Assembly (NCBI RefSeq): GCF_011393335.1
Contig: NZ_CP049865.1
Location: forward strand, 310,001 to 374,000
DNA: 64,000 nt
Source of the DNA: Propioniciclava coleopterorum
GTDB lineage: Bacteria > Actinomycetota > Actinomycetes > Propionibacteriales > Propionibacteriaceae
Reading direction: 5' to 3'
Shown: positions 1 to 64,000 of the stretch, one piece after another
How positions within the stretch are numbered: the first letter of the stretch is position 1
How the letters are laid out: every line of letters starts with the position of its first letter
Translations under genes and position numbers: made by a program
The notes under the pieces: model-generated
Databases searched by the model: none
Seen by the model: only the letters and a program-made list of their open reading frames with translations
Told to the model about the DNA's origin: nothing

Positions 1-1305
1 GCCGGCGTGGACGCCGACCTGCGCGCCCCGCAGGTGCGCCGCTCGCCGCTGTTCCTGGCCGACCCCGGCTTCGTCGAGGACGTGCACCGGTGCACCGGCG
101 TCGGCAAGTGCGTGGCGGCGAACCTGTCGGGTGTCATGTGCCCCAGTTGGCAGGCGACCCGCGAGGAGAAGGACTCCACCCGGGGCCGCGCGCGCATCCT
201 GCAGGAGATGATCAACGGCACGCTGGTGACCGACGGCTGGCGCAGCCCCGAGGTGCACGAGGCGCTCGACCTGTGCCTGTCCTGCAAGGGGTGCTCGCGC
301 GACTGCCCCACCGGCACCGACATGGCCGCCTACAAGTCGCGGGTGCAGTACGAGGCGTTCAAGGGACGCCCGCGCCCCCTGGACCACTACTCGATGGGCT
401 GGCTGCCGCGCTGGGGCCGGCTGGTCAGCAGCAACCCCGTCCTGCCGCGGCTCGCCAACGCCGTGCTGCAGACGCCGCTGCTCTCCGGCCTGGCCAAGCG
501 GCTCGCCGGGGTCGACGCCCACCGGGGCATGCCGCGGTTCGCCCCCGGATCGCGCCGGGCCGCCGCGCGCCGCTCGGTGGAGGGGAAGGTCGGCGCCAAG
601 GGCGAGGTCGTCCTGTGGGTCGACTCGTTCTCGGACGCCTTCGCCGGCGACCACGTCGCCACCACCGCCGCCGTGCTGCTGGCCAACGGCTGGACGCCCC
701 GGCTGCTGGAGCGCAAGGCCTGCTGCGGGCTGACCTGGATCACGACCGGCCAGCTCGACGGCGCCACCCGGGAACTGCGCAACGCCACCGACGTGCTCCA
801 CCCCCACGTGGCGCGCGGGCTGAAGGTCGTCGGCACCGAGCCCAGCTGTCTGGCGGTGTGGCGCTCGGACGCCCTCGAGCTCATCCCGGACGACCGGCGC
901 GTGGCCGAGGTCGCGGCGTCGGTGATGACCCTGGCGGAGTTCCTGGACGCCGACGCCGCCTTCGAGGTGCCCGACCTGTCCGGCCACACCATCGTCGCCC
1001 AGCCGCACTGCCACGAGGCGTCGGTCATGGGGTGGGCCGCCGAGGCGTCCCTGCTCGCCAAGACGGGCGCGAAGGTCGTCAAGGTGCAGGGCTGCTGCGG
1101 CCTGGCCGGCAACCACGGCATGATCGCGGGCCACTACGACTTCTCGGTGTCGGTGTTCGGCACCAACCTCGGCCCCGCCCTGGACGCCGCCGGCCCCGAC
1201 GCGATCGTGCTCGCCGACGGGTTCTCCTGCCGCACCCAACTGGAGGACCTGCGCGGCCTGCAGGCGCTGACGTTCGCCGAACTCCTGGCAGCTCATCACT
1301 CCTGA
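1..1305 (+). CDS. Fe-S/FAD-linked oxidoreductase, C-terminal part (5' truncated by window edge)
   Basis: The frame is open from base 1, so the gene starts upstream. The visible 434 residues are the electron-transfer half of a FAD-linked oxidase/Fe-S fusion of the D-lactate dehydrogenase (Dld/GlcD-GlcF) type. Two ferredoxin-like cysteine clusters are visible, one ending CVAANLSGVMCP and one reading CLSCKGCSRDCPTG. Two CCG repeats follow (KACCGLTW and QGCCGLAGNHG), the form seen in GlpC and heterodisulfide-reductase-like subunits. The family oxidises 2-hydroxyacids at the membrane and passes electrons to quinone. The FAD-binding half lies outside the window, so the substrate cannot be judged. 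The gene ends about 210 bp before the next one and has no visible operon partner. Confidence 0.85.
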   Translation, partial: AGVDADLRAPQVRRSPLFLADPGFVEDVHRCTGVGKCVAANLSGVMCPSWQATREEKDSTRGRARILQEMINGTLVTDGWRSPEVHEALDLCLSCKGCSRDCPTGTDMAAYKSRVQYEAFKGRPRPLDHYSMGWLPRWGRLVSSNPVLPRLANAVLQTPLLSGLAKRLAGVDAHRGMPRFAPGSRRAAARRSVEGKVGAKGEVVLWVDSFSDAFAGDHVATTAAVLLANGWTPRLLERKACCGLTWITTGQLDGATRELRNATDVLHPHVARGLKVVGTEPSCLAVWRSDALELIPDDRRVAEVAASVMTLAEFLDADAAFEVPDLSGHTIVAQPHCHEASVMGWAAEASLLAKTGAKVVKVQGCCGLAGNHGMIAGHYDFSVSVFGTNLGPALDAAGPDAIVLADGFSCRTQLEDLRGLQALTFAELLAAHHS

Positions 1306-1519
1306 GATGAACGAGCGACTGCGTCTGCCAACTCTCTGGCAACCGCCCCGAACCAAGTGAGCCACTTCTTCAAGTAACCTTGCTCCGACAAGGGGAGACG
1401 AGTTAGGTTGCCTGGGACAACGACGGTCCCGAGATCACTGGACATGCCCTGGGAAGTAGGGATGCACCAGCCCCCCTGACACTGGCGACGCTGCTGTCGG
1501 CGAGTGAAAGGTACATCTC

Positions 1520-2305
1520 ATGCCCGGAATGGCGCCTCCGCCCCATGGAGGCCAGAACCACGATCCGCAACGCCCTCAGCCAGGTGGCTCCGGCGGCTCA
1601 CCCTGGGGCGGGCAGCAGCCGCCGCAATACCAGGGGCAGCAACCGGCCTCTCCATACCAGGGACAGCAGCCGCCTCATCTCCAGGGGCAACAGCCGCCCC
1701 CGCCGTACTACGCGCAACAGCCGCCCCCGCCGTACTACGGGCAACAGCCGCCCCCGCAGCACCAGGGACAGCCGCCTCACTACCCAGGTCAGCAGCCCCA
1801 GTACTTCATGGCACCGCCTTCCCAGGCGCCCAAGCGCCCGTGGTACAGGTTGAAGCGCACGTGGTTCATCGGTGTTCCCGTACTCCTGTTCATCCTGATG
1901 AATCCTGTAGGCGGCGGGGCAGGCTCGACACCCACCGCCGCGACCCCGCCGGCCGTCGCCGGAACGGCTGTCAAGCAGTCCGCGCCGCCTGAGGTGCTCA
2001 ACGTCACCGCCGACCAACTGCTCGATGCGCTCGAGGCCAACGCTCTCAAGGCATCCGAGACCTACCTCAACAAGCGCGTGCGCATCGAGGGCAGGCTCAG
2101 CAATGTCGACGCATCGGGCAAGTACTTCTCCCTATCCCGGTCGGACGACTCCTTCACGTTCAAGCGCATCAGGCTCTACATCGAACCCGAGCACCGTGAG
2201 ACGGTGATGCATTTCACCGCGGATCAGACCGTCGCCGCCACCGGCACCATCTCCGACGTGGACGACTCCTTCGGCTACACCATCCAGGTCGAGTCGATCG
2301 GCTAG
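1520..2305 (+). CDS. Pro/Gln-rich membrane protein with extracytoplasmic OB-fold-like domain
   Basis: This 261-residue protein has three parts. Residues 1-110 are low-complexity and rich in Pro, Gln, Tyr and Gly, with repeats such as QQPPPPYY and YQGQQPP. One transmembrane helix (WFIGVPVLLFILMNP) follows at about 118-132. The last 100 residues are globular and read like the tRNA_anti-like OB-fold domain of small exported proteins (LNKRVRIEGRLSNVD and VAATGTISDVD). The start follows a GAAAGG ribosome-binding site. A Pro-rich head, one helix and an outside OB-fold is a common actinobacterial layout. The function is unknown; the head may bind partners in the cytoplasm. Confidence 0.75.
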   Translation: MPGMAPPPHGGQNHDPQRPQPGGSGGSPWGGQQPPQYQGQQPASPYQGQQPPHLQGQQPPPPYYAQQPPPPYYGQQPPPQHQGQPPHYPGQQPQYFMAPPSQAPKRPWYRLKRTWFIGVPVLLFILMNPVGGGAGSTPTAATPPAVAGTAVKQSAPPEVLNVTADQLLDALEANALKASETYLNKRVRIEGRLSNVDASGKYFSLSRSDDSFTFKRIRLYIEPEHRETVMHFTADQTVAATGTISDVDDSFGYTIQVESIG

Positions 2306-2462
2306 GTGTGCTGACCGGCGGGCGTAGTGGAGGACGATGACGACACCCCCTGATCGGTGAACGCGAGGAAGGATGTCCGCGGTTCAGCGGGACACGGGGC
2401 AGGGCCGTTCGATCGGTTGGTCGTCCGTGTCCCACGCTCACGCGATTGGTAGCGTGTCGCCG

Positions 2463-3026
2463 GTGTCTGCCACGATCCACACTCCCCCTGCCGCCAATGA
2501 TGCCCGGGCCGTGCTCACGGGCTGGAGGTCACCCGCCACCTCGCAGGAGTCGCTGCGGCAGGCGTACCTGGCGTTCCTGGACGCCCGCCCCGACGCCACG
2601 CTGCGCACGTGCGCGCCGGGGCACCTCACCGCGTCCGCCGTGGTGTTCAGCCACGACCTGTCCCAGGTGGCGCTGGTGCTGCACGGCATCGTCGGGGCGT
2701 GGATCCAGCCGGGTGGGCACATCGAACCCGACGACGCGACGCTGGCCGACGCCGCCCGCCGCGAGGTGCGGGAGGAACTCGGCCTCGACGTCGAGCCGGT
2801 CGGGCCGGTGATGCTGGACGTCCACCCCATCACCTGCCGCGGCTACACCGCCCAGACCCGCCACCTGGACGTCCGGTTCGCGGCGCGCGCCCGGCCGGGT
2901 GCGGCGCTGGTGTGCTCGTCCGAGTCGAACGACGTGGCCTGGTGGCCGGTCGACGCGCTCCCCGAGGGCACGTTCGACGAGGTCCGTGAGTTGATCGCCC
3001 TGGGGCACGCCCGGCTGCGCGGCTGA
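2463..3026 (+). CDS. NUDIX hydrolase
   Basis: The Nudix box is clear: a GGHIEPDD start, then REVREELGL, giving the catalytic REXXEE helix that binds Mg. Members cleave nucleoside diphosphates linked to another group; the substrate cannot be told here. The GTG start is chosen because a TAGCGT -10 box (2450-2455) ends exactly 7 bases before it, as expected for a leaderless actinobacterial transcript. An in-frame ATG at 2373 would add 30 residues without domain character. With the GTG start the protein has 187 residues, usual for a single-domain Nudix protein. It lies 88 bp upstream of ettA and is probably transcribed separately. Confidence 0.85.
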   Translation: MSATIHTPPAANDARAVLTGWRSPATSQESLRQAYLAFLDARPDATLRTCAPGHLTASAVVFSHDLSQVALVLHGIVGAWIQPGGHIEPDDATLADAARREVREELGLDVEPVGPVMLDVHPITCRGYTAQTRHLDVRFAARARPGAALVCSSESNDVAWWPVDALPEGTFDEVRELIALGHARLRG

Positions 3027-3072
3027 CACCTCCCCGGCGGGCTCGGGTGGTCGGCGTGCCGCCCGCGCGGCC

Positions 3073-3078
3073 TATACT
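3073..3078 (+). promoter_or_regulatory. -10 box of the ettA promoter
   Basis: TATACT sits 36 bases before the ettA start codon and is a near-consensus -10 element. The -35 region is not recognisable. An AAGGA ribosome-binding site precedes the ATG. Confidence 0.55.
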
Positions 3079-3114
3079 GGTGCGCGATTCCCAACCTCTC
3101 TTCAAGGACGGTCC

Positions 3115-4797
<1,683 letters not shown>

Positions 4798-4830
4798 CCC
4801 CCGCCGGACACCCCGGTACCGCTGGACCAC

Positions 4831-4859
4831 GGATGGCCCGCCCTCGCGGCGGGCCATCC
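4831..4859. terminator. Hairpin between convergent ettA and ssb paralogue
   Basis: GGATGGCCCGCC is followed by a 5-base loop and its exact reverse complement, giving a perfect 12-bp stem. No T-run follows. It lies between two genes that end toward each other, so it can serve both strands. Confidence 0.75.
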
Positions 4860-4962
4860 GTCGTCATGGCGGCACCTCCACCGCGCCGAAGTGGGTGCGT
4901 CGGTAGCGCTGGTGCCGTCGGCGCGGCCACGGGCCTCGAACACCCGCCTCGACGGTCGACAC

Positions 4963-5463
4963 CTAGGCGGGCACGGCCTCCGTCTCGGACACCTCCGCGT
5001 CGGCGTCCGACTCGCGCTCCTGCGCCTGCGCGGCCGCCTCGTGCCGCTCGAGCGAGGTGATGCGCTCGGCCTCGGCGTCCGACTCCCAGGGATCGCTCGC
5101 CTCGGGCCGCGCGGACGCCCGCCGGAACGTGCTGGCTCCCCGGCGCAGGTCGTGGGCGACCCACCCCGCCTCGATGGTGTAGGCCTCCCGCTGGACGCCG
5201 GACTCGTCGGTCCACCGATCCAGCCGCAGCCGACCCGCCACGATCACCGCGTCGCCCTTGCGGACGCTGTCGCGGACGTTGGCGGCCAGACGCCGCCAAC
5301 ACGTCACCCGGTACCAGGCGGTGGGCAACTCCACCCACGCCCCGTTGCGCTGCACTGCCGGGGTGCACGCGAGCGTGAACGTCGCCCGCCCCACGTACTC
5401 CTCGTGGTCGCGCCAGTCGACCTCGCCACCGACGTTGCCGTTGATCACGATCTCCGCTTCCAT
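4963..5463 (-). CDS. Single-stranded DNA-binding protein paralogue
   Basis: The 166-residue protein has an SSB OB-fold over about residues 1-110, with features such as WYRVTCWRRLAANV and GDAVIVAGRLRLDRW. A charged, Ala/Glu-rich tail follows. The tail ends EVSETEAVPA and lacks the usual DDxPF tip that binds SSB partner proteins, so this is probably a secondary SSB and not the replication SSB. Many actinobacteria carry such a second copy for recombination, competence or stress roles. The ATG is preceded by GAGAGG. The upstream neighbours are membrane GTPases, which gives no functional clue. Confidence 0.88.
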   Translation of the reverse strand: MEAEIVINGNVGGEVDWRDHEEYVGRATFTLACTPAVQRNGAWVELPTAWYRVTCWRRLAANVRDSVRKGDAVIVAGRLRLDRWTDESGVQREAYTIEAGWVAHDLRRGASTFRRASARPEASDPWESDAEAERITSLERHEAAAQAQERESDADAEVSETEAVPA

Positions 5464-5663
5464 CTCCGCGCCTCTCTGCTCGCTGGGTGCCCGCAGGTTA
5501 GGCAGGAGCGAGCCCGCCGCGTCAGCGTCGCGGAGACCTGTGGACAACCCCAGCGCGCCGCCGCACGAGGTGGTCACCGGGAGGCCGCCGACGTGGCAGG
5601 CCGAACGGGACACCACAGCCGCGTGGCGGTCGGGGCCCCCTCGCCGCGGGCGACGGTGGGGCG

Positions 5664-7270
5664 TCAGACGGCGCGCTGCACGGCGGTCCGCGCCTCGGCG
5701 AGCCGCTCGAGTTCGGCGCGCACCGGGGCCAGCACCTCGGCGTCCACCACCGTGCCGACGGACGCCGTGAGCGCCTGGCGGGCCTGGCGCTGCTTGACGC
5801 GGGCGCCCGCCTCCACGAACACGCGGCTCAGCAGGCCCAGCACGATGCCCAGGCCGGCGCCGCCGAGCAGCAGCAGGGTCGGCACGGGCCAGCCCTGCCA
5901 CGTCACCTGGGGCACCTCCATCGGCACCTGCAGCAGCCCGAGGATCAGGGGCAGCAGCAGCCAGACCCCGCCCACCACCATCGCGACGATCCCCAGCCAC
6001 TGCAGGATCGTGACCAGGACCCACCAGCCGCGGCCGGCGTCCATGCGCAGGTCCGTCGCCGCGACCGCGCGGTCGAGCCGATCGGCCAGGACGCGCTGGT
6101 CGCCCCGCGCGGCCGCCCGGACGCGCTCGGCCCAGCCGCGCGGGATGCCCGCGGTGGCGGTGTCCATGAGGTGCCGCAGCGCCCCGTCGAGCCGGGCCCG
6201 CTGCACGGTGTTGGCCTGCGGCAGGGAGGTGCGGCTCACCTCGGTCGGGGCGAGTTCCTTGCGGCGGTCCATCCGCAGCGCGCGCAGGGGGTCGGGTTTG
6301 AAGCGCCGCAGCCACGTGACGAGCGGCCAGCCGGTCGCCAGCGTGCCCCGATGCCGCCACGCCTTGAGGACGCCCTCGGTCACCAGCGGCACGCCCGCGG
6401 CGTCCGCCACCGAGGCGTACAGCCGGTCGATCTCGCCGCGGCTGAGCTGGGGCACCGCGCCGGTCCCGAGCGCCGCGGACAGGCCGGTGGCGTCGCGGGT
6501 AACGTCGGCGGCGAAGCGGCGCGCGGTGATCGCCTTGTCGCGGGCCGCCCGGTCGACCAGTTCGCGAAGCTCGTCCATCCCCTCGCCCGTGAGCGCCGAC
6601 ACCGCCACCAGCGGCGAGTCGGCCAGCCCCTCGGAGTCGAGCAGGCGGCGCAGGTCGGCCAGCGCGGCGCGGCGCTGCTCGGGGCCCAGGCGGTCCGCCT
6701 GGTTGAGCGCCACGGCCATCACCGACGCGTGCCCGGCCAGGGGCTTGAGGTAGCCGTCGTGCAGGGCACCGTCGGCGTACTTCTGCGGGTCGACGACCCA
6801 CACCAGCATGTCGACGAGCTTCACGAGCCGGTCGACGGTCACGCGGTGCGAGGTCTCGGTGGAGTCGTGGTCGGGCAGGTCGAGGAGCACCAGTCCGTCC
6901 GGCACGCCGGGCTGGGACGTGATGAGGTGGCGGCGCCCGACCTCGAGCCAGTCCAACAGCGGGCTGGGCAGTTCCGCCCCCAGGCCACGGCCATGGCCTC
7001 GCTGGTGGTGGGGCGGGTGACTCCGGGCTTGGCGAACTGCGTGCCCGACAGCGCGTTGAACAGGCTCGACTTGCCCGAGCCCGTCGCGCCGGCCAGCGCG
7101 ATGACCGTGTGGTCGCCGGCGATCGCGAGCCGCCTACCGGCCCGGTCGATCAGGGCGTCAGCGGGGGCCAGCACCTCCTCGGGGACGCGGCCCCGGCTCA
7201 GCTCGACGGCGCGGTCCAGCGCGGTGAGGCGCGCGGCCAGCCCGGGCGCGGGCGGCTTACCGGCCTTCAC
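5664..7270 (-). CDS. Dynamin-like membrane GTPase A (frameshifted at 6977-6981)
   Basis: The N-terminal part carries the P-loop GATGSGKSS and a switch region with TRPTTSE. The C-terminal part carries the G3-like DLPDHDS, the G4-like NQAD and two membrane hairpins near residues 325-390. These halves lie in different frames. They join if one base is added to the 5-base C-run at 6977-6981 (G-run in the coding sense), restoring continuous family sequence from AVAWG to ELPSPLLDW. The GTG start overlaps the end of GTPase B by 14 bp, so the pair is cotranscribed. Paired GTPases of this YfjP/dynamin-like type are often found together and may act as heteromers in membrane remodelling. The shift looks like sequence error, but a real lesion is possible. 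Confidence 0.75.
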
Positions 7271-9106
7271 GGGGCACCTCGACCTGGACGCCCTCGGCGT
7301 GCTCCACCGGGTCCAGCACCGCGCCGGTCACCGGAGGCGCCTCCGGCGGCGGCAGCGCGCGGGTCGCGCCGGGGGTGAGCGCGTCCGGTGTGGTCGCACC
7401 GGCGAGGGCGGGGTCGCCCTGCGCCTGCGCCGTCACGTCGGCGACGGCCGCCCGGATCGCGGCGGCCTGCTCGGGGTCGACCCCCGTGGCCGCCAGCGCC
7501 CGGTCGTAGCGGGACAGTTCACCGGCCAGGAGGCCCTCGATGCGGGCGTCCAACTGCTCCTTGGCCTGCTTGGTGAGGCGGCGCACGGTGTCCTCGCCGA
7601 ACACGGCCTCCAGCAGCCGCTGCGCCAGCACGGCCGTGCCGCCGGCCACGCCGACCTCGGCGCCGGTGATGCCGCCGGTCTGGCTGAAGACGAGGATCAT
7701 CAGCGCGACGCCGACGCCGTTGACGCCGAGGGCGAGGTACCGCGCCGTGGACCGCTTCGACGCGCCCACCTCGCTGACCAGGCCGAGCACGTCGCCCTGC
7801 CAGTCGCGGATCGACTCCGCGACGTGGGCCGGGAAGTCGGGCGAGGTGCGGCTGAGGTCCTCCCGGGTGCCCGCGAGGATCGCCCGGCCGGCCGGATGCG
7901 CCGCCCAGGACGCCTCCGCGCGCTCGGCGGCGGCGTCCCCCTCCTCGCGGACGAACGCCTCCAGCCCGGACTCGACGGCCATCTTCACCTCGTTGACCTG
8001 GCGGGGCTCGCCGCGCAGCGTCGCCATCATCCGGTCGCGCAGCCAGCCGATCTTCTGCTCCACGGCCCGCATGAACTCGCCGGTGCCGACGAAGTCCTGC
8101 CAGCGGGACAGCACCTCCCCGCGCAGCAGCGAACCGTCGGCGGTCTGGACGGCCACGGTCCGGACGGCTTCGTTGAAGGAGCGGTCCGCGTCGCCGCGGA
8201 GCTGCTCCAGGGAGGCGACCTCGGCGTCCACGGCGTCCGCAACGCCGGGGGCGGTGCGCACCAACGAGCCGATCGCCCCGTCCAGGGTCTGCAGGACGAC
8301 CGCCTGCCGGCTGGCCTGGTCGGCGGCCAGGGTGGCCAGCCACGTGCGGATCGGCGCGACGGCGGAGTCGGGCAGCAGCCCGCGCTCGTCCACGGCCGTC
8401 TCGGGGACCGCGAACAGCGGCGAGCGACCCAGACCCCGCTCCACCATCAGCGACCCCAGGTGCGGCGGCACCTCGATCATGGCCGCGGGGGCACGCGGTC
8501 GAGCACGACCGCGACGGCGGCGGAGCGCTCCGCCGCGGAGCGGAGGTAGTCCCACGGCACGGCGTCGGCGTAGCGGGCCGCCGACGTGACGAACAGCCAC
8601 AGGTCGGCCGCGGCGAGCAACTGCGCGGCCAGGGCGCGGTTCTCCTGGACGACCGAGTCCACGTCGGGGGCGTCCAGCAGCGCCAGCCCGCGCGGCAGGG
8701 AGGAGTCGGGCACGAGTTGCAGGGTGCCGGTGTCGTTGGCTTGGTCGCGGCTGCGGGCCAGCCCCGGCAGGATCCGGTCGGACTCGAAGTACTCCAGGTC
8801 GTCGGGGTGGTGCACCAGGACGGGGCTGCGCGTCGTGGGCCGGATGACGCCGGGTCGGGACACCACCCGTCCGATCAGCGAGTTCACCAGCGTCGACTTG
8901 CCCGCGCCGGTGGATCCCCCGATGACGGCCAGCAGTGGGGCGTCGAGCGTCGCCAGCCGGGGAAGGACGTAGTCGTCGAGTTGGGTGACCATGGCGCGCG
9001 CCCGGTCGGTCGCGGCCTGGGAGGCGGGGAGCGCCAACGGGAGCCGCACGGCGGCCAGCGCCGCCCGGAGTCGCGTCAGGGCCTCGGTCAGCGCGGCAGT
9101 GCTCAT
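7257..9106 (-). CDS. Dynamin-like membrane GTPase B (frameshifted at 8487-8491)
   Basis: The N-terminal 200 residues hold the P-loop GGSTGAGKST, a TRPTTRSPV switch and the G3-like DAPDVDS. The remainder, in another frame, is largely helical with two hydrophobic segments (GVNGVGVALMILVF and the following Gly/Ala-rich stretch) that should form a membrane hairpin. Adding one base to the 5-base G-run at 8487-8491 joins DRVPP to AAMIEVPPHL. It is the upstream member of a two-gene unit with GTPase A and probably shares a partner role. The substrate membrane and cellular role are unknown. Confidence 0.75.
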
Positions 9107-9112
9107 GGACTC

Positions 9113-10533
9113 CTACCCTCTCGGTGGCCCCCAGCGGGGGTCAACCGGTGAATACCCCGGGGAGCCTACCTGTCCGGGCAGGAACGACGCGGGGATTTGC
9201 CCCGATCCCGGCGGGCCCCAGGGGCCGACGGCCTCGGCCCGCCGCTTGCGGCGGCGGAACCACGCCGGCAGCTTGGGCAGTTGCACCTTCTGCGTCGCCG
9301 GGTCGGTGATCGCGATCGGGGCCAGGTCGCGCGCCCGATCCAGCAGGGCGCGGGCGCGCACGTCGCCCCCGTCGTCGACCGTGCCCAGCAGCTGGGCGTC
9401 GCGGAGGTAGGCGAGCTCGCTCATCGTGCGCTGGATCCGCAGGGTCGCCACCATGGCGCGCCACCCGTAGGTGATCGAGATGAAGAAGCTGGCCCAGCGC
9501 GTCCGCTGGCGGGCGAACAGCGGCACGACGGACGCCGGGAGCCACCCCATCGAGACGTAGTCGTCCAGGCGGTCGCGCAGGAGTCTCCCCTGCGCCAGCA
9601 CGGTCCTGACGAGGTGGATCGCGATGCTGAGCGCGATGACCCAGCCGATGATCGCCATCAGCGTGTCGTCCATGCCGACGCTGGCGAAGAAGTTGAACAT
9701 CATGTGGCCCAGGGACGCGGCCAGGTAGCCACCCAGCGGGGCCAGGATGCGGACGATCTTGCTCTGCGCGCGCAGGCCGATGATGAACCCCAGGGCGAGC
9801 AGGGTGGTGAACAGGGGATGCCCGAACGCGGTCTTGACGCCGCGCAGGAAGACGATCTGGTGGAGGGCGTCCTCGGGGTTGCCCGTGCCGATGGTGACCG
9901 AGGAGTACACGATCGCGCGGCTGTAGTAGAGGATGTTCTCGGTGAACGCGAAGCCCGCGGCGGACAGCCCGGCGAGCGTGACGGCCTGCAGCTTGGACAC
10001 CACCCGGTACCGCAGCGCGATGGCGATGGCGAACAGGACGGTCGCCTTGGTGGCCTCCTCCACGAAGGGGCCACGAACACCGCCGCACGCGCGCCGGTGG
10101 CGGGGTCGTTGGGGCCGACGATCGCCATCTGCTGGCCGGCCCACGTGTTCAGGAACATGGACGCCGCGGTCGACACCGCCGCCCCCCAGCCCAGCGCGAG
10201 GTACCACAGGCCGAGCCGCATCGGGCGGAAGCGGTCCAGCGCCACGAACAGCACCACCCACACGGCCAGCGTCGGCACCGCGAGCGTCGCCGATCGCTTG
10301 ATCGCGCTCAGGTTGAGCCCCGGGACCTCGCCGCCGCCCTCGGTCGGGGTGGGCTGAACCGAGATGTGGTACATCCAGTACAGGCAGCCCGCGTAGACCA
10401 GCGTGGCGCCGAGGATCAGCCACAACCAGGGGTTGCGCAGCAGCCGCACGGCCCAGTGCCGCGGCGCCTCGGCGGCGTCCACCGGAAGGCCGTTGGCGCG
10501 CAGCGCGCGCACCTCGAGCGTGTCCGACGTCAT
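9113..10533 (-). CDS. PrsW-family intramembrane metalloprotease (frameshifted at 10067-10070)
   Basis: The N-terminal 120 residues are membrane helices (WLWLILGATLVYAG and later ones). The second part, in another frame, has the PrsW hallmarks: FVEEATKA (EExxK), FTENILYY, FGHPLFTT and GHMMFNFF, whose Glu and His residues form the metal site. Adding one base to the 4-base run at 10067-10070 joins VFVAP to FVEEATK. About 100 residues after the last helix are cytoplasmic and end in a Pro/Gly-rich tail. PrsW-type proteases cleave membrane-bound regulators such as anti-sigma factors; no such target is encoded nearby. Its start is 205 bp from the divergent catabolic operon. Confidence 0.8.
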
Positions 10534-10666
10534 GGGCCCAAGGGTAGCGGCGCCGCCAACCGGGGCGTCCGGGCCGTCCGTGGGCGCCGGTTCAGCGCCC
10601 GGCGCGCCTCCTGCTCACCCGGACCGTGCGCCGCGGGTCCAACGGCGTCCACCCCTGGCGGGGGTC

Positions 10667-10696
10667 TTGACCCGCCCGACGCGCCGTGTTTACCCT
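10667..10696 (+). promoter_or_regulatory. Promoter of the transport/catabolism operon
   Basis: TTGACC (10667-10672) and TACCCT (10691-10696) are separated by 18 bases, a good housekeeping-type promoter. It lies 43 bases before the ATG of the first operon gene, which has an AAAGGAG ribosome-binding site. Confidence 0.6.
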
Positions 10697-10738
10697 GGCG
10701 GAACGCAGTTCCTATGGGCGGAACAAAGGAGATCCCCG

Positions 10739-11178
10739 ATGGCTGCAGCCACAACACCGGACCACGACGACCCGGCCATCGCGCTGGCCGATCGGGTCCT
10801 GCAACTGACCGAGGACCGGGAGCTCGACGGGGCGGTCCGGTACTACGCCCCCGGGGCGGTGCTGGAGTTCCCCGGCGGCGTCCGCTACGGCTCGGTCCAC
10901 GACCTGGCCGACGGCGCGCGCGGCCGCTACCGGTTCGTCCGGAAGGTCAGGCAGGACTTCGTCGTCGCCACCCGGGGGCAGAACAGGTGGTGACCTGCAT
11001 GGGGACTCTCTACGGAGAGGACCTCGCCGGGAACGCGTTCGAGGACATCCGGTTCATCGACGTGTTCCGCATCAACGACGGCCTGATCACGCATCAGCTC
11101 GTCTGGAACGACCTCGCCGCGCTGGGCATCGTGCCCGCCACCCCTCGGCACCCGGGTGATCGGAAGGACCCATCATGA
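10739..11178 (+). CDS. NTF2/SnoaL-like protein (frameshifted at 10974-10978)
   Basis: This small cone-shaped-fold protein has an N-terminal part with LADRVLQLTEDRELDGAVRY and YAPGAVLEFPGG. A C-terminal strand pair (IRFIDVFRINDGLI and the following line) lies in another frame. One added base in the 5-base G-run at 10974-10978 joins VATRG to AEQVVTCMG. The restored length is about 146 residues, usual for the family. Members act as small lyases, isomerases or ligand binders. It is the first gene of the operon and its stop overlaps the next start (ATGA), so it probably serves the same pathway. The reaction is unknown. Confidence 0.7.
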
Positions 11179-12311
11179 AACGACTCGCCTCGGCGGCCGC
11201 GGCCGCGCTGGCCCTCACACTCTCGCTCGCCGCCTGCACCGCCGGCCCGGCCGCCCCCGCCCCCGCGCCGACCACGGCCCCGGGCGCCACCACGGCCGCG
11301 CCGCCCAAGGCGGCGGAGGTCACCTGGGTCGCGCCCAGCGCGGTCTTCCTGCCCAAAGAGGAGGTCGCCGCCTACGCGGTCGCCGTCGAGATGGGCTACT
11401 ACAAGGAAGAGAACCTCACGGTGAAGGCGATCAACGCCGACGGCTCGGTCGCCGCCGTGCAGGCCGTCGGCGCCGGCTCCGGCTCGGTCACCCCCTCCGA
11501 TCTCGGCGCCGGACTCTCCGGCGTGGCCAAGGGCGCCCCGGTCAAGGTGATCGGCGGGCTCGTCACCACCTGGCCGTGGAGCATCGCCGTCCCCGAGGGC
11601 TCCCCCATCACCGATGCCAAGGGCCTGGCCGGCAAGAAGATCGGCGTGATCTCCCTGGCCTCGGGCAGCGCGCCGTTCGCGCGCGCCTTCCTGCAGGCCG
11701 GCGGCGTGGACCCCAACCAGGTGCAGCTCCTGCCGGTCGGCCTCGGCTCGCAGGCCGCCACCGCGCTCACCAGCGGCGCCGTGGACGCCCTCGCGCTGTT
11801 CAACCAGGCCTACAGCACCCTGGAGTCCAGCGGCATCGAGCTCTCCTACCTGAAGAACCCGGCCGACTTCGACGGCATCCGCTCCCTCAGCTTCACGGCG
11901 AACGCCGGTCAGCTCGACGCGGATCCCAGCGTCTTCGAGCGCTTCCTGCGCGCGACCTACAAGGGCATGACCTTCTCGGCCAAGCACCCGGACAAGGCGC
12001 TGGAGATGGGCTACAAGGTGTTCCCGCAGATCCTGGGCGGCAAGGACAAGGCCAGCCGGTTCGACGCCGACCTCGCCAGCCTCAAGGCCTGGCTCGCGGA
12101 CGCCACCCCGCCCGAGTCCGAGCTGCTGACCTACCAGTGGGGCGACATCCCCTCCGGTGACTGGGACGTGACGCAGCAGTACGCGATCGACGCCGGCCAG
12201 ATCCCCGGCAAGGTCGACCTGGCGAAGATCTGGTACCCCTCGCTGCTCAAGGGCGCCAACGACTTCGACCGCAAGGCCGTCCTCGCCCAGGCCGACGCCT
12301 ACAAGCCCTGA
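11175..12311 (+). CDS. ABC transporter substrate-binding lipoprotein (TauA/SsuA/NMT1 type)
   Basis: A lipoprotein signal peptide ends in the lipobox LAAC at about residue 21, followed by an Ala/Pro/Thr linker. The mature domain has NMT1/SsuA-family features: AVEMGYYKEENLTVK, the TPSDLGAG ligand loop, and GLAGKKIGVISL. The 378-residue length fits the family. These proteins capture sulfonates, pyrimidine precursors, nitriles or aromatic acids and hand them to an SsuB/SsuC-type importer, which is encoded immediately downstream. The ATG overlaps the preceding stop. The ligand is presumably the substrate of the downstream enzymes. Confidence 0.9.
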   Translation: MKRLASAAAAALALTLSLAACTAGPAAPAPAPTTAPGATTAAPPKAAEVTWVAPSAVFLPKEEVAAYAVAVEMGYYKEENLTVKAINADGSVAAVQAVGAGSGSVTPSDLGAGLSGVAKGAPVKVIGGLVTTWPWSIAVPEGSPITDAKGLAGKKIGVISLASGSAPFARAFLQAGGVDPNQVQLLPVGLGSQAATALTSGAVDALALFNQAYSTLESSGIELSYLKNPADFDGIRSLSFTANAGQLDADPSVFERFLRATYKGMTFSAKHPDKALEMGYKVFPQILGGKDKASRFDADLASLKAWLADATPPESELLTYQWGDIPSGDWDVTQQYAIDAGQIPGKVDLAKIWYPSLLKGANDFDRKAVLAQADAYKP

Positions 12312-12336
12312 TCCCGCTCACCGCAAAGGACCCACG

Positions 12337-13149
12337 ATGACCGAACAGCCGACCGGAGCGGGCGCCGCGGCGTCCGACGCCGGCCCGTGCATCGCCGTGC
12401 AGGACCTCGACAAGGTCTACCGCACGCGCACCGGGGACGAGACGCAGGCGCTCAGCGACATCTCGCTCGACGTCCGCTACGGCGAGTTCGTGTCCATCGT
12501 GGGTCCGTCGGGGTGCGGCAAGACCACGCTGCTCAAGATCCTGGCCGGTCTGATCCCGCGGTCCTCGGGGACCGCGGTCATCGCCGGCCAGGAACTGCGC
12601 GGCCCGCTGCCCCAGGTGGGCATGGTGTTCCAGTCGGCGACGCTGCTGCCGTGGCGCACCATCTTCGGCAACGTCATGGTGCCCATCGAGATCCAGGGCC
12701 GCGAGCGGCGCCACTACGAGCAACGCGCCCGCGACCTGCTGCAGCTCGTGGGGCTGGACGGGTTCGAGGACAAGTACCCGCACGAACTCAGCGGTGGGAT
12801 GCAGCAGCGTGCCGGCATCTGCCGGGCGCTGGTGCATGAGCCCAGCGTCATCCTCATGGACGAGCCCTTCGGCGCCCTGGACGCCATGACCCGCGAGTAC
12901 ATGAACATGGAACTGCTGCGGATCTGGGCCGAGTCGGGCTCGACCATCGTGCTCGTCACCCACTCGATCCCCGAGGCCGTCCTGCTGTCGGACCGCGTCG
13001 TGGTGATGACGCCGCGCCCGGGGAAGATCGCCGAGATCATCGACATCGACCTGCCGCGCCCCCGCTCGCTGTCGATGATGGCCACCAACGAGGCGGGCGT
13101 CTTCGTCGAACGGATCCGCGGCCACTTCAACGCCAGCGTCATCGACTGA
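12337..13149 (+). CDS. ABC transporter ATPase (SsuB/TauB type)
   Basis: The 270-residue ATPase has Walker A GPSGCGKTT, Q-loop MVFQSATLLPWRT, signature LSGGMQQRAGICRAL and Walker B VILMDEPFGALDA. The Q-loop followed by LLPW is typical of the nitrate/sulfonate/taurine importer family. It powers uptake through the permease encoded 56 bp downstream, with the upstream lipoprotein as receptor. The spacing to its neighbours is short and the strand is shared, so it belongs to the same transcript. Confidence 0.93.
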   Translation: MTEQPTGAGAAASDAGPCIAVQDLDKVYRTRTGDETQALSDISLDVRYGEFVSIVGPSGCGKTTLLKILAGLIPRSSGTAVIAGQELRGPLPQVGMVFQSATLLPWRTIFGNVMVPIEIQGRERRHYEQRARDLLQLVGLDGFEDKYPHELSGGMQQRAGICRALVHEPSVILMDEPFGALDAMTREYMNMELLRIWAESGSTIVLVTHSIPEAVLLSDRVVVMTPRPGKIAEIIDIDLPRPRSLSMMATNEAGVFVERIRGHFNASVID

Positions 13150-13205
13150 GGCGTGCCATGCCCCGCACCCGACTCCAGCCGACCGACTCCCCGAAAGGAG
13201 ACCCC

Positions 13206-14015
13206 ATGGTCCTCGACACCCCGCGACGACGCGCCACCGCGCTCTCGACGCGGCCCGAGCTCGCCCTCATCCCGCTGACCTTCATCGTCGCGACGGGCCT
13301 GTGGGAGCTGATCGTCCGGGTGTTCGGCGTCCCCGCCTTCATCCTGCCGCCGCCCAGCGCGATCCTCGAGGCGCTGATCATGCAGCTGCAGCAGCCGATC
13401 TTCTGGCGGCACCTGGCCGTCACGACGCAGGAGACCCTGATCGGCTTCCTGATCGGCGTGGCCGTCGCGCTGGTGCTCGGCACGGCCATCTCGCAGCTGC
13501 GGCTGCTGGAGAAGACGATCATGCCCTTCGTGGTCGCCTTCCAGACCATCCCCAAGGTGGCGCTGGCCCCGCTGTTCGTCGTCTGGTTCGGGTTCGGCAT
13601 GACGTCGAAGATCGTGATGGCGGCCGTGATCTCCTTCTTCCCGATGCTCGTCAACGTCATCGAGGGCCTCCGGTCGGCCGACCCCGCCCAGGTGGAGATG
13701 CTGCGCTCGTTCGGCGCCAAGCGCGGCCAGATCTTCCGGATGGTGCGCGTCCCCAACGCGATGCCGTTCTTCATGGCCGGCCTCGACATCGGCATCGTCT
13801 TCGCGATCCTCGGCGCGGTCGTCGGCGAGTTCATCGGCGCCCAGGAGGGCCTGGGCTACCTGCTGCTGCAGACCAACTACAACTTCGACATCGCCGGCAT
13901 GTTCGCCGTCCTCATCGTCCTGTCCGCCATGGGGATCATCGCCCACGCCCTGCTCTCGTTCGTGCGCCGGAAGTTGGCATTCTGGGGCCCCCAGGAACAG
14001 GTGATTGGAGCATGA
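13206..14015 (+). CDS. ABC transporter permease (SsuC/TauC type)
   Basis: The 269-residue membrane protein has about six helices and the cytoplasmic EAA-type loop (LRSFGAKRGQIFRMVRVPNA) that contacts the ATPase. The chosen ATG follows AAAGGAG; an in-frame ATG at 13158 would add 16 polar residues without a ribosome-binding site. The stop overlaps the next gene start (ATGA). With the two preceding genes it forms a complete importer, probably a homodimeric permease with two ATPases. Confidence 0.92.
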   Translation: MVLDTPRRRATALSTRPELALIPLTFIVATGLWELIVRVFGVPAFILPPPSAILEALIMQLQQPIFWRHLAVTTQETLIGFLIGVAVALVLGTAISQLRLLEKTIMPFVVAFQTIPKVALAPLFVVWFGFGMTSKIVMAAVISFFPMLVNVIEGLRSADPAQVEMLRSFGAKRGQIFRMVRVPNAMPFFMAGLDIGIVFAILGAVVGEFIGAQEGLGYLLLQTNYNFDIAGMFAVLIVLSAMGIIAHALLSFVRRKLAFWGPQEQVIGA

Positions 14016-14904
14016 CGGTGACCCTCGACCCGACGACCCACCCCGACACCGCGCCCACCCCGGGCGCCGAGACCCCCGACCGGGCCCGGACGCCCCGGCG
14101 AGCACCACGCGCGCCCTCCCCACCAGTGGGCTCGGCCGAGCGCTCCTGGTGCTGGACCACATGGCCGACAACGCGCCGAACGCCCAGGGCGTCTCCGCGG
14201 TCGCGCGGACCGTGGGGCTGCCCAAGACCGTGGTGCACCGCATCCTGAAGGAGCTCACCGCCAGCGGCTACCTCGACTTCGACCCGTCCGACCGGCAGTA
14301 CACGCTCGGCCACCGCGCGCTCCAACTCGGGATGGCCACGCTCCGCAGCCGCGACGTCCCCGGGATCGCGCTGCCGTTCCTGCAGCGCCTCGTCGGCACC
14401 ACGCGCGAGACGGCGACGCTGTCGGTGCGCCGGCACTGCGAGCGCACCTACATCCGGCAGGTGCTGTCCCCGCAGGAGGTGCGGATGTCGGTCACCCTCG
14501 GCGTCCCCTACCCGCTGCACGCCGGCTCCTCGTCGAAGGCCATCCTGGCCGCCCTGCCTCCGCACGAGGCCGACGCCTGCCTGTCCGGGGACCTGACGGC
14601 GCTCACCCCGAGCACCCTGGTGGACGCCGCGGCCCTGCGCCGCGACCTGGAGATCATCCGCGAGCGGGGCTGGGCCGAGTCGCTGGGCGAGCGGCAGGCG
14701 GACGCGGGCAGCGTCGCGGCGCCCCTGCGCACCGTGGACGGGGCCGTCTTCGGCTCCATCTCGCTGTGCGGCCCCGTCAGCCGGTTCACCGCCGCGCACA
14801 CCGCCGAGCTCGGACCGCTGGTCCACGAGGCGGCCCACCAGATCTCGCAGGCGCTGGGCTACCTCGGCGACCTGTTCGGCCACGACTCCCCCGGAGCATC
14901 CTGA
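14012..14904 (+). CDS. IclR-family transcriptional regulator (frameshifted at 14093-14096)
   Basis: The ATG at 14012 overlaps the permease stop, so it is very likely the true start. Its frame is lost after about 28 residues. One added C in the 4-base run at 14093-14096 leads into ASTTRALPTSGLGRALL and the rest of the protein. The winged helix-turn-helix covers ARTVGLPKTVVHRILKEL, and the effector domain has the usual RETATLSVRRH and YPLHAGSSSKA segments. It sits between the transporter and the enzymes and most likely controls this operon in response to the imported compound or a derivative. Confidence 0.8.
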
Positions 14905-14906
14905 GC

Positions 14907-16106
14907 ATGGCCGCCGACGGGCCCCTGACCGGCTTCCGCGTCCTCGACCTCGCCACGATCCTGGCGGGGCCGCTGTGCTGCCAGATCCTCGGCGACTACG
15001 GCGCCGACGTGGTCAAGATCGAGCATCCGCGCCGCGGCGACGCGATGCGCGGCCACGGGGAGCAGAAGGACGGCCACCCGCTGTGGTGGAAGGAGATCTC
15101 CCGCAACAAGCGGACCGTCGGGCTCGACATCTCCGTGGCGGAGGGCCGGGAGGTGCTGCTGGCCCTGGCCGCGGACGCCGACGTGCTGGTCGAGAGCTTC
15201 CGGCCCGGGACGCTGGAGCGCTGGGGGCTGGGCCCTGAGGTCCTGCTCGACGTCAACCCCGACCTGGTGATCGTCCGCATCTCGGGCTTCGGCCAGGCGG
15301 GACCCTACGCGGGCCGCGCCGGCTTCGGAACGCTCGCCGAGGCGATGAGCGGGTTCGCCCACCTGACCGGCGAGGCCGACGGCCCCCCGACGCTGCCGGC
15401 GTTCGGGCTGGCGGACTCGATCTGCGGGATCGCGGCGTCCTCCGCGGCGGTGATGGCCCTGCTGGCCCGCCAGCGCGGCACCGCCCGGGGCCAGGTCGTC
15501 GACCTGTCGCTGCTCGAGCCGATCCTCACCGCGGTCGGCCCGGGCCCCACCGTCTACGACCAGTTGGGCGTCGAGGGGCGCCGGCACGGCAACCGGTCGC
15601 ACAACAACGCCCCCCGCAACACCTACGAGACCGCCGACGGCGCGTGGGTGGCCGTGTCGACCAGCGCCCAGAGCATCGCCGAACGCGTCATGACGCTGGT
15701 CGGCCGCCCCGACGTCGTGGCCGAGCCCTGGTTCGCCACCGGGCGCGGGCGGGTCGAGCACGGCGACGAACTGGACGCCGCGGTCGCCGGCTGGATCGCC
15801 GCGCGCCCGCTGGACGAGGTGCTGGCCGCCTTCGCCGACACCGGCGCGGCCATCGCCCCCGTGTACTCGGCGTCCGGGATCCTCGCCGACCCGCAGGTCC
15901 GGGCACTGGAGATGGTCACGCGCGTGCCCGACGCCGACCTGGGGCCGCTCGCGATGCACAACGTGATGTGGCGGATGTCGGAGACGCCGGGCGCGATCCG
16001 GTTCACCGGCCGGGACCTGGGCGCCGACACCGACGCGGTGCTCGCCGAACTGGGCTACGCGACCGACCGGGTCGCCGCCCTCAAGGAGCAGGGGGTGGTC
16101 GCATGA
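14907..16106 (+). CDS. Class III CoA-transferase (CaiB/BaiF family)
   Basis: The 399-residue protein begins with the family pattern PLTGFRVLDLATILAGP and GDYGADVVKIEHP, and continues with RISGFGQAGPYAGR. Class III enzymes move CoA between carboxylic acids through an aspartyl-CoA intermediate. At the place where many members have the catalytic Asp, this protein reads GFGTLAEAMSG. Some other family members also have Gly there, so the mechanism should not be assumed. The start is 2 bp after the regulator stop, and the gene overlaps the next one by 4 bp. It probably activates an acid in the pathway as its CoA ester. Confidence 0.9.
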   Translation: MAADGPLTGFRVLDLATILAGPLCCQILGDYGADVVKIEHPRRGDAMRGHGEQKDGHPLWWKEISRNKRTVGLDISVAEGREVLLALAADADVLVESFRPGTLERWGLGPEVLLDVNPDLVIVRISGFGQAGPYAGRAGFGTLAEAMSGFAHLTGEADGPPTLPAFGLADSICGIAASSAAVMALLARQRGTARGQVVDLSLLEPILTAVGPGPTVYDQLGVEGRRHGNRSHNNAPRNTYETADGAWVAVSTSAQSIAERVMTLVGRPDVVAEPWFATGRGRVEHGDELDAAVAGWIAARPLDEVLAAFADTGAAIAPVYSASGILADPQVRALEMVTRVPDADLGPLAMHNVMWRMSETPGAIRFTGRDLGADTDAVLAELGYATDRVAALKEQGVVA

Positions 16107-16921
16107 CCTCGTTGTTCGACATCGTGGCCGGCGGCGTCGAGGTCGTCGACCTCGGACGCCCCTACCGGATCGGCATGCCGCAGTCCCCCAACCATCCGCC
16201 CTACTGGCACGCGCTGCCGCGGCGGCACGGCGACATGGTGCGCGCCGACGGCGGCTCGGCGGCCAACGACATGATCGTGCTGGGCACCCACGTGGGCACC
16301 CACGTGGACGCGCTGGCGCACGTCTCGCACGACGGGCTGCTCCACGGCGGGCTCGACGCCACCGAGGAGTGCGTCGGCGGCCGCTTCATGACGCTCGGCG
16401 CCCACACCATCCCACCGATGGTCACGACCGGCATCCTGCTGGACGTCGCCGCCGCGCTGGGCGCGCCCGACGGGCTGCCCGCCGGCTACGAGATCACCCC
16501 CGAGGACCTGGACGCGACCGCCCGCGCCCAGGGCGTCGACCCGGGCACCGCGCGGGTGCTGCTGGTCCGCAGCGGCTGGGGGCGGCATTTCGACGACGCC
16601 GACCCGGCCACCTACGTGGGGCGCGACTCCGGCGTCCCCGGCGTCGGGGAGGCGGGCGCCCGGTGGCTCGCGGCGCACGCCCCGCTCGCCGTCGGCGCGG
16701 ACACGATCGCGTTCGAGCGGCTCGCGCCCGGGGCCGGGCACGGGCTGCTGCCCGCGCACCGCGTCCTGCTGGTCGAGCACGGCGTCTACCTGATGGAGGC
16801 CCTCGACCTGGAGGAGCTGGCGGCGCGGGGCGTGCACCGGTTCGTGTTCGCGTTCGCCCCGCTCAACCTGGTGGGCGCCACCGGCGCCCCCGTGCGCCCG
16901 CTGGCGGTGCTCGAGCCGTGA
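16103..16921 (+). CDS. Cyclase-family (kynurenine formamidase-like) metal hydrolase
   Basis: The 272-residue protein has the family signature HVGTHVDALAH near residue 55, which supplies His and Asp ligands for Zn or Mn. A second conserved block lies near VLLVRSGWGRHF. Relatives hydrolyse N-formyl-kynurenine, isatin or other amide/lactam bonds. Start and stop overlap both neighbours by 4 bp (ATGA and GTGA), so its product is coupled to the CoA-transferase and MmgE/PrpD proteins. A ring-opening or amide-cleaving step is likely; the substrate is not known. Confidence 0.85.
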   Translation: MTSLFDIVAGGVEVVDLGRPYRIGMPQSPNHPPYWHALPRRHGDMVRADGGSAANDMIVLGTHVGTHVDALAHVSHDGLLHGGLDATEECVGGRFMTLGAHTIPPMVTTGILLDVAAALGAPDGLPAGYEITPEDLDATARAQGVDPGTARVLLVRSGWGRHFDDADPATYVGRDSGVPGVGEAGARWLAAHAPLAVGADTIAFERLAPGAGHGLLPAHRVLLVEHGVYLMEALDLEELAARGVHRFVFAFAPLNLVGATGAPVRPLAVLEP

Positions 16922-18348
16922 CCACCGACACGCTGAGCCGACGCCTGGCCGACTTCGCCGTGGCGGCGTACACCGAAGGGATCCCCCAGGACGTCGCCCG
17001 GAGCACCCGCGAGCGCGTCCTGGACGTCGTGGGGCTGTGCCTGGCCGCCACGACGCTCGACACGTCGCGGCAGGCGCACGGGTTCGCGGTGGCGCAGCAC
17101 ACGTCGGGGCCCTGCACCGCGGTCGGCCTGGGAACCGGCCTCGCCGCCCCGCAGGCGGCCTTCGTCAACGGCGTCCTGGCGCACTCGCTCGACTTCGACG
17201 ACACGCACCTGCCCTCGGTGCTGCACCCCAGCCCCTCGGTGGTCCCGGCGGCGCTGGCCGCCGCCCAGGCGCACGGCCGCAGCGGCGAACAGGCCGTCCG
17301 CGCGGCCGCGGTCGGGATCGAGGTCGTGGTGCGCACCGGGATGGCCGGCTACGACCGCGAACTCGGGAACTCGATCTTCTTCGAACACGGGCAGCACGCC
17401 ACCTCGATCTGCGGGACGCTGGGCGCCGCCGTCGCCGCCGCGCTGCTGGCCGGCGCGGACGCCGACGGCGTCGCGGACGCGCTCGGGCTGGCCGCTTCGA
17501 TGGCCGGCGGGGTCATCGAGGCCAACCGGACCGGCGGCACCGTCAAGCGACTGCACTGCGGGTGGGCCGCCCAGGCGGGCGTGTCGGCCGCCGAGCTCGC
17601 CCGCCACGGGTTCACGGGTCCGCCGACCGTCCTGGAGGGCCGGTTCGGGTTCTTCGAGGCCTTCCTGCACGGCCCCGGCCACCTCGAGGAGGTCACCGAC
17701 GGGCTGGGCACCGAATGGGCCGTCCCGGGCATCTTCTTCAAGCCCTACCCCAGCAACCACTTCACCCACGCCCTCATCGACGCCGGCCTCGCGTTCCGCG
17801 CGCAGGGGATCACCCCCGACGACGTGGCCCACGTGCGGCTGGGCGTCCCCGCCGCGGTGATCCGCACCATCGGCCAACCCCTGGACGCCAAACGCGCCCC
17901 CGCCACCGGCTACCAGGCGCAGTTCTCCGGACCGTACGCGTTCGCCGCCGGGCTGTTCGGCGGCGGCGGGCTGGGGGTGGCGCGCGAGGACTTCTCCGAC
18001 GCGCTGGCCGCCGACCCCGCGCGCCGCGCGCTCATGGCCCGCACCGACGTCGAGCCGGACGCCGCGTGCGACGCGATCTTCCCCCACCAGTTCCCCGCCC
18101 GCGTCACCGTGACGCTGGCCGACGGCGCCACCCGCAGCGTCTTCGTCGAGGCCAACCGGGGCGGGCCGCAGCGACCCCTGAGCGCCGACGAACTGCTCGA
18201 GAAGTTCCTCGGCAACGCCGCCGCGGTCCTCGACGCGCCCGCGGCCCGGACGCTGGGCGAGCGCTGCCTGGCCCTGGACACCGAAGCATCCCTCGACGCC
18301 GTGTTGGCGTCGACCCTGACCGGCACCACGCATCCTGGAGGCTCCTGA
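16918..18348 (+). CDS. MmgE/PrpD-family protein
   Basis: The 476-residue protein matches the MmgE/PrpD fold in order and length. It has an N-terminal helical domain with HSLDFDDTHL and HPSPSVVPAALA, an active-site segment AGGVIEANRTGGTVKRLHCG, and the PYPSNHFTH motif before the C-terminal alpha/beta domain. Characterised relatives are 2-methylcitrate dehydratase, cis-aconitate decarboxylase and iminodisuccinate epimerase, so the exact reaction cannot be read from sequence. The GTG start overlaps the preceding stop and the stop overlaps the next ATG. Confidence 0.9.
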   Translation: MTTDTLSRRLADFAVAAYTEGIPQDVARSTRERVLDVVGLCLAATTLDTSRQAHGFAVAQHTSGPCTAVGLGTGLAAPQAAFVNGVLAHSLDFDDTHLPSVLHPSPSVVPAALAAAQAHGRSGEQAVRAAAVGIEVVVRTGMAGYDRELGNSIFFEHGQHATSICGTLGAAVAAALLAGADADGVADALGLAASMAGGVIEANRTGGTVKRLHCGWAAQAGVSAAELARHGFTGPPTVLEGRFGFFEAFLHGPGHLEEVTDGLGTEWAVPGIFFKPYPSNHFTHALIDAGLAFRAQGITPDDVAHVRLGVPAAVIRTIGQPLDAKRAPATGYQAQFSGPYAFAAGLFGGGGLGVAREDFSDALAADPARRALMARTDVEPDAACDAIFPHQFPARVTVTLADGATRSVFVEANRGGPQRPLSADELLEKFLGNAAAVLDAPAARTLGERCLALDTEASLDAVLASTLTGTTHPGGS

Positions 18349-19819
18349 TGACCGAGCACGACCTGCTCCTGACCAACGTCCGCGCGCTGCTGCCCGGGGC
18401 CGCGGACCCGGTCCCGACGACCGTCGCCGTCCGCGACGGCCGCATCAGTGCGATCGGGGTGCCCGCGGACGAGCCGGCCGCGTCCACGATCGACCTCGGC
18501 GGCCGGCTGCTGTTCCCCGGCGTGGTCGACGCCCACCAGCACTGGGGGATCTACAACCCGCTCGAGGCCGACGCCGACTCCGAGAGCCGGGCGTGCCTGC
18601 AGGGCGGTGTGACGACGGCGGTGAGCTACATGCGGACCGGGCAGTACTACCTCAACCGCGGCGGCTCCTACCTGGACTTCTTCCCCAGCGTCCTGAAGGC
18701 GTGCGAGGGGCGGGCGCACTGCGACTACGCGTTCCACCTCGCGCCCATGAGCCGGCAGCACATCGACGAGATCCCCGAACTGATCGAGCGGTTCGGCGTC
18801 ACGTCGTTCAAGATCTTCATGTTCTACGGCAGCCACGGCCTGCACGGCCGTTCCTCGAGCCAGTCGGACTTCCTCATGATCCCCGACGACGAGCGCTACG
18901 ACCTCGCGCACTTCGAGTTCGTCATGCGCGGCGTCCAGGAGGCGCGCCGGGCGCGTCCGGACCTGGCCGACGCGATCAGCCTGTCCCTGCACTGCGAGAC
19001 CGCCGAGATCATGACGGCCTACACCAAGATCGTGGAGGGCGACCCGACCCGGACCGGGCTCCCCGCCTACTCCGACTCACGGCCCCCGCACTCGGAGGGG
19101 CTCGCGGTGACGATCGCGTCCTACCTGGCGCACGAGACCGAACTGCCCACCATCAACCTGCTGCACCTCACCTCCCGCAAGGCCATGGACGCCGCCCTGC
19201 GGATGCGCACCACCTTCGACGAGGTGGCGTTCCGCCGCGAGGTGACGATCGCCCACCTGATGGCGTCGTGCGACACCGCGACGGGCGTGGCCGGCAAGGT
19301 CAACCCGCCGCTGCGTCCGGCGGACGACGTCGAGGCGCTCTGGGAGGCCGTGCTGGCCGGGGACGTCGACTGGGTGTGCAGCGACCACGCGTGCTGCCGC
19401 GACGAGATGAAGTTCGGCGACCCCCGCGACGACGTGTTCCTCGCGAAGTCGGGCTTCGGGGGCACCGAGTACCTGCTGCCGGCCCTCGTCAGCGAGGGCG
19501 TCCGGCGCGGCCTGCCGCTGGGGCGCGTCGCCGAACTGACCGCCACGAACCCGGCGGCCCGGTTCGGCCTGGTGACCAAGGGCGCCATCGAGGTCGGGCG
19601 CGATGCCGACTTCGCGGTGGTCGACGACGCCAGCCCGTGGACGATCCGCGCCGAGGACTCCTTCTCCAGCCAGGAGTACAGCCCCCTGGAGGGGTGCACC
19701 TCACCGCGAAGGTGACCGACACGTTCCTGCGCGGCCGCCGCGTCCTGGCCGACGGCGCCGTGCAGGACGCCCCGCAGGGCCGCTACCTGCGGCGTCCGAC
19801 CGCGGTGGCCGCCGACTGA
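18348..19819 (+). CDS. Dihydropyrimidinase/hydantoinase-like amidohydrolase (frameshifted at 19691-19694)
   Basis: Metal-site residues can be followed in order: DAHQHWG (HxH), the Lys of VTSFKIFMF that is carboxylated in relatives, LSLHCET, LLHLTSRKA and the Asp of WVCSDHACC. The family opens cyclic amides such as dihydrouracil, hydantoin or allantoin. The last 40 codons (VTDTFLRGRRVLADG and following) are in another frame. One added G in the run at 19691-19694 restores the usual end and a length near 490 residues. It is the last operon gene and is followed by a strong hairpin. It may produce or consume the ring compound handled by the upstream enzymes. Confidence 0.85.
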
Positions 19820-19827
19820 GGAGGTCG

Positions 19828-19858
19828 CCGGGGGCCGGGCGCGTCGCCCCGCCCCCGG
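19828..19858. terminator. Hairpin between the catabolic operon and the convergent lipoprotein gene
   Basis: A 14-bp stem with one mismatch (left arm CCGGGGGCCGGGCG) and a 3-base loop lies between two converging stop codons. It can act in both directions. Confidence 0.7.
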
Positions 19859-19863
19859 TCGCG

Positions 19864-21162
19864 TCAGCGCAGCGCGGCCTTCACCTCGTCGATGAGCCCC
19901 CGGGCCGCGTCCGCCGGGGCCTTGGACTTGAACAGCACGTCCTGGGTGTAGCGCGGGAAGGCCGTCTGAAGAGCCGAGGCACCCTGGGGCGGCACCGGGA
20001 AGGGGGTCATCTCCTTGGCCGCCCGCTCGGCGTAGCGGACCGAGGCCTGGTCGGTGGCGCTCAGGTGCGGCATCACCGCGTCCAGCACGGCGGCGCTCGC
20101 CGGGATGCCGCGGTCGATCAGCAGGATCTCGCCCACCTCGGGCGAGTTGATTAGGTAGTCAGCGAGCCGCGCCGCCTCCTCCCCGTTCCGGCTGGTCGCC
20201 GACACCGAGATGTGCATGGACGGCTTGGCGTACACGCCCTTCGTCGAGGTCTGCGCCTCCCCCGGCATGCGCAGCAGCTTCAGCGGCGAACCCGCGGCCT
20301 TCTCCGCCAGCCCGATCGTGCTGGCCCAGCCGAAGGACAGCGCCGTCCGGCCGGTGACCAGCGGGCTCTGTTCCATCGGCTGCGCCTGCGCCTCGACCGA
20401 CTGCTGGGCGTTGAGCGACGCCCCCGTGTCCATCAGCCGGAGCACGTAGCCCCACCAGTCGGTGAGCGTCTCGGGGGTGAAGCCCAGGCCGCCCTCGCCC
20501 CAGATGTTCTGGCCGCGCTGGCGGCAGAAGACGGTGAAGGTCTGCTCGTCGAGGCTCAGCTGCGAGGTGCCGTGCACCTGCTGGCCGGTGGTGCCCGAGA
20601 TCTGTGCGGTGAGCTCGGAGAAGTCGTCCCACGACCAGGACTCGTCGTCGGGGAGCGGCACCCCCACCTGCTCGAAGACCTTCGTGTTCGCCCAGATCCC
20701 CGGCGCCTGCAGGCCCACGGGGATCCCCACGACCTTGTCCTTGACGGTGCTCGCCGCCAGGACGGGCGCGGCGAACTGGGTGAGATCGATGATCGAGGAG
20801 TAGGTGGACAGGTCGGCCAGCGTCCCGCGGCTGCCGTACTCGATGATGTACGGATCCACCTGCTGGATGACGTCGGGGATCGCCTTGCCGGCCGTCTGGG
20901 TGGCGAGCCGATCCCAGTAGCCCGCCCAGTCGGTCGGCTCGGCCGTCACGGCCACGTTCGGGTGCTTGGTCTTGTACGCGTCCAGCGCCTGCCGGTACAG
21001 CTTGTGGCGCGAGTCGTTGCCCCACCAGCTGAAGCGCAGTTCGGTCGGTCCCGAACCGGTCGCGCCCCCGGTCGCGGCCGGCCCCGGGGCCGAGCATCCG
21101 GCCAGCCCCCACGCACCCATCGCACCGGCCGCCATCAGCAGTCCCCTGCGCGAAATCGTCAT
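19864..21162 (-). CDS. Carbohydrate ABC transporter substrate-binding lipoprotein (orphan)
   Basis: The 432-residue protein has a twin-arginine-like signal (SRRGLLMAAG) merging into the lipobox LAGC. The mature domain is of the sugar-binding family 1 type, with LRFSWWGNDSRHKLY, then NVAVTAEPTDWAGYWDRL and IPDVIQQVDPYIIEYG. It should deliver a sugar or oligosaccharide to an importer, but no permease or ATPase gene lies next to it, so its partners are elsewhere or it shares an ATPase. A LacI-family operator sits 25 bp upstream of the ATG, which implies sugar-dependent repression. Confidence 0.9.
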   Translation of the reverse strand: MTISRRGLLMAAGAMGAWGLAGCSAPGPAATGGATGSGPTELRFSWWGNDSRHKLYRQALDAYKTKHPNVAVTAEPTDWAGYWDRLATQTAGKAIPDVIQQVDPYIIEYGSRGTLADLSTYSSIIDLTQFAAPVLAASTVKDKVVGIPVGLQAPGIWANTKVFEQVGVPLPDDESWSWDDFSELTAQISGTTGQQVHGTSQLSLDEQTFTVFCRQRGQNIWGEGGLGFTPETLTDWWGYVLRLMDTGASLNAQQSVEAQAQPMEQSPLVTGRTALSFGWASTIGLAEKAAGSPLKLLRMPGEAQTSTKGVYAKPSMHISVSATSRNGEEAARLADYLINSPEVGEILLIDRGIPASAAVLDAVMPHLSATDQASVRYAERAAKEMTPFPVPPQGASALQTAFPRYTQDVLFKSKAPADAARGLIDEVKAALR

Positions 21163-21186
21163 TGACTCCTCCTAGTGATCGATCAC

Positions 21187-21198
21187 GTTAGCGCTAAC
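21187..21198. promoter_or_regulatory. LacI-family operator
   Basis: GTTAGCGCTAAC is a perfect 12-bp palindrome with the central CG typical of LacI/GalR sites. It lies just upstream of the lipoprotein gene. No lacI-type gene is present in the window, so the repressor acts from elsewhere. Confidence 0.7.
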
Positions 21199-21337
21199 AT
21201 TCTGGACTGTAGTGAGCGTGGTCCGGCGGGGACAAGGGGTTGCCAGGTCGGAGCGCACCGCGATCGGGGCGGGCGCCGGGTGGAGGTGCGCAACGCGTCG
21301 GCGTCGCCGCTCCACTGCTGCGCACCCCACCGGTGGG

Positions 21338-21410
21338 CGCCCCCGCCAGGATTCGAACCTGGGACCATCGGATTAGAAGGCCGCTGCTCTATCCCCTGAG
21401 CTACGGGGGC
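21338..21410 (-). tRNA. tRNA-Arg (anticodon TCT)
   Basis: A 73-base cloverleaf reads on the minus strand. The acceptor stem GCCCCCG pairs with CGGGGGC, the anticodon loop is CTTCTAA, and the T-arm contains GGTTCGAATCC. CCA is not encoded. The anticodon stem is imperfect as I fold it, but loop and arms support Arg(TCT). Confidence 0.9.
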
Positions 21411-21487
21411 CAGCCACGATTGTAGGGCCCGACCGTCAGGCGACGCCGCCGCGGGACGGACGGCGTCCGGGTGTAGGTTCGCGGGAC

Positions 21488-22687
21488 GTGACGGACAGCG
21501 GGATGAGTGGGGGCCACTGGCGCATGCTCGCCGTGTCGGTCTACCTGCCCACCACGCTCGCGCTGGTCGGGTTCGGGGCGGTCACCCCGCTCATCGCGAT
21601 CACGGCGCTGGATCTGGGCGCATCGCTGGCCGAGTCGGCGCTCATCGTCGCGCTCCTCGGCATCGGCGCGCTGGTGGGCGCCCTGCCGGCGGGGATCATC
21701 GCCGACCGACTCGGGGAGCGGCGCGCGCTGGTCGTCTCGCTCGTGGTGGACGCCGGCTGCATGGCGATGGCGGCCTTCGCGAACAACGTGTGGGCGCTGG
21801 GCGCCGCGGTGTTCCTGCTGGGCGTGTCCGAGGCGGTCGTCACGATCGCCCGGCAGTCCTTCGTCACCGAGTTCGTGCCCTACACCCACCGGGCCCGCGC
21901 GCTGTCGACGCTGGGCGGCGTCTTCCGGATCGGCTCCTTCGTCGGCCCCCTGGTCGGTGCCGGCGTCGTGACGCTCGGGGGCCTGCGGGCCGCCTACTGG
22001 CTGGCGATCGTCACCTCGCTGGCGGCCGCGGTCATCAGCGCCTACCTGCCCGACGTCGAGCGCGAGGCCCCGCCCGGGACGCTGCCGGTGCGCACCGGCG
22101 CCGTGCTGCGCGACCACGCGGGCGTCTTCCTCACCGTCGGCCTCGGCGCCGCCGCGCTCACGCTGGTGCGCACGTCGCGGGACGCGCTCCTGCCGCTGTG
22201 GGCGTCCTCGATCGGCCTGGACGCCGCGCAGACCAGCCTCATCTTCGCGGCCAGTTCCTTCGTCGACCTCACGCTGTTCTACCTGGGCGGCTCCCTGATG
22301 GACCGCCTCGGACGCCGCGCCGTCGCCGTGCCCGCCATGCTCATCATGGGCACCTGCTTCGGCCTGCTGCCCCTCAGCGCCACCGCGATCGGGCTCGGGG
22401 CGGTGGCCGTGGGGTTGGGGCTGGGCAACGGCATCAGCGCCGGCGTCGTCATGACGCTCGGGTCGGACGCCTCCCCCGCCGTCGGTCGGACGCAGTTCCT
22501 GGCGGGCTGGCGGCTCACCACCGGCGTCGGCGGTGCGCTGGGCCCGGTGATGATCAGCGCGCTCGCGGCCGTGGCGTCCCTCTCGGTCGCCGCCCTCGCC
22601 GTGGCGGCGATCGGCTGGGTCGGGGGCGCCTGGCTGTGGCACTGGGCCACCCCGCCGCGTCCCGACCCGAGCGACCCCGGGATCTGA
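21488..22687 (+). CDS. MFS transporter
   Basis: This 399-residue membrane protein has about twelve hydrophobic helices in two halves. The cytoplasmic loop between helices 2 and 3 reads IIADRLGERRALV, the motif A of drug and metabolite antiporters, and a degenerate copy (LMDRLGRRAVAV) occurs in the second half. A TAGGTT box lies 8 bases before the GTG, consistent with a leaderless start; an ATG 15 bases further in is an alternative. The substrate is unknown. It stands alone between tRNA-Arg and a methyltransferase gene. Confidence 0.88.
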   Translation: MTDSGMSGGHWRMLAVSVYLPTTLALVGFGAVTPLIAITALDLGASLAESALIVALLGIGALVGALPAGIIADRLGERRALVVSLVVDAGCMAMAAFANNVWALGAAVFLLGVSEAVVTIARQSFVTEFVPYTHRARALSTLGGVFRIGSFVGPLVGAGVVTLGGLRAAYWLAIVTSLAAAVISAYLPDVEREAPPGTLPVRTGAVLRDHAGVFLTVGLGAAALTLVRTSRDALLPLWASSIGLDAAQTSLIFAASSFVDLTLFYLGGSLMDRLGRRAVAVPAMLIMGTCFGLLPLSATAIGLGAVAVGLGLGNGISAGVVMTLGSDASPAVGRTQFLAGWRLTTGVGGALGPVMISALAAVASLSVAALAVAAIGWVGGAWLWHWATPPRPDPSDPGI

Positions 22688-22787
22688 CCCGCACGCCCAG
22701 AATCCCGCGTTTCCGCTAGTCACACTATGGACGCCGCCCCGCCGGCGGCGCATACTGAGGCCTTCCACACTTCCCGAGGTGATCGCC

Positions 22788-23573
22788 ATGGACGTGGCAG
22801 GGATGAAGGATTTCCGTTCCGGCGCGGAGGCCTACGACCGGTTCATGGGTCGCTACTCCGAGGCGCTCGCCCCGCCGTTCGCCGACTTCGCCGGGATGGC
22901 GCCGGGCGTGCGCGTCCTGGACGTGGGGTGCGGCCCGGGCGCGCTCACCACCGAGGCGGTGCACCGGACGGGCGCTGCCAACGTGTTCGCCTGCGACCCG
23001 ACCCCCGCCTTCGTCGCAGCCTGCCGCGCCCGCCAGCCCGCCGTCGAGGTGCGGCAGGCGCCGGCCGAGGAGTGTCCCTTCCCCGACGACGCGTTCGACG
23101 TGACGGCCTCGCAGCTGGTGCTGCACTTCGTGACCGATCCGGCGCGCGCCGCCGCCGAGTTCGTCCGGGTGACGCATCCCGGCGGCGTGGTGGCGGCCTG
23201 CGTGTGGGACCTCGCCTCGGGCATGCAGCTGCTCCGCGCCTTCTGGGAGGCCGCCCTGCGCGTCCACCCCGACGCCCCCGACGAGGCCCGCCGGCTCCGG
23301 TTCGGGCGTCCGGGCGAGATCGTGGAGCTGTTCCGCGCGGCGGGGATGCACGCCCTCACCGAGACCAAGCTGACCGTGTCGTCGCGCTACGAGGACTTCG
23401 ACGAACTGTGGTCCAGCTTCCAGGCGGGCGTGGGGCCTGCCGGCGGCTATCTCGCCACCCTGGACCCGGACGACCGCGAGCGGGTGCGCGCCGCGATGCA
23501 CGCCGAACTCGGCGGGCCGCGCGGCCCCTTCACCCTGTCGGCGACCGCCCGCGCCGCCCGCGGCGTCGTCTAG
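22788..23573 (+). CDS. Class I SAM-dependent methyltransferase
   Basis: The 261-residue protein has motif I VLDVGCGPGALT, an acidic residue after strand 2 (FACDPTPAF), and a post-motif region with DDAFDVTASQLVLHFV. This is the UbiE/Methyltransf_11 type that moves a methyl group to a small molecule. Nothing nearby points to the acceptor. The ATG after GAGGTGATCGCC is taken as start. A hairpin follows, separating it from the convergent ppk2 gene. Confidence 0.85.
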   Translation: MDVAGMKDFRSGAEAYDRFMGRYSEALAPPFADFAGMAPGVRVLDVGCGPGALTTEAVHRTGAANVFACDPTPAFVAACRARQPAVEVRQAPAEECPFPDDAFDVTASQLVLHFVTDPARAAAEFVRVTHPGGVVAACVWDLASGMQLLRAFWEAALRVHPDAPDEARRLRFGRPGEIVELFRAAGMHALTETKLTVSSRYEDFDELWSSFQAGVGPAGGYLATLDPDDRERVRAAMHAELGGPRGPFTLSATARAARGVV

Positions 23574-23613
23574 GGGCGCCCCCGGGTGCCCGCGCGGGGC
23601 GGCGTCCGTCCGG

Positions 23614-23631
23614 CCGGGCCATGAGGCCCGG
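23614..23631. terminator. Hairpin between the methyltransferase gene and ppk2
   Basis: CCGGGCC, loop ATGA, GGCCCGG: a perfect 7-bp stem in a GC-rich context between two converging genes. Confidence 0.5.
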
Positions 23632-23669
23632 GGTCCGGCCGGCGGGATCGCTCCCGGGACGCGGCGGCG

Positions 23670-24605
23670 TCAGTCGCCGACGGTGTCGATGCCGCGGGAG
23701 ACGATCTGCGGGTCGGGTTGCAGGACGACCGAGTCGTCGCGTCCCTCGTAGTCGAACTGGTTCAAGAACGCCCGCATCGCGTTGAGGCGGGCCCGCTTCT
23801 TGTCGTTGGAGCGGATCGTGATCCAGGGCGCGTGGTCGGTGTCGGTGCGCTCGAACATCGCCTCCTTGGCGGCGGTGTAGTCCTCCCACCGGTCCAGGGA
23901 CTCGAGATCCATCGGGGAGAGCTTCCACCGGCGCACCGGGTCGATCTGCCGGATCGCGAACCGGGTGCGCTGCTCACGCTGGGTGACCGAGAACCAGAAC
24001 TTGGTGAGGTGGATCCCGGCGTCGACGATCATCCGCTCGAACTCCGGGGCCTGCTTCATGAACGTCTCGTATTGGGCGTCCGTGCAGAACCCCATCACCC
24101 GTTCGACGCCGGCGCGGTTGTACCAGGACCGATCGAACAGCACGATCTCGCCGAAGGTCGGGAAATGCTCGATGTAGCGCTGGAAGTACCACTGCCCGAG
24201 TTCCTTGGTGGTGGGCTTGGTCAGCGCCACGACGCGGGCCGCCCGCGGGTTGAGGTGCTCGGTGAACCGCTTGATGGTGCCGCCCTTGCCCGCGGCGTCC
24301 CGGCCCTCGAACAGGATGATGTGCCGGATGTCGTTGTCCTGGCTCCAGTACTGCAGCTTGAGCAGTTCGACCTGCAGCTTGTACTTCTCCGCCTCGTACT
24401 CGTCGCGGGTGAGCAGGGTGTCGTAGGGGTAGTCCTCGCGCCAGGTCTCCACCGCACGGCCGCCCGGATCGATCAGCATCGGATCCGGGCCCTCCGCGTC
24501 ACCGACGGAGTAGCCCTCGTTCACGAGCTTGTCGATGAACTGCCGCAGATTCTCGCGCTGGCCAGGGCCTTCCTCGAGAATCTCCTGGAGGTTGTTCGGG
24601 TCCAT
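23670..24605 (-). CDS. ppk2: Polyphosphate kinase 2
   Basis: The 311-residue protein has the PPK2 Walker A FEGRDAAGKGGTIKRF, the lid-region segment TKPTTKELGQWYFQRY and Walker B LFDRSWYNRAGVERVMGF. One PPK2 domain with a ~70-residue N-terminal extension is the class I form, which makes ATP or GTP from NDP and polyphosphate, or the reverse. The ATG at 24605 is preceded by an AGGAGTGC-type site. The gene is divergent from orn with about 70 bp between them, so the promoters are back to back. Confidence 0.94.
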   Translation of the reverse strand: MDPNNLQEILEEGPGQRENLRQFIDKLVNEGYSVGDAEGPDPMLIDPGGRAVETWREDYPYDTLLTRDEYEAEKYKLQVELLKLQYWSQDNDIRHIILFEGRDAAGKGGTIKRFTEHLNPRAARVVALTKPTTKELGQWYFQRYIEHFPTFGEIVLFDRSWYNRAGVERVMGFCTDAQYETFMKQAPEFERMIVDAGIHLTKFWFSVTQREQRTRFAIRQIDPVRRWKLSPMDLESLDRWEDYTAAKEAMFERTDTDHAPWITIRSNDKKRARLNAMRAFLNQFDYEGRDDSVVLQPDPQIVSRGIDTVGD

Positions 24606-24674
24606 GGCACTCCTGGGCTGGCGGCTGCGGGATCGTTCCCAGCCTAACAACCCCAGGCGTCCTACAGTGGACGC

Positions 24675-25337
24675 GTGAATGACCGAATGGTGTGGATCGA
24701 CTGCGAAATGACCGGACTCGACCTGGGCGCCGACGCGCTGATCGAGGTGGCGGCGCTGGTGACCGACGGCGAGCTCAACGTGCTCGGCGAGGGCGTGGAC
24801 GTCCTCATCAAGCCGCCGGCCGCCACGCTCGAGGCGATGGGCGACTTCGTCCGGCAGATGCACACCAACTCCGGCCTCCTCGACGCACTGGAGTCCGGCA
24901 CCACGCTGGAGGACGCCGAGGCGCAGGTGCTCGCCTACGTCCGGGAGTGGGTCCCCGAGGAGCGCAAGGTGCCGCTGGCGGGCAACACGGTCGGCACCGA
25001 CCGGGCGTTCCTCGCCCGCGACATGCCCACGCTCGAGGGTCACCTGCACTACCGCAACATCGACGTCAGCACGATCAAGGAACTGGCGCACCGCTGGTTC
25101 AGCCGCGCCTACTTCAACTCCCCCACGAAGTCGGGCAACCACCGCGCGCTGGCCGACATCCAGGAATCGATCGAGGAACTGCGTTACTACCGCGAGGCCG
25201 TCTTCGTCGCCTCCCCCGGACCGGACGCAGCCGCGCTGCGCACCCTCGCTCGCAAGCACCAGGGCGCCCTCACGGGGAACCGCCATCCGAAGGCTCCGGC
25301 GCCCGTGGAAACCCGCACCGAGGCGGCCGAGATCTGA
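24675..25337 (+). CDS. orn: Oligoribonuclease
   Basis: The 220-residue DEDDh exonuclease has Exo I WIDCEMTGLD, Exo II GNTVGTDRAFLARDMP and Exo III HRALADIQESIEEL with the catalytic His and Asp. It degrades 2-5 nt RNAs, including the linear products of cyclic dinucleotide breakdown. A TACAGT box (24663-24668) ends 6 bases before the GTG, which fits a leaderless transcript common for actinobacterial orn genes. The C-terminal 30 residues after the core are an actinobacterial tail. Confidence 0.95.
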   Translation: MNDRMVWIDCEMTGLDLGADALIEVAALVTDGELNVLGEGVDVLIKPPAATLEAMGDFVRQMHTNSGLLDALESGTTLEDAEAQVLAYVREWVPEERKVPLAGNTVGTDRAFLARDMPTLEGHLHYRNIDVSTIKELAHRWFSRAYFNSPTKSGNHRALADIQESIEELRYYREAVFVASPGPDAAALRTLARKHQGALTGNRHPKAPAPVETRTEAAEI

Positions 25338-25448
25338 GGTGCGGCGGGTCGTCATCGACGCCGTGTGGTGACCCCCTACTGTGATGCCACCGAGGCGGTT
25401 GGATCGACTCAACCGGCTCGGCGCCACATTTTCACGAAGGAGTCCCGC

Positions 25449-25805
25449 ATGACCGAGCCCGGCACCGCAGCCCCGCTCCCCGCGCCCATCAGCCACGTCG
25501 TCGCCGCCGGCGACACGCTGGGCAAGATCGCGCAGCAGTACGGCGTCACACTCGATGACCTGCTGAGCTGGAACGCCATCAGCAACCCCGATCTCATCCA
25601 GATCGGGCAGACCATCGAGCTGGCGGATCCCAACGTGGACAAGGAGTACATCGTCGTCGCCGGCGACACCGTCTCCGAACTCGCCGCCCGGTTCGGCAAG
25701 CGCTGGGTCGACATCGCCGCCGTCAACAAGCTCGACGACGTCAACCTGATCTACGTGGGCCAGAAGCTGATCATCCCGGCCCAGGGCGTGGCCCGCGGTC
25801 GCTGA
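25449..25805 (+). CDS. Double LysM domain protein without a signal peptide
   Basis: The 118-residue protein holds two LysM repeats: HVVAAGDTLGKIAQQYGV to IQIGQTIEL, and YIVVAGDTVSELAARFG to IYVGQKLIIP. LysM binds N-acetylglucosamine-containing glycans such as peptidoglycan. No signal peptide or transmembrane helix is visible, so it is either cytoplasmic or leaves by an unknown route. The ATG follows GAAGGAG, and a TACTGT box lies about 70 bp upstream. It is the last chromosomal gene before tRNA-His and the ICE. Confidence 0.85.
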   Translation: MTEPGTAAPLPAPISHVVAAGDTLGKIAQQYGVTLDDLLSWNAISNPDLIQIGQTIELADPNVDKEYIVVAGDTVSELAARFGKRWVDIAAVNKLDDVNLIYVGQKLIIPAQGVARGR

Positions 25806-25824
25806 TTCGGCAGACCCTCCGGAT

Positions 25825-25853
25825 TTCACGTCGGTGCCGCCAGCCGCTATGCT
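25825..25853 (+). promoter_or_regulatory. Promoter of tRNA-His
   Basis: TTCACG (25825-25830), 17 bases, then TATGCT (25848-25853) lies just upstream of the tRNA. It belongs to the chromosome and is kept intact by the ICE insertion. Confidence 0.55.
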
Positions 25854-25875
25854 GATCTTCGCTGTCCGCAGCGAT

Positions 25876-25952
25876 GGTGGGTATAGCTCAGCTGGTAGAG
25901 CACCTGGTTGTGGTCCAGGATGTCGCGGGTTCGAGTCCCGTTACTCACCCCA
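25876..25952 (+). tRNA. tRNA-His (anticodon GTG), ICE attachment site at its 3' end
   Basis: The acceptor GTGGGTA pairs with TACTCAC, the anticodon loop is TTGTGGT, and the T-arm includes GGGTTCGAGTCCC. An extra G at position -1 faces a C discriminator, the hallmark of tRNA-His, and CCA is encoded. The stop codon of the ICE recombinase lies inside the acceptor stem (25945-25947), so the left ICE junction is within or at the 3' end of this gene. No second copy of the 3' end was seen rightward in the window. Confidence 0.95.
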
Positions 25953-27624
25953 AACGGGTCAGGTGTGAACTTGCGACCAAGGGGCCACCCTTGGTCGCGG
26001 TTCGCGCCTGGCCCATTTTCTTCGCCTCGGCGGCCCAGCTCAGGGCGTCGGCGTGGAGGCCGGAGAGGCTCAGTCCGTCATACGGGTTCCGGTAGCCGAC
26101 GCGCACGTCGTTGTCCTCGTCGATGTAGATCGCCCTGAACAGTGCTTGGTTGCACAGTCGGCGGTTCGCGTCGTCGGCGTGCTCGTAGAGGTCGGCTGCG
26201 TTGGACAGCAGTTTCAGCGAGTCGTCGAGGTTCGCCCGCGCGTCGGCATAGTGGCCGTGGTGAGCGGTGATCCGGTGCTCGATGGTCTCCAACGACGCGG
26301 TGATCCGGTCCTGCTCCTTCTTGAGCAGGTCGAGCGGGATGGCTCCGGCGTAGTGGGCTTGCAGCAACTTCTGCTGCTCGCCTTCGAGTTGGGTTCTCCG
26401 GGACGCGAGGTCGGCAAGTTCGGCGGCTCCTTCGGCCATCATCTCGTCGAACCGGGCATGGATCATCGCCGAGACCGCCTGCGTCGTCTCGGGATCGAGC
26501 TGCACCTTGGCATAGAAGCGCTCGATGAGCCGTTCGACCTGCTCGATGAGCATCGCCTGCCGGGTGCAGTCGCCTCTGCCACCATGCCTGCTCGCGCACA
26601 CGAAGTACGGGTAGATCGTGCCCTGGCTGCTCTTGGCGTTGCACACCAGTAGCCGCGAGCCGCACTGGCCGCAGAACACCGTCCCCTTCAAGTAGTGCTC
26701 GTGGACTTGCGTTGCATCTGCTGCCGAGCGGTGCGTGCCGAGCACGGTCTGCACCTGGTCCCACACCTCGTTGGGGACGATGGCCTCGTGCGCTCCGGCA
26801 TAGGTCACGCCCTGGTAGCGGACGCTGCCCTTGTAGTACGGGTTCGTCAGCATCCGATGCACCGACGACTTCCCGATGGGTCGGGACGGTCGCCGCGGCG
26901 ACGCCGCTGTCGTGAGCCCGCGCGCTACGAGCTCCTGGTGAAGCTGGCTCGTCGTCCAGTCGCCGGATGCGAACACCTGGAACGCCCACCGCACCAACGG
27001 GGCTCGCTCCTCGTCGATCTCGACGGTGCGTACTTCCCGCCCGAACTCGTCGCGCACGCCGACGTTGCGGTAGCCGATGGGTGCCTTCGTCACGGTGCCG
27101 CCCTGCGCGGCCTTCTGCGACAGACCCTTGACGACCTCGGTGGCGAGGTTGCGGGAGTAGAACTCCGCGATCGAGGACATGATGCCGTGCAGCAGCATCC
27201 CGGACGGGGTCTCGTCGATGTTCTCCGTGGCCGACACCAGCGTGACGCCGGCGTCCTTGAGGGCGAGGTGGATGGTCACGTCGTCGGCTCGGTTGCGGGC
27301 GAGCCGGTCGACCTTGTGGACGATGCAGTAGTTCGTCTTGTGCTTCGCGACGTACTGGATCATCCGCATCAGTTCGGGCCGGTCGGCCTTGCGCGCGGAC
27401 TCGCCCGCGTCGACGAACTCCTCGATGATCGTTGCTCCGAGCTGGTCGGCCTTGCGCTGGTTCGCCTCGCGCTGGGCCGGGATCGAGAAGCCCTCCGCCT
27501 GGCCGCCCTTCTCCGCCTGCTCCTTCGTGGAGACCCGTAGGTAGGAGACGGCGAATGATCCGGGGAACGGGGTGGGCGCTACGAGGCTGTCTATCGCGGT
27601 TCGGTCCGCGTCGATGATCGTCAT
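25945..27624 (-). CDS. Large serine recombinase (ICE integrase)
   Basis: The 559-residue protein has a resolvase domain with the nucleophile Ser in SYLRVSTKEQ, plus DAGESARKADRPELMRM and VHKVDRLARNRAD. A recombinase domain follows (TNPYYKGSVRYQG), then a zinc ribbon (CGQCGSRLLVCN, later FVCASR and CTRQ) and a coiled coil around LEGEQQKLLQAHY. This is the architecture of phage and ICE integrases that recombine attP with attB. The last codons are read from tRNA-His sequence. Large serine integrases usually target protein-coding genes, so a tRNA site is unusual. The ATG overlaps one arm of an inverted repeat that also contains the ribosome-binding site. Confidence 0.93.
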   Translation of the reverse strand: MTIIDADRTAIDSLVAPTPFPGSFAVSYLRVSTKEQAEKGGQAEGFSIPAQREANQRKADQLGATIIEEFVDAGESARKADRPELMRMIQYVAKHKTNYCIVHKVDRLARNRADDVTIHLALKDAGVTLVSATENIDETPSGMLLHGIMSSIAEFYSRNLATEVVKGLSQKAAQGGTVTKAPIGYRNVGVRDEFGREVRTVEIDEERAPLVRWAFQVFASGDWTTSQLHQELVARGLTTAASPRRPSRPIGKSSVHRMLTNPYYKGSVRYQGVTYAGAHEAIVPNEVWDQVQTVLGTHRSAADATQVHEHYLKGTVFCGQCGSRLLVCNAKSSQGTIYPYFVCASRHGGRGDCTRQAMLIEQVERLIERFYAKVQLDPETTQAVSAMIHARFDEMMAEGAAELADLASRRTQLEGEQQKLLQAHYAGAIPLDLLKKEQDRITASLETIEHRITAHHGHYADARANLDDSLKLLSNAADLYEHADDANRRLCNQALFRAIYIDEDNDVRVGYRNPYDGLSLSGLHADALSWAAEAKKMGQARTATKGGPLVASSHLTRLG

Positions 27625-27695
27625 GGCTCTTCTCCACAGTCACTGGTCCTGCCGACGCGGACTTGTGAGAGCGGATGTTGATCGTGAGAAGAGCC
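27625..27695. repeat. Inverted repeat covering the recombinase ribosome-binding site
   Basis: GGCTCTTCTC (27625-27634) and its exact reverse complement GAGAAGAGCC (27686-27695) are separated by 51 bases. In the recombinase mRNA the copy next to the ATG is the purine-rich ribosome-binding site, and the upstream copy is fully complementary to it. Confidence 0.6.
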
Positions 27696-27800
27696 CGAAG
27701 GCTGTAGGACTAGGCCGAGTCGGCCACGTTTACTTTGCCTCGCCGTGGCGGCGAAGCGCTAGGACCACAACATCCGCCATCCGCGACGGATGCCTCCATT

Positions 27801-28007
27801 CTACGACGACGCGCTCGCGGAGGCACGAGGGCGCTTCGGTCGCGTCGATCCCTCCGAACGGCACGCTCCCGACTGTTGGAGCGCCAGGCGGATCAGCAGC
27901 TCGCAGAGCTTGTCCAGGTCGGGCGGCTCGTGGAACTCGGCGCGGATCGTCAGCTCGCGCTCGCTCTGTTGACGCTGCCCGGTCTTCCGTTCATAGCGGC
28001 GCGCCAC
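27801..28007 (-). CDS. Small basic hypothetical ICE protein
   Basis: The 68-residue protein starts with ARRYERKTGQRQQSERELT and continues with HEPPDLDKLCELLIRLALQQ. It starts 3 bp beyond the end of the preceding gene, which supports it as real. It lies between the recombinase and the transfer block. No known domain is recognised. Size, charge and location would suit a DNA-binding accessory or recombination directionality factor, but this is speculation. Confidence 0.55.
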   Translation of the reverse strand: MARRYERKTGQRQQSERELTIRAEFHEPPDLDKLCELLIRLALQQSGACRSEGSTRPKRPRASASASS

Positions 28008-28010
28008 GAT

Positions 28011-28574
28011 TCACACCTCGCCCGTCTCCGGGTCGATGCCCGCGAAGAAGGCATCCTCTGCTTCCTGGCGCGCATCCACCATGTCGATCACGAACCGAGC
28101 GAAGTCTTCGTCGCGATCCGTGATCGGTGAGTCCTCGATGGGCTGAGTGGGGTCTTCACCGGGCCAGCTCGTCTGGCGAGTCGGGCGGTCTCGGTCGAGC
28201 CGCGTACCGCAGGCCGACACCCAATCACGAAGGCGGGCACGGGCATCGGCGAAGTCGCGGTGCCAGCCGAGCGGTGCCGACCCATTCTGCTCGGGGTCGT
28301 ATGCGCACAGCCAGTGCAGGTGCAGCGCCGACAGTTCCCAGAGGAGCTCGGGGTGACGGTGCCAGTAGGGCGGAACGACGCTGGCCGGAAGTCCGTAGGT
28401 GTGGCGAAGCCAGTCCACCCAACGGTTCAGTTCGAGCAACTCGGCTTCGAGATCGTTGGCGGTCAGCAGATTCCAGTTGACCGGATGCGGCGGCTCGGGC
28501 ACGTCGAAACGCGGGGACGCGAGACCTGCCTCGGGTGGCATGTCGTCGTGCTCAGGGTGGAACTGATCGCTCAT
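28011..28574 (-). CDS. Hypothetical ICE protein, acidic
   Basis: The 187-residue protein is rich in Trp, His and acidic residues, with NWNLLTANDLEAELLELNRW in its first third and LLWELSALHLHWLCAYDPEQ in the middle. It has no signal peptide or membrane helix. The ATG lies 11 bp after the ssb stop and the gene runs into the small basic protein, so all three are probably one transcript. Proteins with a similar position and Trp pattern occur in actinobacterial ICEs, but I cannot name a function. Confidence 0.7.
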   Translation of the reverse strand: MSDQFHPEHDDMPPEAGLASPRFDVPEPPHPVNWNLLTANDLEAELLELNRWVDWLRHTYGLPASVVPPYWHRHPELLWELSALHLHWLCAYDPEQNGSAPLGWHRDFADARARLRDWVSACGTRLDRDRPTRQTSWPGEDPTQPIEDSPITDRDEDFARFVIDMVDARQEAEDAFFAGIDPETGEV

Positions 28575-28585
28575 GGCGGGATCGC

Positions 28586-29023
28586 TCACATTCCGATGGC
28601 AGCCGCGGTGGACGGCGCGGCCTGCTGAGGTCCGGTGAACGCCGCGGCGTCTCGGCCGGAAGTGCGTTCGCTGCGATCCACCTCGTAGCGGGTGCGGGCG
28701 AGGTCGTGTCCGATGCGCGTCGCGATGAACTCCTCGCCCTCGTACCGCTGGCCGTTGCGCTCGTAGGAGTAGTCGCGCACCCGTCCGTCGGCGATGATGT
28801 TGTCGCCCTTGGCGAGCCGCTCGGCTCCCTGCTCGGCAGCACCGCGATACGCAATGAGGTCGTGGAACGTCGTCTCCAGTTGCGTGAAGGAGTTGTCGGG
28901 CTCCTTGCGGTAATGCTCGATGCCGACCTTCATGTAGAGCCGTGCGTCGCCGCGGTCGGTGTAGCTGAGCTGCGGGTCCGAGGCGACAAAGCCGGAGATG
29001 GACTGGTGGGTACGAATGGCCAT
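28586..29023 (-). CDS. ssb: ICE-encoded single-stranded DNA-binding protein
   Basis: The 145-residue protein has an OB-fold with SGFVASDPQLSYTDRGDARL, HDLIAYRGAAEQGAERLAKG and GDNIIADGRVRDYSY. The C-terminus (STAAAIGM) lacks the acidic DDxPF tip, so it may not recruit host SSB partners. Conjugative elements often carry an SSB to coat the transferred strand after entry. It lies downstream of the coupling protein gene on the same strand. Confidence 0.9.
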   Translation of the reverse strand: MAIRTHQSISGFVASDPQLSYTDRGDARLYMKVGIEHYRKEPDNSFTQLETTFHDLIAYRGAAEQGAERLAKGDNIIADGRVRDYSYERNGQRYEGEEFIATRIGHDLARTRYEVDRSERTSGRDAAAFTGPQQAAPSTAAAIGM

Positions 29024-29105
29024 GATGGCGTCCTCCTGAACTCGGGCGACCAGCCGTGTGTGGCCGCTGTGTCAGGCAGGTGCGCTTCGGCACCCAGACG
29101 CAGCG

Positions 29106-30884
29106 TCAGGTGACGGGGCGGTGGCGCAGCAGTGTTTCGAGTTCGTCGCGGTCGCTGCGGAGTTGCGCGGCATCGGGGCGAGTCGGCCAGGCGCGGAGGT
29201 CGGTGACGATGGGCGGCGCGGAGCGCAGCATCGCAATGCCGGTGCCGAATGGCAGGGTGCGGATGCGGTCTGGCGGCAGGATCGGGACGCGGCGGATCGA
29301 GCGCTGGTTGGAGCGGGTGCCGTGGTCGCCGAGTGTCACGCTGTCGGTGTACTCGTCGCGCTCTCCGATGAGCGTGGAGAGGTCTTGGAGGTCGCGGCTG
29401 TTGGATGCGCCGCCGAGGATGATCTTGACGATGCTAGCGTCCCAGATCGCGCCGGCCTGGTGTTCACTCCACCTGTCGCGAGCCTGTGCGAGGGACTGCA
29501 AGACCGGCATGGTCGTGATCCCGGTGCCACCGCCTTCGGCCATGAGCGTCGGCAGTGACGGCAGCGGTGCGAGATTCCCGATCTCGTCGAGCGCGAGCAG
29601 TAGCGGCGGGTCGAGCCGTGCTCCGGGCGAGCGGGCGGCAAGTCGGCGGGCGGTTTCGATGAGGTCTTCGACGAACGCCGCGACCAGCGATGCCGAGGCT
29701 CCTGCTCCTGCTCCGGTGGCGAGCAGGTACAGGGTGCCTTGTTCGGTGAGGAAGGTCTCGGGGTCGAAGTGCTCGTGCGGGCCTGGCGTGACGGCATCGA
29801 GCACGCGCGGGTCGGCCAGTGCGGCCAGTGCGAGGGAGACGCCTTGCCAGATGCTGTCGCGGGTCTTGGGGTCGGCGTCGATCATCGCGGCCAGGGAGTC
29901 GTCCCAGCCCATCGCCGCGTTCGGGTGTGAGTTGAGGATGGCGACGGCTTCGGACGCGGCGCTGGGGTCGAGGGTCCATCTGAACAGCTCGGCTGGCTGG
30001 CGGCCGTCGAGCGCGGCGGCATGCAGCAGGCTTTGGAGTGCGGTGCGGGTTTTGCCTTCCCAGAACCCGCCGGACTCGACCCCTCCGGCGCTGAGTCCTG
30101 TGGCGGCTGCGAGGCCGTTAGCGCGGATCATCGCGGTCAGCGGATCGTCACAGCCGCGAATGGGCGACCAGCGCAGCCCGGCGGGGATGCCTTCGGCGAG
30201 GTGTTGCGGGTCGAACACCGCGACCGGTCCGCCCCTGCGGCGTCGGGCGCGGAGGGTCGCGGTGAGGTTGTCGGGCCTGGTGCTGGTGGTGACGACCGCT
30301 CCGGGTGCGTCGAGGATCGCGTTGATGACGACATGTAGGCCCTTGCCTGAGCGGGGTGGGCCGATCAGCAGGATCGAGTCTTCGACAGATGCCCAGACCT
30401 CCGTCCCGCGACTGGCACCGAGGAGGTAGCCGACATCCTGCGGGGCTGGTGATTCCAAGGAGGGGCGCAGTGTGGCCGCGCGGTGCAGCAGTGCCTTCGC
30501 GGATGCTGCGGTCTTGACTTCATGGCTGGTCGCGATCCCGGCAAGGCGGTGCGGGTCGGTCTCGGTCTTCCGCGTGTGGCGGCGCAGCACGATCCACACC
30601 CAGACGATCCCGGTGGCGAGTCCGCCGAGCAGTGCCGCGCTGACGAGCCAGTAGGCGACCGGGTTGAGACCGTCGGCACCGAGCGCGGTTGCCGGGTCGC
30701 CGGGGTTGAACAGCACGGCGAGTCCCGCCGCTGCGCCGGCGTCTGGCTGGGGTGTGCCGGTGAGGAACGCGGCGACACTGCCACCGGCGCGGAGAACGAG
30801 GGCGATCCCGAACATGCCGATCAGCCCAATGAGGGCGGCATTGGTGAGTTCGTCGCCCATGCCCCCGGCCTGCCGCTGGTTCAT
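29106..30884 (-). CDS. TraG/VirD4-like type IV coupling protein
   Basis: The 592-residue ATPase has two N-terminal membrane segments (near residues 15-38 and 75-100). Walker A is LLIGPPRSGKG near residue 173 and Walker B is LLLALDEIGNLAPLPSLPTL, followed by the TraM-recognition/TraD-like domain with GGTGITTMPVLQSLAQARD. It should sit at the inner membrane, bind the relaxosome and pump DNA into the secretion channel. Its ATG overlaps the preceding stop by 4 bp. No relaxase gene is seen nearby for it to serve. Confidence 0.92.
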   Translation of the reverse strand: MNQRQAGGMGDELTNAALIGLIGMFGIALVLRAGGSVAAFLTGTPQPDAGAAAGLAVLFNPGDPATALGADGLNPVAYWLVSAALLGGLATGIVWVWIVLRRHTRKTETDPHRLAGIATSHEVKTAASAKALLHRAATLRPSLESPAPQDVGYLLGASRGTEVWASVEDSILLIGPPRSGKGLHVVINAILDAPGAVVTTSTRPDNLTATLRARRRRGGPVAVFDPQHLAEGIPAGLRWSPIRGCDDPLTAMIRANGLAAATGLSAGGVESGGFWEGKTRTALQSLLHAAALDGRQPAELFRWTLDPSAASEAVAILNSHPNAAMGWDDSLAAMIDADPKTRDSIWQGVSLALAALADPRVLDAVTPGPHEHFDPETFLTEQGTLYLLATGAGAGASASLVAAFVEDLIETARRLAARSPGARLDPPLLLALDEIGNLAPLPSLPTLMAEGGGTGITTMPVLQSLAQARDRWSEHQAGAIWDASIVKIILGGASNSRDLQDLSTLIGERDEYTDSVTLGDHGTRSNQRSIRRVPILPPDRIRTLPFGTGIAMLRSAPPIVTDLRAWPTRPDAAQLRSDRDELETLLRHRPVT

Positions 30885-31429
30885 GTCAGCCGCCGCACCG
30901 CGAGCGTGCCCGAGATGCGCCCGAACAGGATCACCTCGTGTGTGCCGTCGGGTAGGTCGTCGAGGTCGATGAGCGTCCGGGCTTCGCCGGTCCCGGTAGC
31001 GTCGGTGTGGGAGACGATCGTCGCGACAGCGACATCCTCGCCAGGCACGAACCCGCCCGCGGTGACCTCAGCCAAGCGCGGCACCCGTCGGGCGTGGCGA
31101 CTTCGACGAGTTTCCGGCGCAGGGGTCTCGGACGGTGCGACTGCGCGTCGGGGTTTGCGGGTGCGGAGGATGTCGGTGAAGACGCTGCCGTCGTTCTCGC
31201 GCACCTCGACTCGGACTGCGATGGTGCGGTCGTTGGTGATGGCATCCATGAGCGGCCCGAACGTCGCGCGCGTCCAGTCGCCCGCGTCCGGCGACGCGAA
31301 CGGTGTTCCATCGACCGTGGCGGTGAGGGTGCCGTCTGCAGCGACGGTGACGAGGACGTGCGGCAGCTCGACGGGAGCCGTGGCATCGTCTTCGTTCGGG
31401 GTGGATCGGCGCGGGCCGGTGAGGTTCAT
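30881..31429 (-). CDS. Hypothetical transfer-region protein
   Basis: The 182-residue protein has no membrane helix. It has two likely domains: residues 25-90 (VLVTVAADGTLTATVDG to VRVEVRENDGSVFTDILRT) and residues 120-180 (VIVATIVSH-like strands to EVILFGRISGTLAVRRL), joined by an Arg/Pro-rich linker. Start and stop overlap both neighbours by 4 bp, locking it between the VirB4-like ATPase and the coupling protein. That position suggests a structural or adaptor role in the secretion complex. Confidence 0.75.
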   Translation of the reverse strand: MNLTGPRRSTPNEDDATAPVELPHVLVTVAADGTLTATVDGTPFASPDAGDWTRATFGPLMDAITNDRTIAVRVEVRENDGSVFTDILRTRKPRRAVAPSETPAPETRRSRHARRVPRLAEVTAGGFVPGEDVAVATIVSHTDATGTGEARTLIDLDDLPDGTHEVILFGRISGTLAVRRLT

Positions 31430-32910
31430 CGGTGTCCTCCTGCGGCGCGGCTGCTGGTGTCGAACAGGGCGAGTTCGTCGGGGTGGAGTTGGTGCTGGCA
31501 GACGAAGCTCCTGGCCTTGATCCGCCACAGCCCTTGGCCGACGCCAAGGTTCGGCAAGAGCTGCTGCTCCGTGCCGGTCAGACCGAGGGCGGTCGCGGTC
31601 GGTCCGAGCTGGTCGGACTCCTGCCGGTACACGATCCGCGTTTCCGCGTTCGCGAGTAGTGAGTTCGCCAGGGAGCGCATGGCTGAGCCTTGGTCGCCCA
31701 CGTTGTCGAGGTCGGTGAGCTTGTGGAAGATCAGCATGTTCGCGATCCCGTAGTGCCGCGCGAGTCGCCAGTGCGCATCCATCCGCCGCAGCAGCGCTGG
31801 ATGGGACATGAGCCGCCAGGCCTCGTCGTAGATCACCCACCGCTGTCCACCGTTCGGGTCGAGCAGCGCGGACTCCATCCACGCCGACGAGCACGTCATC
31901 AACACCGAAATGAGCGTCGAGTTCTCGGTGACGCGCGAGAGGTCGAGCGAGATCATCGGCAGCGACGGGTCGAACGCGACCGTCGAAGGCCCGTCGAACA
32001 GTCCGGCCAGGTCGCCGGCCACGAGACGGCGCAGCGCGTGGCCGACGAGCCTGCCGTCCTCGGCCAACCGGCCGTCGGCATCCGCGCTCGGGGCGAGGAT
32101 GCGGTCAACGACCATCGGCAGGATCGGCACATCGTTCTCCCGCACGGTCTGGGTCAGGGCGATGTCGATCGCGGTGTGCTCCAACGGCGACAATCCCCGC
32201 GCGAGCACGGTCTCCGCGAGTGCGCCGATCAGGTCACGCCGTCGGGCTGCGACAGTGGACGCCCATTGCTCATCCGAGAGACCGCTGGGCCGGTGGCCTT
32301 CATCGAGCGGATTCAGGCGAGTGTTGAGTCCGTGACCGAGGACGATGGCACGTCCACCGACGGCGTTGGCGACGGCGGTGTGTTCGCCCTTCGGGTCGCC
32401 GGGCACGTATACGCGCCGTCCGAACGGTAGCGAGCGCGTGTAGAGGGACTTGGCCAGCGATGACTTGCCGGAGCCGACGATCCCGGCCAGCACCACGTTG
32501 GGTGCGGTGATGATGCCGCGTGCGTAGAGCACCCACGGGTCGTAGACGAAACTCCCGCCCGAGTAGAGGTCTTGGCCGACGAACACGCCATCGGCGCCGA
32601 GACCGCCCTCGGCGACGAACGGGTACGCACCCGCCAGCGTCGCCGACGTGTCCTGATGCCGCGTCAGATGGAACCGGCCCGGAGTGCGCAGCCGCGCAGC
32701 GCCGGACTCGCCTGCCTTCGGCAGGTAGACCGTCGCGCGGCGCTCGGCACGCTCCTCCTCGGCCTTTGCCTTCGCGGCGGCGAGCGCGGTCCTTCGCTGC
32801 TCGGCGTGGAGTCGGGCCTCGGCCTTGCGGCGCTGCTTGCGGAGCTTCCGCCGCTCCTTCGACGGTGCCACCAGGACAGCGGTATGCAGCCGCGCGCGAT
32901 CCTCGGTCAC
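31426..32910 (-). CDS. VirB4-like conjugation ATPase
   Basis: The 494-residue ATPase has Walker A AGIVGSGKSSLAKSL and Walker B QRWVIYDEAWRLMSHPALL, followed by a MDAHWRLARHYGI arginine-containing segment. It lacks the long N-terminal domain of classical VirB4; instead the first 80 residues are a Lys/Arg-rich helix (KERRKLRKQRRKAEARLHAE). The GTG start is chosen because it overlaps the upstream stop (GTGA). It should power assembly of the mating channel at the inner membrane, possibly with the SCO6880-like protein supplying the missing N-terminal functions. Confidence 0.9.
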   Translation of the reverse strand: MTEDRARLHTAVLVAPSKERRKLRKQRRKAEARLHAEQRRTALAAAKAKAEEERAERRATVYLPKAGESGAARLRTPGRFHLTRHQDTSATLAGAYPFVAEGGLGADGVFVGQDLYSGGSFVYDPWVLYARGIITAPNVVLAGIVGSGKSSLAKSLYTRSLPFGRRVYVPGDPKGEHTAVANAVGGRAIVLGHGLNTRLNPLDEGHRPSGLSDEQWASTVAARRRDLIGALAETVLARGLSPLEHTAIDIALTQTVRENDVPILPMVVDRILAPSADADGRLAEDGRLVGHALRRLVAGDLAGLFDGPSTVAFDPSLPMISLDLSRVTENSTLISVLMTCSSAWMESALLDPNGGQRWVIYDEAWRLMSHPALLRRMDAHWRLARHYGIANMLIFHKLTDLDNVGDQGSAMRSLANSLLANAETRIVYRQESDQLGPTATALGLTGTEQQLLPNLGVGQGLWRIKARSFVCQHQLHPDELALFDTSSRAAGGHR

Positions 32911-33737
32911 CGCACCAGCCCCCGCGACTGCTTGACCGCCGTGATCTTGGCCGGCTCGAACCACGACCCATCCCGCTTCGGGGTCGGCGGGTCGGCTCGC
33001 TTCGGAGCGCCCGGCGACGAGTACGACACCAGAAGCTCCGGCCCCGGCTGCACCGGAGCCGGTTCGACCAGCTCGGCATCCTGGGGCTCGGCCTCTGGTT
33101 CGGTGTAGCGGCGCAGCAGCGAGACGTAGCCGATATGCGGGTTGACGACCAGCGCGTAGTCGCCCGAGAGCGCAACCCGATCGTTGGTGCCCTCGCCGGG
33201 CTTGTCGTAGACATACCCGTTCTCCAGCGCGGCCTGCGTGGTCTCGTCGCCGTAGTCCCACTGCGCGAGGAAGTCCACCGCATCCACGTGTCCCAGCTCG
33301 CCCAGGATGTGCAACGGCCGGTCGGCCTCCTCGCCCTGGAGGAACACCACGCTGACCCACCGCGACGGCATGACCTCCTCGACGGCGGGCTCGGGGTGCC
33401 AGGCGATCCGCCCCGCGGCGATGAAGCCTTCCGCGAGCCGGTCGTGGGCCCGGTCGACGAGGTTCGCGGCCTGACGCAACTCTTCCGCAGCAGCGAGCGC
33501 CTCCCGCACGCCTGCCTCGTGGCTTCCGGCGTCGTTGAACGCGTGCGCGGCCTTGCGCTCGTGAACATCGGCGATCTGGTCGAGCGCCTGCCGCAGCGAG
33601 CGCATGCCCGAGGACAGATCACCGATCACCCCGTACATCTCGGCGGGCTGATCGAAGCCCCGGCTCGCGTGCGCGAGGCCGCGCAAGGCTTCGGACGCCT
33701 CGGCGGCGTCGGCAGTCGAATCGAAGAACGTAGGCAT
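32907..33737 (-). CDS. Hypothetical transfer-region protein
   Basis: The 276-residue soluble protein has a helical N-terminal region (residues 1-100, rich in Ala, Glu and Arg, such as GMRSLRQALDQIADVHERK). A C-terminal part follows with ADRPLHILGELGHVDAVDFL and NPHIGYVSLLRRY. It overlaps the VirB4-like gene by 4 bp. The gene order is usual for actinobacterial ICEs of this type, but no function is known to me. The block is interrupted just upstream by the opposing CHAT gene. Confidence 0.75.
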   Translation of the reverse strand: MPTFFDSTADAAEASEALRGLAHASRGFDQPAEMYGVIGDLSSGMRSLRQALDQIADVHERKAAHAFNDAGSHEAGVREALAAAEELRQAANLVDRAHDRLAEGFIAAGRIAWHPEPAVEEVMPSRWVSVVFLQGEEADRPLHILGELGHVDAVDFLAQWDYGDETTQAALENGYVYDKPGEGTNDRVALSGDYALVVNPHIGYVSLLRRYTEPEAEPQDAELVEPAPVQPGPELLVSYSSPGAPKRADPPTPKRDGSWFEPAKITAVKQSRGLVR

Positions 33738-33852
33738 GGTGACCTCCTGGTGCCGTATGACGGGGAGGTGCGCACCAGCGAACGGAAAATGTCGGTGGTG
33801 CGGCCTAGCGTTGTAGATGACACGAGGGCAAACGAGGCAGGAGCCCGACAGA

Positions 33853-34914
33853 GTGAGCGCAAGTCAGTACCGAGGACAGCTTGACCGCAAGCGCAAACAG
33901 CGGATCGACGCGGACAAGAAGGCGGGTGAGTACCGGTCGAAGGAGTCCTCGAAGCGAGCCGATGCCGCCAAGGCGCGGCAGGCTGCCGCAAAGACGACGA
34001 GCAGTTCCACCCGCAGCAGCAAGTTGCGGGACGCCGAGCGCCGCGAGAAGGAAGCGGAGACTGCGGGCAAGGAGGCCAGCCGCTGGCAGACCCGGGCAGC
34101 CGGCTACGCGAAGGACGAGGCCGCGCTACAGACCAAGCTCTCCCGTGCCGAACAGTCGGAGGCCGATGCCGCCGAGAGACGCCGAAAGAGCGAGCAGCAG
34201 CGTGCCGACCGGCGGGCGGCGGCTGAACGTGCCCAGCTTGAATCGCGGATCAGCGGTGCCGAGGTAGCCGTCAGTCACGCGCTGCGTCAGCTCCCAGCGC
34301 CCAAGCCGGAGAAGCTCCGAGTGCTCATGCTGGGTGCTTCGGCCGAAGGTGACCTCCGCGTTGGAAGGGAGCAGAAGCGCATCCGGGCAGCGGTCGAGTC
34401 GGCTTTGCACCGTGACCAGATCGAACTCGATGTGCGGCCAGCAGCAACTACGGCTGACCTACTGGACGGCATCACGAAGTTCCGTCCTCACGTGGTCCAC
34501 TTCTCGGGCCACAGCAACGACGACCTGATCGTCTTTGAGGATGAAGCAGACGAACCCCACGAGGGAGTGATCGTGACGGCGCTAGCCTTCGCACGCGCGA
34601 TCAGCGCAACCGACGATCCTCCGCTCCTCGTCCTGCTGAACTCGTGTCGCTCCGCAGCCCAGATCGACGACCTGGTGGCTCGAGTCGTGCCGTTCGCGAT
34701 CGGGATGGCCGACAGCATCGAAGACGCCGATGCGATCAACTACGCCGCACAGTTCTACGCGGCAGTCGCAAACGGGCAGTCCATCATCTCTTCGCATCTG
34801 TCGGGACAGGCTGCGCTCGAACTCGCGGGACTGGAAAGCGCTGACCTGCCGACCCTTGCTTGGGCACCCGATGTCGATCCATCAGCCACGATCCTCGTCA
34901 GCCCTGAAGGCTGA
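33853..34914 (+). CDS. Coiled-coil protein with CHAT-type cysteine protease domain
   Basis: The 353-residue protein begins with about 140 residues of Lys/Arg/Glu/Ala-rich coiled coil. The C-terminal domain has the caspase-like dyad of CHAT proteases: His in RPHVVHFSGHSNDD and Cys in PLLVLLNSCRSAAQ, plus GVIVTALAFARAI and QSIISSHLSGQAAL. The GTG start is chosen for the AGGAG 9 bases upstream; an earlier ATG (33817) adds 12 residues. CHAT proteases are effectors in several bacterial immune systems. This gene is on the opposite strand to the whole transfer block and 3 bp from the convergent stop, so it looks like inserted cargo, possibly defence. Confidence 0.8.
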   Translation: MSASQYRGQLDRKRKQRIDADKKAGEYRSKESSKRADAAKARQAAAKTTSSSTRSSKLRDAERREKEAETAGKEASRWQTRAAGYAKDEAALQTKLSRAEQSEADAAERRRKSEQQRADRRAAAERAQLESRISGAEVAVSHALRQLPAPKPEKLRVLMLGASAEGDLRVGREQKRIRAAVESALHRDQIELDVRPAATTADLLDGITKFRPHVVHFSGHSNDDLIVFEDEADEPHEGVIVTALAFARAISATDDPPLLVLLNSCRSAAQIDDLVARVVPFAIGMADSIEDADAINYAAQFYAAVANGQSIISSHLSGQAALELAGLESADLPTLAWAPDVDPSATILVSPEG

Positions 34915-34916
34915 AC

Positions 34917-36389
34917 TCAGACCCGCCGGCAGAGCGGGAGCGCGGCGGCGGTGAAGGCGGCGGCTTGCTGGCCGACGAGCAGCCGCGTCTCACAGGAGGC
35001 TTGGATCGCGGCCTGCTCGATCGCGGCGACGGCGGCATCGAGCTCTTCGCCGGTGGGCGCAGAGACGGCGATGAGGCCGGTGTAGCGGAGGATGCCGTGG
35101 CCGGCGGTGAGGTCGGCTTCTTGCTGGAGCACGTCGTGATACTCGGCGGTCTGCGAGGCGTCCTCGATCTGGCCGATCTTCGCGCGCTGGGCCTGGTCGG
35201 AGATGTGCTCGACCTTCTTCCTGCGGATGTCGCGAGCAGCGGCATCGGAGCGCATCGGGGTGCAGATCAGCGAGAACGACCGCTGGATGCCGGTGGACAG
35301 CAGCACGGGCGACAGGAATCCCGGATAGACGAGCGACCTGGGCCACTCGCTGACCCAGAGCACCGCGTGGTGGGCGGAGTCGGTGCGCAGCTTGCCCCAG
35401 GTCTCGGTGACCGCAACCGGCCCTGCGGTCGCGAGGGACTGGCCGAGCCTGCCGTGCCGTTCCAGCGTGGCGGCGATCGCTGGGTCGTAGGCGGAACGCA
35501 GCATCACCGCGATGTGCCCTGGTGTCAGCCATCCCGACGGCGAGAGGTCGGCGGAGCGAAGCGCCGCGATGAGAGTGTTCATCTCTTGGCGCAGCACGGC
35601 GGCAGCACCGCGCATCCCGGCGCCCGCGGTCCTGATCTGCCGAGCGCTGGTCTTCATGTCCAGTGACAGCGAGAGGGTGGTGGCGTGGCGTTCGCCGGCG
35701 GGTCCGGCACGGTCGATGAGTTCTGCGTAGGTGTCGGCCGCCCATGATCCGTCCGGGGTGCCGTGGGTGGCCCACCATTCGGCCAGTCCGGTGCCGGAGT
35801 CCGGCAGAGTCCGCTCCAAGACCTGAAGAGTCGCGATCCGCCCGGAGCGGCAGACGGTGGCCAGCACCCGGCCCCAGGAGCTGACGCGGCGTTCCTGCTC
35901 GCCGGGATCGAGGAGCACGAACGCGGGATGGGTGACCTCGCACACCACGGTCAACGTGGCGGCGTGGGGGTCGTGGATCATCCCCGCTCCGGTGTCGGGG
36001 TCGGTGTACTCGCGCAGTCGCGCCATGTCGCCGGGCAGTGCGAGGGTGCCGACGGGGCGCGGGACGACGATCCTGCGCCGGTACAGCAGTTGTCCGCCGG
36101 TGGTACGCCACAGCCACCAGCAGGCGATGGGCAGCCACTCCACGATCGGCCGGCCCGCGATCGGTATCCAAGTCAGCGCGGCGGCGAGTACCCAGATCGG
36201 GGCACTGTAGGCGAGCAGCATCCCACCTCCGGCGTAGAACGCGCCGATGAGTGTGGCTCCGCCGATGGCGAGTGTGATGAGCTGGGTCAGCGACAGGCCG
36301 AGGAGGACGCCGCGGCGGGTGAGGCGGGAGAACTTCACCGGCACGAGTTCACCCGCAGTGGGCCGGTCCTGGTTCGTGCTGCTCATCAT
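34917..36389 (-). CDS. SCO6880-family conjugal transfer protein
   Basis: The 490-residue protein has three hydrophobic segments in the first 100 residues (GVLLGLSLTQLITLAIGGA and the next two) and a large soluble part. It contains RQIRTAGAGMRGAAAVLRQE and the PRSLVYPGFLSPVLL segment typical of SCO6880-like proteins in actinobacterial plasmids and ICEs. The family resembles PrgI fused to a VirB4 N-terminal domain, so it probably anchors the VirB4-like ATPase to the membrane. An AAGGAG site lies within the end of the upstream TrbL-like gene. Confidence 0.85.
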   Translation of the reverse strand: MMSSTNQDRPTAGELVPVKFSRLTRRGVLLGLSLTQLITLAIGGATLIGAFYAGGGMLLAYSAPIWVLAAALTWIPIAGRPIVEWLPIACWWLWRTTGGQLLYRRRIVVPRPVGTLALPGDMARLREYTDPDTGAGMIHDPHAATLTVVCEVTHPAFVLLDPGEQERRVSSWGRVLATVCRSGRIATLQVLERTLPDSGTGLAEWWATHGTPDGSWAADTYAELIDRAGPAGERHATTLSLSLDMKTSARQIRTAGAGMRGAAAVLRQEMNTLIAALRSADLSPSGWLTPGHIAVMLRSAYDPAIAATLERHGRLGQSLATAGPVAVTETWGKLRTDSAHHAVLWVSEWPRSLVYPGFLSPVLLSTGIQRSFSLICTPMRSDAAARDIRRKKVEHISDQAQRAKIGQIEDASQTAEYHDVLQQEADLTAGHGILRYTGLIAVSAPTGEELDAAVAAIEQAAIQASCETRLLVGQQAAAFTAAALPLCRRV

Positions 36390-37760
36390 CTACTCCTTTG
36401 GTGGGCGTGGCGCGGGCGGCGGGGGCTGCTTCGGCGGCGGTGACGGGTCGGTGCTCGGCGGTCGTGGTGCCGAGATTGACGGCGGTGCCGCAGGTGAGGC
36501 GGCGGGCGGTGGCGTTGTCTGCGCGGCTGCGTCGGCGGCGTGCTCGCCCTGGGTTCCCAGCGCCGTTCCGGCCTTCGGCCCGGCGGTCGCGGCACCCTTG
36601 GCGACACTCGCCCCGACCACCACCCCTGCGGCCACGGGGCCGGCCGCGGCCGCGCCGCCCCCGCCTGCGGCGGCACCTCCACCACCCGCGGCGGGTGCCG
36701 GTGCCGGGGTCTTCGGCGGTGGCGGTGTGCTACTTCCTCCACCGGAGCCTCCGCCCGCGTTCCCGCCGCCACTGCTGCTCCCGTCGAGCACCTTCTTCCG
36801 ATCGCCGCCTCCTTGCGGCTTGGTCGGGACGGGGATCGGGCGGTTGAGTGCGCTCTTGGCGTCCTGCTCGGAGCCGATCGCGTGGTACATGTCGAACCCG
36901 ACGAACGCGATGAACTTGTACGTGAGATACGGGGCGAACGCGGCCATCGCCATCAGCACGATCCCCGCGATGGGATCGCTGACCGAGGCGAGGTCGGCGT
37001 CGATCGGTGCGGAGACCTGGGTGATCGCGACGAGGAACATCACGACGAGCACGAGCTTGGAGCAGATCAGCGCGACGACGAACATCGCCCACTTCCCGAT
37101 CCACCCCCGCGAGGCGTCCCACGAGGCACCGCTGAACGCGAGCGGCGCGAACACGACCGCCACCAGCAGGAGCGCTTTCCGGACGAGGAGGGACAGCCAC
37201 ACGATCGCGGCGGCGGTGATCGCGAGGCCAGCCATGAAGATCGTGATGATGGCGCCGACACCGGGAGCGGCGATGTTGATGCCGACCAGCCCTGCGGCGA
37301 GGAGGGCGATCTTGTCGCCCATCGACTCGGTGGTCTCTCCGGCGGCTTGCACGATCCCGATGCACAGTTGATCGACGACTTCCAGCAGCAGTGCCGTGAG
37401 CGTGATGACGACAAACGATCCGAGGACGGACTTCGCCAGGCCGAGCGCGGCGCGGGTCAGGGCGGTGGGGTCGCGGCGGATCAGCCCGGTGATGAGTTGG
37501 AGGCAGAAGAAGATCAGCATCACGAAGACGGCGATGCCGAACAGCAGGTTGTAGACGGCGATGTAGCCGGGCTTGGTGACATCCACCAGCGTCGTGGTGT
37601 CGAAGACCGACCAGACCGCCTCGAACAGCCACCCGGCGGCGGCACCCATCGCCTGCGCGAGCCAGTCGAACGGGGCCGCGACCAACGACGCGGCTCCTTC
37701 GCCGACGGCATCGCACACCGAGGAGATCACGGGAACGTCGCACACGCCCATCACGAACAC
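36390..37760 (-). CDS. TrbL/VirB6-like polytopic transfer protein
   Basis: The 456-residue protein has about six to eight helices within residues 40-290 (YNLLFGIAVFVMLIFFCLQL, AIITIFMAGLAITAAAIVWL, ALLLVAVVFAPLAF and others), matching TrbL/VirB6, the inner-membrane channel component. The last 150 residues are a Gly/Ala/Pro-rich disordered tail, longer than usual. The GTG at 37760 and an ATG nine bases further in are both possible starts. It lies directly upstream of the SCO6880-like gene and downstream of the small DUF6112-like protein. Confidence 0.88.
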   Translation of the reverse strand: MFVMGVCDVPVISSVCDAVGEGAASLVAAPFDWLAQAMGAAAGWLFEAVWSVFDTTTLVDVTKPGYIAVYNLLFGIAVFVMLIFFCLQLITGLIRRDPTALTRAALGLAKSVLGSFVVITLTALLLEVVDQLCIGIVQAAGETTESMGDKIALLAAGLVGINIAAPGVGAIITIFMAGLAITAAAIVWLSLLVRKALLLVAVVFAPLAFSGASWDASRGWIGKWAMFVVALICSKLVLVVMFLVAITQVSAPIDADLASVSDPIAGIVLMAMAAFAPYLTYKFIAFVGFDMYHAIGSEQDAKSALNRPIPVPTKPQGGGDRKKVLDGSSSGGGNAGGGSGGGSSTPPPPKTPAPAPAAGGGGAAAGGGGAAAAGPVAAGVVVGASVAKGAATAGPKAGTALGTQGEHAADAAAQTTPPPAASPAAPPSISAPRPPSTDPSPPPKQPPPPAPRPPKE

Positions 37761-37785
37761 CAGCTCTCGACGACGATGGGGCGGG

Positions 37786-38106
37786 TCAGACGGACTGGCC
37801 GACGTTCCAGAAGAAGTTGATGAGCGTCACGCTCGAGCCGCAGATCACCGCAGCGCCGCAGGAGACGAGGACGCCGATCTTCCCGCGCGAGGCGAGGTGT
37901 GGGTTGGAGGAGTTCGCGCCGAAGCCCCACACGATCGCGGACACGATCAGCGCGAGCACGGACAGGATGAGGCCGATGGTCATCACCGCGCCGACGATGG
38001 TGCGCAGTTGGTTGATCCCCGGCAGGCCGTTGGTGTTGGGGTCGATGTTGATGTCCATTGGCACCAGCAGCGGCGCGGACATGACGTTGGCGAGCAGATC
38101 GAACAC
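37786..38106 (-). CDS. Small two-helix transfer protein (DUF6112-like), copy 1
   Basis: The 106-residue protein has two hydrophobic helices (IVGAVMTIGLILSVLALIVS and IGVLVSCGAAVICGSSVTLI) separated by a short polar loop, HLASRGKIG. Size and layout resemble VirB2-type pilins or their actinobacterial replacements. The GTG start is set by an AAGGAGACC site; no ATG is available. A paralogue lies at 39151-39417, on the other side of the inserted HEPN gene. Confidence 0.8.
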   Translation of the reverse strand: MFDLLANVMSAPLLVPMDINIDPNTNGLPGINQLRTIVGAVMTIGLILSVLALIVSAIVWGFGANSSNPHLASRGKIGVLVSCGAAVICGSSVTLINFFWNVGQSV

Positions 38107-38269
38107 GGTAGGTCTCCTTGGCGACGGGCGGCCCGCCCACGAACTCGCAGACGGGGTACACGCGACAGGTGCGCGCTCGTCGCCGTCCCTGTCGGTGGCC
38201 GCCCGTAGCCTTGGAGTATCTGTGCGTCGCTCGCCCGCACGGGACCGCCGGACGAGAGGTGCAAGGAAC

Positions 38270-39136
38270 ATGAGTCAGTACGGGGTGGATTACCTCCAGC
38301 GGTTGCGTGCCGCTGTTGAGAAGTTCGAGGAAGCGTTCGACGCCTGGATGAGCACTCAGGTTGAGTCGGATCACATGTCGGCGCGCGGCCTCTTTCCTAC
38401 TGTGTGGACAAAGGAAGGCCAGGACCAGAGCGAGGTTCAACGGCTCGAACTCGGTGTCGCGGAGGCTGCTGGCCTGGCGGCGAGCGCTGTGTCAGTGACC
38501 GGTGCCTACATTGGGATCGCTGGTCTCGGAGCGATCGACCCGATCTCTAACTGGTCATTTATGTCTGCGCCCAAGGCCCCCATCGCGCCTCGGGATATTC
38601 GGACTACGACCGCCAACGTCAAGGGCAGGCTCGACGCGATGATCGTCGACGCCGAGTCACGTACCGACTCTGACCTTCCGACCTTCGCTCCCGCACAGTT
38701 TCACCCCGTGGTCTGGGCTGGTGCTTCCGCCCATTGGACGACGCATCAGTACCGAGTTGCAGTTCGTGAAGCAGCCGAAGGCCTCACGGTCCACTGGAAG
38801 GAACGTCTCGGCCGGAACGATGTCGATGACACGGTCTTCTGGCAGCAGACGTTATCGTCGGGCGCTCCTGAACCGGGCAAGCCGAAGCTCACCTGGCCGG
38901 GAGGGTCGGATGACAAGACGGTGAAGAGCATGCGCGGCGGTCTTGAACCGCTCGCTAAGGCCCTCAACGCGCTGGCCACTGGTCTGAACCTCACGGTCCG
39001 CAACGTGACGACGCACACGCGCACCGAACTGTCCGAGCAGGAAGCGATGGAGCGCCTCGCGGCATACAGTTACCTCGCGCGCCTGCTCGACCAGTGCGAG
39101 ACAGCGAGCGCCGACGCGGAGGAATCAGACCGATGA
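38270..39136 (+). CDS. Ymh/TIGR02391-family HEPN-type protein, putative abortive-infection factor
   Basis: The 288-residue protein ends in a domain with the TIGR02391 (Hypoth_Ymh) pattern: FHPVVWAGASAHWTTHQYRV, VREAAEGLTVHWKERLGR, KSMRGGLEPLAKALNAL and LSEQEAMERLAAYSYLARLL. Within it, RNVTTH gives an R-X4-H motif as in HEPN ribonucleases. The N-terminal 150 residues are not recognised. HEPN proteins act as toxins or immune effectors that cut RNA. The gene has its own AAGGAA site and opposes the surrounding transfer genes, with 15 bp to the convergent stop. It sits between two tandem pilin-like paralogues, as expected for inserted cargo. Confidence 0.78.
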   Translation: MSQYGVDYLQRLRAAVEKFEEAFDAWMSTQVESDHMSARGLFPTVWTKEGQDQSEVQRLELGVAEAAGLAASAVSVTGAYIGIAGLGAIDPISNWSFMSAPKAPIAPRDIRTTTANVKGRLDAMIVDAESRTDSDLPTFAPAQFHPVVWAGASAHWTTHQYRVAVREAAEGLTVHWKERLGRNDVDDTVFWQQTLSSGAPEPGKPKLTWPGGSDDKTVKSMRGGLEPLAKALNALATGLNLTVRNVTTHTRTELSEQEAMERLAAYSYLARLLDQCETASADAEESDR

Positions 39137-39150
39137 CCGCGAAGCCGCAG

Positions 39151-39417
39151 CTACAAACTTGAACCGACTGTGAGTAGCCAGTTCATCCAGGCCACGCCGC
39201 CTCCGGCGAGGACGGCCGCGCCGACGGAGACGAGGACACCGATGCGGCCTTTGCTGGCGGTCGCGTAGTTTCCGTGGGCCGTCGCGATCGCCCAGACGAT
39301 CGCGGAGACGATGAGCATGAGGACGGCCACGATCAGGACGAACGTCAGGAGCGCGCCGACCACGGCGCGGAGGTCGCCGATGCCGCCGAGTCCGTCGAAG
39401 TCGGGGAAGACACCCAT
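39151..39417 (-). CDS. Small two-helix transfer protein (DUF6112-like), copy 2
   Basis: The 88-residue protein has helices LLTFVLIVAVLMLIVSAIVW and IGVLVSVGAAVLAGGGVAWM with the loop YATASKGRIG. It aligns along its length with copy 1 at 37786-38106 (shared LIVSAIVW and KGRIGVLVS or KIGVLVS). Two such genes in series suggest a two-subunit pilus or channel ring. It begins 7 bp after the cell-wall hydrolase gene ends. Confidence 0.8.
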   Translation of the reverse strand: MGVFPDFDGLGGIGDLRAVVGALLTFVLIVAVLMLIVSAIVWAIATAHGNYATASKGRIGVLVSVGAAVLAGGGVAWMNWLLTVGSSL

Positions 39418-39423
39418 TGCAGG

Positions 39424-41034
39424 TCACCCTGCCTTGACGGTGAGGTGGAGGTGGTCGTAGTGGCCGCCGGTGATGGAGGCGGGGTCGTGCATGCCTCCGC
39501 CGTTGTATGGCCGCCAGCCCTCGGCGTCGCGGGCGACGGACCAGATTTGGCCTTGCCAGATCAGGTACTCGACGCCGAGCACGTCGGCGTTGTCCTTCAT
39601 CCAGTTGGTGACCTTCCAGCCGGCGTCGAGTTGTGCCGGGGTGGGTCGCTGGCCGATGCGGTTGCCGAAGGTGATGTCGCAAGCCCTGCCGAGGGGATGC
39701 TCGGACTTGGTGCCGGGGCGTGGTGAGTAGCAGCCCCAGCCGGTGTCGGGGAACGCTGCGAGGGTCTGCTGGTAGAGGTGGAGCATGCGGGCGGTGATCT
39801 TGCCCGAGCTGGTGGGATCGTCGACGAGCCGGTCGGGGTCTCCATCGACGCCGGTCGGCGTGCCCGCAGTGGTGTTGTTGCAGGCGGCGGGTGATCCGCT
39901 GGTCGCTGTCGGCAGGTTCGCAGCCCCGTGCTCATTGAGCCAGGCGGCGGCGTCGATGGCTTCCCCGTTCGTGCCGCCGGGCCGGACCTCGAAGTGCAGA
40001 TGTGCGCCGGTGCTCATGCCCGAGGAGCCGACATCGCCGATGTGCTGCCCTGCGTTCACGCGGTCACCGGGACGGACGTGGATGCCGCTCTGCCACATGT
40101 GCGCGTAGGCCGTGGCGACGGTCTGGCCGTCGATGGTGTGCTCGATGACGATGAGGCCGCCGTACCCACCGGAGAACTCCGCGACGGTCACGGTGCCATC
40201 CGCGGCGGCGAGGATCGGCGTGCCGTCGGGCGCGGCGAAGTCGGTGCCGGTGTGCATCTTCCGTTCGCCCGTGATCGGGTGCACTCGCATCCCGAACGGC
40301 GAGGTCAGCACCCAGGTGCCCTCGGGCAGCGGGAACACCACCCGCGACGACAAGACCGCCGGGCCGCCCGCGCCGCTAGCGGCACCGCCGCCTGTGGTGA
40401 GGGCGGCGAGGATGCTGTCGGCGACGGGCGCGTAGTTGCGGTAGCCGTCGGGGAAGGCGGAGACCTCGACGGCTTGGGCGGCTTCGCCAGGGTCCATCTG
40501 TTGCCAGCCGGGGATGTCGAGCAGCCCGCGCGGCGAGGGGTAGTTCGGGCCGGTCGGCCCGCCGAAGAACGCCTGCGCCTGATAGTTCGGGTCCATCAAC
40601 TCGGCGACGGTGCCCCACCCGGATTGGGGGCGCATCTGGAACAGGCCGAGGGAGTCGTGGTCGCCGCCGTTGCCGTCGTTCGGGTAGTTCGCCGAGTCGG
40701 GGTAGGTGCCGGTGTTGGTGAGCATCCGCAGCGTGGACTCGGTGAGCGCGGCCATCAGCGCGATCTTGATTCCCGGCCTGCCCACGTTGGTGATGCCGTT
40801 GCCGACCGTGATGATCGTGGCCGCGTGCGTGAGCTGCTGACGATTCAGCGTGAAGGTCTCGTCGTTCGCGGTGGTCACGGTGAGCGCGTCCGGGATCGGT
40901 CCGAGGTTCACGCTCCCGGCAGGTGTGGCGCAGTACGCAGCGGCGGGGTTCATCAGCACCCCGATCCCGAGGAGCGTGGCGGCGGGGGCGAAGAACAGCA
41001 GTGCCAGCGCTGCGATGGTGGCTTTGCGGAACAC
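39424..41034 (-). CDS. Cell-wall hydrolase of the transfer system (SLT-like + M23 peptidase + C-terminal domain)
   Basis: The 536-residue protein has an N-terminal export signal/anchor (ATIAALALLFFAPAATLLGI). Residues 85-220 look like a lytic transglycosylase domain, with a Glu in AALTESTLRML and SLGLFQMRPQSGWGT. Residues 240-365 are an M23 LytM endopeptidase: HTGTDFAAPDG and AHLHFEVRPGG carry the Zn ligands. The last 130 residues, ending GGHYDHLHLTVKAG, match the C-terminal domain often added to such enzymes. It should open peptidoglycan locally for the mating channel, as VirB1 and TcpG do. Confidence 0.9.
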   Translation of the reverse strand: MFRKATIAALALLFFAPAATLLGIGVLMNPAAAYCATPAGSVNLGPIPDALTVTTANDETFTLNRQQLTHAATIITVGNGITNVGRPGIKIALMAALTESTLRMLTNTGTYPDSANYPNDGNGGDHDSLGLFQMRPQSGWGTVAELMDPNYQAQAFFGGPTGPNYPSPRGLLDIPGWQQMDPGEAAQAVEVSAFPDGYRNYAPVADSILAALTTGGGAASGAGGPAVLSSRVVFPLPEGTWVLTSPFGMRVHPITGERKMHTGTDFAAPDGTPILAAADGTVTVAEFSGGYGGLIVIEHTIDGQTVATAYAHMWQSGIHVRPGDRVNAGQHIGDVGSSGMSTGAHLHFEVRPGGTNGEAIDAAAWLNEHGAANLPTATSGSPAACNNTTAGTPTGVDGDPDRLVDDPTSSGKITARMLHLYQQTLAAFPDTGWGCYSPRPGTKSEHPLGRACDITFGNRIGQRPTPAQLDAGWKVTNWMKDNADVLGVEYLIWQGQIWSVARDAEGWRPYNGGGMHDPASITGGHYDHLHLTVKAG

Positions 41035-41046
41035 GACGCCAGCCCT

Positions 41047-41763
41047 TCAGCGCAGCGGGTTGTCGAGCTGCGAGAGCCGCAGCAGATGACAGGTCGGGTA
41101 GGTCGGGGCGCAGACGACGAACACGGTGAACGCGACCGGATGCTCGCTGGTGACCGGTTGCCCGTTCCAGACCCCGGCACGGTAGCGGGTGCCCTCGATC
41201 GTGACGGCCGTCGTTCCTGCCGCGAGCTGCCCCGGCTGGGCCTGCGCTGCCGCGTCGGCCCAGCCGTCGGGGACGTACGCGGCCTCGATGGTGAGGTGTT
41301 GGCGGGTGGCGTATTGCCGCAGCTCGATCCAGGCGTCTCGGGTCGGCAGGTAGACGGCTACGTCGGAGGCCAGCCCCGCCTGTTCGTCCCCGCTGGGGTC
41401 ACCGACCGCGAGGATCGTCGGGCTGTAGTCCAGCGGCCACAGCCCCGAGGCGGTGTCCCACGCGAACAGCGTGGACGCGACGCCGCGAGCGAAGGTCTCG
41501 GGGTCTACCGAACGCGGAACCGCTGGAACCCGTGGTGTCCGGGGCGTGCTCGGTGCCACGGTCGGCGGTGCCGTCGTGGTCGGGCCAGGCTCCGGGCCGG
41601 GATCGGTGCTGGTGCTGGTGCGGGGGCCGGTGAGGAGTCCGTAGACGCCGACACTGGCGAGGAGCAGCAGGACGATGCCGGCGGCGATGAGGGCGACGAG
41701 TCGGCGGCGGTTCCGGGGATCGGTGGGTGCAGGGCTCATGCCGAGCAGGTGCACATCCGACAC
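41047..41763 (-). CDS. Membrane-anchored transfer protein, hypothetical
   Basis: The 238-residue protein has one N-terminal helix (RLVALIAAGIVLLLLASVGV) after a short cytoplasmic part. A Thr/Pro linker follows, then a globular exterior domain of about 150 residues with ATRQHLTIEAAYVPDGWAD and HPVAFTVFVVCAPT. This bitopic layout resembles VirB8/TcpC-type scaffold proteins that link inner membrane and wall, but no clear motif proves it. It lies between the cell-wall hydrolase and the ParB-like gene. Confidence 0.7.
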   Translation of the reverse strand: MSDVHLLGMSPAPTDPRNRRRLVALIAAGIVLLLLASVGVYGLLTGPRTSTSTDPGPEPGPTTTAPPTVAPSTPRTPRVPAVPRSVDPETFARGVASTLFAWDTASGLWPLDYSPTILAVGDPSGDEQAGLASDVAVYLPTRDAWIELRQYATRQHLTIEAAYVPDGWADAAAQAQPGQLAAGTTAVTIEGTRYRAGVWNGQPVTSEHPVAFTVFVVCAPTYPTCHLLRLSQLDNPLR

Positions 41764-41775
41764 CCATGCCAGCGG

Positions 41776-42777
41776 TCAGAGCGCGCGGAGTCGTGGCCGC
41801 TCCACCGCGTCTTCGCGTGCGGCACGGAGGGCGTCGGCGAACCGGACGGTGCCGTCGGTGGTGGTGAGGAAGTTCTCGAACTGCTCGTCGGTTAACTCGG
41901 CGGCGAGTGTGTCGGCGTCGTAGTGGGTCCACCAGTTGGTGAGCTCGCCCCAGGTCTGCACGAACGCGCGAAGCGGGTAGCGGACGGGTTGGCCGTCGCC
42001 GGTGACGAGCGGCAACGGCTTGGGTGGGGTGCGCTTGCCCTTCTTGATCGACTTCGCCTGGGCCACGGCTGCTTCGGCGCGAGCGTGCATCTCTGCCTCG
42101 CGCCGCTCCCGCGCAGCGGTGTCGGCATCGCGGATCGCTTGATAGATCGGATGCACCGCGTCACCGGCCTCGATCCGACCCAACCCGGCGGCGGCCTCGG
42201 CGCGCAGAGTCTCTGGCAGAGCAGGGTTGCCAGCGATGTCTTCGAGGTAGCCGATCTTCTCCAGCGTCGTGTGCGACGCGCCACCCGGAATCATCGCCGC
42301 CGCCTGCTCCCGGGCCTTCCCAAGCGGCCCGCTCGACGGTGGTGCAAATTTTGCACCACCGTCGTTTCCTGGCTGGTTCTCGCTGCTGAACTGGGTCGCG
42401 CTCTTGCGACGGGCGGCGTCTTCGGCCATGACCTGCTTGATCTCGCGGTAGAGGCCGGCGGCTTCGAGCTGGGTGTAGGGCTTGTGGAGCATGTTGTCGT
42501 CCTGCTCGGCGAGGAGCTGCCCGAGCCGGCCGGACAGGCCGCTGCGCACCCACACGTTGACGGTGCGCCAGCCGAGCTTCTTGATCGCGGCCAGGCGTCG
42601 TGCCCCGCACACCAGTACGCCGTCGATCGTGATGGTGAGTGGTTGCAGCAATCCGTCGCGCCCGATGGATGCCGCGAGGGCGTCGATGTCGCCGAGGTCG
42701 GCGCGGTGCCGGGTGCCGACGAGGATCGACTCGACGGTGCGGTCGAGCTGGATGCTGCCGATCTGTGGCTCGGTCAC
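41776..42777 (-). CDS. ParB/Srx-like N-terminal domain protein
   Basis: The 333-residue protein has a ParB-type nuclease/CTPase-like domain over residues 10-100: VESILVGTRHRADLGDIDAL, IGRDGLLQPLTITIDG and VCGARRLAAIKKLGW, where GARR is the usual phosphate-binding motif. A helical domain follows (EQAAAMIPGGASHTTLEKIG), like the KorB/ParB DNA-binding middle. It may bind an element site for segregation, regulation or relaxosome assembly. No ParA is nearby. It overlaps the next upstream gene by 4 bp. Confidence 0.85.
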   Translation of the reverse strand: MTEPQIGSIQLDRTVESILVGTRHRADLGDIDALAASIGRDGLLQPLTITIDGVLVCGARRLAAIKKLGWRTVNVWVRSGLSGRLGQLLAEQDDNMLHKPYTQLEAAGLYREIKQVMAEDAARRKSATQFSSENQPGNDGGAKFAPPSSGPLGKAREQAAAMIPGGASHTTLEKIGYLEDIAGNPALPETLRAEAAAGLGRIEAGDAVHPIYQAIRDADTAARERREAEMHARAEAAVAQAKSIKKGKRTPPKPLPLVTGDGQPVRYPLRAFVQTWGELTNWWTHYDADTLAAELTDEQFENFLTTTDGTVRFADALRAAREDAVERPRLRAL

Positions 42778-43661
42778 GACGACTCACCGCCTCCACCACT
42801 CGGAGCGGCCAGAGCGAGCGCGAGGATCAGATCGTCGTCGCGGAGCAGTAGGTCGAGCGTTTCGCCCAGCAGCAGCCGGAGCAGGATGCCGCGACCGCTG
42901 CTGGTGGCGACGTAGGCCGGGTGCGGGTTCCCGAGCAGCGCCTTCAGCAGTGCGGCCCAGGAGCGGCGCGGGAGGTCGAGCAGTGCCCGCGCGTGCCGGT
43001 CGCGGCGCAGCGTCTCGTAGGCGGACTGGCGGGTGCCGGCTTTCGTCAACGCCCCGCAGACGTGCTCGACCGCGGCCCGTGCGGTGTCGGCGGGCCAGTC
43101 GAGCAGGCACAGCATCGCGATGGCGTCCTCGGCCGCCGATCCAGCGGACATGCACGCTTGCGCTGACCCGAGACTGTCGCGCGGTTCCGGTTCGAGGTCG
43201 CTGGGACGCAGGTCGGTGGTGTGGAACGCGGGATGATAGTCGGCCAGCGCGGTGTCGCGTTCGGAGAACCGTTCAGGATCGTGGAACGCCGAAACGTGCG
43301 CGCGACGAGCCTGGTGCACCGAGCAGAGCAGGCCTTGGGCGCGTTCCTCGTAGACGCAGGTGATCCGCACGGCGTGGGTGATGATCGCCCACGGATCGTT
43401 GGCCTCGCGGGTCGAGCGGTACTGCATCGCGTCGAACGCCGCCGTCACCGCTTCCCAGGTGTCGAGCCTGTGTTTCCTCGCGAGAGCGCGGTACTTGTCG
43501 GCGGCGAACTCCATCAGGTCGCGGGCCACCGGGTCGTGAACCCAGGCATCCTCGCCGCCCTCGGCGAGGCGATTGAGCAGGGCACGCAGGCCCTCGCCGG
43601 TGGTGAAGTCCTCAGCCCCGTCGGCCGTCTGCTCGGTGCTGGTGCTGGTTGGTCTGGTCAT
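42774..43661 (-). CDS. Hypothetical ICE protein
   Basis: The 295-residue protein is not recognised. It is helical, with HRLDTWEAVTAAFDAMQYRS, DDPWAI-like NDPWAIITHAVRITCVYEE and AERFSERDT-like FSERDTALADYHPAFH. The ATG at 43661 follows AGGAGG, so the longer upstream reading is rejected. Similar proteins occur in actinobacterial plasmids and ICEs next to ParB-like genes. Replication or regulation would fit its position but is not shown. It overlaps the ParB-like gene by 4 bp. Confidence 0.7.
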   Translation of the reverse strand: MTRPTSTSTEQTADGAEDFTTGEGLRALLNRLAEGGEDAWVHDPVARDLMEFAADKYRALARKHRLDTWEAVTAAFDAMQYRSTREANDPWAIITHAVRITCVYEERAQGLLCSVHQARRAHVSAFHDPERFSERDTALADYHPAFHTTDLRPSDLEPEPRDSLGSAQACMSAGSAAEDAIAMLCLLDWPADTARAAVEHVCGALTKAGTRQSAYETLRRDRHARALLDLPRRSWAALLKALLGNPHPAYVATSSGRGILLRLLLGETLDLLLRDDDLILALALAAPSGGGGESS

Positions 43662-43754
43662 GGTGTCGGCACCTCCTGGCAGGCAGGTGCGCACTCGCTC
43701 CCACGAGCGCGTCCTGCATGCCGATGCCGTCGCAGCCATGACCTGTCACCACCG

Positions 43755-44159
43755 TCAACTCATCGAGACCCCGGAGCGGGACACCTGCGAGGCAGGTGCG
43801 GTGCTGCACCCGAACGCCGAGATCGGCGGCAACCGCCGGGCGCGATCCCCGAGACGACGAACACCTGCACCGAGCGGGGTGCGGGTGCGGCGTGCCAGCT
43901 CGGCCTGGAAGTCGAGACCCCGCCCGGCCGCGTGCGCCGAGTGCCGGGCGATCAAGTCAGTGGGGCGCACCCACTCCACGCCTCGCCCACGAACGAGCGC
44001 GTGCCGCTTGTCGTCGCGGGCGACCGGCGCGGCCCGCACCGCCTCCGGCGTACTCATCACTTCGACCGACTCGGGGCGCTCCCGCGGCTCCTCGGGCACC
44101 AGCCGTGCGGGATCGGGCCTCGCGGAATCGTTGCGCTGGGGGTTCTCAGTGGTGTTCAT
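43755..44159 (-). CDS. Hypothetical Arg/Pro-rich ICE protein
   Basis: The 134-residue protein is rich in Arg, Ala and Pro, without membrane helices. It contains DDKRHALVRGRGVEWVRPTDL and RRTRTPLGAGVRRLGDR. The ATG overlaps the stop of the DUF2637 gene by 4 bp, which supports it. Its basic character would suit nucleic-acid binding. The C-terminal 40 residues have a composition close to random high-GC reading, so the annotation is only moderately sure. Confidence 0.5.
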   Translation of the reverse strand: MNTTENPQRNDSARPDPARLVPEEPRERPESVEVMSTPEAVRAAPVARDDKRHALVRGRGVEWVRPTDLIARHSAHAAGRGLDFQAELARRTRTPLGAGVRRLGDRARRLPPISAFGCSTAPASQVSRSGVSMS

Positions 44160-44839
44160 GGGATCGTCTCCTCCCGCTCGTCGGCGGTGTCAGTGGTGTC
44201 AGTGAGGTGCGCGACGGCGAACCAGCGGCCCACGGTCGAGGGATGCACCCCGAGTTCGCGGGCGATCCGCTTGTTCGACCAGCCCGCCTCGCGCAGCTCC
44301 CACCCCAGCGCCCGCCGATCCGCCACACCCTCATCGCGACGGTTGGCCTCCATCTCGCCAGGCGGCAGCGCAGGCATCGAATCCGCGGTGTTCGTCGAGA
44401 ACGAGTCGGCAGTGGCGGGTTCCGCATGGGGGTCGGTGGTGCGGGTGAGAATCACGGTCAGGTGCGTGATGGCCAGCAGCACGACGGGCGGCACCGCGGC
44501 GACCGAGGCCGCGAGCATCCTTGGCACGTCGGCGTCCGCGGCGACGACAGCATGAATGGCGTTCGCCGTCACCGACACGAGCGCGCCGCCTACCAGCAGC
44601 GCCCACGGATACCAGGCCGAGCGCTGCCCGGCGAGCGCGACGACGGCAACCGTGGCGACGACGATGATGCCGTCCACGATCAGCGGCCACGCCCACGCCT
44701 GCCCAGCCCCGATCCCGGAGCGAGCAGCCAGATCGGCCAACGACGTGAACGACAGCCAGAACGCCCCGGCGGCGATGAACACCGTCCCCGCGACCGCCGT
44801 CATCGCGGCCCAGCGCCGCCCTCCCGATTCACGCCTCAC
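44156..44839 (-). CDS. DUF2637 membrane protein with C-terminal helix-turn-helix, copy 1
   Basis: The 227-residue protein has four helices in the first 125 residues (FIAAGAFWLSFTSLADLAAR, PLIVDGIIVVATVAVVALAG, LLVGGALVSVTANAIHAVVA, AVPPVVLLAITHLTVIL), the SpdA-like DUF2637 layout of plasmid and ICE spread proteins. The C-terminus has LREAGWSNKRIARELGVHPS, a helix-turn-helix. A GTG overlapping the primase stop is the chosen start. The family is linked to spread of conjugative elements inside the mycelium or recipient. A closely similar copy lies at 61856-62785. Confidence 0.85.
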   Translation of the reverse strand: MRRESGGRRWAAMTAVAGTVFIAAGAFWLSFTSLADLAARSGIGAGQAWAWPLIVDGIIVVATVAVVALAGQRSAWYPWALLVGGALVSVTANAIHAVVAADADVPRMLAASVAAVPPVVLLAITHLTVILTRTTDPHAEPATADSFSTNTADSMPALPPGEMEANRRDEGVADRRALGWELREAGWSNKRIARELGVHPSTVGRWFAVAHLTDTTDTADEREETIP

Positions 44840-45768
44840 AGCCCAGCCCTCCCCAAGGCTGCGGACGGTGGGCTCGCCGAGCGACCGAACCACCGACCCG
44901 CGCTCTGGCTCCGGCCGCCGGGCGTCACTTCGGATGCGGGCTGGGTGGCTCGGTAGGCGGAGCGCACGGTCGTGGTGATCTCGCGATCACCCAGACCCGC
45001 CGACTGTGCCGCAGCACCCAGCGCATCGAGCGCCTCGGCGGGCGAGACGCCGTTCTCTGCGAGGCGGCAGGCAGCCCAGAACAGGCCTCGGTTCCGCTCG
45101 CCCTCACCCCGCCCAGCGACCCACGTCGCCAACCGCTCAGCATCCTCATCCATCGAGCCGCTGCTGGCGCGTAGTGGAGCGACGGGGCGCGGGTCGAGGA
45201 AGTCCCGCAGACGGGCCGCGTCCACATGACCGACCGAGTGCGCGGCGATGTCCGCGACCTCGTAGCGGCACACACTGCCGTCGATGATTCGCCGGGAGGG
45301 AGGAGCGATGATGTAGCCGCCGTCGCCCCGGAAGTCGACGCCCGCGGTGGCTGCCTGCCACGACCGCTGCTCGCGGCCCGGGGTCGCCGGGAAGTACACG
45401 TGCGCGCCTCCGGTGGGTGTGCGCACGAGCAGACCCGCGCCATCGACGAGCCCCGCGTCGGTGGCGCGCTGGAACGCCGCGCGGCCGTCGTGGGGGCCGT
45501 GGACATCGACATCGACGACGACAACGCCGGATGGAGCGCCGGTCGGGATGCCGATGTTCGCGTTCGGTGTGCGCGACCACCACGCGGCAACCTGTTCCGG
45601 GTCGCTGCTCGCATCGAGGAACCCACGGCGGGTCAGCGGACGCTTCCCCTCGACGACGCACGGAAACACGGGCACGCCAGCCGCCGCGAGGCTCCGCGCC
45701 GCGAGCCCCAGGCTCGGTGAACGATCCACGCGAATGAGCGCCGCCAGGACATCGAATGCTTCGGGCAT
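44836..45768 (-). CDS. Bifunctional primase-polymerase, copy 1
   Basis: The 310-residue protein has the prim-pol domain found in actinobacterial ICEs and phages: VPVFPCVVEGKRPLTRRGFL, the metal-binding VVVDVDVHGP (DxD), and FRGDGGYIIAPPS. The C-terminal part (GRGEGERNRGLFWAACRLAE) is the helical PriCT-like region. It can prime and copy the element in the recipient. GGAGG precedes the ATG, which overlaps the ArdC stop. A second copy lies at 62785-63711. Confidence 0.9.
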   Translation of the reverse strand: MPEAFDVLAALIRVDRSPSLGLAARSLAAAGVPVFPCVVEGKRPLTRRGFLDASSDPEQVAAWWSRTPNANIGIPTGAPSGVVVVDVDVHGPHDGRAAFQRATDAGLVDGAGLLVRTPTGGAHVYFPATPGREQRSWQAATAGVDFRGDGGYIIAPPSRRIIDGSVCRYEVADIAAHSVGHVDAARLRDFLDPRPVAPLRASSGSMDEDAERLATWVAGRGEGERNRGLFWAACRLAENGVSPAEALDALGAAAQSAGLGDREITTTVRSAYRATQPASEVTPGGRSQSAGRWFGRSASPPSAALGRAGL

Positions 45769-46847
45769 CACAGCCTCCGCCCTGCCAGCGCTGGCGCCGA
45801 CGCAGCACGCGGACGATCGGTCTCCACCGAGTTCGCAGCCGTACGGGAGGTGCGCGGACTGGGAGCGTCGCGTTCGAGTCCGGGCGGGGTGCCGTCGCCG
45901 ACCTGGAGCGTGTCGAGCTGGTCGAGGATCGCCAGCGCGGTCTTCCGCACCCGCTCGCCGGTGGACTGCACCACCTGGACGGGCTCTTGGCCGTCCACGC
46001 GGGCGGCCCAGGTCGAGACGTACGGGATCGTGTACCCGGTGGTGTCCATGCCGTGCGCGGCACCGATCATCAGCGCGACGGACTCGGCTTCGACCTCGCG
46101 GATGCCGCGATGCTGACGTGCTTCCTCGTCGTCGGGATCGTGCATCAGCACGTGCGCCAGCTCGTGCGCGAGCGTCTTGACCTGCGCAGCAGGGTCCATG
46201 TTCTCCCGCACCGCTACCGTGCGCTCCTCATAGTCGGTCATGCCGTTCGCGCCGGAGATCATCCCCTCGTGTGGCACCCGCAGCACCTCGAACCCCGCGC
46301 CGCGAATCTGCCCGGCCAGCCCGTCCCACAGCCCCGAGGGTGCTTCGCCTTCCAGCAGCGTCGGAGCGGGCGGAACTGGCAATGGTTCTCCGTCGGTCTG
46401 GGAGGCATCCCACACGTAGGCCGGCCGGGCTCCGACCATCCGCGAGCGCACCACCTCGCCGGCCTTCGGCGTCTCCCTCGGCCCGAGCCGCCGCCACGAG
46501 CCCGCATCGGCAGGGGTCGCGGTGGCGAACCGGCCCGTCACGGGCGCGAAGATCATGTAGCCCGGCTGGCCCTTCATCACCTGCCGACCGAGCCCCTGCC
46601 ACTGCCGGTACCCGGCAACCAGGGTGGGGAAGGGTTCGGGCACGCGGCCTGCCTCGAACGCGGCTTCGTGCTGCACCCAGATCAGCATCGTGTTGTTGAA
46701 CGACCGCGACCGGAACCGCGCCGCGAAGGCGAGCGCCTGGCGCCAGTCGTCACCCGAGACCAGCGACTCGACCGCGCCGGTCAGCTTCTCGTGCAGCTCG
46801 TCGAGCTTCGCCTCTCGCGCCGCGCGGGCGTCCTCGTTCGATGCCAT
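45768..46847 (-). CDS. ArdC-like anti-restriction protein with ImmA/IrrE metallopeptidase domain, copy 1
   Basis: The 359-residue protein has an ArdC N-terminal ssDNA-binding domain (residues 1-130, with SFNNTMLIWVQHEAAF, QGLGRQVMKGQPGYMIFAP). A zinc peptidase domain follows with KTLAHELAHVLMHDPDD (HExxH) and a downstream Glu in REVEAESVALMIG. ArdC-type proteins protect incoming conjugative DNA from restriction. The C-terminal tail after residue 300 is Arg/Thr-rich. AGGAGG precedes the ATG. It starts the DUF2637-primase-ArdC unit that recurs at the right edge of the window. Confidence 0.9.
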   Translation of the reverse strand: MASNEDARAAREAKLDELHEKLTGAVESLVSGDDWRQALAFAARFRSRSFNNTMLIWVQHEAAFEAGRVPEPFPTLVAGYRQWQGLGRQVMKGQPGYMIFAPVTGRFATATPADAGSWRRLGPRETPKAGEVVRSRMVGARPAYVWDASQTDGEPLPVPPAPTLLEGEAPSGLWDGLAGQIRGAGFEVLRVPHEGMISGANGMTDYEERTVAVRENMDPAAQVKTLAHELAHVLMHDPDDEEARQHRGIREVEAESVALMIGAAHGMDTTGYTIPYVSTWAARVDGQEPVQVVQSTGERVRKTALAILDQLDTLQVGDGTPPGLERDAPSPRTSRTAANSVETDRPRAASAPALAGRRL

Positions 46848-46991
46848 GCTCCGGCCTCCTCTTCGGCGGGCCGCGACGCGGCTGCGCGCGGCGGTACACC
46901 TGGCAGGTAGGCGCGAACACCCGCGCCCAGACCGTGAGCTGGACATCGTTCACCTCCTTGAGGCAGCCCGAGCCGAGACCGGGACGCAACA

Positions 46992-47096
46992 TTGAGCATG
47001 CTCAAAATGCCCCGGAGTCCTGTTCTAACACTGACCGTTGAGCATGCGCAAGCCTTGATTTGTGCATGCTCAACGAGTACGGTTGAGCATGCACAA
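46992..47096. promoter_or_regulatory. Four 14-bp palindromic operators (TTGNGCATGCNCAA)
   Basis: The 310-bp gap between divergent ArdC and XRE genes holds four sites: TTGAGCATGCTCAA (46992-47005), TTGAGCATGCGCAA (47038-47051), TTGTGCATGCTCAA (47060-47073) and TTGAGCATGCACAA (47083-47096). Centres are about 46, 22 and 23 bp apart, so the last three lie on one face of the helix. They are probably bound by the adjacent XRE regulator and control both directions. Confidence 0.8.
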
Positions 47097-47157
47097 CCAC
47101 CTTCTGGGTGGACTACATCGATGCCTTGCCCGTTGCGAAGGGAAGGGGGTCACCGTC

Positions 47158-47589
47158 ATGACCGAAGACGAGAGCCAGGCTGCGGCCGAAGACCTCGCCA
47201 AACGTCTGCGGCTCCTGATGGATGTCGCCGTCGCCGAGTCCGGCACGGAGCCGACCTACTCGCAGATCGCCGGCTACCTCCAAGAACGAGGCACCAACCT
47301 GTCGCGGTCGCGCTGGACGTACATGGTCAACGGCCACCGCTACGTCCAAGACCCCGCCGTCTTCGAAGGGCTCGCGGAGTTCTTCGACGTGGACGCCGCG
47401 TTCCTGCTCGGCGAGGACGGTGCTGCCACTCCCGAGAAGGTCTCTGCGCAGCTCGACCTGGTTCGGTCCATGCGTGCCGCGAAGGTGAAGTCCTACGCTG
47501 CCCGCACCCTCGGCGATATCTCGCCGAAAGCACTCCACGCCATCACCAAGTTCCTGGACGAGGAAATGACACACATGCCCGAGCACTGA
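47158..47589 (+). CDS. XRE-type transcriptional regulator
   Basis: The 143-residue protein has a helix-turn-helix in EPTYSQIAGYLQERGTNLS and SRSRWTYMVNGHRYVQDPAV. A C-terminal helical part follows (AQLDLVRSMRAAKVKSYAAR). The start is the ATG after AAGGGGG; earlier in-frame starts would read through the operator cluster. The pattern resembles the SCO-type XRE proteins found with ImmA/IrrE peptidases. It probably binds the four palindromes just upstream and represses its own operon until the peptidase acts or a signal arrives. Confidence 0.82.
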   Translation: MTEDESQAAAEDLAKRLRLLMDVAVAESGTEPTYSQIAGYLQERGTNLSRSRWTYMVNGHRYVQDPAVFEGLAEFFDVDAAFLLGEDGAATPEKVSAQLDLVRSMRAAKVKSYAARTLGDISPKALHAITKFLDEEMTHMPEH

Positions 47590-47648
47590 CCGGTACCGCA
47601 CGATGGAGCCGCCACCGGTCCCTGCTCCCTACAGAGAAGGGGCGAACC

Positions 47649-48113
47649 GTGAAGATCGAACAGACCGTATCGGCGGCCGTCGCGGGCCTTGAGCTCGGCA
47701 ATACCTTCGCCCTTGACGATCTCCTCCACACCGTCCAAGACCGGCGGCACCGTAGGCTCCGCGTCGTCGAACTCGCAGACCTCGACACCCACGACGGCCT
47801 CTGCGCGCTCTGGCTCTCCACCGATGCCGAAGACGTCGTGCTTCACGCCCGCAGCGACTCCGCGCTGCATCGCCAGCAGTTCGTGCTCCACGAGCTCGCC
47901 CACATGATCCTTGGCCACGGCGAAGGCGACGGCTGTGCAGTCGGGGAGGTACTGCTGCCCAACATCCCGCCGTACACCAGAGGTCGCCTGCTCAGGCGGC
48001 AAGACCTCGACAGCGAAACCGAGATCGCCGCCGAGTCCCTCGCCGACCGGCTCGCCGCCGGCATCCGAGGGTCGGTGTTCGCAGAGTCCAGATACTCGGA
48101 GATATTCGGATGA
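47649..48113 (+). CDS. ImmA/IrrE-like zinc metallopeptidase
   Basis: The 154-residue protein has the HExxH motif in QQFVLHELAHMILGHGEG and a later Glu-rich helix ETEIAAESLADRLAAGI, as in ImmA/IrrE. ImmA cleaves an XRE repressor to switch on element genes, and IrrE-type proteins do the same in stress responses. The GTG start follows GAAGGGGCG. The stop overlaps the next start by 4 bp. Its XRE neighbour is the obvious substrate candidate. Some relatives are annotated as toxins, so a toxin-antitoxin-like role is another reading. Confidence 0.85.
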   Translation: MKIEQTVSAAVAGLELGNTFALDDLLHTVQDRRHRRLRVVELADLDTHDGLCALWLSTDAEDVVLHARSDSALHRQQFVLHELAHMILGHGEGDGCAVGEVLLPNIPPYTRGRLLRRQDLDSETEIAAESLADRLAAGIRGSVFAESRYSEIFG

Positions 48114-49120
48114 TCCAGACGCTCGTCGCAACGCTCATGTGGGCGCTCGTGGCGAGCCTGCTCATCTTCCGACGCAAACGCACCGACCGAAGCATCACCT
48201 ACGCCGCCCTCACCATCGCCATCGCGATGACGCTCAACGTGGATGCCGCCTACAGCGCCGTCGATCGACTGCTCGGTGGCACCAACCTCGCCACCCTGAT
48301 CGCGGACGCGCTCCTGATGACCGGGCTGTTCTTCCTCGGCCGCGGCGTCATGAAGACCGGCGAGTACCGGCCCAGGCTCGTCCGAGCCGCCGTCAGCATC
48401 CCCGTCCTGCTCGTCGCGCTGCTCGCGATCACCGCATCGTTCCTGCTCATCGACCGCGGCACCACTACCACACGATTTATGATCGACCTCGGCGCACAGC
48501 CAGCGGCGGCGGTCTACTCGATCATCAACTTCACCTACTGCCTCGTCATTGTCGTGGCGATGCTCGTCCTCGCCATAAGGCAGTACCGGCACAACACCGG
48601 CATCCAGCACCTCCCCGCGGCACTGTTGAGCCTGGGGTCGGCGTTCGGCGTCGCGCTCTGCCTCGCCGTGATCGTCATGGACGTTGCCCACGCCACGGGC
48701 CACCTCGACCTCATGCACACTATCCAGTCCGCCTACGATCCGCTCTCCGTCCTGACCTTCGTGTTCCTCTGTGCCGGGTTCGCGATCCAGCCTGCCGTCC
48801 GTCGCGCTCAGCACCGCGCCCGGCAGAGGCAGACCGTCGCCCTCACAGCGCAGCTGGAGTCGCTTTGGCACCAGGCGACGCGCGCACGGCCCGGGCTGAG
48901 CCAGGCCGACCCCCTCGCCGCCAGTAGCGAAGACCCCGAAGGGCACCTCCACCGAGTGATCGTCGAAATCCGCGACGCGATGATCGACCCTCGCATCACC
49001 TTCGACATCAGCACCGACGACCGCGACCTGCTCGAACGCGCCGAGAGCCACCTCGTCGGAAGCGACAGTGCCCTCGCGACGACCTCGCCCGTTCCCTACG
49101 TCGAGGAGCGGGAGTCGTGA
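48110..49120 (+). CDS. Seven-helix membrane protein (MAB_1171c-like)
   Basis: The 336-residue protein has seven hydrophobic segments between residues 5 and 235 (LVATLMWALVASLLIF, ITYAALTIAIAMTLNV, ADALLMTGLFFLGRG, PVLLVALLAITASFLLI, INFTYCLVIVVAMLVLAI, LPAALLSLGSAFGVALCLAV and LSVLTFVFLCAGFAIQP). A cytoplasmic helical tail of about 100 residues follows. This matches the MAB_1171c putative transporter family. Such genes commonly sit beside XRE and ImmA/IrrE genes in actinobacteria. The function is unknown; sensing a membrane signal is one possibility. Confidence 0.78.
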   Translation: MIQTLVATLMWALVASLLIFRRKRTDRSITYAALTIAIAMTLNVDAAYSAVDRLLGGTNLATLIADALLMTGLFFLGRGVMKTGEYRPRLVRAAVSIPVLLVALLAITASFLLIDRGTTTTRFMIDLGAQPAAAVYSIINFTYCLVIVVAMLVLAIRQYRHNTGIQHLPAALLSLGSAFGVALCLAVIVMDVAHATGHLDLMHTIQSAYDPLSVLTFVFLCAGFAIQPAVRRAQHRARQRQTVALTAQLESLWHQATRARPGLSQADPLAASSEDPEGHLHRVIVEIRDAMIDPRITFDISTDDRDLLERAESHLVGSDSALATTSPVPYVEERES

Positions 49121-50253
49121 TAGGCCGCATCGCTCTCGGCGCTGGGGCCGCGGCGGCAGCGGTTGCCGGGGTCGGGTGGGCCATCGCGCGGCGGCTCACC
49201 GCACCCGTCGGCCCACGAATGTTCGACCTCACCGTTCGAGGCGTCGAGTACACCGACGACGGCGACCTGATCGTGCTCGACCGCACCGACCAGGCCGCCG
49301 CGCCAGGCATCTACAATCTCTGGTTCGAGCACGGCGGCTGGGCGCAGCTCGCCACAGATAGCGTCGATCGAGGACCCACCCGCGTCGCTCGCAGGATCAC
49401 GGGCACCACATCGGGTTTCACTCCGAAGACCGGCGATTGCGCCTCCTGGAGCGGCATCTACTACGCCACCCCAGCCGACGCCGGACTCCACACACGCGAC
49501 ATCACCATCACGACCCCCGCAGGACCATGCCCGGCCTGGCGCATCGACGGCGACCTCGCGACCTGGGCCATCCACATCCACGGCCTCGGCAGCACCCGCG
49601 CCGGCACCCTCCGCGGCGTCCTCGCCGCAACCGAACTCGGCTACACCTCCCTCGTCGTCAGCTACCGCAACACAGCAGAAGGGCCGCGAGTTGGCACCGG
49701 CCGGACGACCTTCGGCTACGCAGAGACGAGCGACGTTGACGAGGCCATCGGGTACGCCGTCCGACGAGGAGCCGAACAGGTCGTGATCTTCGGCTGGTCG
49801 ATGGGTGCCGCTGTCGCTCTCCAGCTCGCCGACCACCCGCGACATCCGGGACTGATCGCCGCGCTCGTACTCGACTCCCCAGTCCTCAACTGGACCGAAG
49901 TCATCAAGTCCAACTGCGCCCGCAGCGGATGGCCTGCAGCAGCCGGGCACCTCGCGATCCCGTGGCTCACCCTCGACCCACTGGCACGCACAGTCGGCCT
50001 GCCAGGACGCATCCCACTTCCCACCTTCGACTGGACATCCCGAGCCGTAGAGCTCAACACGCCGACCCTGATCCTCCACGGCACCCGAGACGACTCCGTG
50101 CCGATCCGGCTCTCACAAGCACTCCGAGACGCTCGCCCGGACCTCGTTGAGCTTGAGACCTTCGATGCCGGCCACACCCTCTGCTGGAACAGCGATCTGG
50201 ACCGCTGGCGGAACACGGTGACCGCCTGGCTCAAGGTGCGCATCCCACGCTGA
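49117..50253 (+). CDS. Alpha/beta hydrolase
   Basis: The 378-residue protein has an N-terminal signal-anchor-like helix (ALGAGAAAAAVAGVGWAIA). The hydrolase domain has the nucleophile elbow FGWSMGAAVALQLA, an acid-bearing segment LILHGTRDDSVPIRLS and the late His in ETFDAGHTLCWN, giving a complete Ser-Asp-His triad. A possible oxyanion-region HIHGLGSTRAGT lies earlier. The GTG start overlaps the membrane protein stop. It may act on lipids, esters or peptides at the membrane and is the last gene of the XRE operon. Confidence 0.82.
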   Translation: MIGRIALGAGAAAAAVAGVGWAIARRLTAPVGPRMFDLTVRGVEYTDDGDLIVLDRTDQAAAPGIYNLWFEHGGWAQLATDSVDRGPTRVARRITGTTSGFTPKTGDCASWSGIYYATPADAGLHTRDITITTPAGPCPAWRIDGDLATWAIHIHGLGSTRAGTLRGVLAATELGYTSLVVSYRNTAEGPRVGTGRTTFGYAETSDVDEAIGYAVRRGAEQVVIFGWSMGAAVALQLADHPRHPGLIAALVLDSPVLNWTEVIKSNCARSGWPAAAGHLAIPWLTLDPLARTVGLPGRIPLPTFDWTSRAVELNTPTLILHGTRDDSVPIRLSQALRDARPDLVELETFDAGHTLCWNSDLDRWRNTVTAWLKVRIPR

Positions 50254-50388
50254 TCGGCAGAACGCAGCGGCCACTCTCGAAACCCGTCTCGTTCGGCCAC
50301 GCCCGGAGAAACCCAACTCAAGCCGTACCTCAGCCGGTATCATCGTGGGTGTTGGCCTGCCTGGGCCATTGAGCGAGGGAGGACCAAC

Positions 50389-50649
50389 GTGGCTGAGCCG
50401 TGGCTGTCCGCAGACGACATCGCCGCCCACCTCGGGGTCACCAAAGACACCGTCTACACCTGGATCGCCGAGAAGGCCATGCCCGCCCACAAGGTCGGAC
50501 GCCTCTGGAAGTTCCAAGCCAGCGAGATAGACGACTGGGTGCGCGCGGGTGCGGCGGCCAGTGACCAAGAGCTCCACGTAGCCCATCCCGGTGTCGGTGG
50601 ACGCTCCTACGCTCATGACAACGACGAGCACCGGGAGGGGGGAAGATGA
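50389..50649 (+). CDS. Small helix-turn-helix (HTH_17/excisionase-type) protein
   Basis: The 86-residue protein has the MerR/excisionase-like winged helix: LSADDIAAHLGVTKDTVYTW, then IAEKAMPAHKVGRLWKF and ASEIDDWVR. The GTG follows GAGGGAGGACC. The stop overlaps the first methylase gene (ATGA), so it is part of the restriction-like operon and probably regulates it. Many restriction operons begin with such a controller. A 135-bp gap upstream holds its promoter. Confidence 0.82.
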   Translation: MAEPWLSADDIAAHLGVTKDTVYTWIAEKAMPAHKVGRLWKFQASEIDDWVRAGAAASDQELHVAHPGVGGRSYAHDNDEHREGGR

Positions 50650-51290
50650 ACCTGAAAGACGCCCAGCGCTTGGTGAAGTCCAAGCAACGCGTTGCGGACC
50701 ACGGCGAGGTGTTCACGCCGGCGTGGATGGTCGAGGACATGCTCGACCTCGTTAAGCACGAGTCTGAGCGGATCGACTCCCGCGTACTCGAACCCGCCTG
50801 CGGCTCGGGCAACTTCCTCATCCCCGTCCTGGCTCGCAAGCTCGCCACGGTCGAGCTTCGGCACGGCAAGAGCGAGTTCGAGAAGCGCCACTACGCATTG
50901 TTCGCGCTCATGTGCACCTACGGTATCGAACTTCTCGCAGACAACGCCGAAGAGTGCCGTCACAATCTCGCCGAGGTGTTCAACACGTTCTTGGGTATCG
51001 GCAACGATGACCAGTGGGCACGAGCGGCCCGCGCGGTTCTCACCGTGAACATCGTCCAGGGCGATGCCTTGACCATGACCGTGCCAAGCGGCCAGCCGAT
51101 CACCTTTCCTGAGTGGGGCTACCTCGGCAAAGGCAAGTTCCAGAGGCGCGACTTTCGCTACGACGACCTCACTCAGCGCGCCTCGTACGAGGGAACCCTA
51201 TTCGGCGAGCTCGATGACGAGGACCTGTTCGTCCCCGCGCAGACTTACCCGACGATGACCGTCATTCAGATCGCCGAGGCCGCCGCGTGA
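50646..51290 (+). CDS. N6-adenine methylase-like protein (small subunit)
   Basis: The 214-residue protein opens with ADHGEVFTPAWMVEDMLDLV, the usual start of type I/Eco57I-like methylases. SAM motif I (VLEPACGSGNFLIPVLARKL) and an acidic strand GIELLADNAEECRHNL follow. No NPPY catalytic motif is present, so alone it should bind SAM but not methylate. It overlaps the NPPY-bearing next gene by 4 bp. The two probably form a heteromer, or this protein recognises and opens DNA. Confidence 0.8.
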   Translation: MNLKDAQRLVKSKQRVADHGEVFTPAWMVEDMLDLVKHESERIDSRVLEPACGSGNFLIPVLARKLATVELRHGKSEFEKRHYALFALMCTYGIELLADNAEECRHNLAEVFNTFLGIGNDDQWARAARAVLTVNIVQGDALTMTVPSGQPITFPEWGYLGKGKFQRRDFRYDDLTQRASYEGTLFGELDDEDLFVPAQTYPTMTVIQIAEAAA

Positions 51291-52954
51291 CCCTTGCACC
51301 TTTGACTCTCCGAGGGCACAACCCGGATGTCTTGACCTGCATCGCGAACCTCTCCAACGATGAGGTCTTCACCCCGCCGGAGTTCGCGAACCAGATGCTC
51401 GACACGCTTGCCGCCGCGTGGGCAGACGCCAACGACGGCGCCGACATCTGGGCCAACCCCGATGTCACGTTCCTCGATCCGTTCACCAAGTCTGGTGTGT
51501 TCCTCCGCGAGATCGTGCGCCGACTCACCGACGGCCTGATCCTGACGATCCCCGACCTCACCGAACGCGTCGATCACATCCTCACCCACCAAGTGTTCGG
51601 CATCGGGATCACCCAGCTCACGGCGCTGCTCGCGCGCCGGAGCGTCTACTGCTCGAAGTTCGCCAACGGCCCGCACTCGATCGCTAGGTCATTCACGACC
51701 GAGGACGGCAACATCTGGTTCGAGCGCACCGAGCACACCTGGGGCGGCGGGAAGCGGGAGTTCCGTGCTGATCCACTGACCAGCGAGGAAGTCGCCGTCT
51801 ATACCAACCGCAAGTGCATCTACTGCGGCGCAGGCGAGGATGACTACGCCCGTGGTGACGACCTTGAGACTCACGCCTACGCCTTCATCCACACCGACGA
51901 CATCAAAGCCCGCATCGCGGAGCTGTTCGGAGACACCATGCAGTTCGACGTCATCATCGGCAACCCGCCCTACCAGCTCAGCGACGGCGGTCATGGGACC
52001 AGCGCCGCCCCGATCTATCAACTCTTCGTAGAGCAGGCCAAGAAACTCGACCCGCGTTTCTTGTCCATGATCGTTCCCTCGCGTTGGTTTGCGGGAGGAA
52101 AAGGCCTCGATGAGTTCAGGGAGTCAATGCTGACCGACAGCCGCGTGCGGGCAATCAACGATTACCTGAGCGCTTCGGACGTGTTCCCAGGCGTCGGACT
52201 AAAGGGCGGGGTGTGCTACTTCCTCTGGGATCGCGACCACCCCGGACTCTGCGAGGTCACCACCCACTTCAAGGATTGGCCGACGACCACGGCCACTCGC
52301 TCTTTGCTCGAACCAGGCGCGGATGTCTTCATCCGGTTCAACGAGGCTCTGTCAATCTTGCGCAAGGTGATTGCCGTCGAGACCGGGCAGGAGCACTCGC
52401 TGGCACTGCCGGAGAGCAAGCGCTTCGAAAGGCTGGTCAGCTCCCGTAAGCCCTTTGGATTTGAGACCACGTTCAAGGGCAGAGCGTCAAAGGCGCCTGG
52501 CGACGTGCTCATCTACCAGAACGGTGGGACTGGGTATGTGGACCGAGCATCGATCCCTTCGGGCGCTCACCTCATCGATGGCTGGAAGGTTTACGTTGGC
52601 CGCGCCGCGCCCGGCACGGGAAATAAGGACACCTATCCCCATCGGATCATCAGCACTCCCTTCCTTGGCGAGAGCGGGAGCATCTCCTCCGAGACGTACC
52701 TCTGCATCGGAACCTTCGATACACGAGGAGAGGCGGAGAGCGCGCTGTCGTACCTCCGCTGCCGTCTGACGCGCTTTCTCATCCTCCTTCACAAGCCCTC
52801 GCAAGACACCACGCGGAAGGTCTATGCCTTCGTTCCGACCCAGGATTGGACGCGAGACTGGAACGATCATGATCTTTACGAGAAGTACGGACTCTCGGAA
52901 GACGAGATCGACTTCGTCGAGCGGATCGTTCGCCCGATGGAGGCGGACGAGTGA
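51287..52954 (+). CDS. Eco57I-like N6-adenine methylase with NPPY motif
   Basis: The 555-residue protein starts with NDEVFTPPEFANQMLDTL. A motif I-like segment with an altered Gly loop (VTFLDPFTKSGVFLREI) and VFGIGITQLTALL follow. The catalytic motif is DVIIGNPPYQLSDGGHG near residue 225, then SMIVPSRWFAGGKGL. A CxxC pair (RKCIYCGAGEDD) lies between motif I and NPPY. The C-terminal 200 residues are likely the target-recognition region. Start and stop overlap both neighbours (GTGA), implying coupled synthesis of all subunits. Confidence 0.85.
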   Translation: MTLAPLTLRGHNPDVLTCIANLSNDEVFTPPEFANQMLDTLAAAWADANDGADIWANPDVTFLDPFTKSGVFLREIVRRLTDGLILTIPDLTERVDHILTHQVFGIGITQLTALLARRSVYCSKFANGPHSIARSFTTEDGNIWFERTEHTWGGGKREFRADPLTSEEVAVYTNRKCIYCGAGEDDYARGDDLETHAYAFIHTDDIKARIAELFGDTMQFDVIIGNPPYQLSDGGHGTSAAPIYQLFVEQAKKLDPRFLSMIVPSRWFAGGKGLDEFRESMLTDSRVRAINDYLSASDVFPGVGLKGGVCYFLWDRDHPGLCEVTTHFKDWPTTTATRSLLEPGADVFIRFNEALSILRKVIAVETGQEHSLALPESKRFERLVSSRKPFGFETTFKGRASKAPGDVLIYQNGGTGYVDRASIPSGAHLIDGWKVYVGRAAPGTGNKDTYPHRIISTPFLGESGSISSETYLCIGTFDTRGEAESALSYLRCRLTRFLILLHKPSQDTTRKVYAFVPTQDWTRDWNDHDLYEKYGLSEDEIDFVERIVRPMEADE

Positions 52955-55521
52955 AGCGGGAGATTGACGAACTCCTCCCCAAGAAGCCCGAGGCGCGACT
53001 GCGAATCTACGCATGGTCGCCGAACGATCCACCAGTCGGCTACGCGGGGCTTCTCAAGGTGGGCCAGACGACGAAGGCGGATGTGAACGCGCGCATCCGC
53101 GAGTCTCAGGGGCAGATGCAGCAGGCATACACGCTGCACGTTGATGAGCTCGCCGAACGAGGCGACGGGACGGTGTTTCGCGACTCAGATGTGCGCCAAC
53201 GGCTGATCGACAAGGGCTTCGAGAACCCGATCTTCGGCTCAGCGCGAGAGTGGATGTGGTGCACCCCAGACGATGTGCGCACGGCGATCACTGAGCTTCG
53301 CACAGGCGTGAAGCTCAGTGGAACCCATCATGAGAAGTTTCCGATGCGCCCGGAGCAAGCCAGCGCCGTGGACAAGGCCGAGGGCTACTACAAGTCCATC
53401 TGGGCCGAGGACTCTCACGCGGTGCCACGGTTCCTGTGGAACGCCAAGATGCGCTTCGGGAAGACCTTCGCCTCCTACCAACTCGCGAAGCGGCTCGGCG
53501 CCAAACGCATCCTCGTGGTCACCTTCAAGCCCGCAGTGGAGGACGCCTGGCAGACCGACCTGGAGTCTCACGCCGACTTCGACGGCTGGCAGTACCTCTC
53601 CTCGGCCACCGGGGGCAGCCCAGATGAGGCGGACAAGACTCGGCCACTGGTCTACTTCGGATCGTTCCAGGACCTGCTCGGGCGAGATCGGAAGACCGGC
53701 CTCATCAAGGCGAAGAACGAGTGGGTCCACACCACCAACTGGGACCTCGTCATCTTCGATGAATACCACTTCGGTGCGTGGCGAGAGTCCGCCAAGGAGC
53801 TGTTCGAGGGCGAGGACGAGAAAGTCAAGCAGAAGGAACTGGCCGCGGAGTACAACGACGGCCTCGTGGCCTTCGACGAGGAGCTTGACGAACTCGGCAA
53901 CGACGAGGACGACTTCCTGCCGATCACCACCCGCGCCTACCTGTACCTGTCGGGCACGCCATTCAAGGCGCTGGCAACCGGTGAGTTCATCGAGGAGCAA
54001 ATCTTCAACTGGACCTACACCGATGAGCAGCGCGCCAAGGCCGAGTACGCCGTCGCGCAACCGGACGCCTGGAACCCGTACGGGTCGCTCCCGGAGATGC
54101 GTCTGTTCACGTACCAGATGCCTGACGAGTTGATTGCCGTTGCGAATCAGGGAGAGTTCGACGAGTTCGACCTCAACGAGTTCTTCGAGGCAAAGGGCAT
54201 CGGTAAGGACGCCGAGTTCACCCACAAGACCGACGTGCAGAAGTGGCTCGATCTCGTCCGCGGCGCTCACCTTCCCACCCAGGTCGACGCGATGCGGATG
54301 GGCACCCGCCCGCCATTCCCGTACTCCGATGTCCGACTCCTGCCGTACCTTCAGCACTCGTTCTGGTTCCTGCCCAACGTTGCTGCCTGCGAGGCAATGT
54401 CGAACCTGCTCGCGGAGAAGCAGAACGTGTTCTGGCACGACTACAAGGTCCTCGTCGTCGCGGGTCCCGGCGCGGGCATCGGGCTGGATGCTCTCCCGCC
54501 AGTGCGGGCGGCGATCGGCGACGGCCACGACACCAAGACGATCACCCTGTCGTGCGGCAAGCTCACCACGGGCGTCACCGTCAAGCAGTGGTCCTCGATC
54601 CTGATGTTGCGCAACCTCAACTCACCCGAGACCTACTTTCAGGCAGCGTTCCGCGTACAGTCACCGTGGTCGATCAAGAATCCCGACGGAGACAACCCGA
54701 GCGCCGAAGCAGTCCTCAAGCCTGTGTGCTTCGTGTTCGACTTCGCGCCCACTCGCGCGCTGCGTCAGATCGCCGACTACGGCGCCGGTCTCTCGCCGGA
54801 GACGCCGAACCCTGAGCAAGCCGTCGAGGAGCTCGTGAAGTTCCTGCCCGTGTTGGCGTACGACGGGTCGAATATGACCCAGGTCGATGCCGGCGGCATC
54901 CTCGACATCGCCATGTCGGGCACCTCCGCGACCCTCCTGGCCCGCAAGTGGGAGTCCGCAATCCTCGTCAACGTCGACAACGACACCCTGCGCAAGATCA
55001 TGAACAACCCCGACGCCCTCAACGCCGTCATGAACATCGAAGGCTTCCGCGCGCTCGGCAGCGACATTTTCGAGACCGTCGTGAACAAGAGCGACGCCGT
55101 GAAGAAGGCGAAGAAGGAGAAGGGCGACGACATTACTCCGGCGGAGAAGAAGGAGTTGACGGAGGAGGAGAAGGAGTACAAGTCCAAGCGGACGCAGATT
55201 CAGGAGAAGCTGGTCAAGTTCGCCACCCGCGTCCCTGCGTTCATGTACCTGACCGACTTCCGTGAGAACACTCTTACCGACGTCATCACCAAGCTCGAAC
55301 CCGGCTTGTTCCGCACCGTCACCGGACTGACCGTCGAGGACTTCCACCTCCTCGTGAATCTCGGCGTCTTTAACGCCACCCATATGAACCAGGCCGTCTT
55401 CGCCTTCCGCCGCTACGAGGACTCCTCCTTGTCCTACACCGGCATCGAGTCCCACAAGGGCCTGCGCCGCTACGGCCTCTACGACACCGTCGTCGCCGTC
55501 AACGACGAGACCGCAGTCTGA
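52951..55521 (+). CDS. GIY-YIG nuclease-SF2 helicase fusion, restriction subunit
   Basis: The 856-residue protein has an N-terminal GIY-YIG/T5orf172-like domain (residues 15-100: RIYAWSPNDPP, GLLKVGQTTKADVNARI, FGSAREWMWCTP). The helicase core has an altered Walker A NAKMRFGKTFASYQLAK, motif II DLVIFDEYHFGAWR and motif III LYLSGTPFKAL. The C-terminal motor half carries ITLSCGKLTTGVTVKQWSSI and QAAFRVQSPW. A Lys/Glu-rich coiled segment (KKAKKEKGDDITPAEKKELT) lies near residue 720. Helicase plus nuclease in one chain fits a translocating restriction enzyme that loops or pulls unmethylated DNA before cutting. Confidence 0.85.
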   Translation: MKREIDELLPKKPEARLRIYAWSPNDPPVGYAGLLKVGQTTKADVNARIRESQGQMQQAYTLHVDELAERGDGTVFRDSDVRQRLIDKGFENPIFGSAREWMWCTPDDVRTAITELRTGVKLSGTHHEKFPMRPEQASAVDKAEGYYKSIWAEDSHAVPRFLWNAKMRFGKTFASYQLAKRLGAKRILVVTFKPAVEDAWQTDLESHADFDGWQYLSSATGGSPDEADKTRPLVYFGSFQDLLGRDRKTGLIKAKNEWVHTTNWDLVIFDEYHFGAWRESAKELFEGEDEKVKQKELAAEYNDGLVAFDEELDELGNDEDDFLPITTRAYLYLSGTPFKALATGEFIEEQIFNWTYTDEQRAKAEYAVAQPDAWNPYGSLPEMRLFTYQMPDELIAVANQGEFDEFDLNEFFEAKGIGKDAEFTHKTDVQKWLDLVRGAHLPTQVDAMRMGTRPPFPYSDVRLLPYLQHSFWFLPNVAACEAMSNLLAEKQNVFWHDYKVLVVAGPGAGIGLDALPPVRAAIGDGHDTKTITLSCGKLTTGVTVKQWSSILMLRNLNSPETYFQAAFRVQSPWSIKNPDGDNPSAEAVLKPVCFVFDFAPTRALRQIADYGAGLSPETPNPEQAVEELVKFLPVLAYDGSNMTQVDAGGILDIAMSGTSATLLARKWESAILVNVDNDTLRKIMNNPDALNAVMNIEGFRALGSDIFETVVNKSDAVKKAKKEKGDDITPAEKKELTEEEKEYKSKRTQIQEKLVKFATRVPAFMYLTDFRENTLTDVITKLEPGLFRTVTGLTVEDFHLLVNLGVFNATHMNQAVFAFRRYEDSSLSYTGIESHKGLRRYGLYDTVVAVNDETAV

Positions 55522-55551
55522 CCACCCGTCAGCCCGAATCGAGAGAGCCGC

Positions 55552-55797
55552 ATGTACTTCTAGACCCCGTGCAGCATCGAGGAGATGCTCACCGCCATCC
55601 GCAAGCGCGAGTATCTGATGCCAGCTATCCATCGTGAATTTGTCTGAGGCACGGATACCCCGTCGGCTCCTTCCTGCTCTGGAACTTCAAGCCCGACCGC
55701 GCAGTCGTACACGTTCTACGAGTTCCTGACGAACTACCGCGAGCGCGACAACCTTACGCGGACAAGACAACGGTTCCCTCCGGGCAGCAAGACCCTT
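55552..55797 (+). pseudogene. DUF262 (GmrSD/McrBC-like) gene, decayed 5' fragment
   Basis: After an AGAGAG site and ATG, the reading MYF-stop-TPCSIEEMLTAIRKREY continues to AIHREFV-stop, matching the DUF262 start where REFVW is usual. After a short loss and a frame change comes GYPVGSFLLWNFKPD, then in another frame YTFYEFLTNYRERDN, then PYADKTTVPSGQQ. All are consecutive pieces of the DUF262 N-terminal nuclease/NTPase domain. Two stops and several shifts make it nonfunctional. It ends about 12 bp before merR. The 3' end of the same gene type appears at 61500-61848. Confidence 0.75.
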
Positions 55798-55808
55798 CAG
55801 CCGATTGG

Positions 55809-56198
55809 TCAGAGGTACCGGCAGATCGACTCGGGTGTGCAGACCTCCGGCGGCGTCTGTGCTGCGTTCGCGCGTAGGTCGGCGACGCTGGTACGGAGCA
55901 GGCGGAGCTGCTCGAGCTGCTCGTCGATCTCGACCAGTCGCCGGTCGAGAAGGTCTCGAACATGACCGCACGGCGACCCGCCCGCGTCACGTACTTCGAG
56001 GATCTCGGCGGTTTGCGCGAGAGTGAGCCCTGCTGCGCGGGCCCGGTCGATGAATTCGAGCCGCTGCACCGCCTCGTCGCCGTAGTTGCGGTACCCAGCC
56101 GGGGTGCGCTCCGGCGGTTGGAGCAGCCCGCGCTCCTCGTAGTACCGCAGCGTGGACGCCCTCGTCTTCGCCTTCCCCGCGAGTTCCCCGATCCGCAT
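55809..56198 (-). CDS. merR: Mercury-responsive MerR regulator
   Basis: The 129-residue protein has the MerR winged helix (MRIGELAGKAKTRASTLRYY and EERGLLQPPERTPAGYRNYG) and a dimerisation helix. Cysteines occur at the place of the metal site (GSPCGHVRDLL) and near the end (PPEVCTPESICRYL). Classical MerR binds Hg(II) with three Cys; here the first and the last pair could serve, with different spacing. The ATG at 56198 is chosen because the longer reading crosses the promoter. It is divergent from merA and shares its operator. Confidence 0.8.
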   Translation of the reverse strand: MRIGELAGKAKTRASTLRYYEERGLLQPPERTPAGYRNYGDEAVQRLEFIDRARAAGLTLAQTAEILEVRDAGGSPCGHVRDLLDRRLVEIDEQLEQLRLLRTSVADLRANAAQTPPEVCTPESICRYL

Positions 56199-56217
56199 CG
56201 TCACCTCGGCCACCGAC

Positions 56218-56249
56218 TTGACCTTCAAGCATACTTTAAGGTCCATTCT
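56218..56249 (+). promoter_or_regulatory. merA promoter with MerR-type operator
   Basis: TTGACC (56218-56223) and a -10 region CATTCT (56244-56249) are 20 bases apart, the overlong spacer typical of MerR-activated promoters. Between them is the near-perfect palindrome ACCTTCAAG-CATA-CTTTAAGGT, the expected MerR site. Confidence 0.75.
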
Positions 56250-56296
56250 TTCAGGAGTGGCCGCACGAGTGGCCGGTTCGAACTGGAGGAGGCATC

Positions 56297-57673
56297 GTGA
56301 CATGGCACACGGAGGTTGATCTCGTGGTGATCGGGACGGGCGGGGCGGCGATGTCCGCAGCGATCCACGCGCGCCTCGAGGGGGCCAGCGTGGTCGCCAT
56401 CGAATCGGGAACCCTCGGCGGTACCTGCGTGAACGTGGGTTGTGTGCCGTCCAAGACGCTTCTCGCGGCCGCGCACACCCGGCACTCCGCCCTCACGAAC
56501 CGGTTCTCAGGCGTCCCCAGCTCTGCTGGGATGGTCGATCTCAGCGCGCTCATCGAGCAGAAGGATGATCTGGTTGGGATGCTCCGCCAGACCAAGTACG
56601 CCGACATCGCCGCTGCCTACGGGTTTGACATCCTCCCGGGCACTGCAACGTTCACAGACGCTGGAACCCTGCTCGTGGATGGACGACCGGTGCGCGCGAA
56701 GTCGTATCTCGTCGCCACCGGCGCCGAGCCGCACGTGCCGGCAATCCCTGGGCTTGAGCAGGTTGATTACCTCACGTCGACCACAGCGATGGAACTGACG
56801 GAACTGCCCGCGTCGCTCGTGGTGATCGGCGGTGGCTTCGTCGGCCTGGAACAGGCGCAGCTGTTCGCCCGGCTCGGAGTAGAGGTCACCGTCATCGGTC
56901 GGCTCGCCCCGCACGCCGAACCGGAACTGTCATCCGAGCTCCGCAAGGCCTTCCTGGCCGAGGGGATCAGCGTCATCGGCGACCGCGCAGCCACGATCAC
57001 CCAGCACGAGGGCCTGGTCCAGGTGACGACCCGCAACGGGAAGGACGCGACCGGTGAACGTGTCCTCGTTGCCACCGGTCGCACCCCGCGCACCGAAGGG
57101 CTCAACCTTCCTGCTGCGGGTATCGCGACCGACGAGCGCGGCTTCGTCATCGTAGACGAGCAGCAGCGGACCACGAACCCGGCTGTGTTCGCCGCCGGTG
57201 ACGTCACTGACGTGCCCCAGTACGTGTACGTCGCCGCGAGGACTGGGAAGATCGCCGCGCACAACGCCCTGGGTCACGACGAGCGAGTCGACTACACCGG
57301 GTTGCCGTCTGTGCTGTTCACCTCACCCCAACTGGCCTCCGCCGGGATCACCGAAGCCAGCGCCATCGCCGCCGGATACCGGTGCGCCTGCCGATTCCTA
57401 CGACTTTCCGACGTGCCCAGGGCCATCGCCAACCACGACACACGCGGCGGCATCAAGGTCGTCGCCGACGCCGACACCGGCAAAGTCCTCGGTATCCACG
57501 CCCTCGCCGACACCGCTGGGGAGATGATGCTCGCCGCAACCTACGCCATCACCGCCGGATTCACCGTCACCCAACTCGCCGACACCTGGGCCCCCTACCT
57601 CACCATGGCCGAAGGCATCCGCCTCACCGCGAACCTCTTCCGCAACGAACTCCCCACCTCCTGCTGCGCCTGA
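56297..57673 (+). CDS. merA: Mercuric reductase
   Basis: The 458-residue flavoprotein has FAD motif VVIGTGGAAMSAAIHARLEG, the redox-active pair GTCVNVGCVPSKTL, NAD(P)H site VVIGGGFVGLEQAQLFARLG and FAD motif VFAAGDVTDVPQYVYVAA. It ends NELPTSCCA, the C-terminal Cys-Cys that delivers Hg(II) to the active site and separates MerA from dihydrolipoamide dehydrogenase. It lacks the N-terminal NmerA metal-binding domain. GGAGGAGG precedes the GTG. It reduces Hg(II) to volatile Hg(0) in the cytoplasm. No merT or merP transporter gene is beside it. Confidence 0.93.
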   Translation: MTWHTEVDLVVIGTGGAAMSAAIHARLEGASVVAIESGTLGGTCVNVGCVPSKTLLAAAHTRHSALTNRFSGVPSSAGMVDLSALIEQKDDLVGMLRQTKYADIAAAYGFDILPGTATFTDAGTLLVDGRPVRAKSYLVATGAEPHVPAIPGLEQVDYLTSTTAMELTELPASLVVIGGGFVGLEQAQLFARLGVEVTVIGRLAPHAEPELSSELRKAFLAEGISVIGDRAATITQHEGLVQVTTRNGKDATGERVLVATGRTPRTEGLNLPAAGIATDERGFVIVDEQQRTTNPAVFAAGDVTDVPQYVYVAARTGKIAAHNALGHDERVDYTGLPSVLFTSPQLASAGITEASAIAAGYRCACRFLRLSDVPRAIANHDTRGGIKVVADADTGKVLGIHALADTAGEMMLAATYAITAGFTVTQLADTWAPYLTMAEGIRLTANLFRNELPTSCCA

Positions 57674-57895
57674 CACAAGAGCCGGGCCCAGCGATGTGGT
57701 GATCCAAGTGATATCCGCGACGCCTTCAACACCGGCACCGACCGCGTGATCGACGCCTACGCGGTCAGCGTGGGCTCAGTTGAGGCAGCGGCGCCGAGCA
57801 CGTCGTCTGGGCCGCTCACACGCGCAGCGCACCGGGACACTCAGCCGCCAGGTAGCAACCACAGCACGCTGCCATCTACGCAGTCGGCTACGAGT

Positions 57896-58498
57896 TCAGA
57901 GGCCGAAGGCACCACCACTGACGAGGATGAAGATGCCCAGGCCGATGAGCACGATCGGGAACAGGATGTGTTCCCAGCGTTCCAGGAGTTCGGCGATCGG
58001 TCGGCGGGTGGCGACGAACTTGCCCAGGCCGACGAGGGCGGCGACCAGGGCGAGGAACACGATGCAGTACGCCACCACGGCCGCTGGGCCCACGCTGAGG
58101 AAGACCGGGACGTAGACGCCGATGTTGTCCCCGCCGTTGGCGAAGGTCACCCCGGCCACCGTCCACACCCCAACCTTCTTGCCCTCGACCTTTGCCTCAT
58201 CGTCATCGTCGGCACCGCGGTTGCGCCAGGCTTGCCACGCAGCCCAAAGTCCCAACCCCAGCGGAATGAGTCCGAAGTAGGGGATGACCTCTGGCGGCAG
58301 GAACGCTCCCGCCCCGAGCGTCACCAGCACGGAAGCGCCCAGGATGCCAGCGAACCCGAGGTACTGTCCGACCAGGATTCGGGCGGTGGTCCCGCGCTGG
58401 CCCACGCCTCGGGCGAAGAACAGTGAGAGCACGATGATGTCATCGATGTTCGTGGCGATGAATAGGCCGATCGCCTGCAGGACGGAGGACAGGATCAT
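57896..58498 (-). CDS. cadD: Cadmium resistance transporter, CadD family
   Basis: The 200-residue membrane protein has about five or six helices with family motifs GLFIATNIDDIIVLSLFFA near the start and FANGGDNIGVYVPVFLS in the second half, plus an acidic loop DDDDEAKVEGKK between. CadD proteins give cadmium resistance, by efflux or sequestration. It is the last gene of the minus-strand metal operon, 76 bp after lspA. A 222-bp stretch separates it from merA; I see no gene there. Confidence 0.88.
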   Translation of the reverse strand: MILSSVLQAIGLFIATNIDDIIVLSLFFARGVGQRGTTARILVGQYLGFAGILGASVLVTLGAGAFLPPEVIPYFGLIPLGLGLWAAWQAWRNRGADDDDEAKVEGKKVGVWTVAGVTFANGGDNIGVYVPVFLSVGPAAVVAYCIVFLALVAALVGLGKFVATRRPIAELLERWEHILFPIVLIGLGIFILVSGGAFGL

Positions 58499-58574
58499 GC
58501 GCCCACCGCCGCGTTACAGCCGCCTGGCGACCCAGCGGTTCCGGCAGCCGCGTGCCGTTGATACTCTGCGACCA

Positions 58575-59144
58575 TCATTGTCCGTTCCTGGTGTGGTGTG
58601 GGCCTCGGAGGTAAAGCAGGACGCCCAGGGCGACGCCGAAACCGAGGATGACGTCGGCAAGGTTGCCGATGAACAGGTTGCCGTAGGCGAGGAAGTCGGT
58701 GACGTGACCGCGGCCAAACTCGGGAGGGGCGAACAGCCGGTCCAGCAGGTTGCCGACCGCGCCTCCCCACACCAGGCCGATCGCGACCGCCCACCCGACG
58801 GTGCGGGCGCGGGTTGCGGCGACGAGTAGAGCGACAGAGGCCGCCGCGGCGATGACGGTGAGCAGCCAGGTTGCGCCGGCTCCGAGGGACATCACGGTGC
58901 CGGGGTTGAACGCGAGCTGCAAGCCGAGCCAGTCTCCCAAGAGCGGAATACGGTCATCCTCGCTGAGCTGAGCGAGGGCGAGTGCCTTGCTGCCTTGATC
59001 GATCAGCACCGCGCCAGCGGCGACGGCGCACGCGAGCAGGAACCAGCGGAGCCGGACGCGCGCCGCCGCCGGGCCGGCAGAACTCGCTTCCACGGCATCC
59101 GCTTTTCCCGGGGAGGGAGCGGAGCCGTCAAGGGGATCGGTCAT
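58575..59144 (-). CDS. lspA: Lipoprotein signal peptidase LspA paralogue
   Basis: The 189-residue protein has four helices and the aspartyl peptidase motifs of LspA: VLIDQGSK, LAFNPGTVMSLG (usually NxGaaF), GGAVGNLLDRL with the first catalytic Asp, and VTDFLAYGNLFIGNLADVIL with the second. LspA cleaves prolipoprotein signals. A copy inside a metal-resistance operon is known from other Gram-positive cassettes, but its value there is unclear. It overlaps the ATPase gene by 4 bp. The housekeeping lspA should be elsewhere. Confidence 0.88.
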   Translation of the reverse strand: MTDPLDGSAPSPGKADAVEASSAGPAAARVRLRWFLLACAVAAGAVLIDQGSKALALAQLSEDDRIPLLGDWLGLQLAFNPGTVMSLGAGATWLLTVIAAAASVALLVAATRARTVGWAVAIGLVWGGAVGNLLDRLFAPPEFGRGHVTDFLAYGNLFIGNLADVILGFGVALGVLLYLRGPHHTRNGQ

Positions 59145-61045
59145 GCCTTCGTGCGCCGCGCCGCGCGGAGCCCGTTGAGGATGACGACGACTTCAGCGAC
59201 CTCGTGTACAAGCACGACCGCGGCGAGCCCGAGGACTCCGGTAATCGCCAGCGGCAGCAGCACCACGATGATCGCGATCGACAACACGACGTTCTGGTTG
59301 ATTATGTTGCGGCCGCGGCGGGCGTGGGCGAGGGCCTGTGGGATGAGGCGCAGGTCGTGGCCGGTGAACGCGACGTCGGCCGACTCGATCGCAGCATCGG
59401 CGCCCTTGGCTCCCATCGCGATCCCCACATCCGCGGCCGCCAGCGCGGGAGCGTCGTTGATGCCGTCCCCGATCATGGCAGTGGGCTGAGACTTCGACAA
59501 CTCCGCGACGGCGGTGGCCTTGTCCTCGGGGCGCAGCTCGGCGCGCACGTCCATGATGCCGGCCTGGCCGGCCAGCGCTGCGGCGGTGCGGGCGTTGTCG
59601 CCGGTGAGCATCGTCACCCCGATCCCGCGGCGGTTCAGCGTGGCGATGACCTCGGGAACCTCTGGGCGCAGTTCGTCACGCACCCCGATCGCGCCAGCCG
59701 GCCGGTCGCCGCGGTGGACGATGACGACGGTCATCCCCTCGGATTCCATCACCTGCACCTGGTCGGCCAGCGTGCCGGCGTCCAGCCAGCGGGGGCTACC
59801 GACGGCGAGACGGGCACTACCGAGCGTGCCGGTGATGCCGCGCCCGGCGGTCTCGGTGACGTCGTGCGCGGTCGGGGCGTCGGGGACGGCCTTCGTGATC
59901 GCGGCGGCCAGCGGGTGCGTGCTGTGACCTTCCAGGCTCGCCGCCCACGCCAGCACCTCATTCTCGGTCGCGCCGGTGGTGACGACGCGGGTCACCGTGG
60001 GCTCGTTGCGGGTCAGCGTGCCGGTCTTGTCGACGGCGACGTGGCGGATGCCGCCGAACCGCTCGAACGCGGCCCCGGACTTCACGACCACACCGAACTT
60101 CGACGCCGCGCCGATCGCGGAAACAACGGTGACCGGGACGGCGATCGCCAGCGCGCACGGCGAGGCTGCGACCAGCACCACCAGAGCGCGGGTGATCCAC
60201 AGCTCAGGGTCGCCGCTCAACAGCGACCCAAGCACGCCGACCAGCACGGCGAGGATCATCACGCCGGGCACCAGCGGGCGGGCGATCCGGTCGGCCAGGC
60301 GGGCACGGTCGCCCTTCTCGGCCTGCGCCTGCTCGACCAGCTCCACGATGGTGGTGAGCGAGTTGTCGGTGCCGGCGGCGGTGGCCTCGACCTCGAGCAC
60401 GCCGGTGGTGTTGATCGACCCGGCCGAGACGTCGGTGCCCGGTTCGACCTCGACCGGGATCGATTCACCCGTGATCGCGGACGTGTCCAGGCTGCTCCGC
60501 CCGGCCCGCACGGTGCCGTCGGTGGCGATCCGTTCGCCCGGCCGGACCACCAGGACATCCCCGACGCGCAGCTCCTTCGCCTCGACCTCGGCGGTGGCGT
60601 CGCCGCGCTTGACGAGTGCGGTTTCGGGCACGAGCTTCAACAGCGCCCGCAACCCTGCGCGGGCGCGGTCCATCGCCTTGTCCTCCAGCGCCTCCGCGAT
60701 GGAGTACAGGAATGCCAGCGCGGCGGCCTCCTCGACGTAGCCGAGGATCACCGCGCCGGTCGCGCTGATCGTCATCAGCAGCCCGATGCCGAACTTGCCC
60801 TTGGTGAACAGCTTGCGCAGCGCGCCCGGCACGAACGTGTACGCGCCCAGCAGCAGGCCGATCCAGAACAGCACCAGGCCCGCGGTCTCCGCGCCGGTCC
60901 ACTCGCACACCAGGCCGGCGGCGAACGCGACGCCGGAGGCGATCGGGATCAGAACGCTCGGGCTCCGATACCACGGCCGGTCATCGTCATCATCGTGGTC
61001 GTCGAGGTCGACATGCTCGACCTGCGAACCCGTGACCGCGCTCAC
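59141..61045 (-). CDS. Heavy-metal P1B-type ATPase (CtpG/CadA-like)
   Basis: The 634-residue pump has an N-terminal His/Asp-rich metal patch (VEHVDLDDHDDDDDRPW) instead of a CxxC domain. The helix-4 metal motif is ASPCALAIAV (SPC, not CPC). The phosphorylation site is VDKTGTLTRNEP, the nucleotide-domain HP motif is STHPLAAAI and the hinge is MIGDGINDAPAL. The SPC form is typical of P1B-4 pumps for Co, Zn, Cd or Fe, although the final helix differs from the usual HEGGT. Its GTG overlaps the cmtR stop. A CmtR-ATPase pair is known in mycobacteria as cmtR-ctpG. Confidence 0.9.
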   Translation of the reverse strand: MSAVTGSQVEHVDLDDHDDDDDRPWYRSPSVLIPIASGVAFAAGLVCEWTGAETAGLVLFWIGLLLGAYTFVPGALRKLFTKGKFGIGLLMTISATGAVILGYVEEAAALAFLYSIAEALEDKAMDRARAGLRALLKLVPETALVKRGDATAEVEAKELRVGDVLVVRPGERIATDGTVRAGRSSLDTSAITGESIPVEVEPGTDVSAGSINTTGVLEVEATAAGTDNSLTTIVELVEQAQAEKGDRARLADRIARPLVPGVMILAVLVGVLGSLLSGDPELWITRALVVLVAASPCALAIAVPVTVVSAIGAASKFGVVVKSGAAFERFGGIRHVAVDKTGTLTRNEPTVTRVVTTGATENEVLAWAASLEGHSTHPLAAAITKAVPDAPTAHDVTETAGRGITGTLGSARLAVGSPRWLDAGTLADQVQVMESEGMTVVIVHRGDRPAGAIGVRDELRPEVPEVIATLNRRGIGVTMLTGDNARTAAALAGQAGIMDVRAELRPEDKATAVAELSKSQPTAMIGDGINDAPALAAADVGIAMGAKGADAAIESADVAFTGHDLRLIPQALAHARRGRNIINQNVVLSIAIIVVLLPLAITGVLGLAAVVLVHEVAEVVVILNGLRAARRTKA

Positions 61046-61401
61046 GCCCGCACCTCCCCCGCCTGGCAACCCTCGACCCCGCAGTCCGGGTCCATGCACG
61101 GCACGCTCTCGTCAACCGCGAGCGTGACATCCACCAGCGCCGTCAGCGCGCGGGCCAGGTGCGGGTCTGCCACCTCGTAGCGGGTCTGTCGGCCCTCGGG
61201 CTCGGCCACCACGATCCCGCACCCGCGCAGGCATGTCAGATGGTTCGACACGTTCGAGCGCGACAACCCCAGCTCGCGGGACAGCACCGCCGGGTAGCTC
61301 GGCCCGGCCAGCAGGGTCAGCAGAATGCGGGAGCGGGTCGGGTCGGCCATAGCTCGGCCGAGCCGGTTCATCACGTCGAGTCGATCGGAAATAGTCAGCA
61401 T
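61042..61401 (-). CDS. cmtR: CmtR-like ArsR-family metal sensor
   Basis: The 119-residue protein has the ArsR winged helix (PAVLSRELGLSRSNVSNHLT) followed by CLRGCGIV, the two Cys that bind Cd/Pb in CmtR, and a C-terminal CMDPDCGVEGC for the third ligand. It should leave its operator when Cd or Pb binds. The ATG at 61401 is preferred because the alternative GTG at 61416 lies in the operator palindrome. No ribosome-binding site precedes it, so the message may be leaderless. It heads the ATPase-lspA-cadD operon. Confidence 0.9.
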   Translation of the reverse strand: MLTISDRLDVMNRLGRAMADPTRSRILLTLLAGPSYPAVLSRELGLSRSNVSNHLTCLRGCGIVVAEPEGRQTRYEVADPHLARALTALVDVTLAVDESVPCMDPDCGVEGCQAGEVRA

Positions 61402-61414
61402 ACGATGACTATAC

Positions 61415-61431
61415 ACTGTACGACGTACAGT
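61415..61431. promoter_or_regulatory. Operator of the cmtR metal operon
   Basis: ACTGTAC-GAC-GTACAGT is a perfect 7-3-7 palindrome ending 14 bases before the cmtR ATG. Its place and symmetry fit an ArsR-family operator overlapping the promoter. Confidence 0.7.
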
Positions 61432-61499
61432 CGGCGCCAGGTGTCCTCACGAGCGGCGAGTCAGTTGACAGCTCCCTACCAGCGAGCGTGGCGAAGTGC

Positions 61500-61848
61500 T
61501 CGAAGATCCGTCGTGGAGAATATGTCCCGTTCCTCCGTGCCGGCGTCCCGCTCGATTAAGATCGACGACTACTTGGCCGCCGCATGCCTGCTGCCGAACC
61601 TTCAGTTGCTGAGTGGGGCCGCCAACATCGAGAAGCAGGATGGACTGCCTGCGGAGTGGATGGACACCGCCTTCCCGAGCGAGAACAAGCGAGCTACGTA
61701 CCTTGCCGAGGACGACCTCGACGGCCTTCCGCTCGACTTGGCCGACTTCACCTCGTTCTTCGAGCAGCGCAAGCAGCGAGTCCGGGTCCGCCTGCTCGCC
61801 GCTCTGGGAACGACACCGGGAGCACCGGAGGACGCCGCTCTCTCGTAG
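61500..61848 (+). pseudogene. DUF262/DUF1524 gene, 3' fragment
   Basis: The open reading to 61848 contains DDYLAAACLLPNLQLLSGA, then NIEKQDGLPAEWMDTAFPSE, then LPLDLADFTSFFEQRKQRV. This is the end of DUF262-DUF1524 proteins, after their HNH-like nuclease site. The segment before it (VENMSRSSV) may be a worn version of the usual His-rich DHxFPRS motif. Upstream domains are missing and are partly found at 55552-55797. It ends 7 bp from the convergent stop of the next gene. A short expressed protein from an internal ATG cannot be excluded. Confidence 0.65.
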
Positions 61849-61855
61849 CCCACGT

Positions 61856-62785
61856 TCACGCGGCGAGCAGTGACAGCGCGGACACAGCCTGGAGGGGTAG
61901 CAATCCGTTGCCGAGGGCGGTGATCTGTTGATTCTGCGTCAGGCCGCCGCTATCGGTGACCCATCCAGTCGGCAGGCCCATGAGCCATTCGACGAATGCC
62001 GGTGCTGGGCGGGGGCCGTCGGCGTCGTCAGGGGAGGGCTGGCGCTGACGCGTCTCCTCCCGCTCGCCGGCGGCGTCATCATTGGTGTCGGGAAGGTGCG
62101 CGGCGGCGAACCATCTCCCCACAGTTGCCGGATGCACCTGCACCTCGCGGGCAATCCGCTTGTTCGACCAGCCCGCGGCCCGCAACGCCGCAGCACGAGC
62201 CCGGCGATCAGAACGACCAGGGGTTTCATCCGAGGCTAAGGACAACTCCCGCTCATCGGCCAGAGGTTCAGAGGCAACGGACAACAACGACTTTGAGTGG
62301 ACAACACCCTGCGGTCCGGCATACACCTCGGACAGCATCTCCGGGATCTCGGACAACACCTCAGGCTGCCCCGGCAACTCCTGTGGGAAGGTGCGGGTGA
62401 GGATCACGGTGAGATGGGTGATCGCCAGCAGCACCACCGGCGGTACCGCGGCCACCGAGGCAGCCAGCAGGCCGGGCACATCGGCGTCCGCAGCGACCAC
62501 AGCGTGGATCGCATTCGCCGTCACCGACACCAGCGCCCCGCCGACCAGCAGCGACCAGGGATACCAGGCTGAGCGTTGCCCAGCCAGCGCCACCACCGCG
62601 ACCGTCGCCACCACGATGATCCCATCAACGATCAACGGCCACGCCCACGCCTGTCCCCGGTCGACCCCGGAACGCGCCGCCAGATCGGCGAGCGCGGTAA
62701 AGCTCAGCCAGAACGCACCCAACGCGATGAACACCGTCCCCACCACTGCGGTGCGCCCCGCCCACTGCCTACCGGTCGTCTTCAT
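61856..62785 (-). CDS. DUF2637 membrane protein fused to a C5-methyltransferase tail, copy 2
   Basis: The 309-residue protein has the same four helices as copy 1 (PLIVDGIIVVATVAVVALAG and LLVGGALVSVTANAIHAVVA are identical) and the same C-terminal helix-turn-helix (LRAAGWSNKRIAREVQVHPA). It continues for about 55 residues with FVEWLMGLPTGWVTD and TQNQQITALGNGLLPLQA, which is the end of phage/ICE DNA cytosine-5 methyltransferases. Catalytic methylase motifs are absent, so the tail is a remnant, probably from an in-frame deletion joining two genes. The ATG overlaps the primase stop. Confidence 0.82.
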   Translation of the reverse strand: MKTTGRQWAGRTAVVGTVFIALGAFWLSFTALADLAARSGVDRGQAWAWPLIVDGIIVVATVAVVALAGQRSAWYPWSLLVGGALVSVTANAIHAVVAADADVPGLLAASVAAVPPVVLLAITHLTVILTRTFPQELPGQPEVLSEIPEMLSEVYAGPQGVVHSKSLLSVASEPLADERELSLASDETPGRSDRRARAAALRAAGWSNKRIAREVQVHPATVGRWFAAAHLPDTNDDAAGEREETRQRQPSPDDADGPRPAPAFVEWLMGLPTGWVTDSGGLTQNQQITALGNGLLPLQAVSALSLLAA

Positions 62786-63711
62786 CACAGCCTCCGCCCA
62801 CCCATGCCTGGGTTCGGGGCGTTGGCTCGCTCGAACCAGGCGCCGCCACCGAGGCCGGGGCCACCGGCTTCGGGCGCGGGGTGCGCGATCCGGTAGGCGG
62901 AGCGCACCGTGGTGGCGATCTCGCGTTCGCCCAGCCCGGCCTGGCTGGCGGCTGCGCTGAGGACATCGAGCGCATCCGAGGCAGAGACATCACTCTCGGC
63001 CAAGCGGCACGCGGCCCAGAACAGCCCCCGGTTCCGCTCACCCTCACCACGCCCAGCGACCCAGAACGCCAGCCGGTTCATATCCGCCAACCGCACCAAC
63101 CCACGACCCTGCCGCACGACCGGTCCCGGACGTGGATCGAGGAAGTCCCGCAGCCGACGCGAGTCCAGCGCAGCGGCAGGCTGGTCGCCGACATTGACGA
63201 CCTCGTAGCGGATCGGGACACCGCCGACGATGCGAACCGAGGGCGACACGATGATGTACCCGCCATCACCCCGGGAGTCCACCCCAGCGCGAGCGGCCTG
63301 CCATGACCGCTGCTCGACCCCCGCCGTCGCAGCGAAGTAGGCGTGCAGGCCACCCGTCGGGGTCTCCACCAGCAGACCCCAGCCATCGACGAGCCCGGCT
63401 CGCTCGGCGCGGGCGAACGCTTGCCGCCCATCAACCGGGCCATGCACGTCCACATCCACCACGACCATCCCCGACACCGCGCCAGTCGGGACACCCAGGT
63501 TCGCCTCCGGAGTCCGCGACCACCACGCCTCGACGCGACCGATGTCGGTGGTGGCATCGTGGAACCCCCGCGTCGTGAGCGGACGCTTCCCGCGCGGCTG
63601 GCAGGGGAACACCGGCACCCCCACCTGCGCGAGATGCCGGGCCGACGCCGCCAGCGTCGAAGCACCACTGGCACGCAACAACGCCCTGGTGAAGTCGGCA
63701 CGCGCAGGCAT
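62785..63711 (-). CDS. Bifunctional primase-polymerase, copy 2
   Basis: The 308-residue protein is colinear with copy 1 at 44836-45768: VPVFPCQPRGKRPLTTRGFH, VVVDVDVHGPVDGRQAF, SRGDGGYIIVSPSVR and GRGEGERNRGLFWAACRLAE. It is clearly similar but diverged, so the two came from different elements and not from a fresh duplication. It has its own complete catalytic residues and should be active. It lies between ArdC copy 2 and the DUF2637 fusion, with 1-4 bp overlaps on both sides. Confidence 0.9.
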   Translation of the reverse strand: MPARADFTRALLRASGASTLAASARHLAQVGVPVFPCQPRGKRPLTTRGFHDATTDIGRVEAWWSRTPEANLGVPTGAVSGMVVVDVDVHGPVDGRQAFARAERAGLVDGWGLLVETPTGGLHAYFAATAGVEQRSWQAARAGVDSRGDGGYIIVSPSVRIVGGVPIRYEVVNVGDQPAAALDSRRLRDFLDPRPGPVVRQGRGLVRLADMNRLAFWVAGRGEGERNRGLFWAACRLAESDVSASDALDVLSAAASQAGLGEREIATTVRSAYRIAHPAPEAGGPGLGGGAWFERANAPNPGMGGRRL

Positions 63712-64000
63712 CACAACCCCCGACCCGCCACCACCGGCACCCTCGCCGCCGGCCGATGCTCCGACGGCGGCGGCACATGCAGCGCCTTCGGCTCCGCAGT
63801 GGGAACATCACGCGCAAGACCAGGCGGCGTGCCATCGGCGACCTGGAACGTGTCCAGCTGGTCGAGGATGCCCAGCGCCGTCCTCCGCACCCGCTCACCG
63901 GTCGCCTTGACGACCTCCGCCGGTTCAGCGTCCTTGACCGACGACGCCCACCCCGCCACATACGGAATCGTGTAACCACTGGTATCCAAACCGTGCGCAG
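63711..64000 (-). CDS. ArdC-like anti-restriction protein, copy 2 (C-terminal part; 5' end beyond window)
   Basis: The reading is open to the window edge and aligns with the end of ArdC copy 1: DTSGYTIPYVAGWASSVKD against DTTGYTIPYVSTWAARVDG, then RVRRTALGILDQLDTFQV. The HExxH peptidase motif and the ssDNA-binding domain would lie outside. It overlaps the primase start, as in copy 1. This shows that a second element of the same family continues to the right. Confidence 0.88.
   Translation of the reverse strand, partial: AHGLDTSGYTIPYVAGWASSVKDAEPAEVVKATGERVRRTALGILDQLDTFQVADGTPPGLARDVPTAEPKALHVPPPSEHRPAARVPVVAGRGL

Follow-up and report, generated by a model that had tools for sequence, protein, structure and literature searches.

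The gene at 61856-62788 on the reverse strand of the window, a stretch of 64,000 nucleotides from Propioniciclava coleopterorum (G000:C1:310001-374000), encodes a chimera of 310 amino acid residues in which a DUF2637 and helix-turn-helix (HTH) protein runs in frame into the tail of a methyltransferase. It very probably arose by illegitimate recombination between two related integrative conjugative elements (ICEs), here termed A and B, and was then spread. Element A would have had the gene order methylase, cargo, primase and DUF2637, and element B, with the same layout, a methylase of its own with a metal-resistance island after it. The DUF2637 gene of A would have been broken at its last codons and joined to the 3' part of the methylase gene of B with 2 bp shared, and the joined element would then have spread through several genera of one family.

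The domains of the chimera were assigned with Pfam, where DUF2637 (PF10935) was found at residues 13-126 with 45.9 bits, exceeding the gathering cut-off of 22.8, and HTH_23 at residues 192-228 with 30.6 bits (cut-off 24.6). The last ~60 residues derive from the C-terminus of a cytosine-5 methyltransferase: the last 64 match the DNA methyltransferase phrog_1008 (E 1.8e-17), and in BLASTP the tail was 63-95% identical to five intact methylases that are read in one frame (G129, L012, L013, L065 and L066). The DNA_methylase profile (PF00145) gave no match in the chimeric ORF at E<=1, and the catalytic motifs (PCQ, ENV) as well as the SAM-binding motif I were absent from the ORF as read. This agrees with the first-pass annotation, which had described the tail as the end of a cytosine-5 methyltransferase lacking the catalytic motifs. 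It had also noted that the other DUF2637 and HTH gene of the window, its copy 1 (44156-44893, reverse strand), has no such tail; this gene, the intact one of parent B, indeed ends with EREETIP and the stop codon. The match to phrog_1008 and the identity to the methylase C-termini place the motif IX-X region in the tail. The DUF2637 frame crosses the join, runs for a few residues as a short linker in the +1 frame of the methylase gene and then enters this C-terminal region. Some matches in the family genomes spanned residues ~182-310, and a resemblance of the HTH part itself to methylases was considered. It was rejected for the loci compared: in BLASTP with residues 181-247, no match to three intact methylases or to the tail-bearing ORFs of seven more loci was better than E 0.5; in an eighth locus, L067 (G056), the pattern found no tail ORF. 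Residues 7-133 of the DUF2637 part match phrog_733, labelled 'excisionase', with E 1.9e-42.

The switch between the two parents was placed to the base by DNA comparison, at 62051/62052, where the two matches overlap by 2 bp (CG); the position falls inside the interval of 61856-62060 that had been marked in the first-pass annotation. The part from element A (62052-62788) was compared with unfused loci. The same-genus G004 DNA matches the window from 65749 to 62051 (3.7 kb, 96.7%) and stops there. Over the ~1.95 kb up to 62051 the identity is 98.4% to the G004 locus and 99.0% to G143, and both matches stop at 62051. The DUF2637 gene of G004 encodes 248 residues, is 98% identical over residues 1-246, ends with EREETTP and the stop codon and is overlapped by the next gene. 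Within the 245 codons of the DUF2637-HTH part, 9 codons differ from G004 and 8 from G143; the nonsynonymous ones among them (5 and 4, respectively) all lie between residues 187 and 241.

The part from element B (61856-62051) begins a long match to the methylase locus of G134, a genome of the family. This locus shows no difference from the window in the 197 nt that adjoin the junction and matches it from 62052 to 52553, a 9.5-kb block of 97.7% that holds the methylase C-terminus and the metal-resistance island. A second B-like element, in G091, aligns collinearly with 37967-62052 of the window; the only interruptions are the metal island and a gap of 0.3 kb. When the carrier G021 was aligned to unfused G004, a single block of 28,028 bp with 97.9% identity was obtained that ends at the junction. 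Beyond the junction G021 follows G134 in successive blocks of 97.7%, 96.3% and 91.4%, and G134 has 13.7 kb extra between the first two. With a divergence of a few per cent, G004 and G134 are relatives of the parents and not the parents themselves. The two sides of the junction come from two distinguishable related elements, as expected of a hybrid (composite) ICE. The relaxase side of the window genome is only ~84% identical to G004, so it was exchanged later or differs between lineages. In the window genome, G169 and G022 this side, where compared, differs from G004 by ~16%, and so later exchanges would have occurred there.

A different origin had been proposed in the first-pass annotation, namely an in-frame deletion inside one element that joined DUF2637 to a methylase gene downstream of it. 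Its view of the junction as a recombination scar held, and the tail is truly methylase-derived with the reading frame kept, but the methylase is not downstream. The G004 methylase (64586-65698) is located 22 kb upstream of DUF2637 (88102-88848) on the same strand, and that of G134 is 30 kb upstream, also on the same strand. The unfused relatives that were expected to have the methylase directly after DUF2637 show the reverse order, and the gene after DUF2637 was a 134- to 142-aa ORF in all five loci read. In the window, the 134-aa gene (43755-44159, reverse strand) overlaps the end of the intact DUF2637 gene, and the counterpart of parent A does not come after the chimeric gene. With the methylase 22-30 kb upstream of DUF2637 in both unfused relatives, the fusion is not accounted for by a deletion within a single such element, and this origin is contradicted by the alignment of G021 to G004 and then to G134. 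We regard a one-element origin as unlikely to a high degree.

The gene order of the joined element has parts of both parents. The primase-polymerase gene of parent A (62785-63714, reverse strand), 62% identical in amino acids to the Prim-Pol of copy 1, is located upstream of the chimeric gene. The window genome, G169 and G021 share one gene order: relaxase and methylase A come first, the chimeric gene and the metal island follow, and then the intact primase and DUF2637 genes of B, ParB and the conjugation genes. The right end is marked by a serine integrase (25945-27624, reverse strand; Pfam Resolvase/Recombinase) beside the tRNA-His at 25877-25952. Both sides of the junction are linked in nine genomes of six genera, and four of them (the window genome, G169, G021 and G029) have the same tRNA-His-end DNA at the right end. 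When a repeat of the tRNA-His end was sought for the left end, only a 12-bp match near G000 395479 was obtained, which is not convincing. In G134, an integrase ORF lies ~5 kb left of the relaxase ORF and may belong to a second element.

The recombination between A and B would most simply have been a deletion across a tandem A-B array at the tRNA-His site, since the loss of the right part of A and the left part of B in one event is expected of such a deletion. Where it was followed on both sides, the fused element has a relaxase and a methylase on the A side together with the conjugation genes and the serine integrase of B. The tandem state is deduced from this geometry, and no clear A-B array was seen in the genomes examined. 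Some genomes have more than one DUF2637 locus, so co-residence of elements does occur.

The fusion was found in 9 of 198 family genomes, belonging to six genera, with all 310 residues at 100% identity; any match to the chimeric protein was found in at least 60 of the 198. The carriers include Propionibacterium sp. AS27yjCOA_218 (MAG), Tessaracoccus bendigoensis DSM 12906, Propionibacteriaceae UBA6238 (MAG) and Granulicoccus phenolivorans DSM 17626. In the other eight carriers the 933-nt ORF has no difference from the window (six genomes) or a single base (two), which amounts to 2 substitutions over nine copies, both synonymous. Around the junction, 5-24 mismatches and 2-6 gap columns per ~6.2 kb were counted against the window. 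The junction 30-mer was present in 8 of 391 order-level genomes, each of them a member of the family; the ninth carrier, G139, was not seen among these 391. A full match in 394 class-level genomes was obtained for the window's own genome only. A misassembly could be suspected, because related repeated elements in a genome can be assembled wrongly, but the same junction occurs in nine genomes, several of them single-contig, and in different contig contexts, which leaves an artefact with a negligible probability. No literature on Propionibacteriaceae ICEs that involved Tessaracoccus was found in our search.

A wide occurrence of the fusion as a conserved architecture had been named in the first-pass annotation as the case that would speak against a scar. 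The nine genomes have one nearly identical DNA segment, and such an architecture was rejected: among the matches listed for the 198 family and 394 class-level genomes, none other than the nine spans the DUF2637 domain and the tail, no plasmid record covers 80% of the chimera query and the junction 30-mer is absent from the viral contigs. Judged by the near identity of the junction DNA, the fusion is one recent event that was carried by transfer.

The intact DUF2637 copy from B is also present in five of the nine carriers (the window genome, G169, G021, G170 and G094). In G064, G139 and G022 the contig ends before the place of this copy, and no such copy was found elsewhere among the matches listed. 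G029 has lost an 11-kb stretch with this copy, and the chimera is the only DUF2637 match among the matches listed. The deletion, at G029:C1:2085553, joins window-equivalent 53208 to 42195 and removes the primase, DUF2637, 134-aa and 321-aa genes of B and part of ParB.

The metal-resistance cargo at 55809-61416 consists of MerR-, mercuric-reductase-, CadD-, LspA-, CadA- and ArsR-like ORFs, named by reading. It is within the 9.5-kb block that matches G134 and is beside the methylase in that relative of parent B. G091 has an intact GmrSD gene in its place, encoding a 591-aa GmrSD_N protein (PADLOC HEC-05, E 1.4e-222) that converges on the methylase. The window keeps this GmrSD/DUF262-type gene only as two end pieces flanking the metal island, both on the forward strand and detected by tblastn with the intact G091 protein: a HEC-05-like 3' remnant at 61561-61842 converging on the methylase tail (residues 498-591, 88%) and a 5' remnant at 55552-55794 (residues 1-94, 54%). 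The earlier suggestion that a methylase next to a restriction-type locus was lost is supported by the adjoining genes in G091 and by these remnants. A defence-like operon was seen at 50389-55521, with a mad1-like protein (E 1.6e-11), methylase ORFs with type II and weak mad2 matches and an 856-aa protein with a type IIG match (E 4.9e-33).

The state of the methylase genes was analysed in the relatives and in the window genome. In G134, the frame with the catalytic part (329 aa) ends shortly before the tail, which is read with a 222-aa ORF in the +1 frame, whereas G154 (L065), a very close relative by eye, has one frame of 386 aa from the catalytic part to the tail. When the fusion arose, the donor methylase had therefore probably been disrupted already or existed in a split form. 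Four relatives, G091 (L055), G134 (L050), G016 (L052) and G068 (L053), have a tail-bearing ORF without the PCQ motif, their methylase being incomplete or out of frame, apparently at positions that differ between them. In the window genome an insertion of ~6.3 kb splits methylase A (window-equivalent 67271-74711), which is open in the carriers G169, G021, G170 and G022 and in G004. The insertion, at window-equivalent 67848-74170 (L016), contains three consecutive recombinase-like ORFs and one transposase-like ORF, all named by reading, and resembles the 'recombinase in trio' elements.

A search of the window genome with a 371-aa methylase gave N-terminal pieces of residues 1-184 (G000:C1:24265-24798) and 1-183 (384163-384711), a middle piece of residues 179-234 (19497-19655) and, besides the fusion, a C-terminal piece of residues 157-371. 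This query detected no piece extending from the N-terminus over the entire catalytic part, nor a partner subunit of the M.AquI type with motifs I-VIII, and no complete methylase of this kind was found in the window genome. A third element of the DUF2637/methylase kind was observed at G000:C1:13399-24798 (L002, L006). Its DUF2637 gene is in two frames, with the N-terminal part and the HTH part separated, and its methylase is in pieces (residues 1-184 and 179-234).

A long ORF in the +1 frame overlaps the methylase genes, for example at L013:1085-1585 inside the methylase at 661-1776; it was also observed in L012, L054, L065, L066 and L120 and in phage 1191A (L131:867-1982). In six methylases, of which two are identical in the overlap segment, fourfold third positions differed in 220 of 1223 comparisons in the overlap, versus 425 of 990 before it and 226 of 422 after it. 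The frame-0 identity is not higher in the overlap (0.72 versus 0.84 before and 0.71 after). The bacterial copies are about as similar to L013 in the +1 frame as in frame 0 (identity 0.67-0.72 versus 0.66-0.70), and for phage 1191A the values are 0.31 in the +1 frame and 0.47 in frame 0. Openness alone means little, since runs of 113-181 open codons occur in the +2 frame too. The substitution pattern points to what seems to be selection on both frames of the methylase genes. Some actinophages have related +1 ORFs that are annotated as methylase genes in their own right.

The DUF2637-HTH part of the chimera is complete but for its last codons and probably still works; from its domains the chimera should be a membrane protein with a DNA-binding end. 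The tail, without catalytic motifs, most likely does nothing, and no sign of its use was found. The 2 synonymous substitutions in nine ORF copies have no power to show that the tail is unused, and selection on it could still exist. Likewise, the G029 element has also lost other genes, so that the chimera as its only DUF2637 match does not show function.

A selected role of the tail as a motif IX-X domain that binds DNA, complements a tail-less methylase or interferes with one is nevertheless very improbable in our view. Motifs IX-X can sit on a separate subunit, as in M.AquI (PMC3404938), and the G134 tail belongs to a separate C-terminal ORF and not to the frame of the catalytic part. The window genome has two N-terminal methylase pieces without an attached tail, but these cover only residues 1-183 and 1-184 of 371. 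The fusion ORF is open in nine genomes, but as nearly identical DNA, which makes the openness uninformative, and no further spanning match was listed. Moreover, the carriers G169, G021, G170 and G022 keep their methylase open through its own tail. Still less credit is given to a working two-part protein, a membrane-anchored HTH whose motif IX-X tail would dock on tail-less methylases, such as the separate-frame allele of G134, and would bring methylation to the element's own DNA.

The break is exact to the base and relatives of both parents are at hand, which makes this a clean example of conjugative elements that were joined and then spread. The chimeric gene is an exact marker of a composite, metal-resistance-bearing element in nine genomes, and in-frame fusions in mobile elements should be checked for their DNA neighbours before a function is assigned. 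The fusion is ordinary in kind and unusually clean, and it will not surprise a specialist in conjugative elements. In the SXT/R391 hybrid ICEs (PMC4542580), tandem elements recombine, and as there, two related elements gave a chimera with modules of both. In contrast to these, the join here is at 2 bp of shared sequence and not in long homology, and the element is actinobacterial with a serine integrase and a deduced tandem state.

Like the DUF2637 (PF10935) HTH proteins of actinobacterial mobile elements, the chimera has the domain together with an HTH and a primase gene upstream, as in copy 1. Unlike these, it has a foreign tail and has lost the last codons and the overlapping downstream gene. 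The small subunit of M.AquI (PMC3404938) has motifs IX-X without motifs I-VIII, and the polypeptide of the chimera likewise has motifs IX-X and none of I-VIII. It differs from that subunit in being fused to an unrelated protein, in having none of the variable region that precedes motif IX apart from a short linker, and in lacking an adjacent partner gene.
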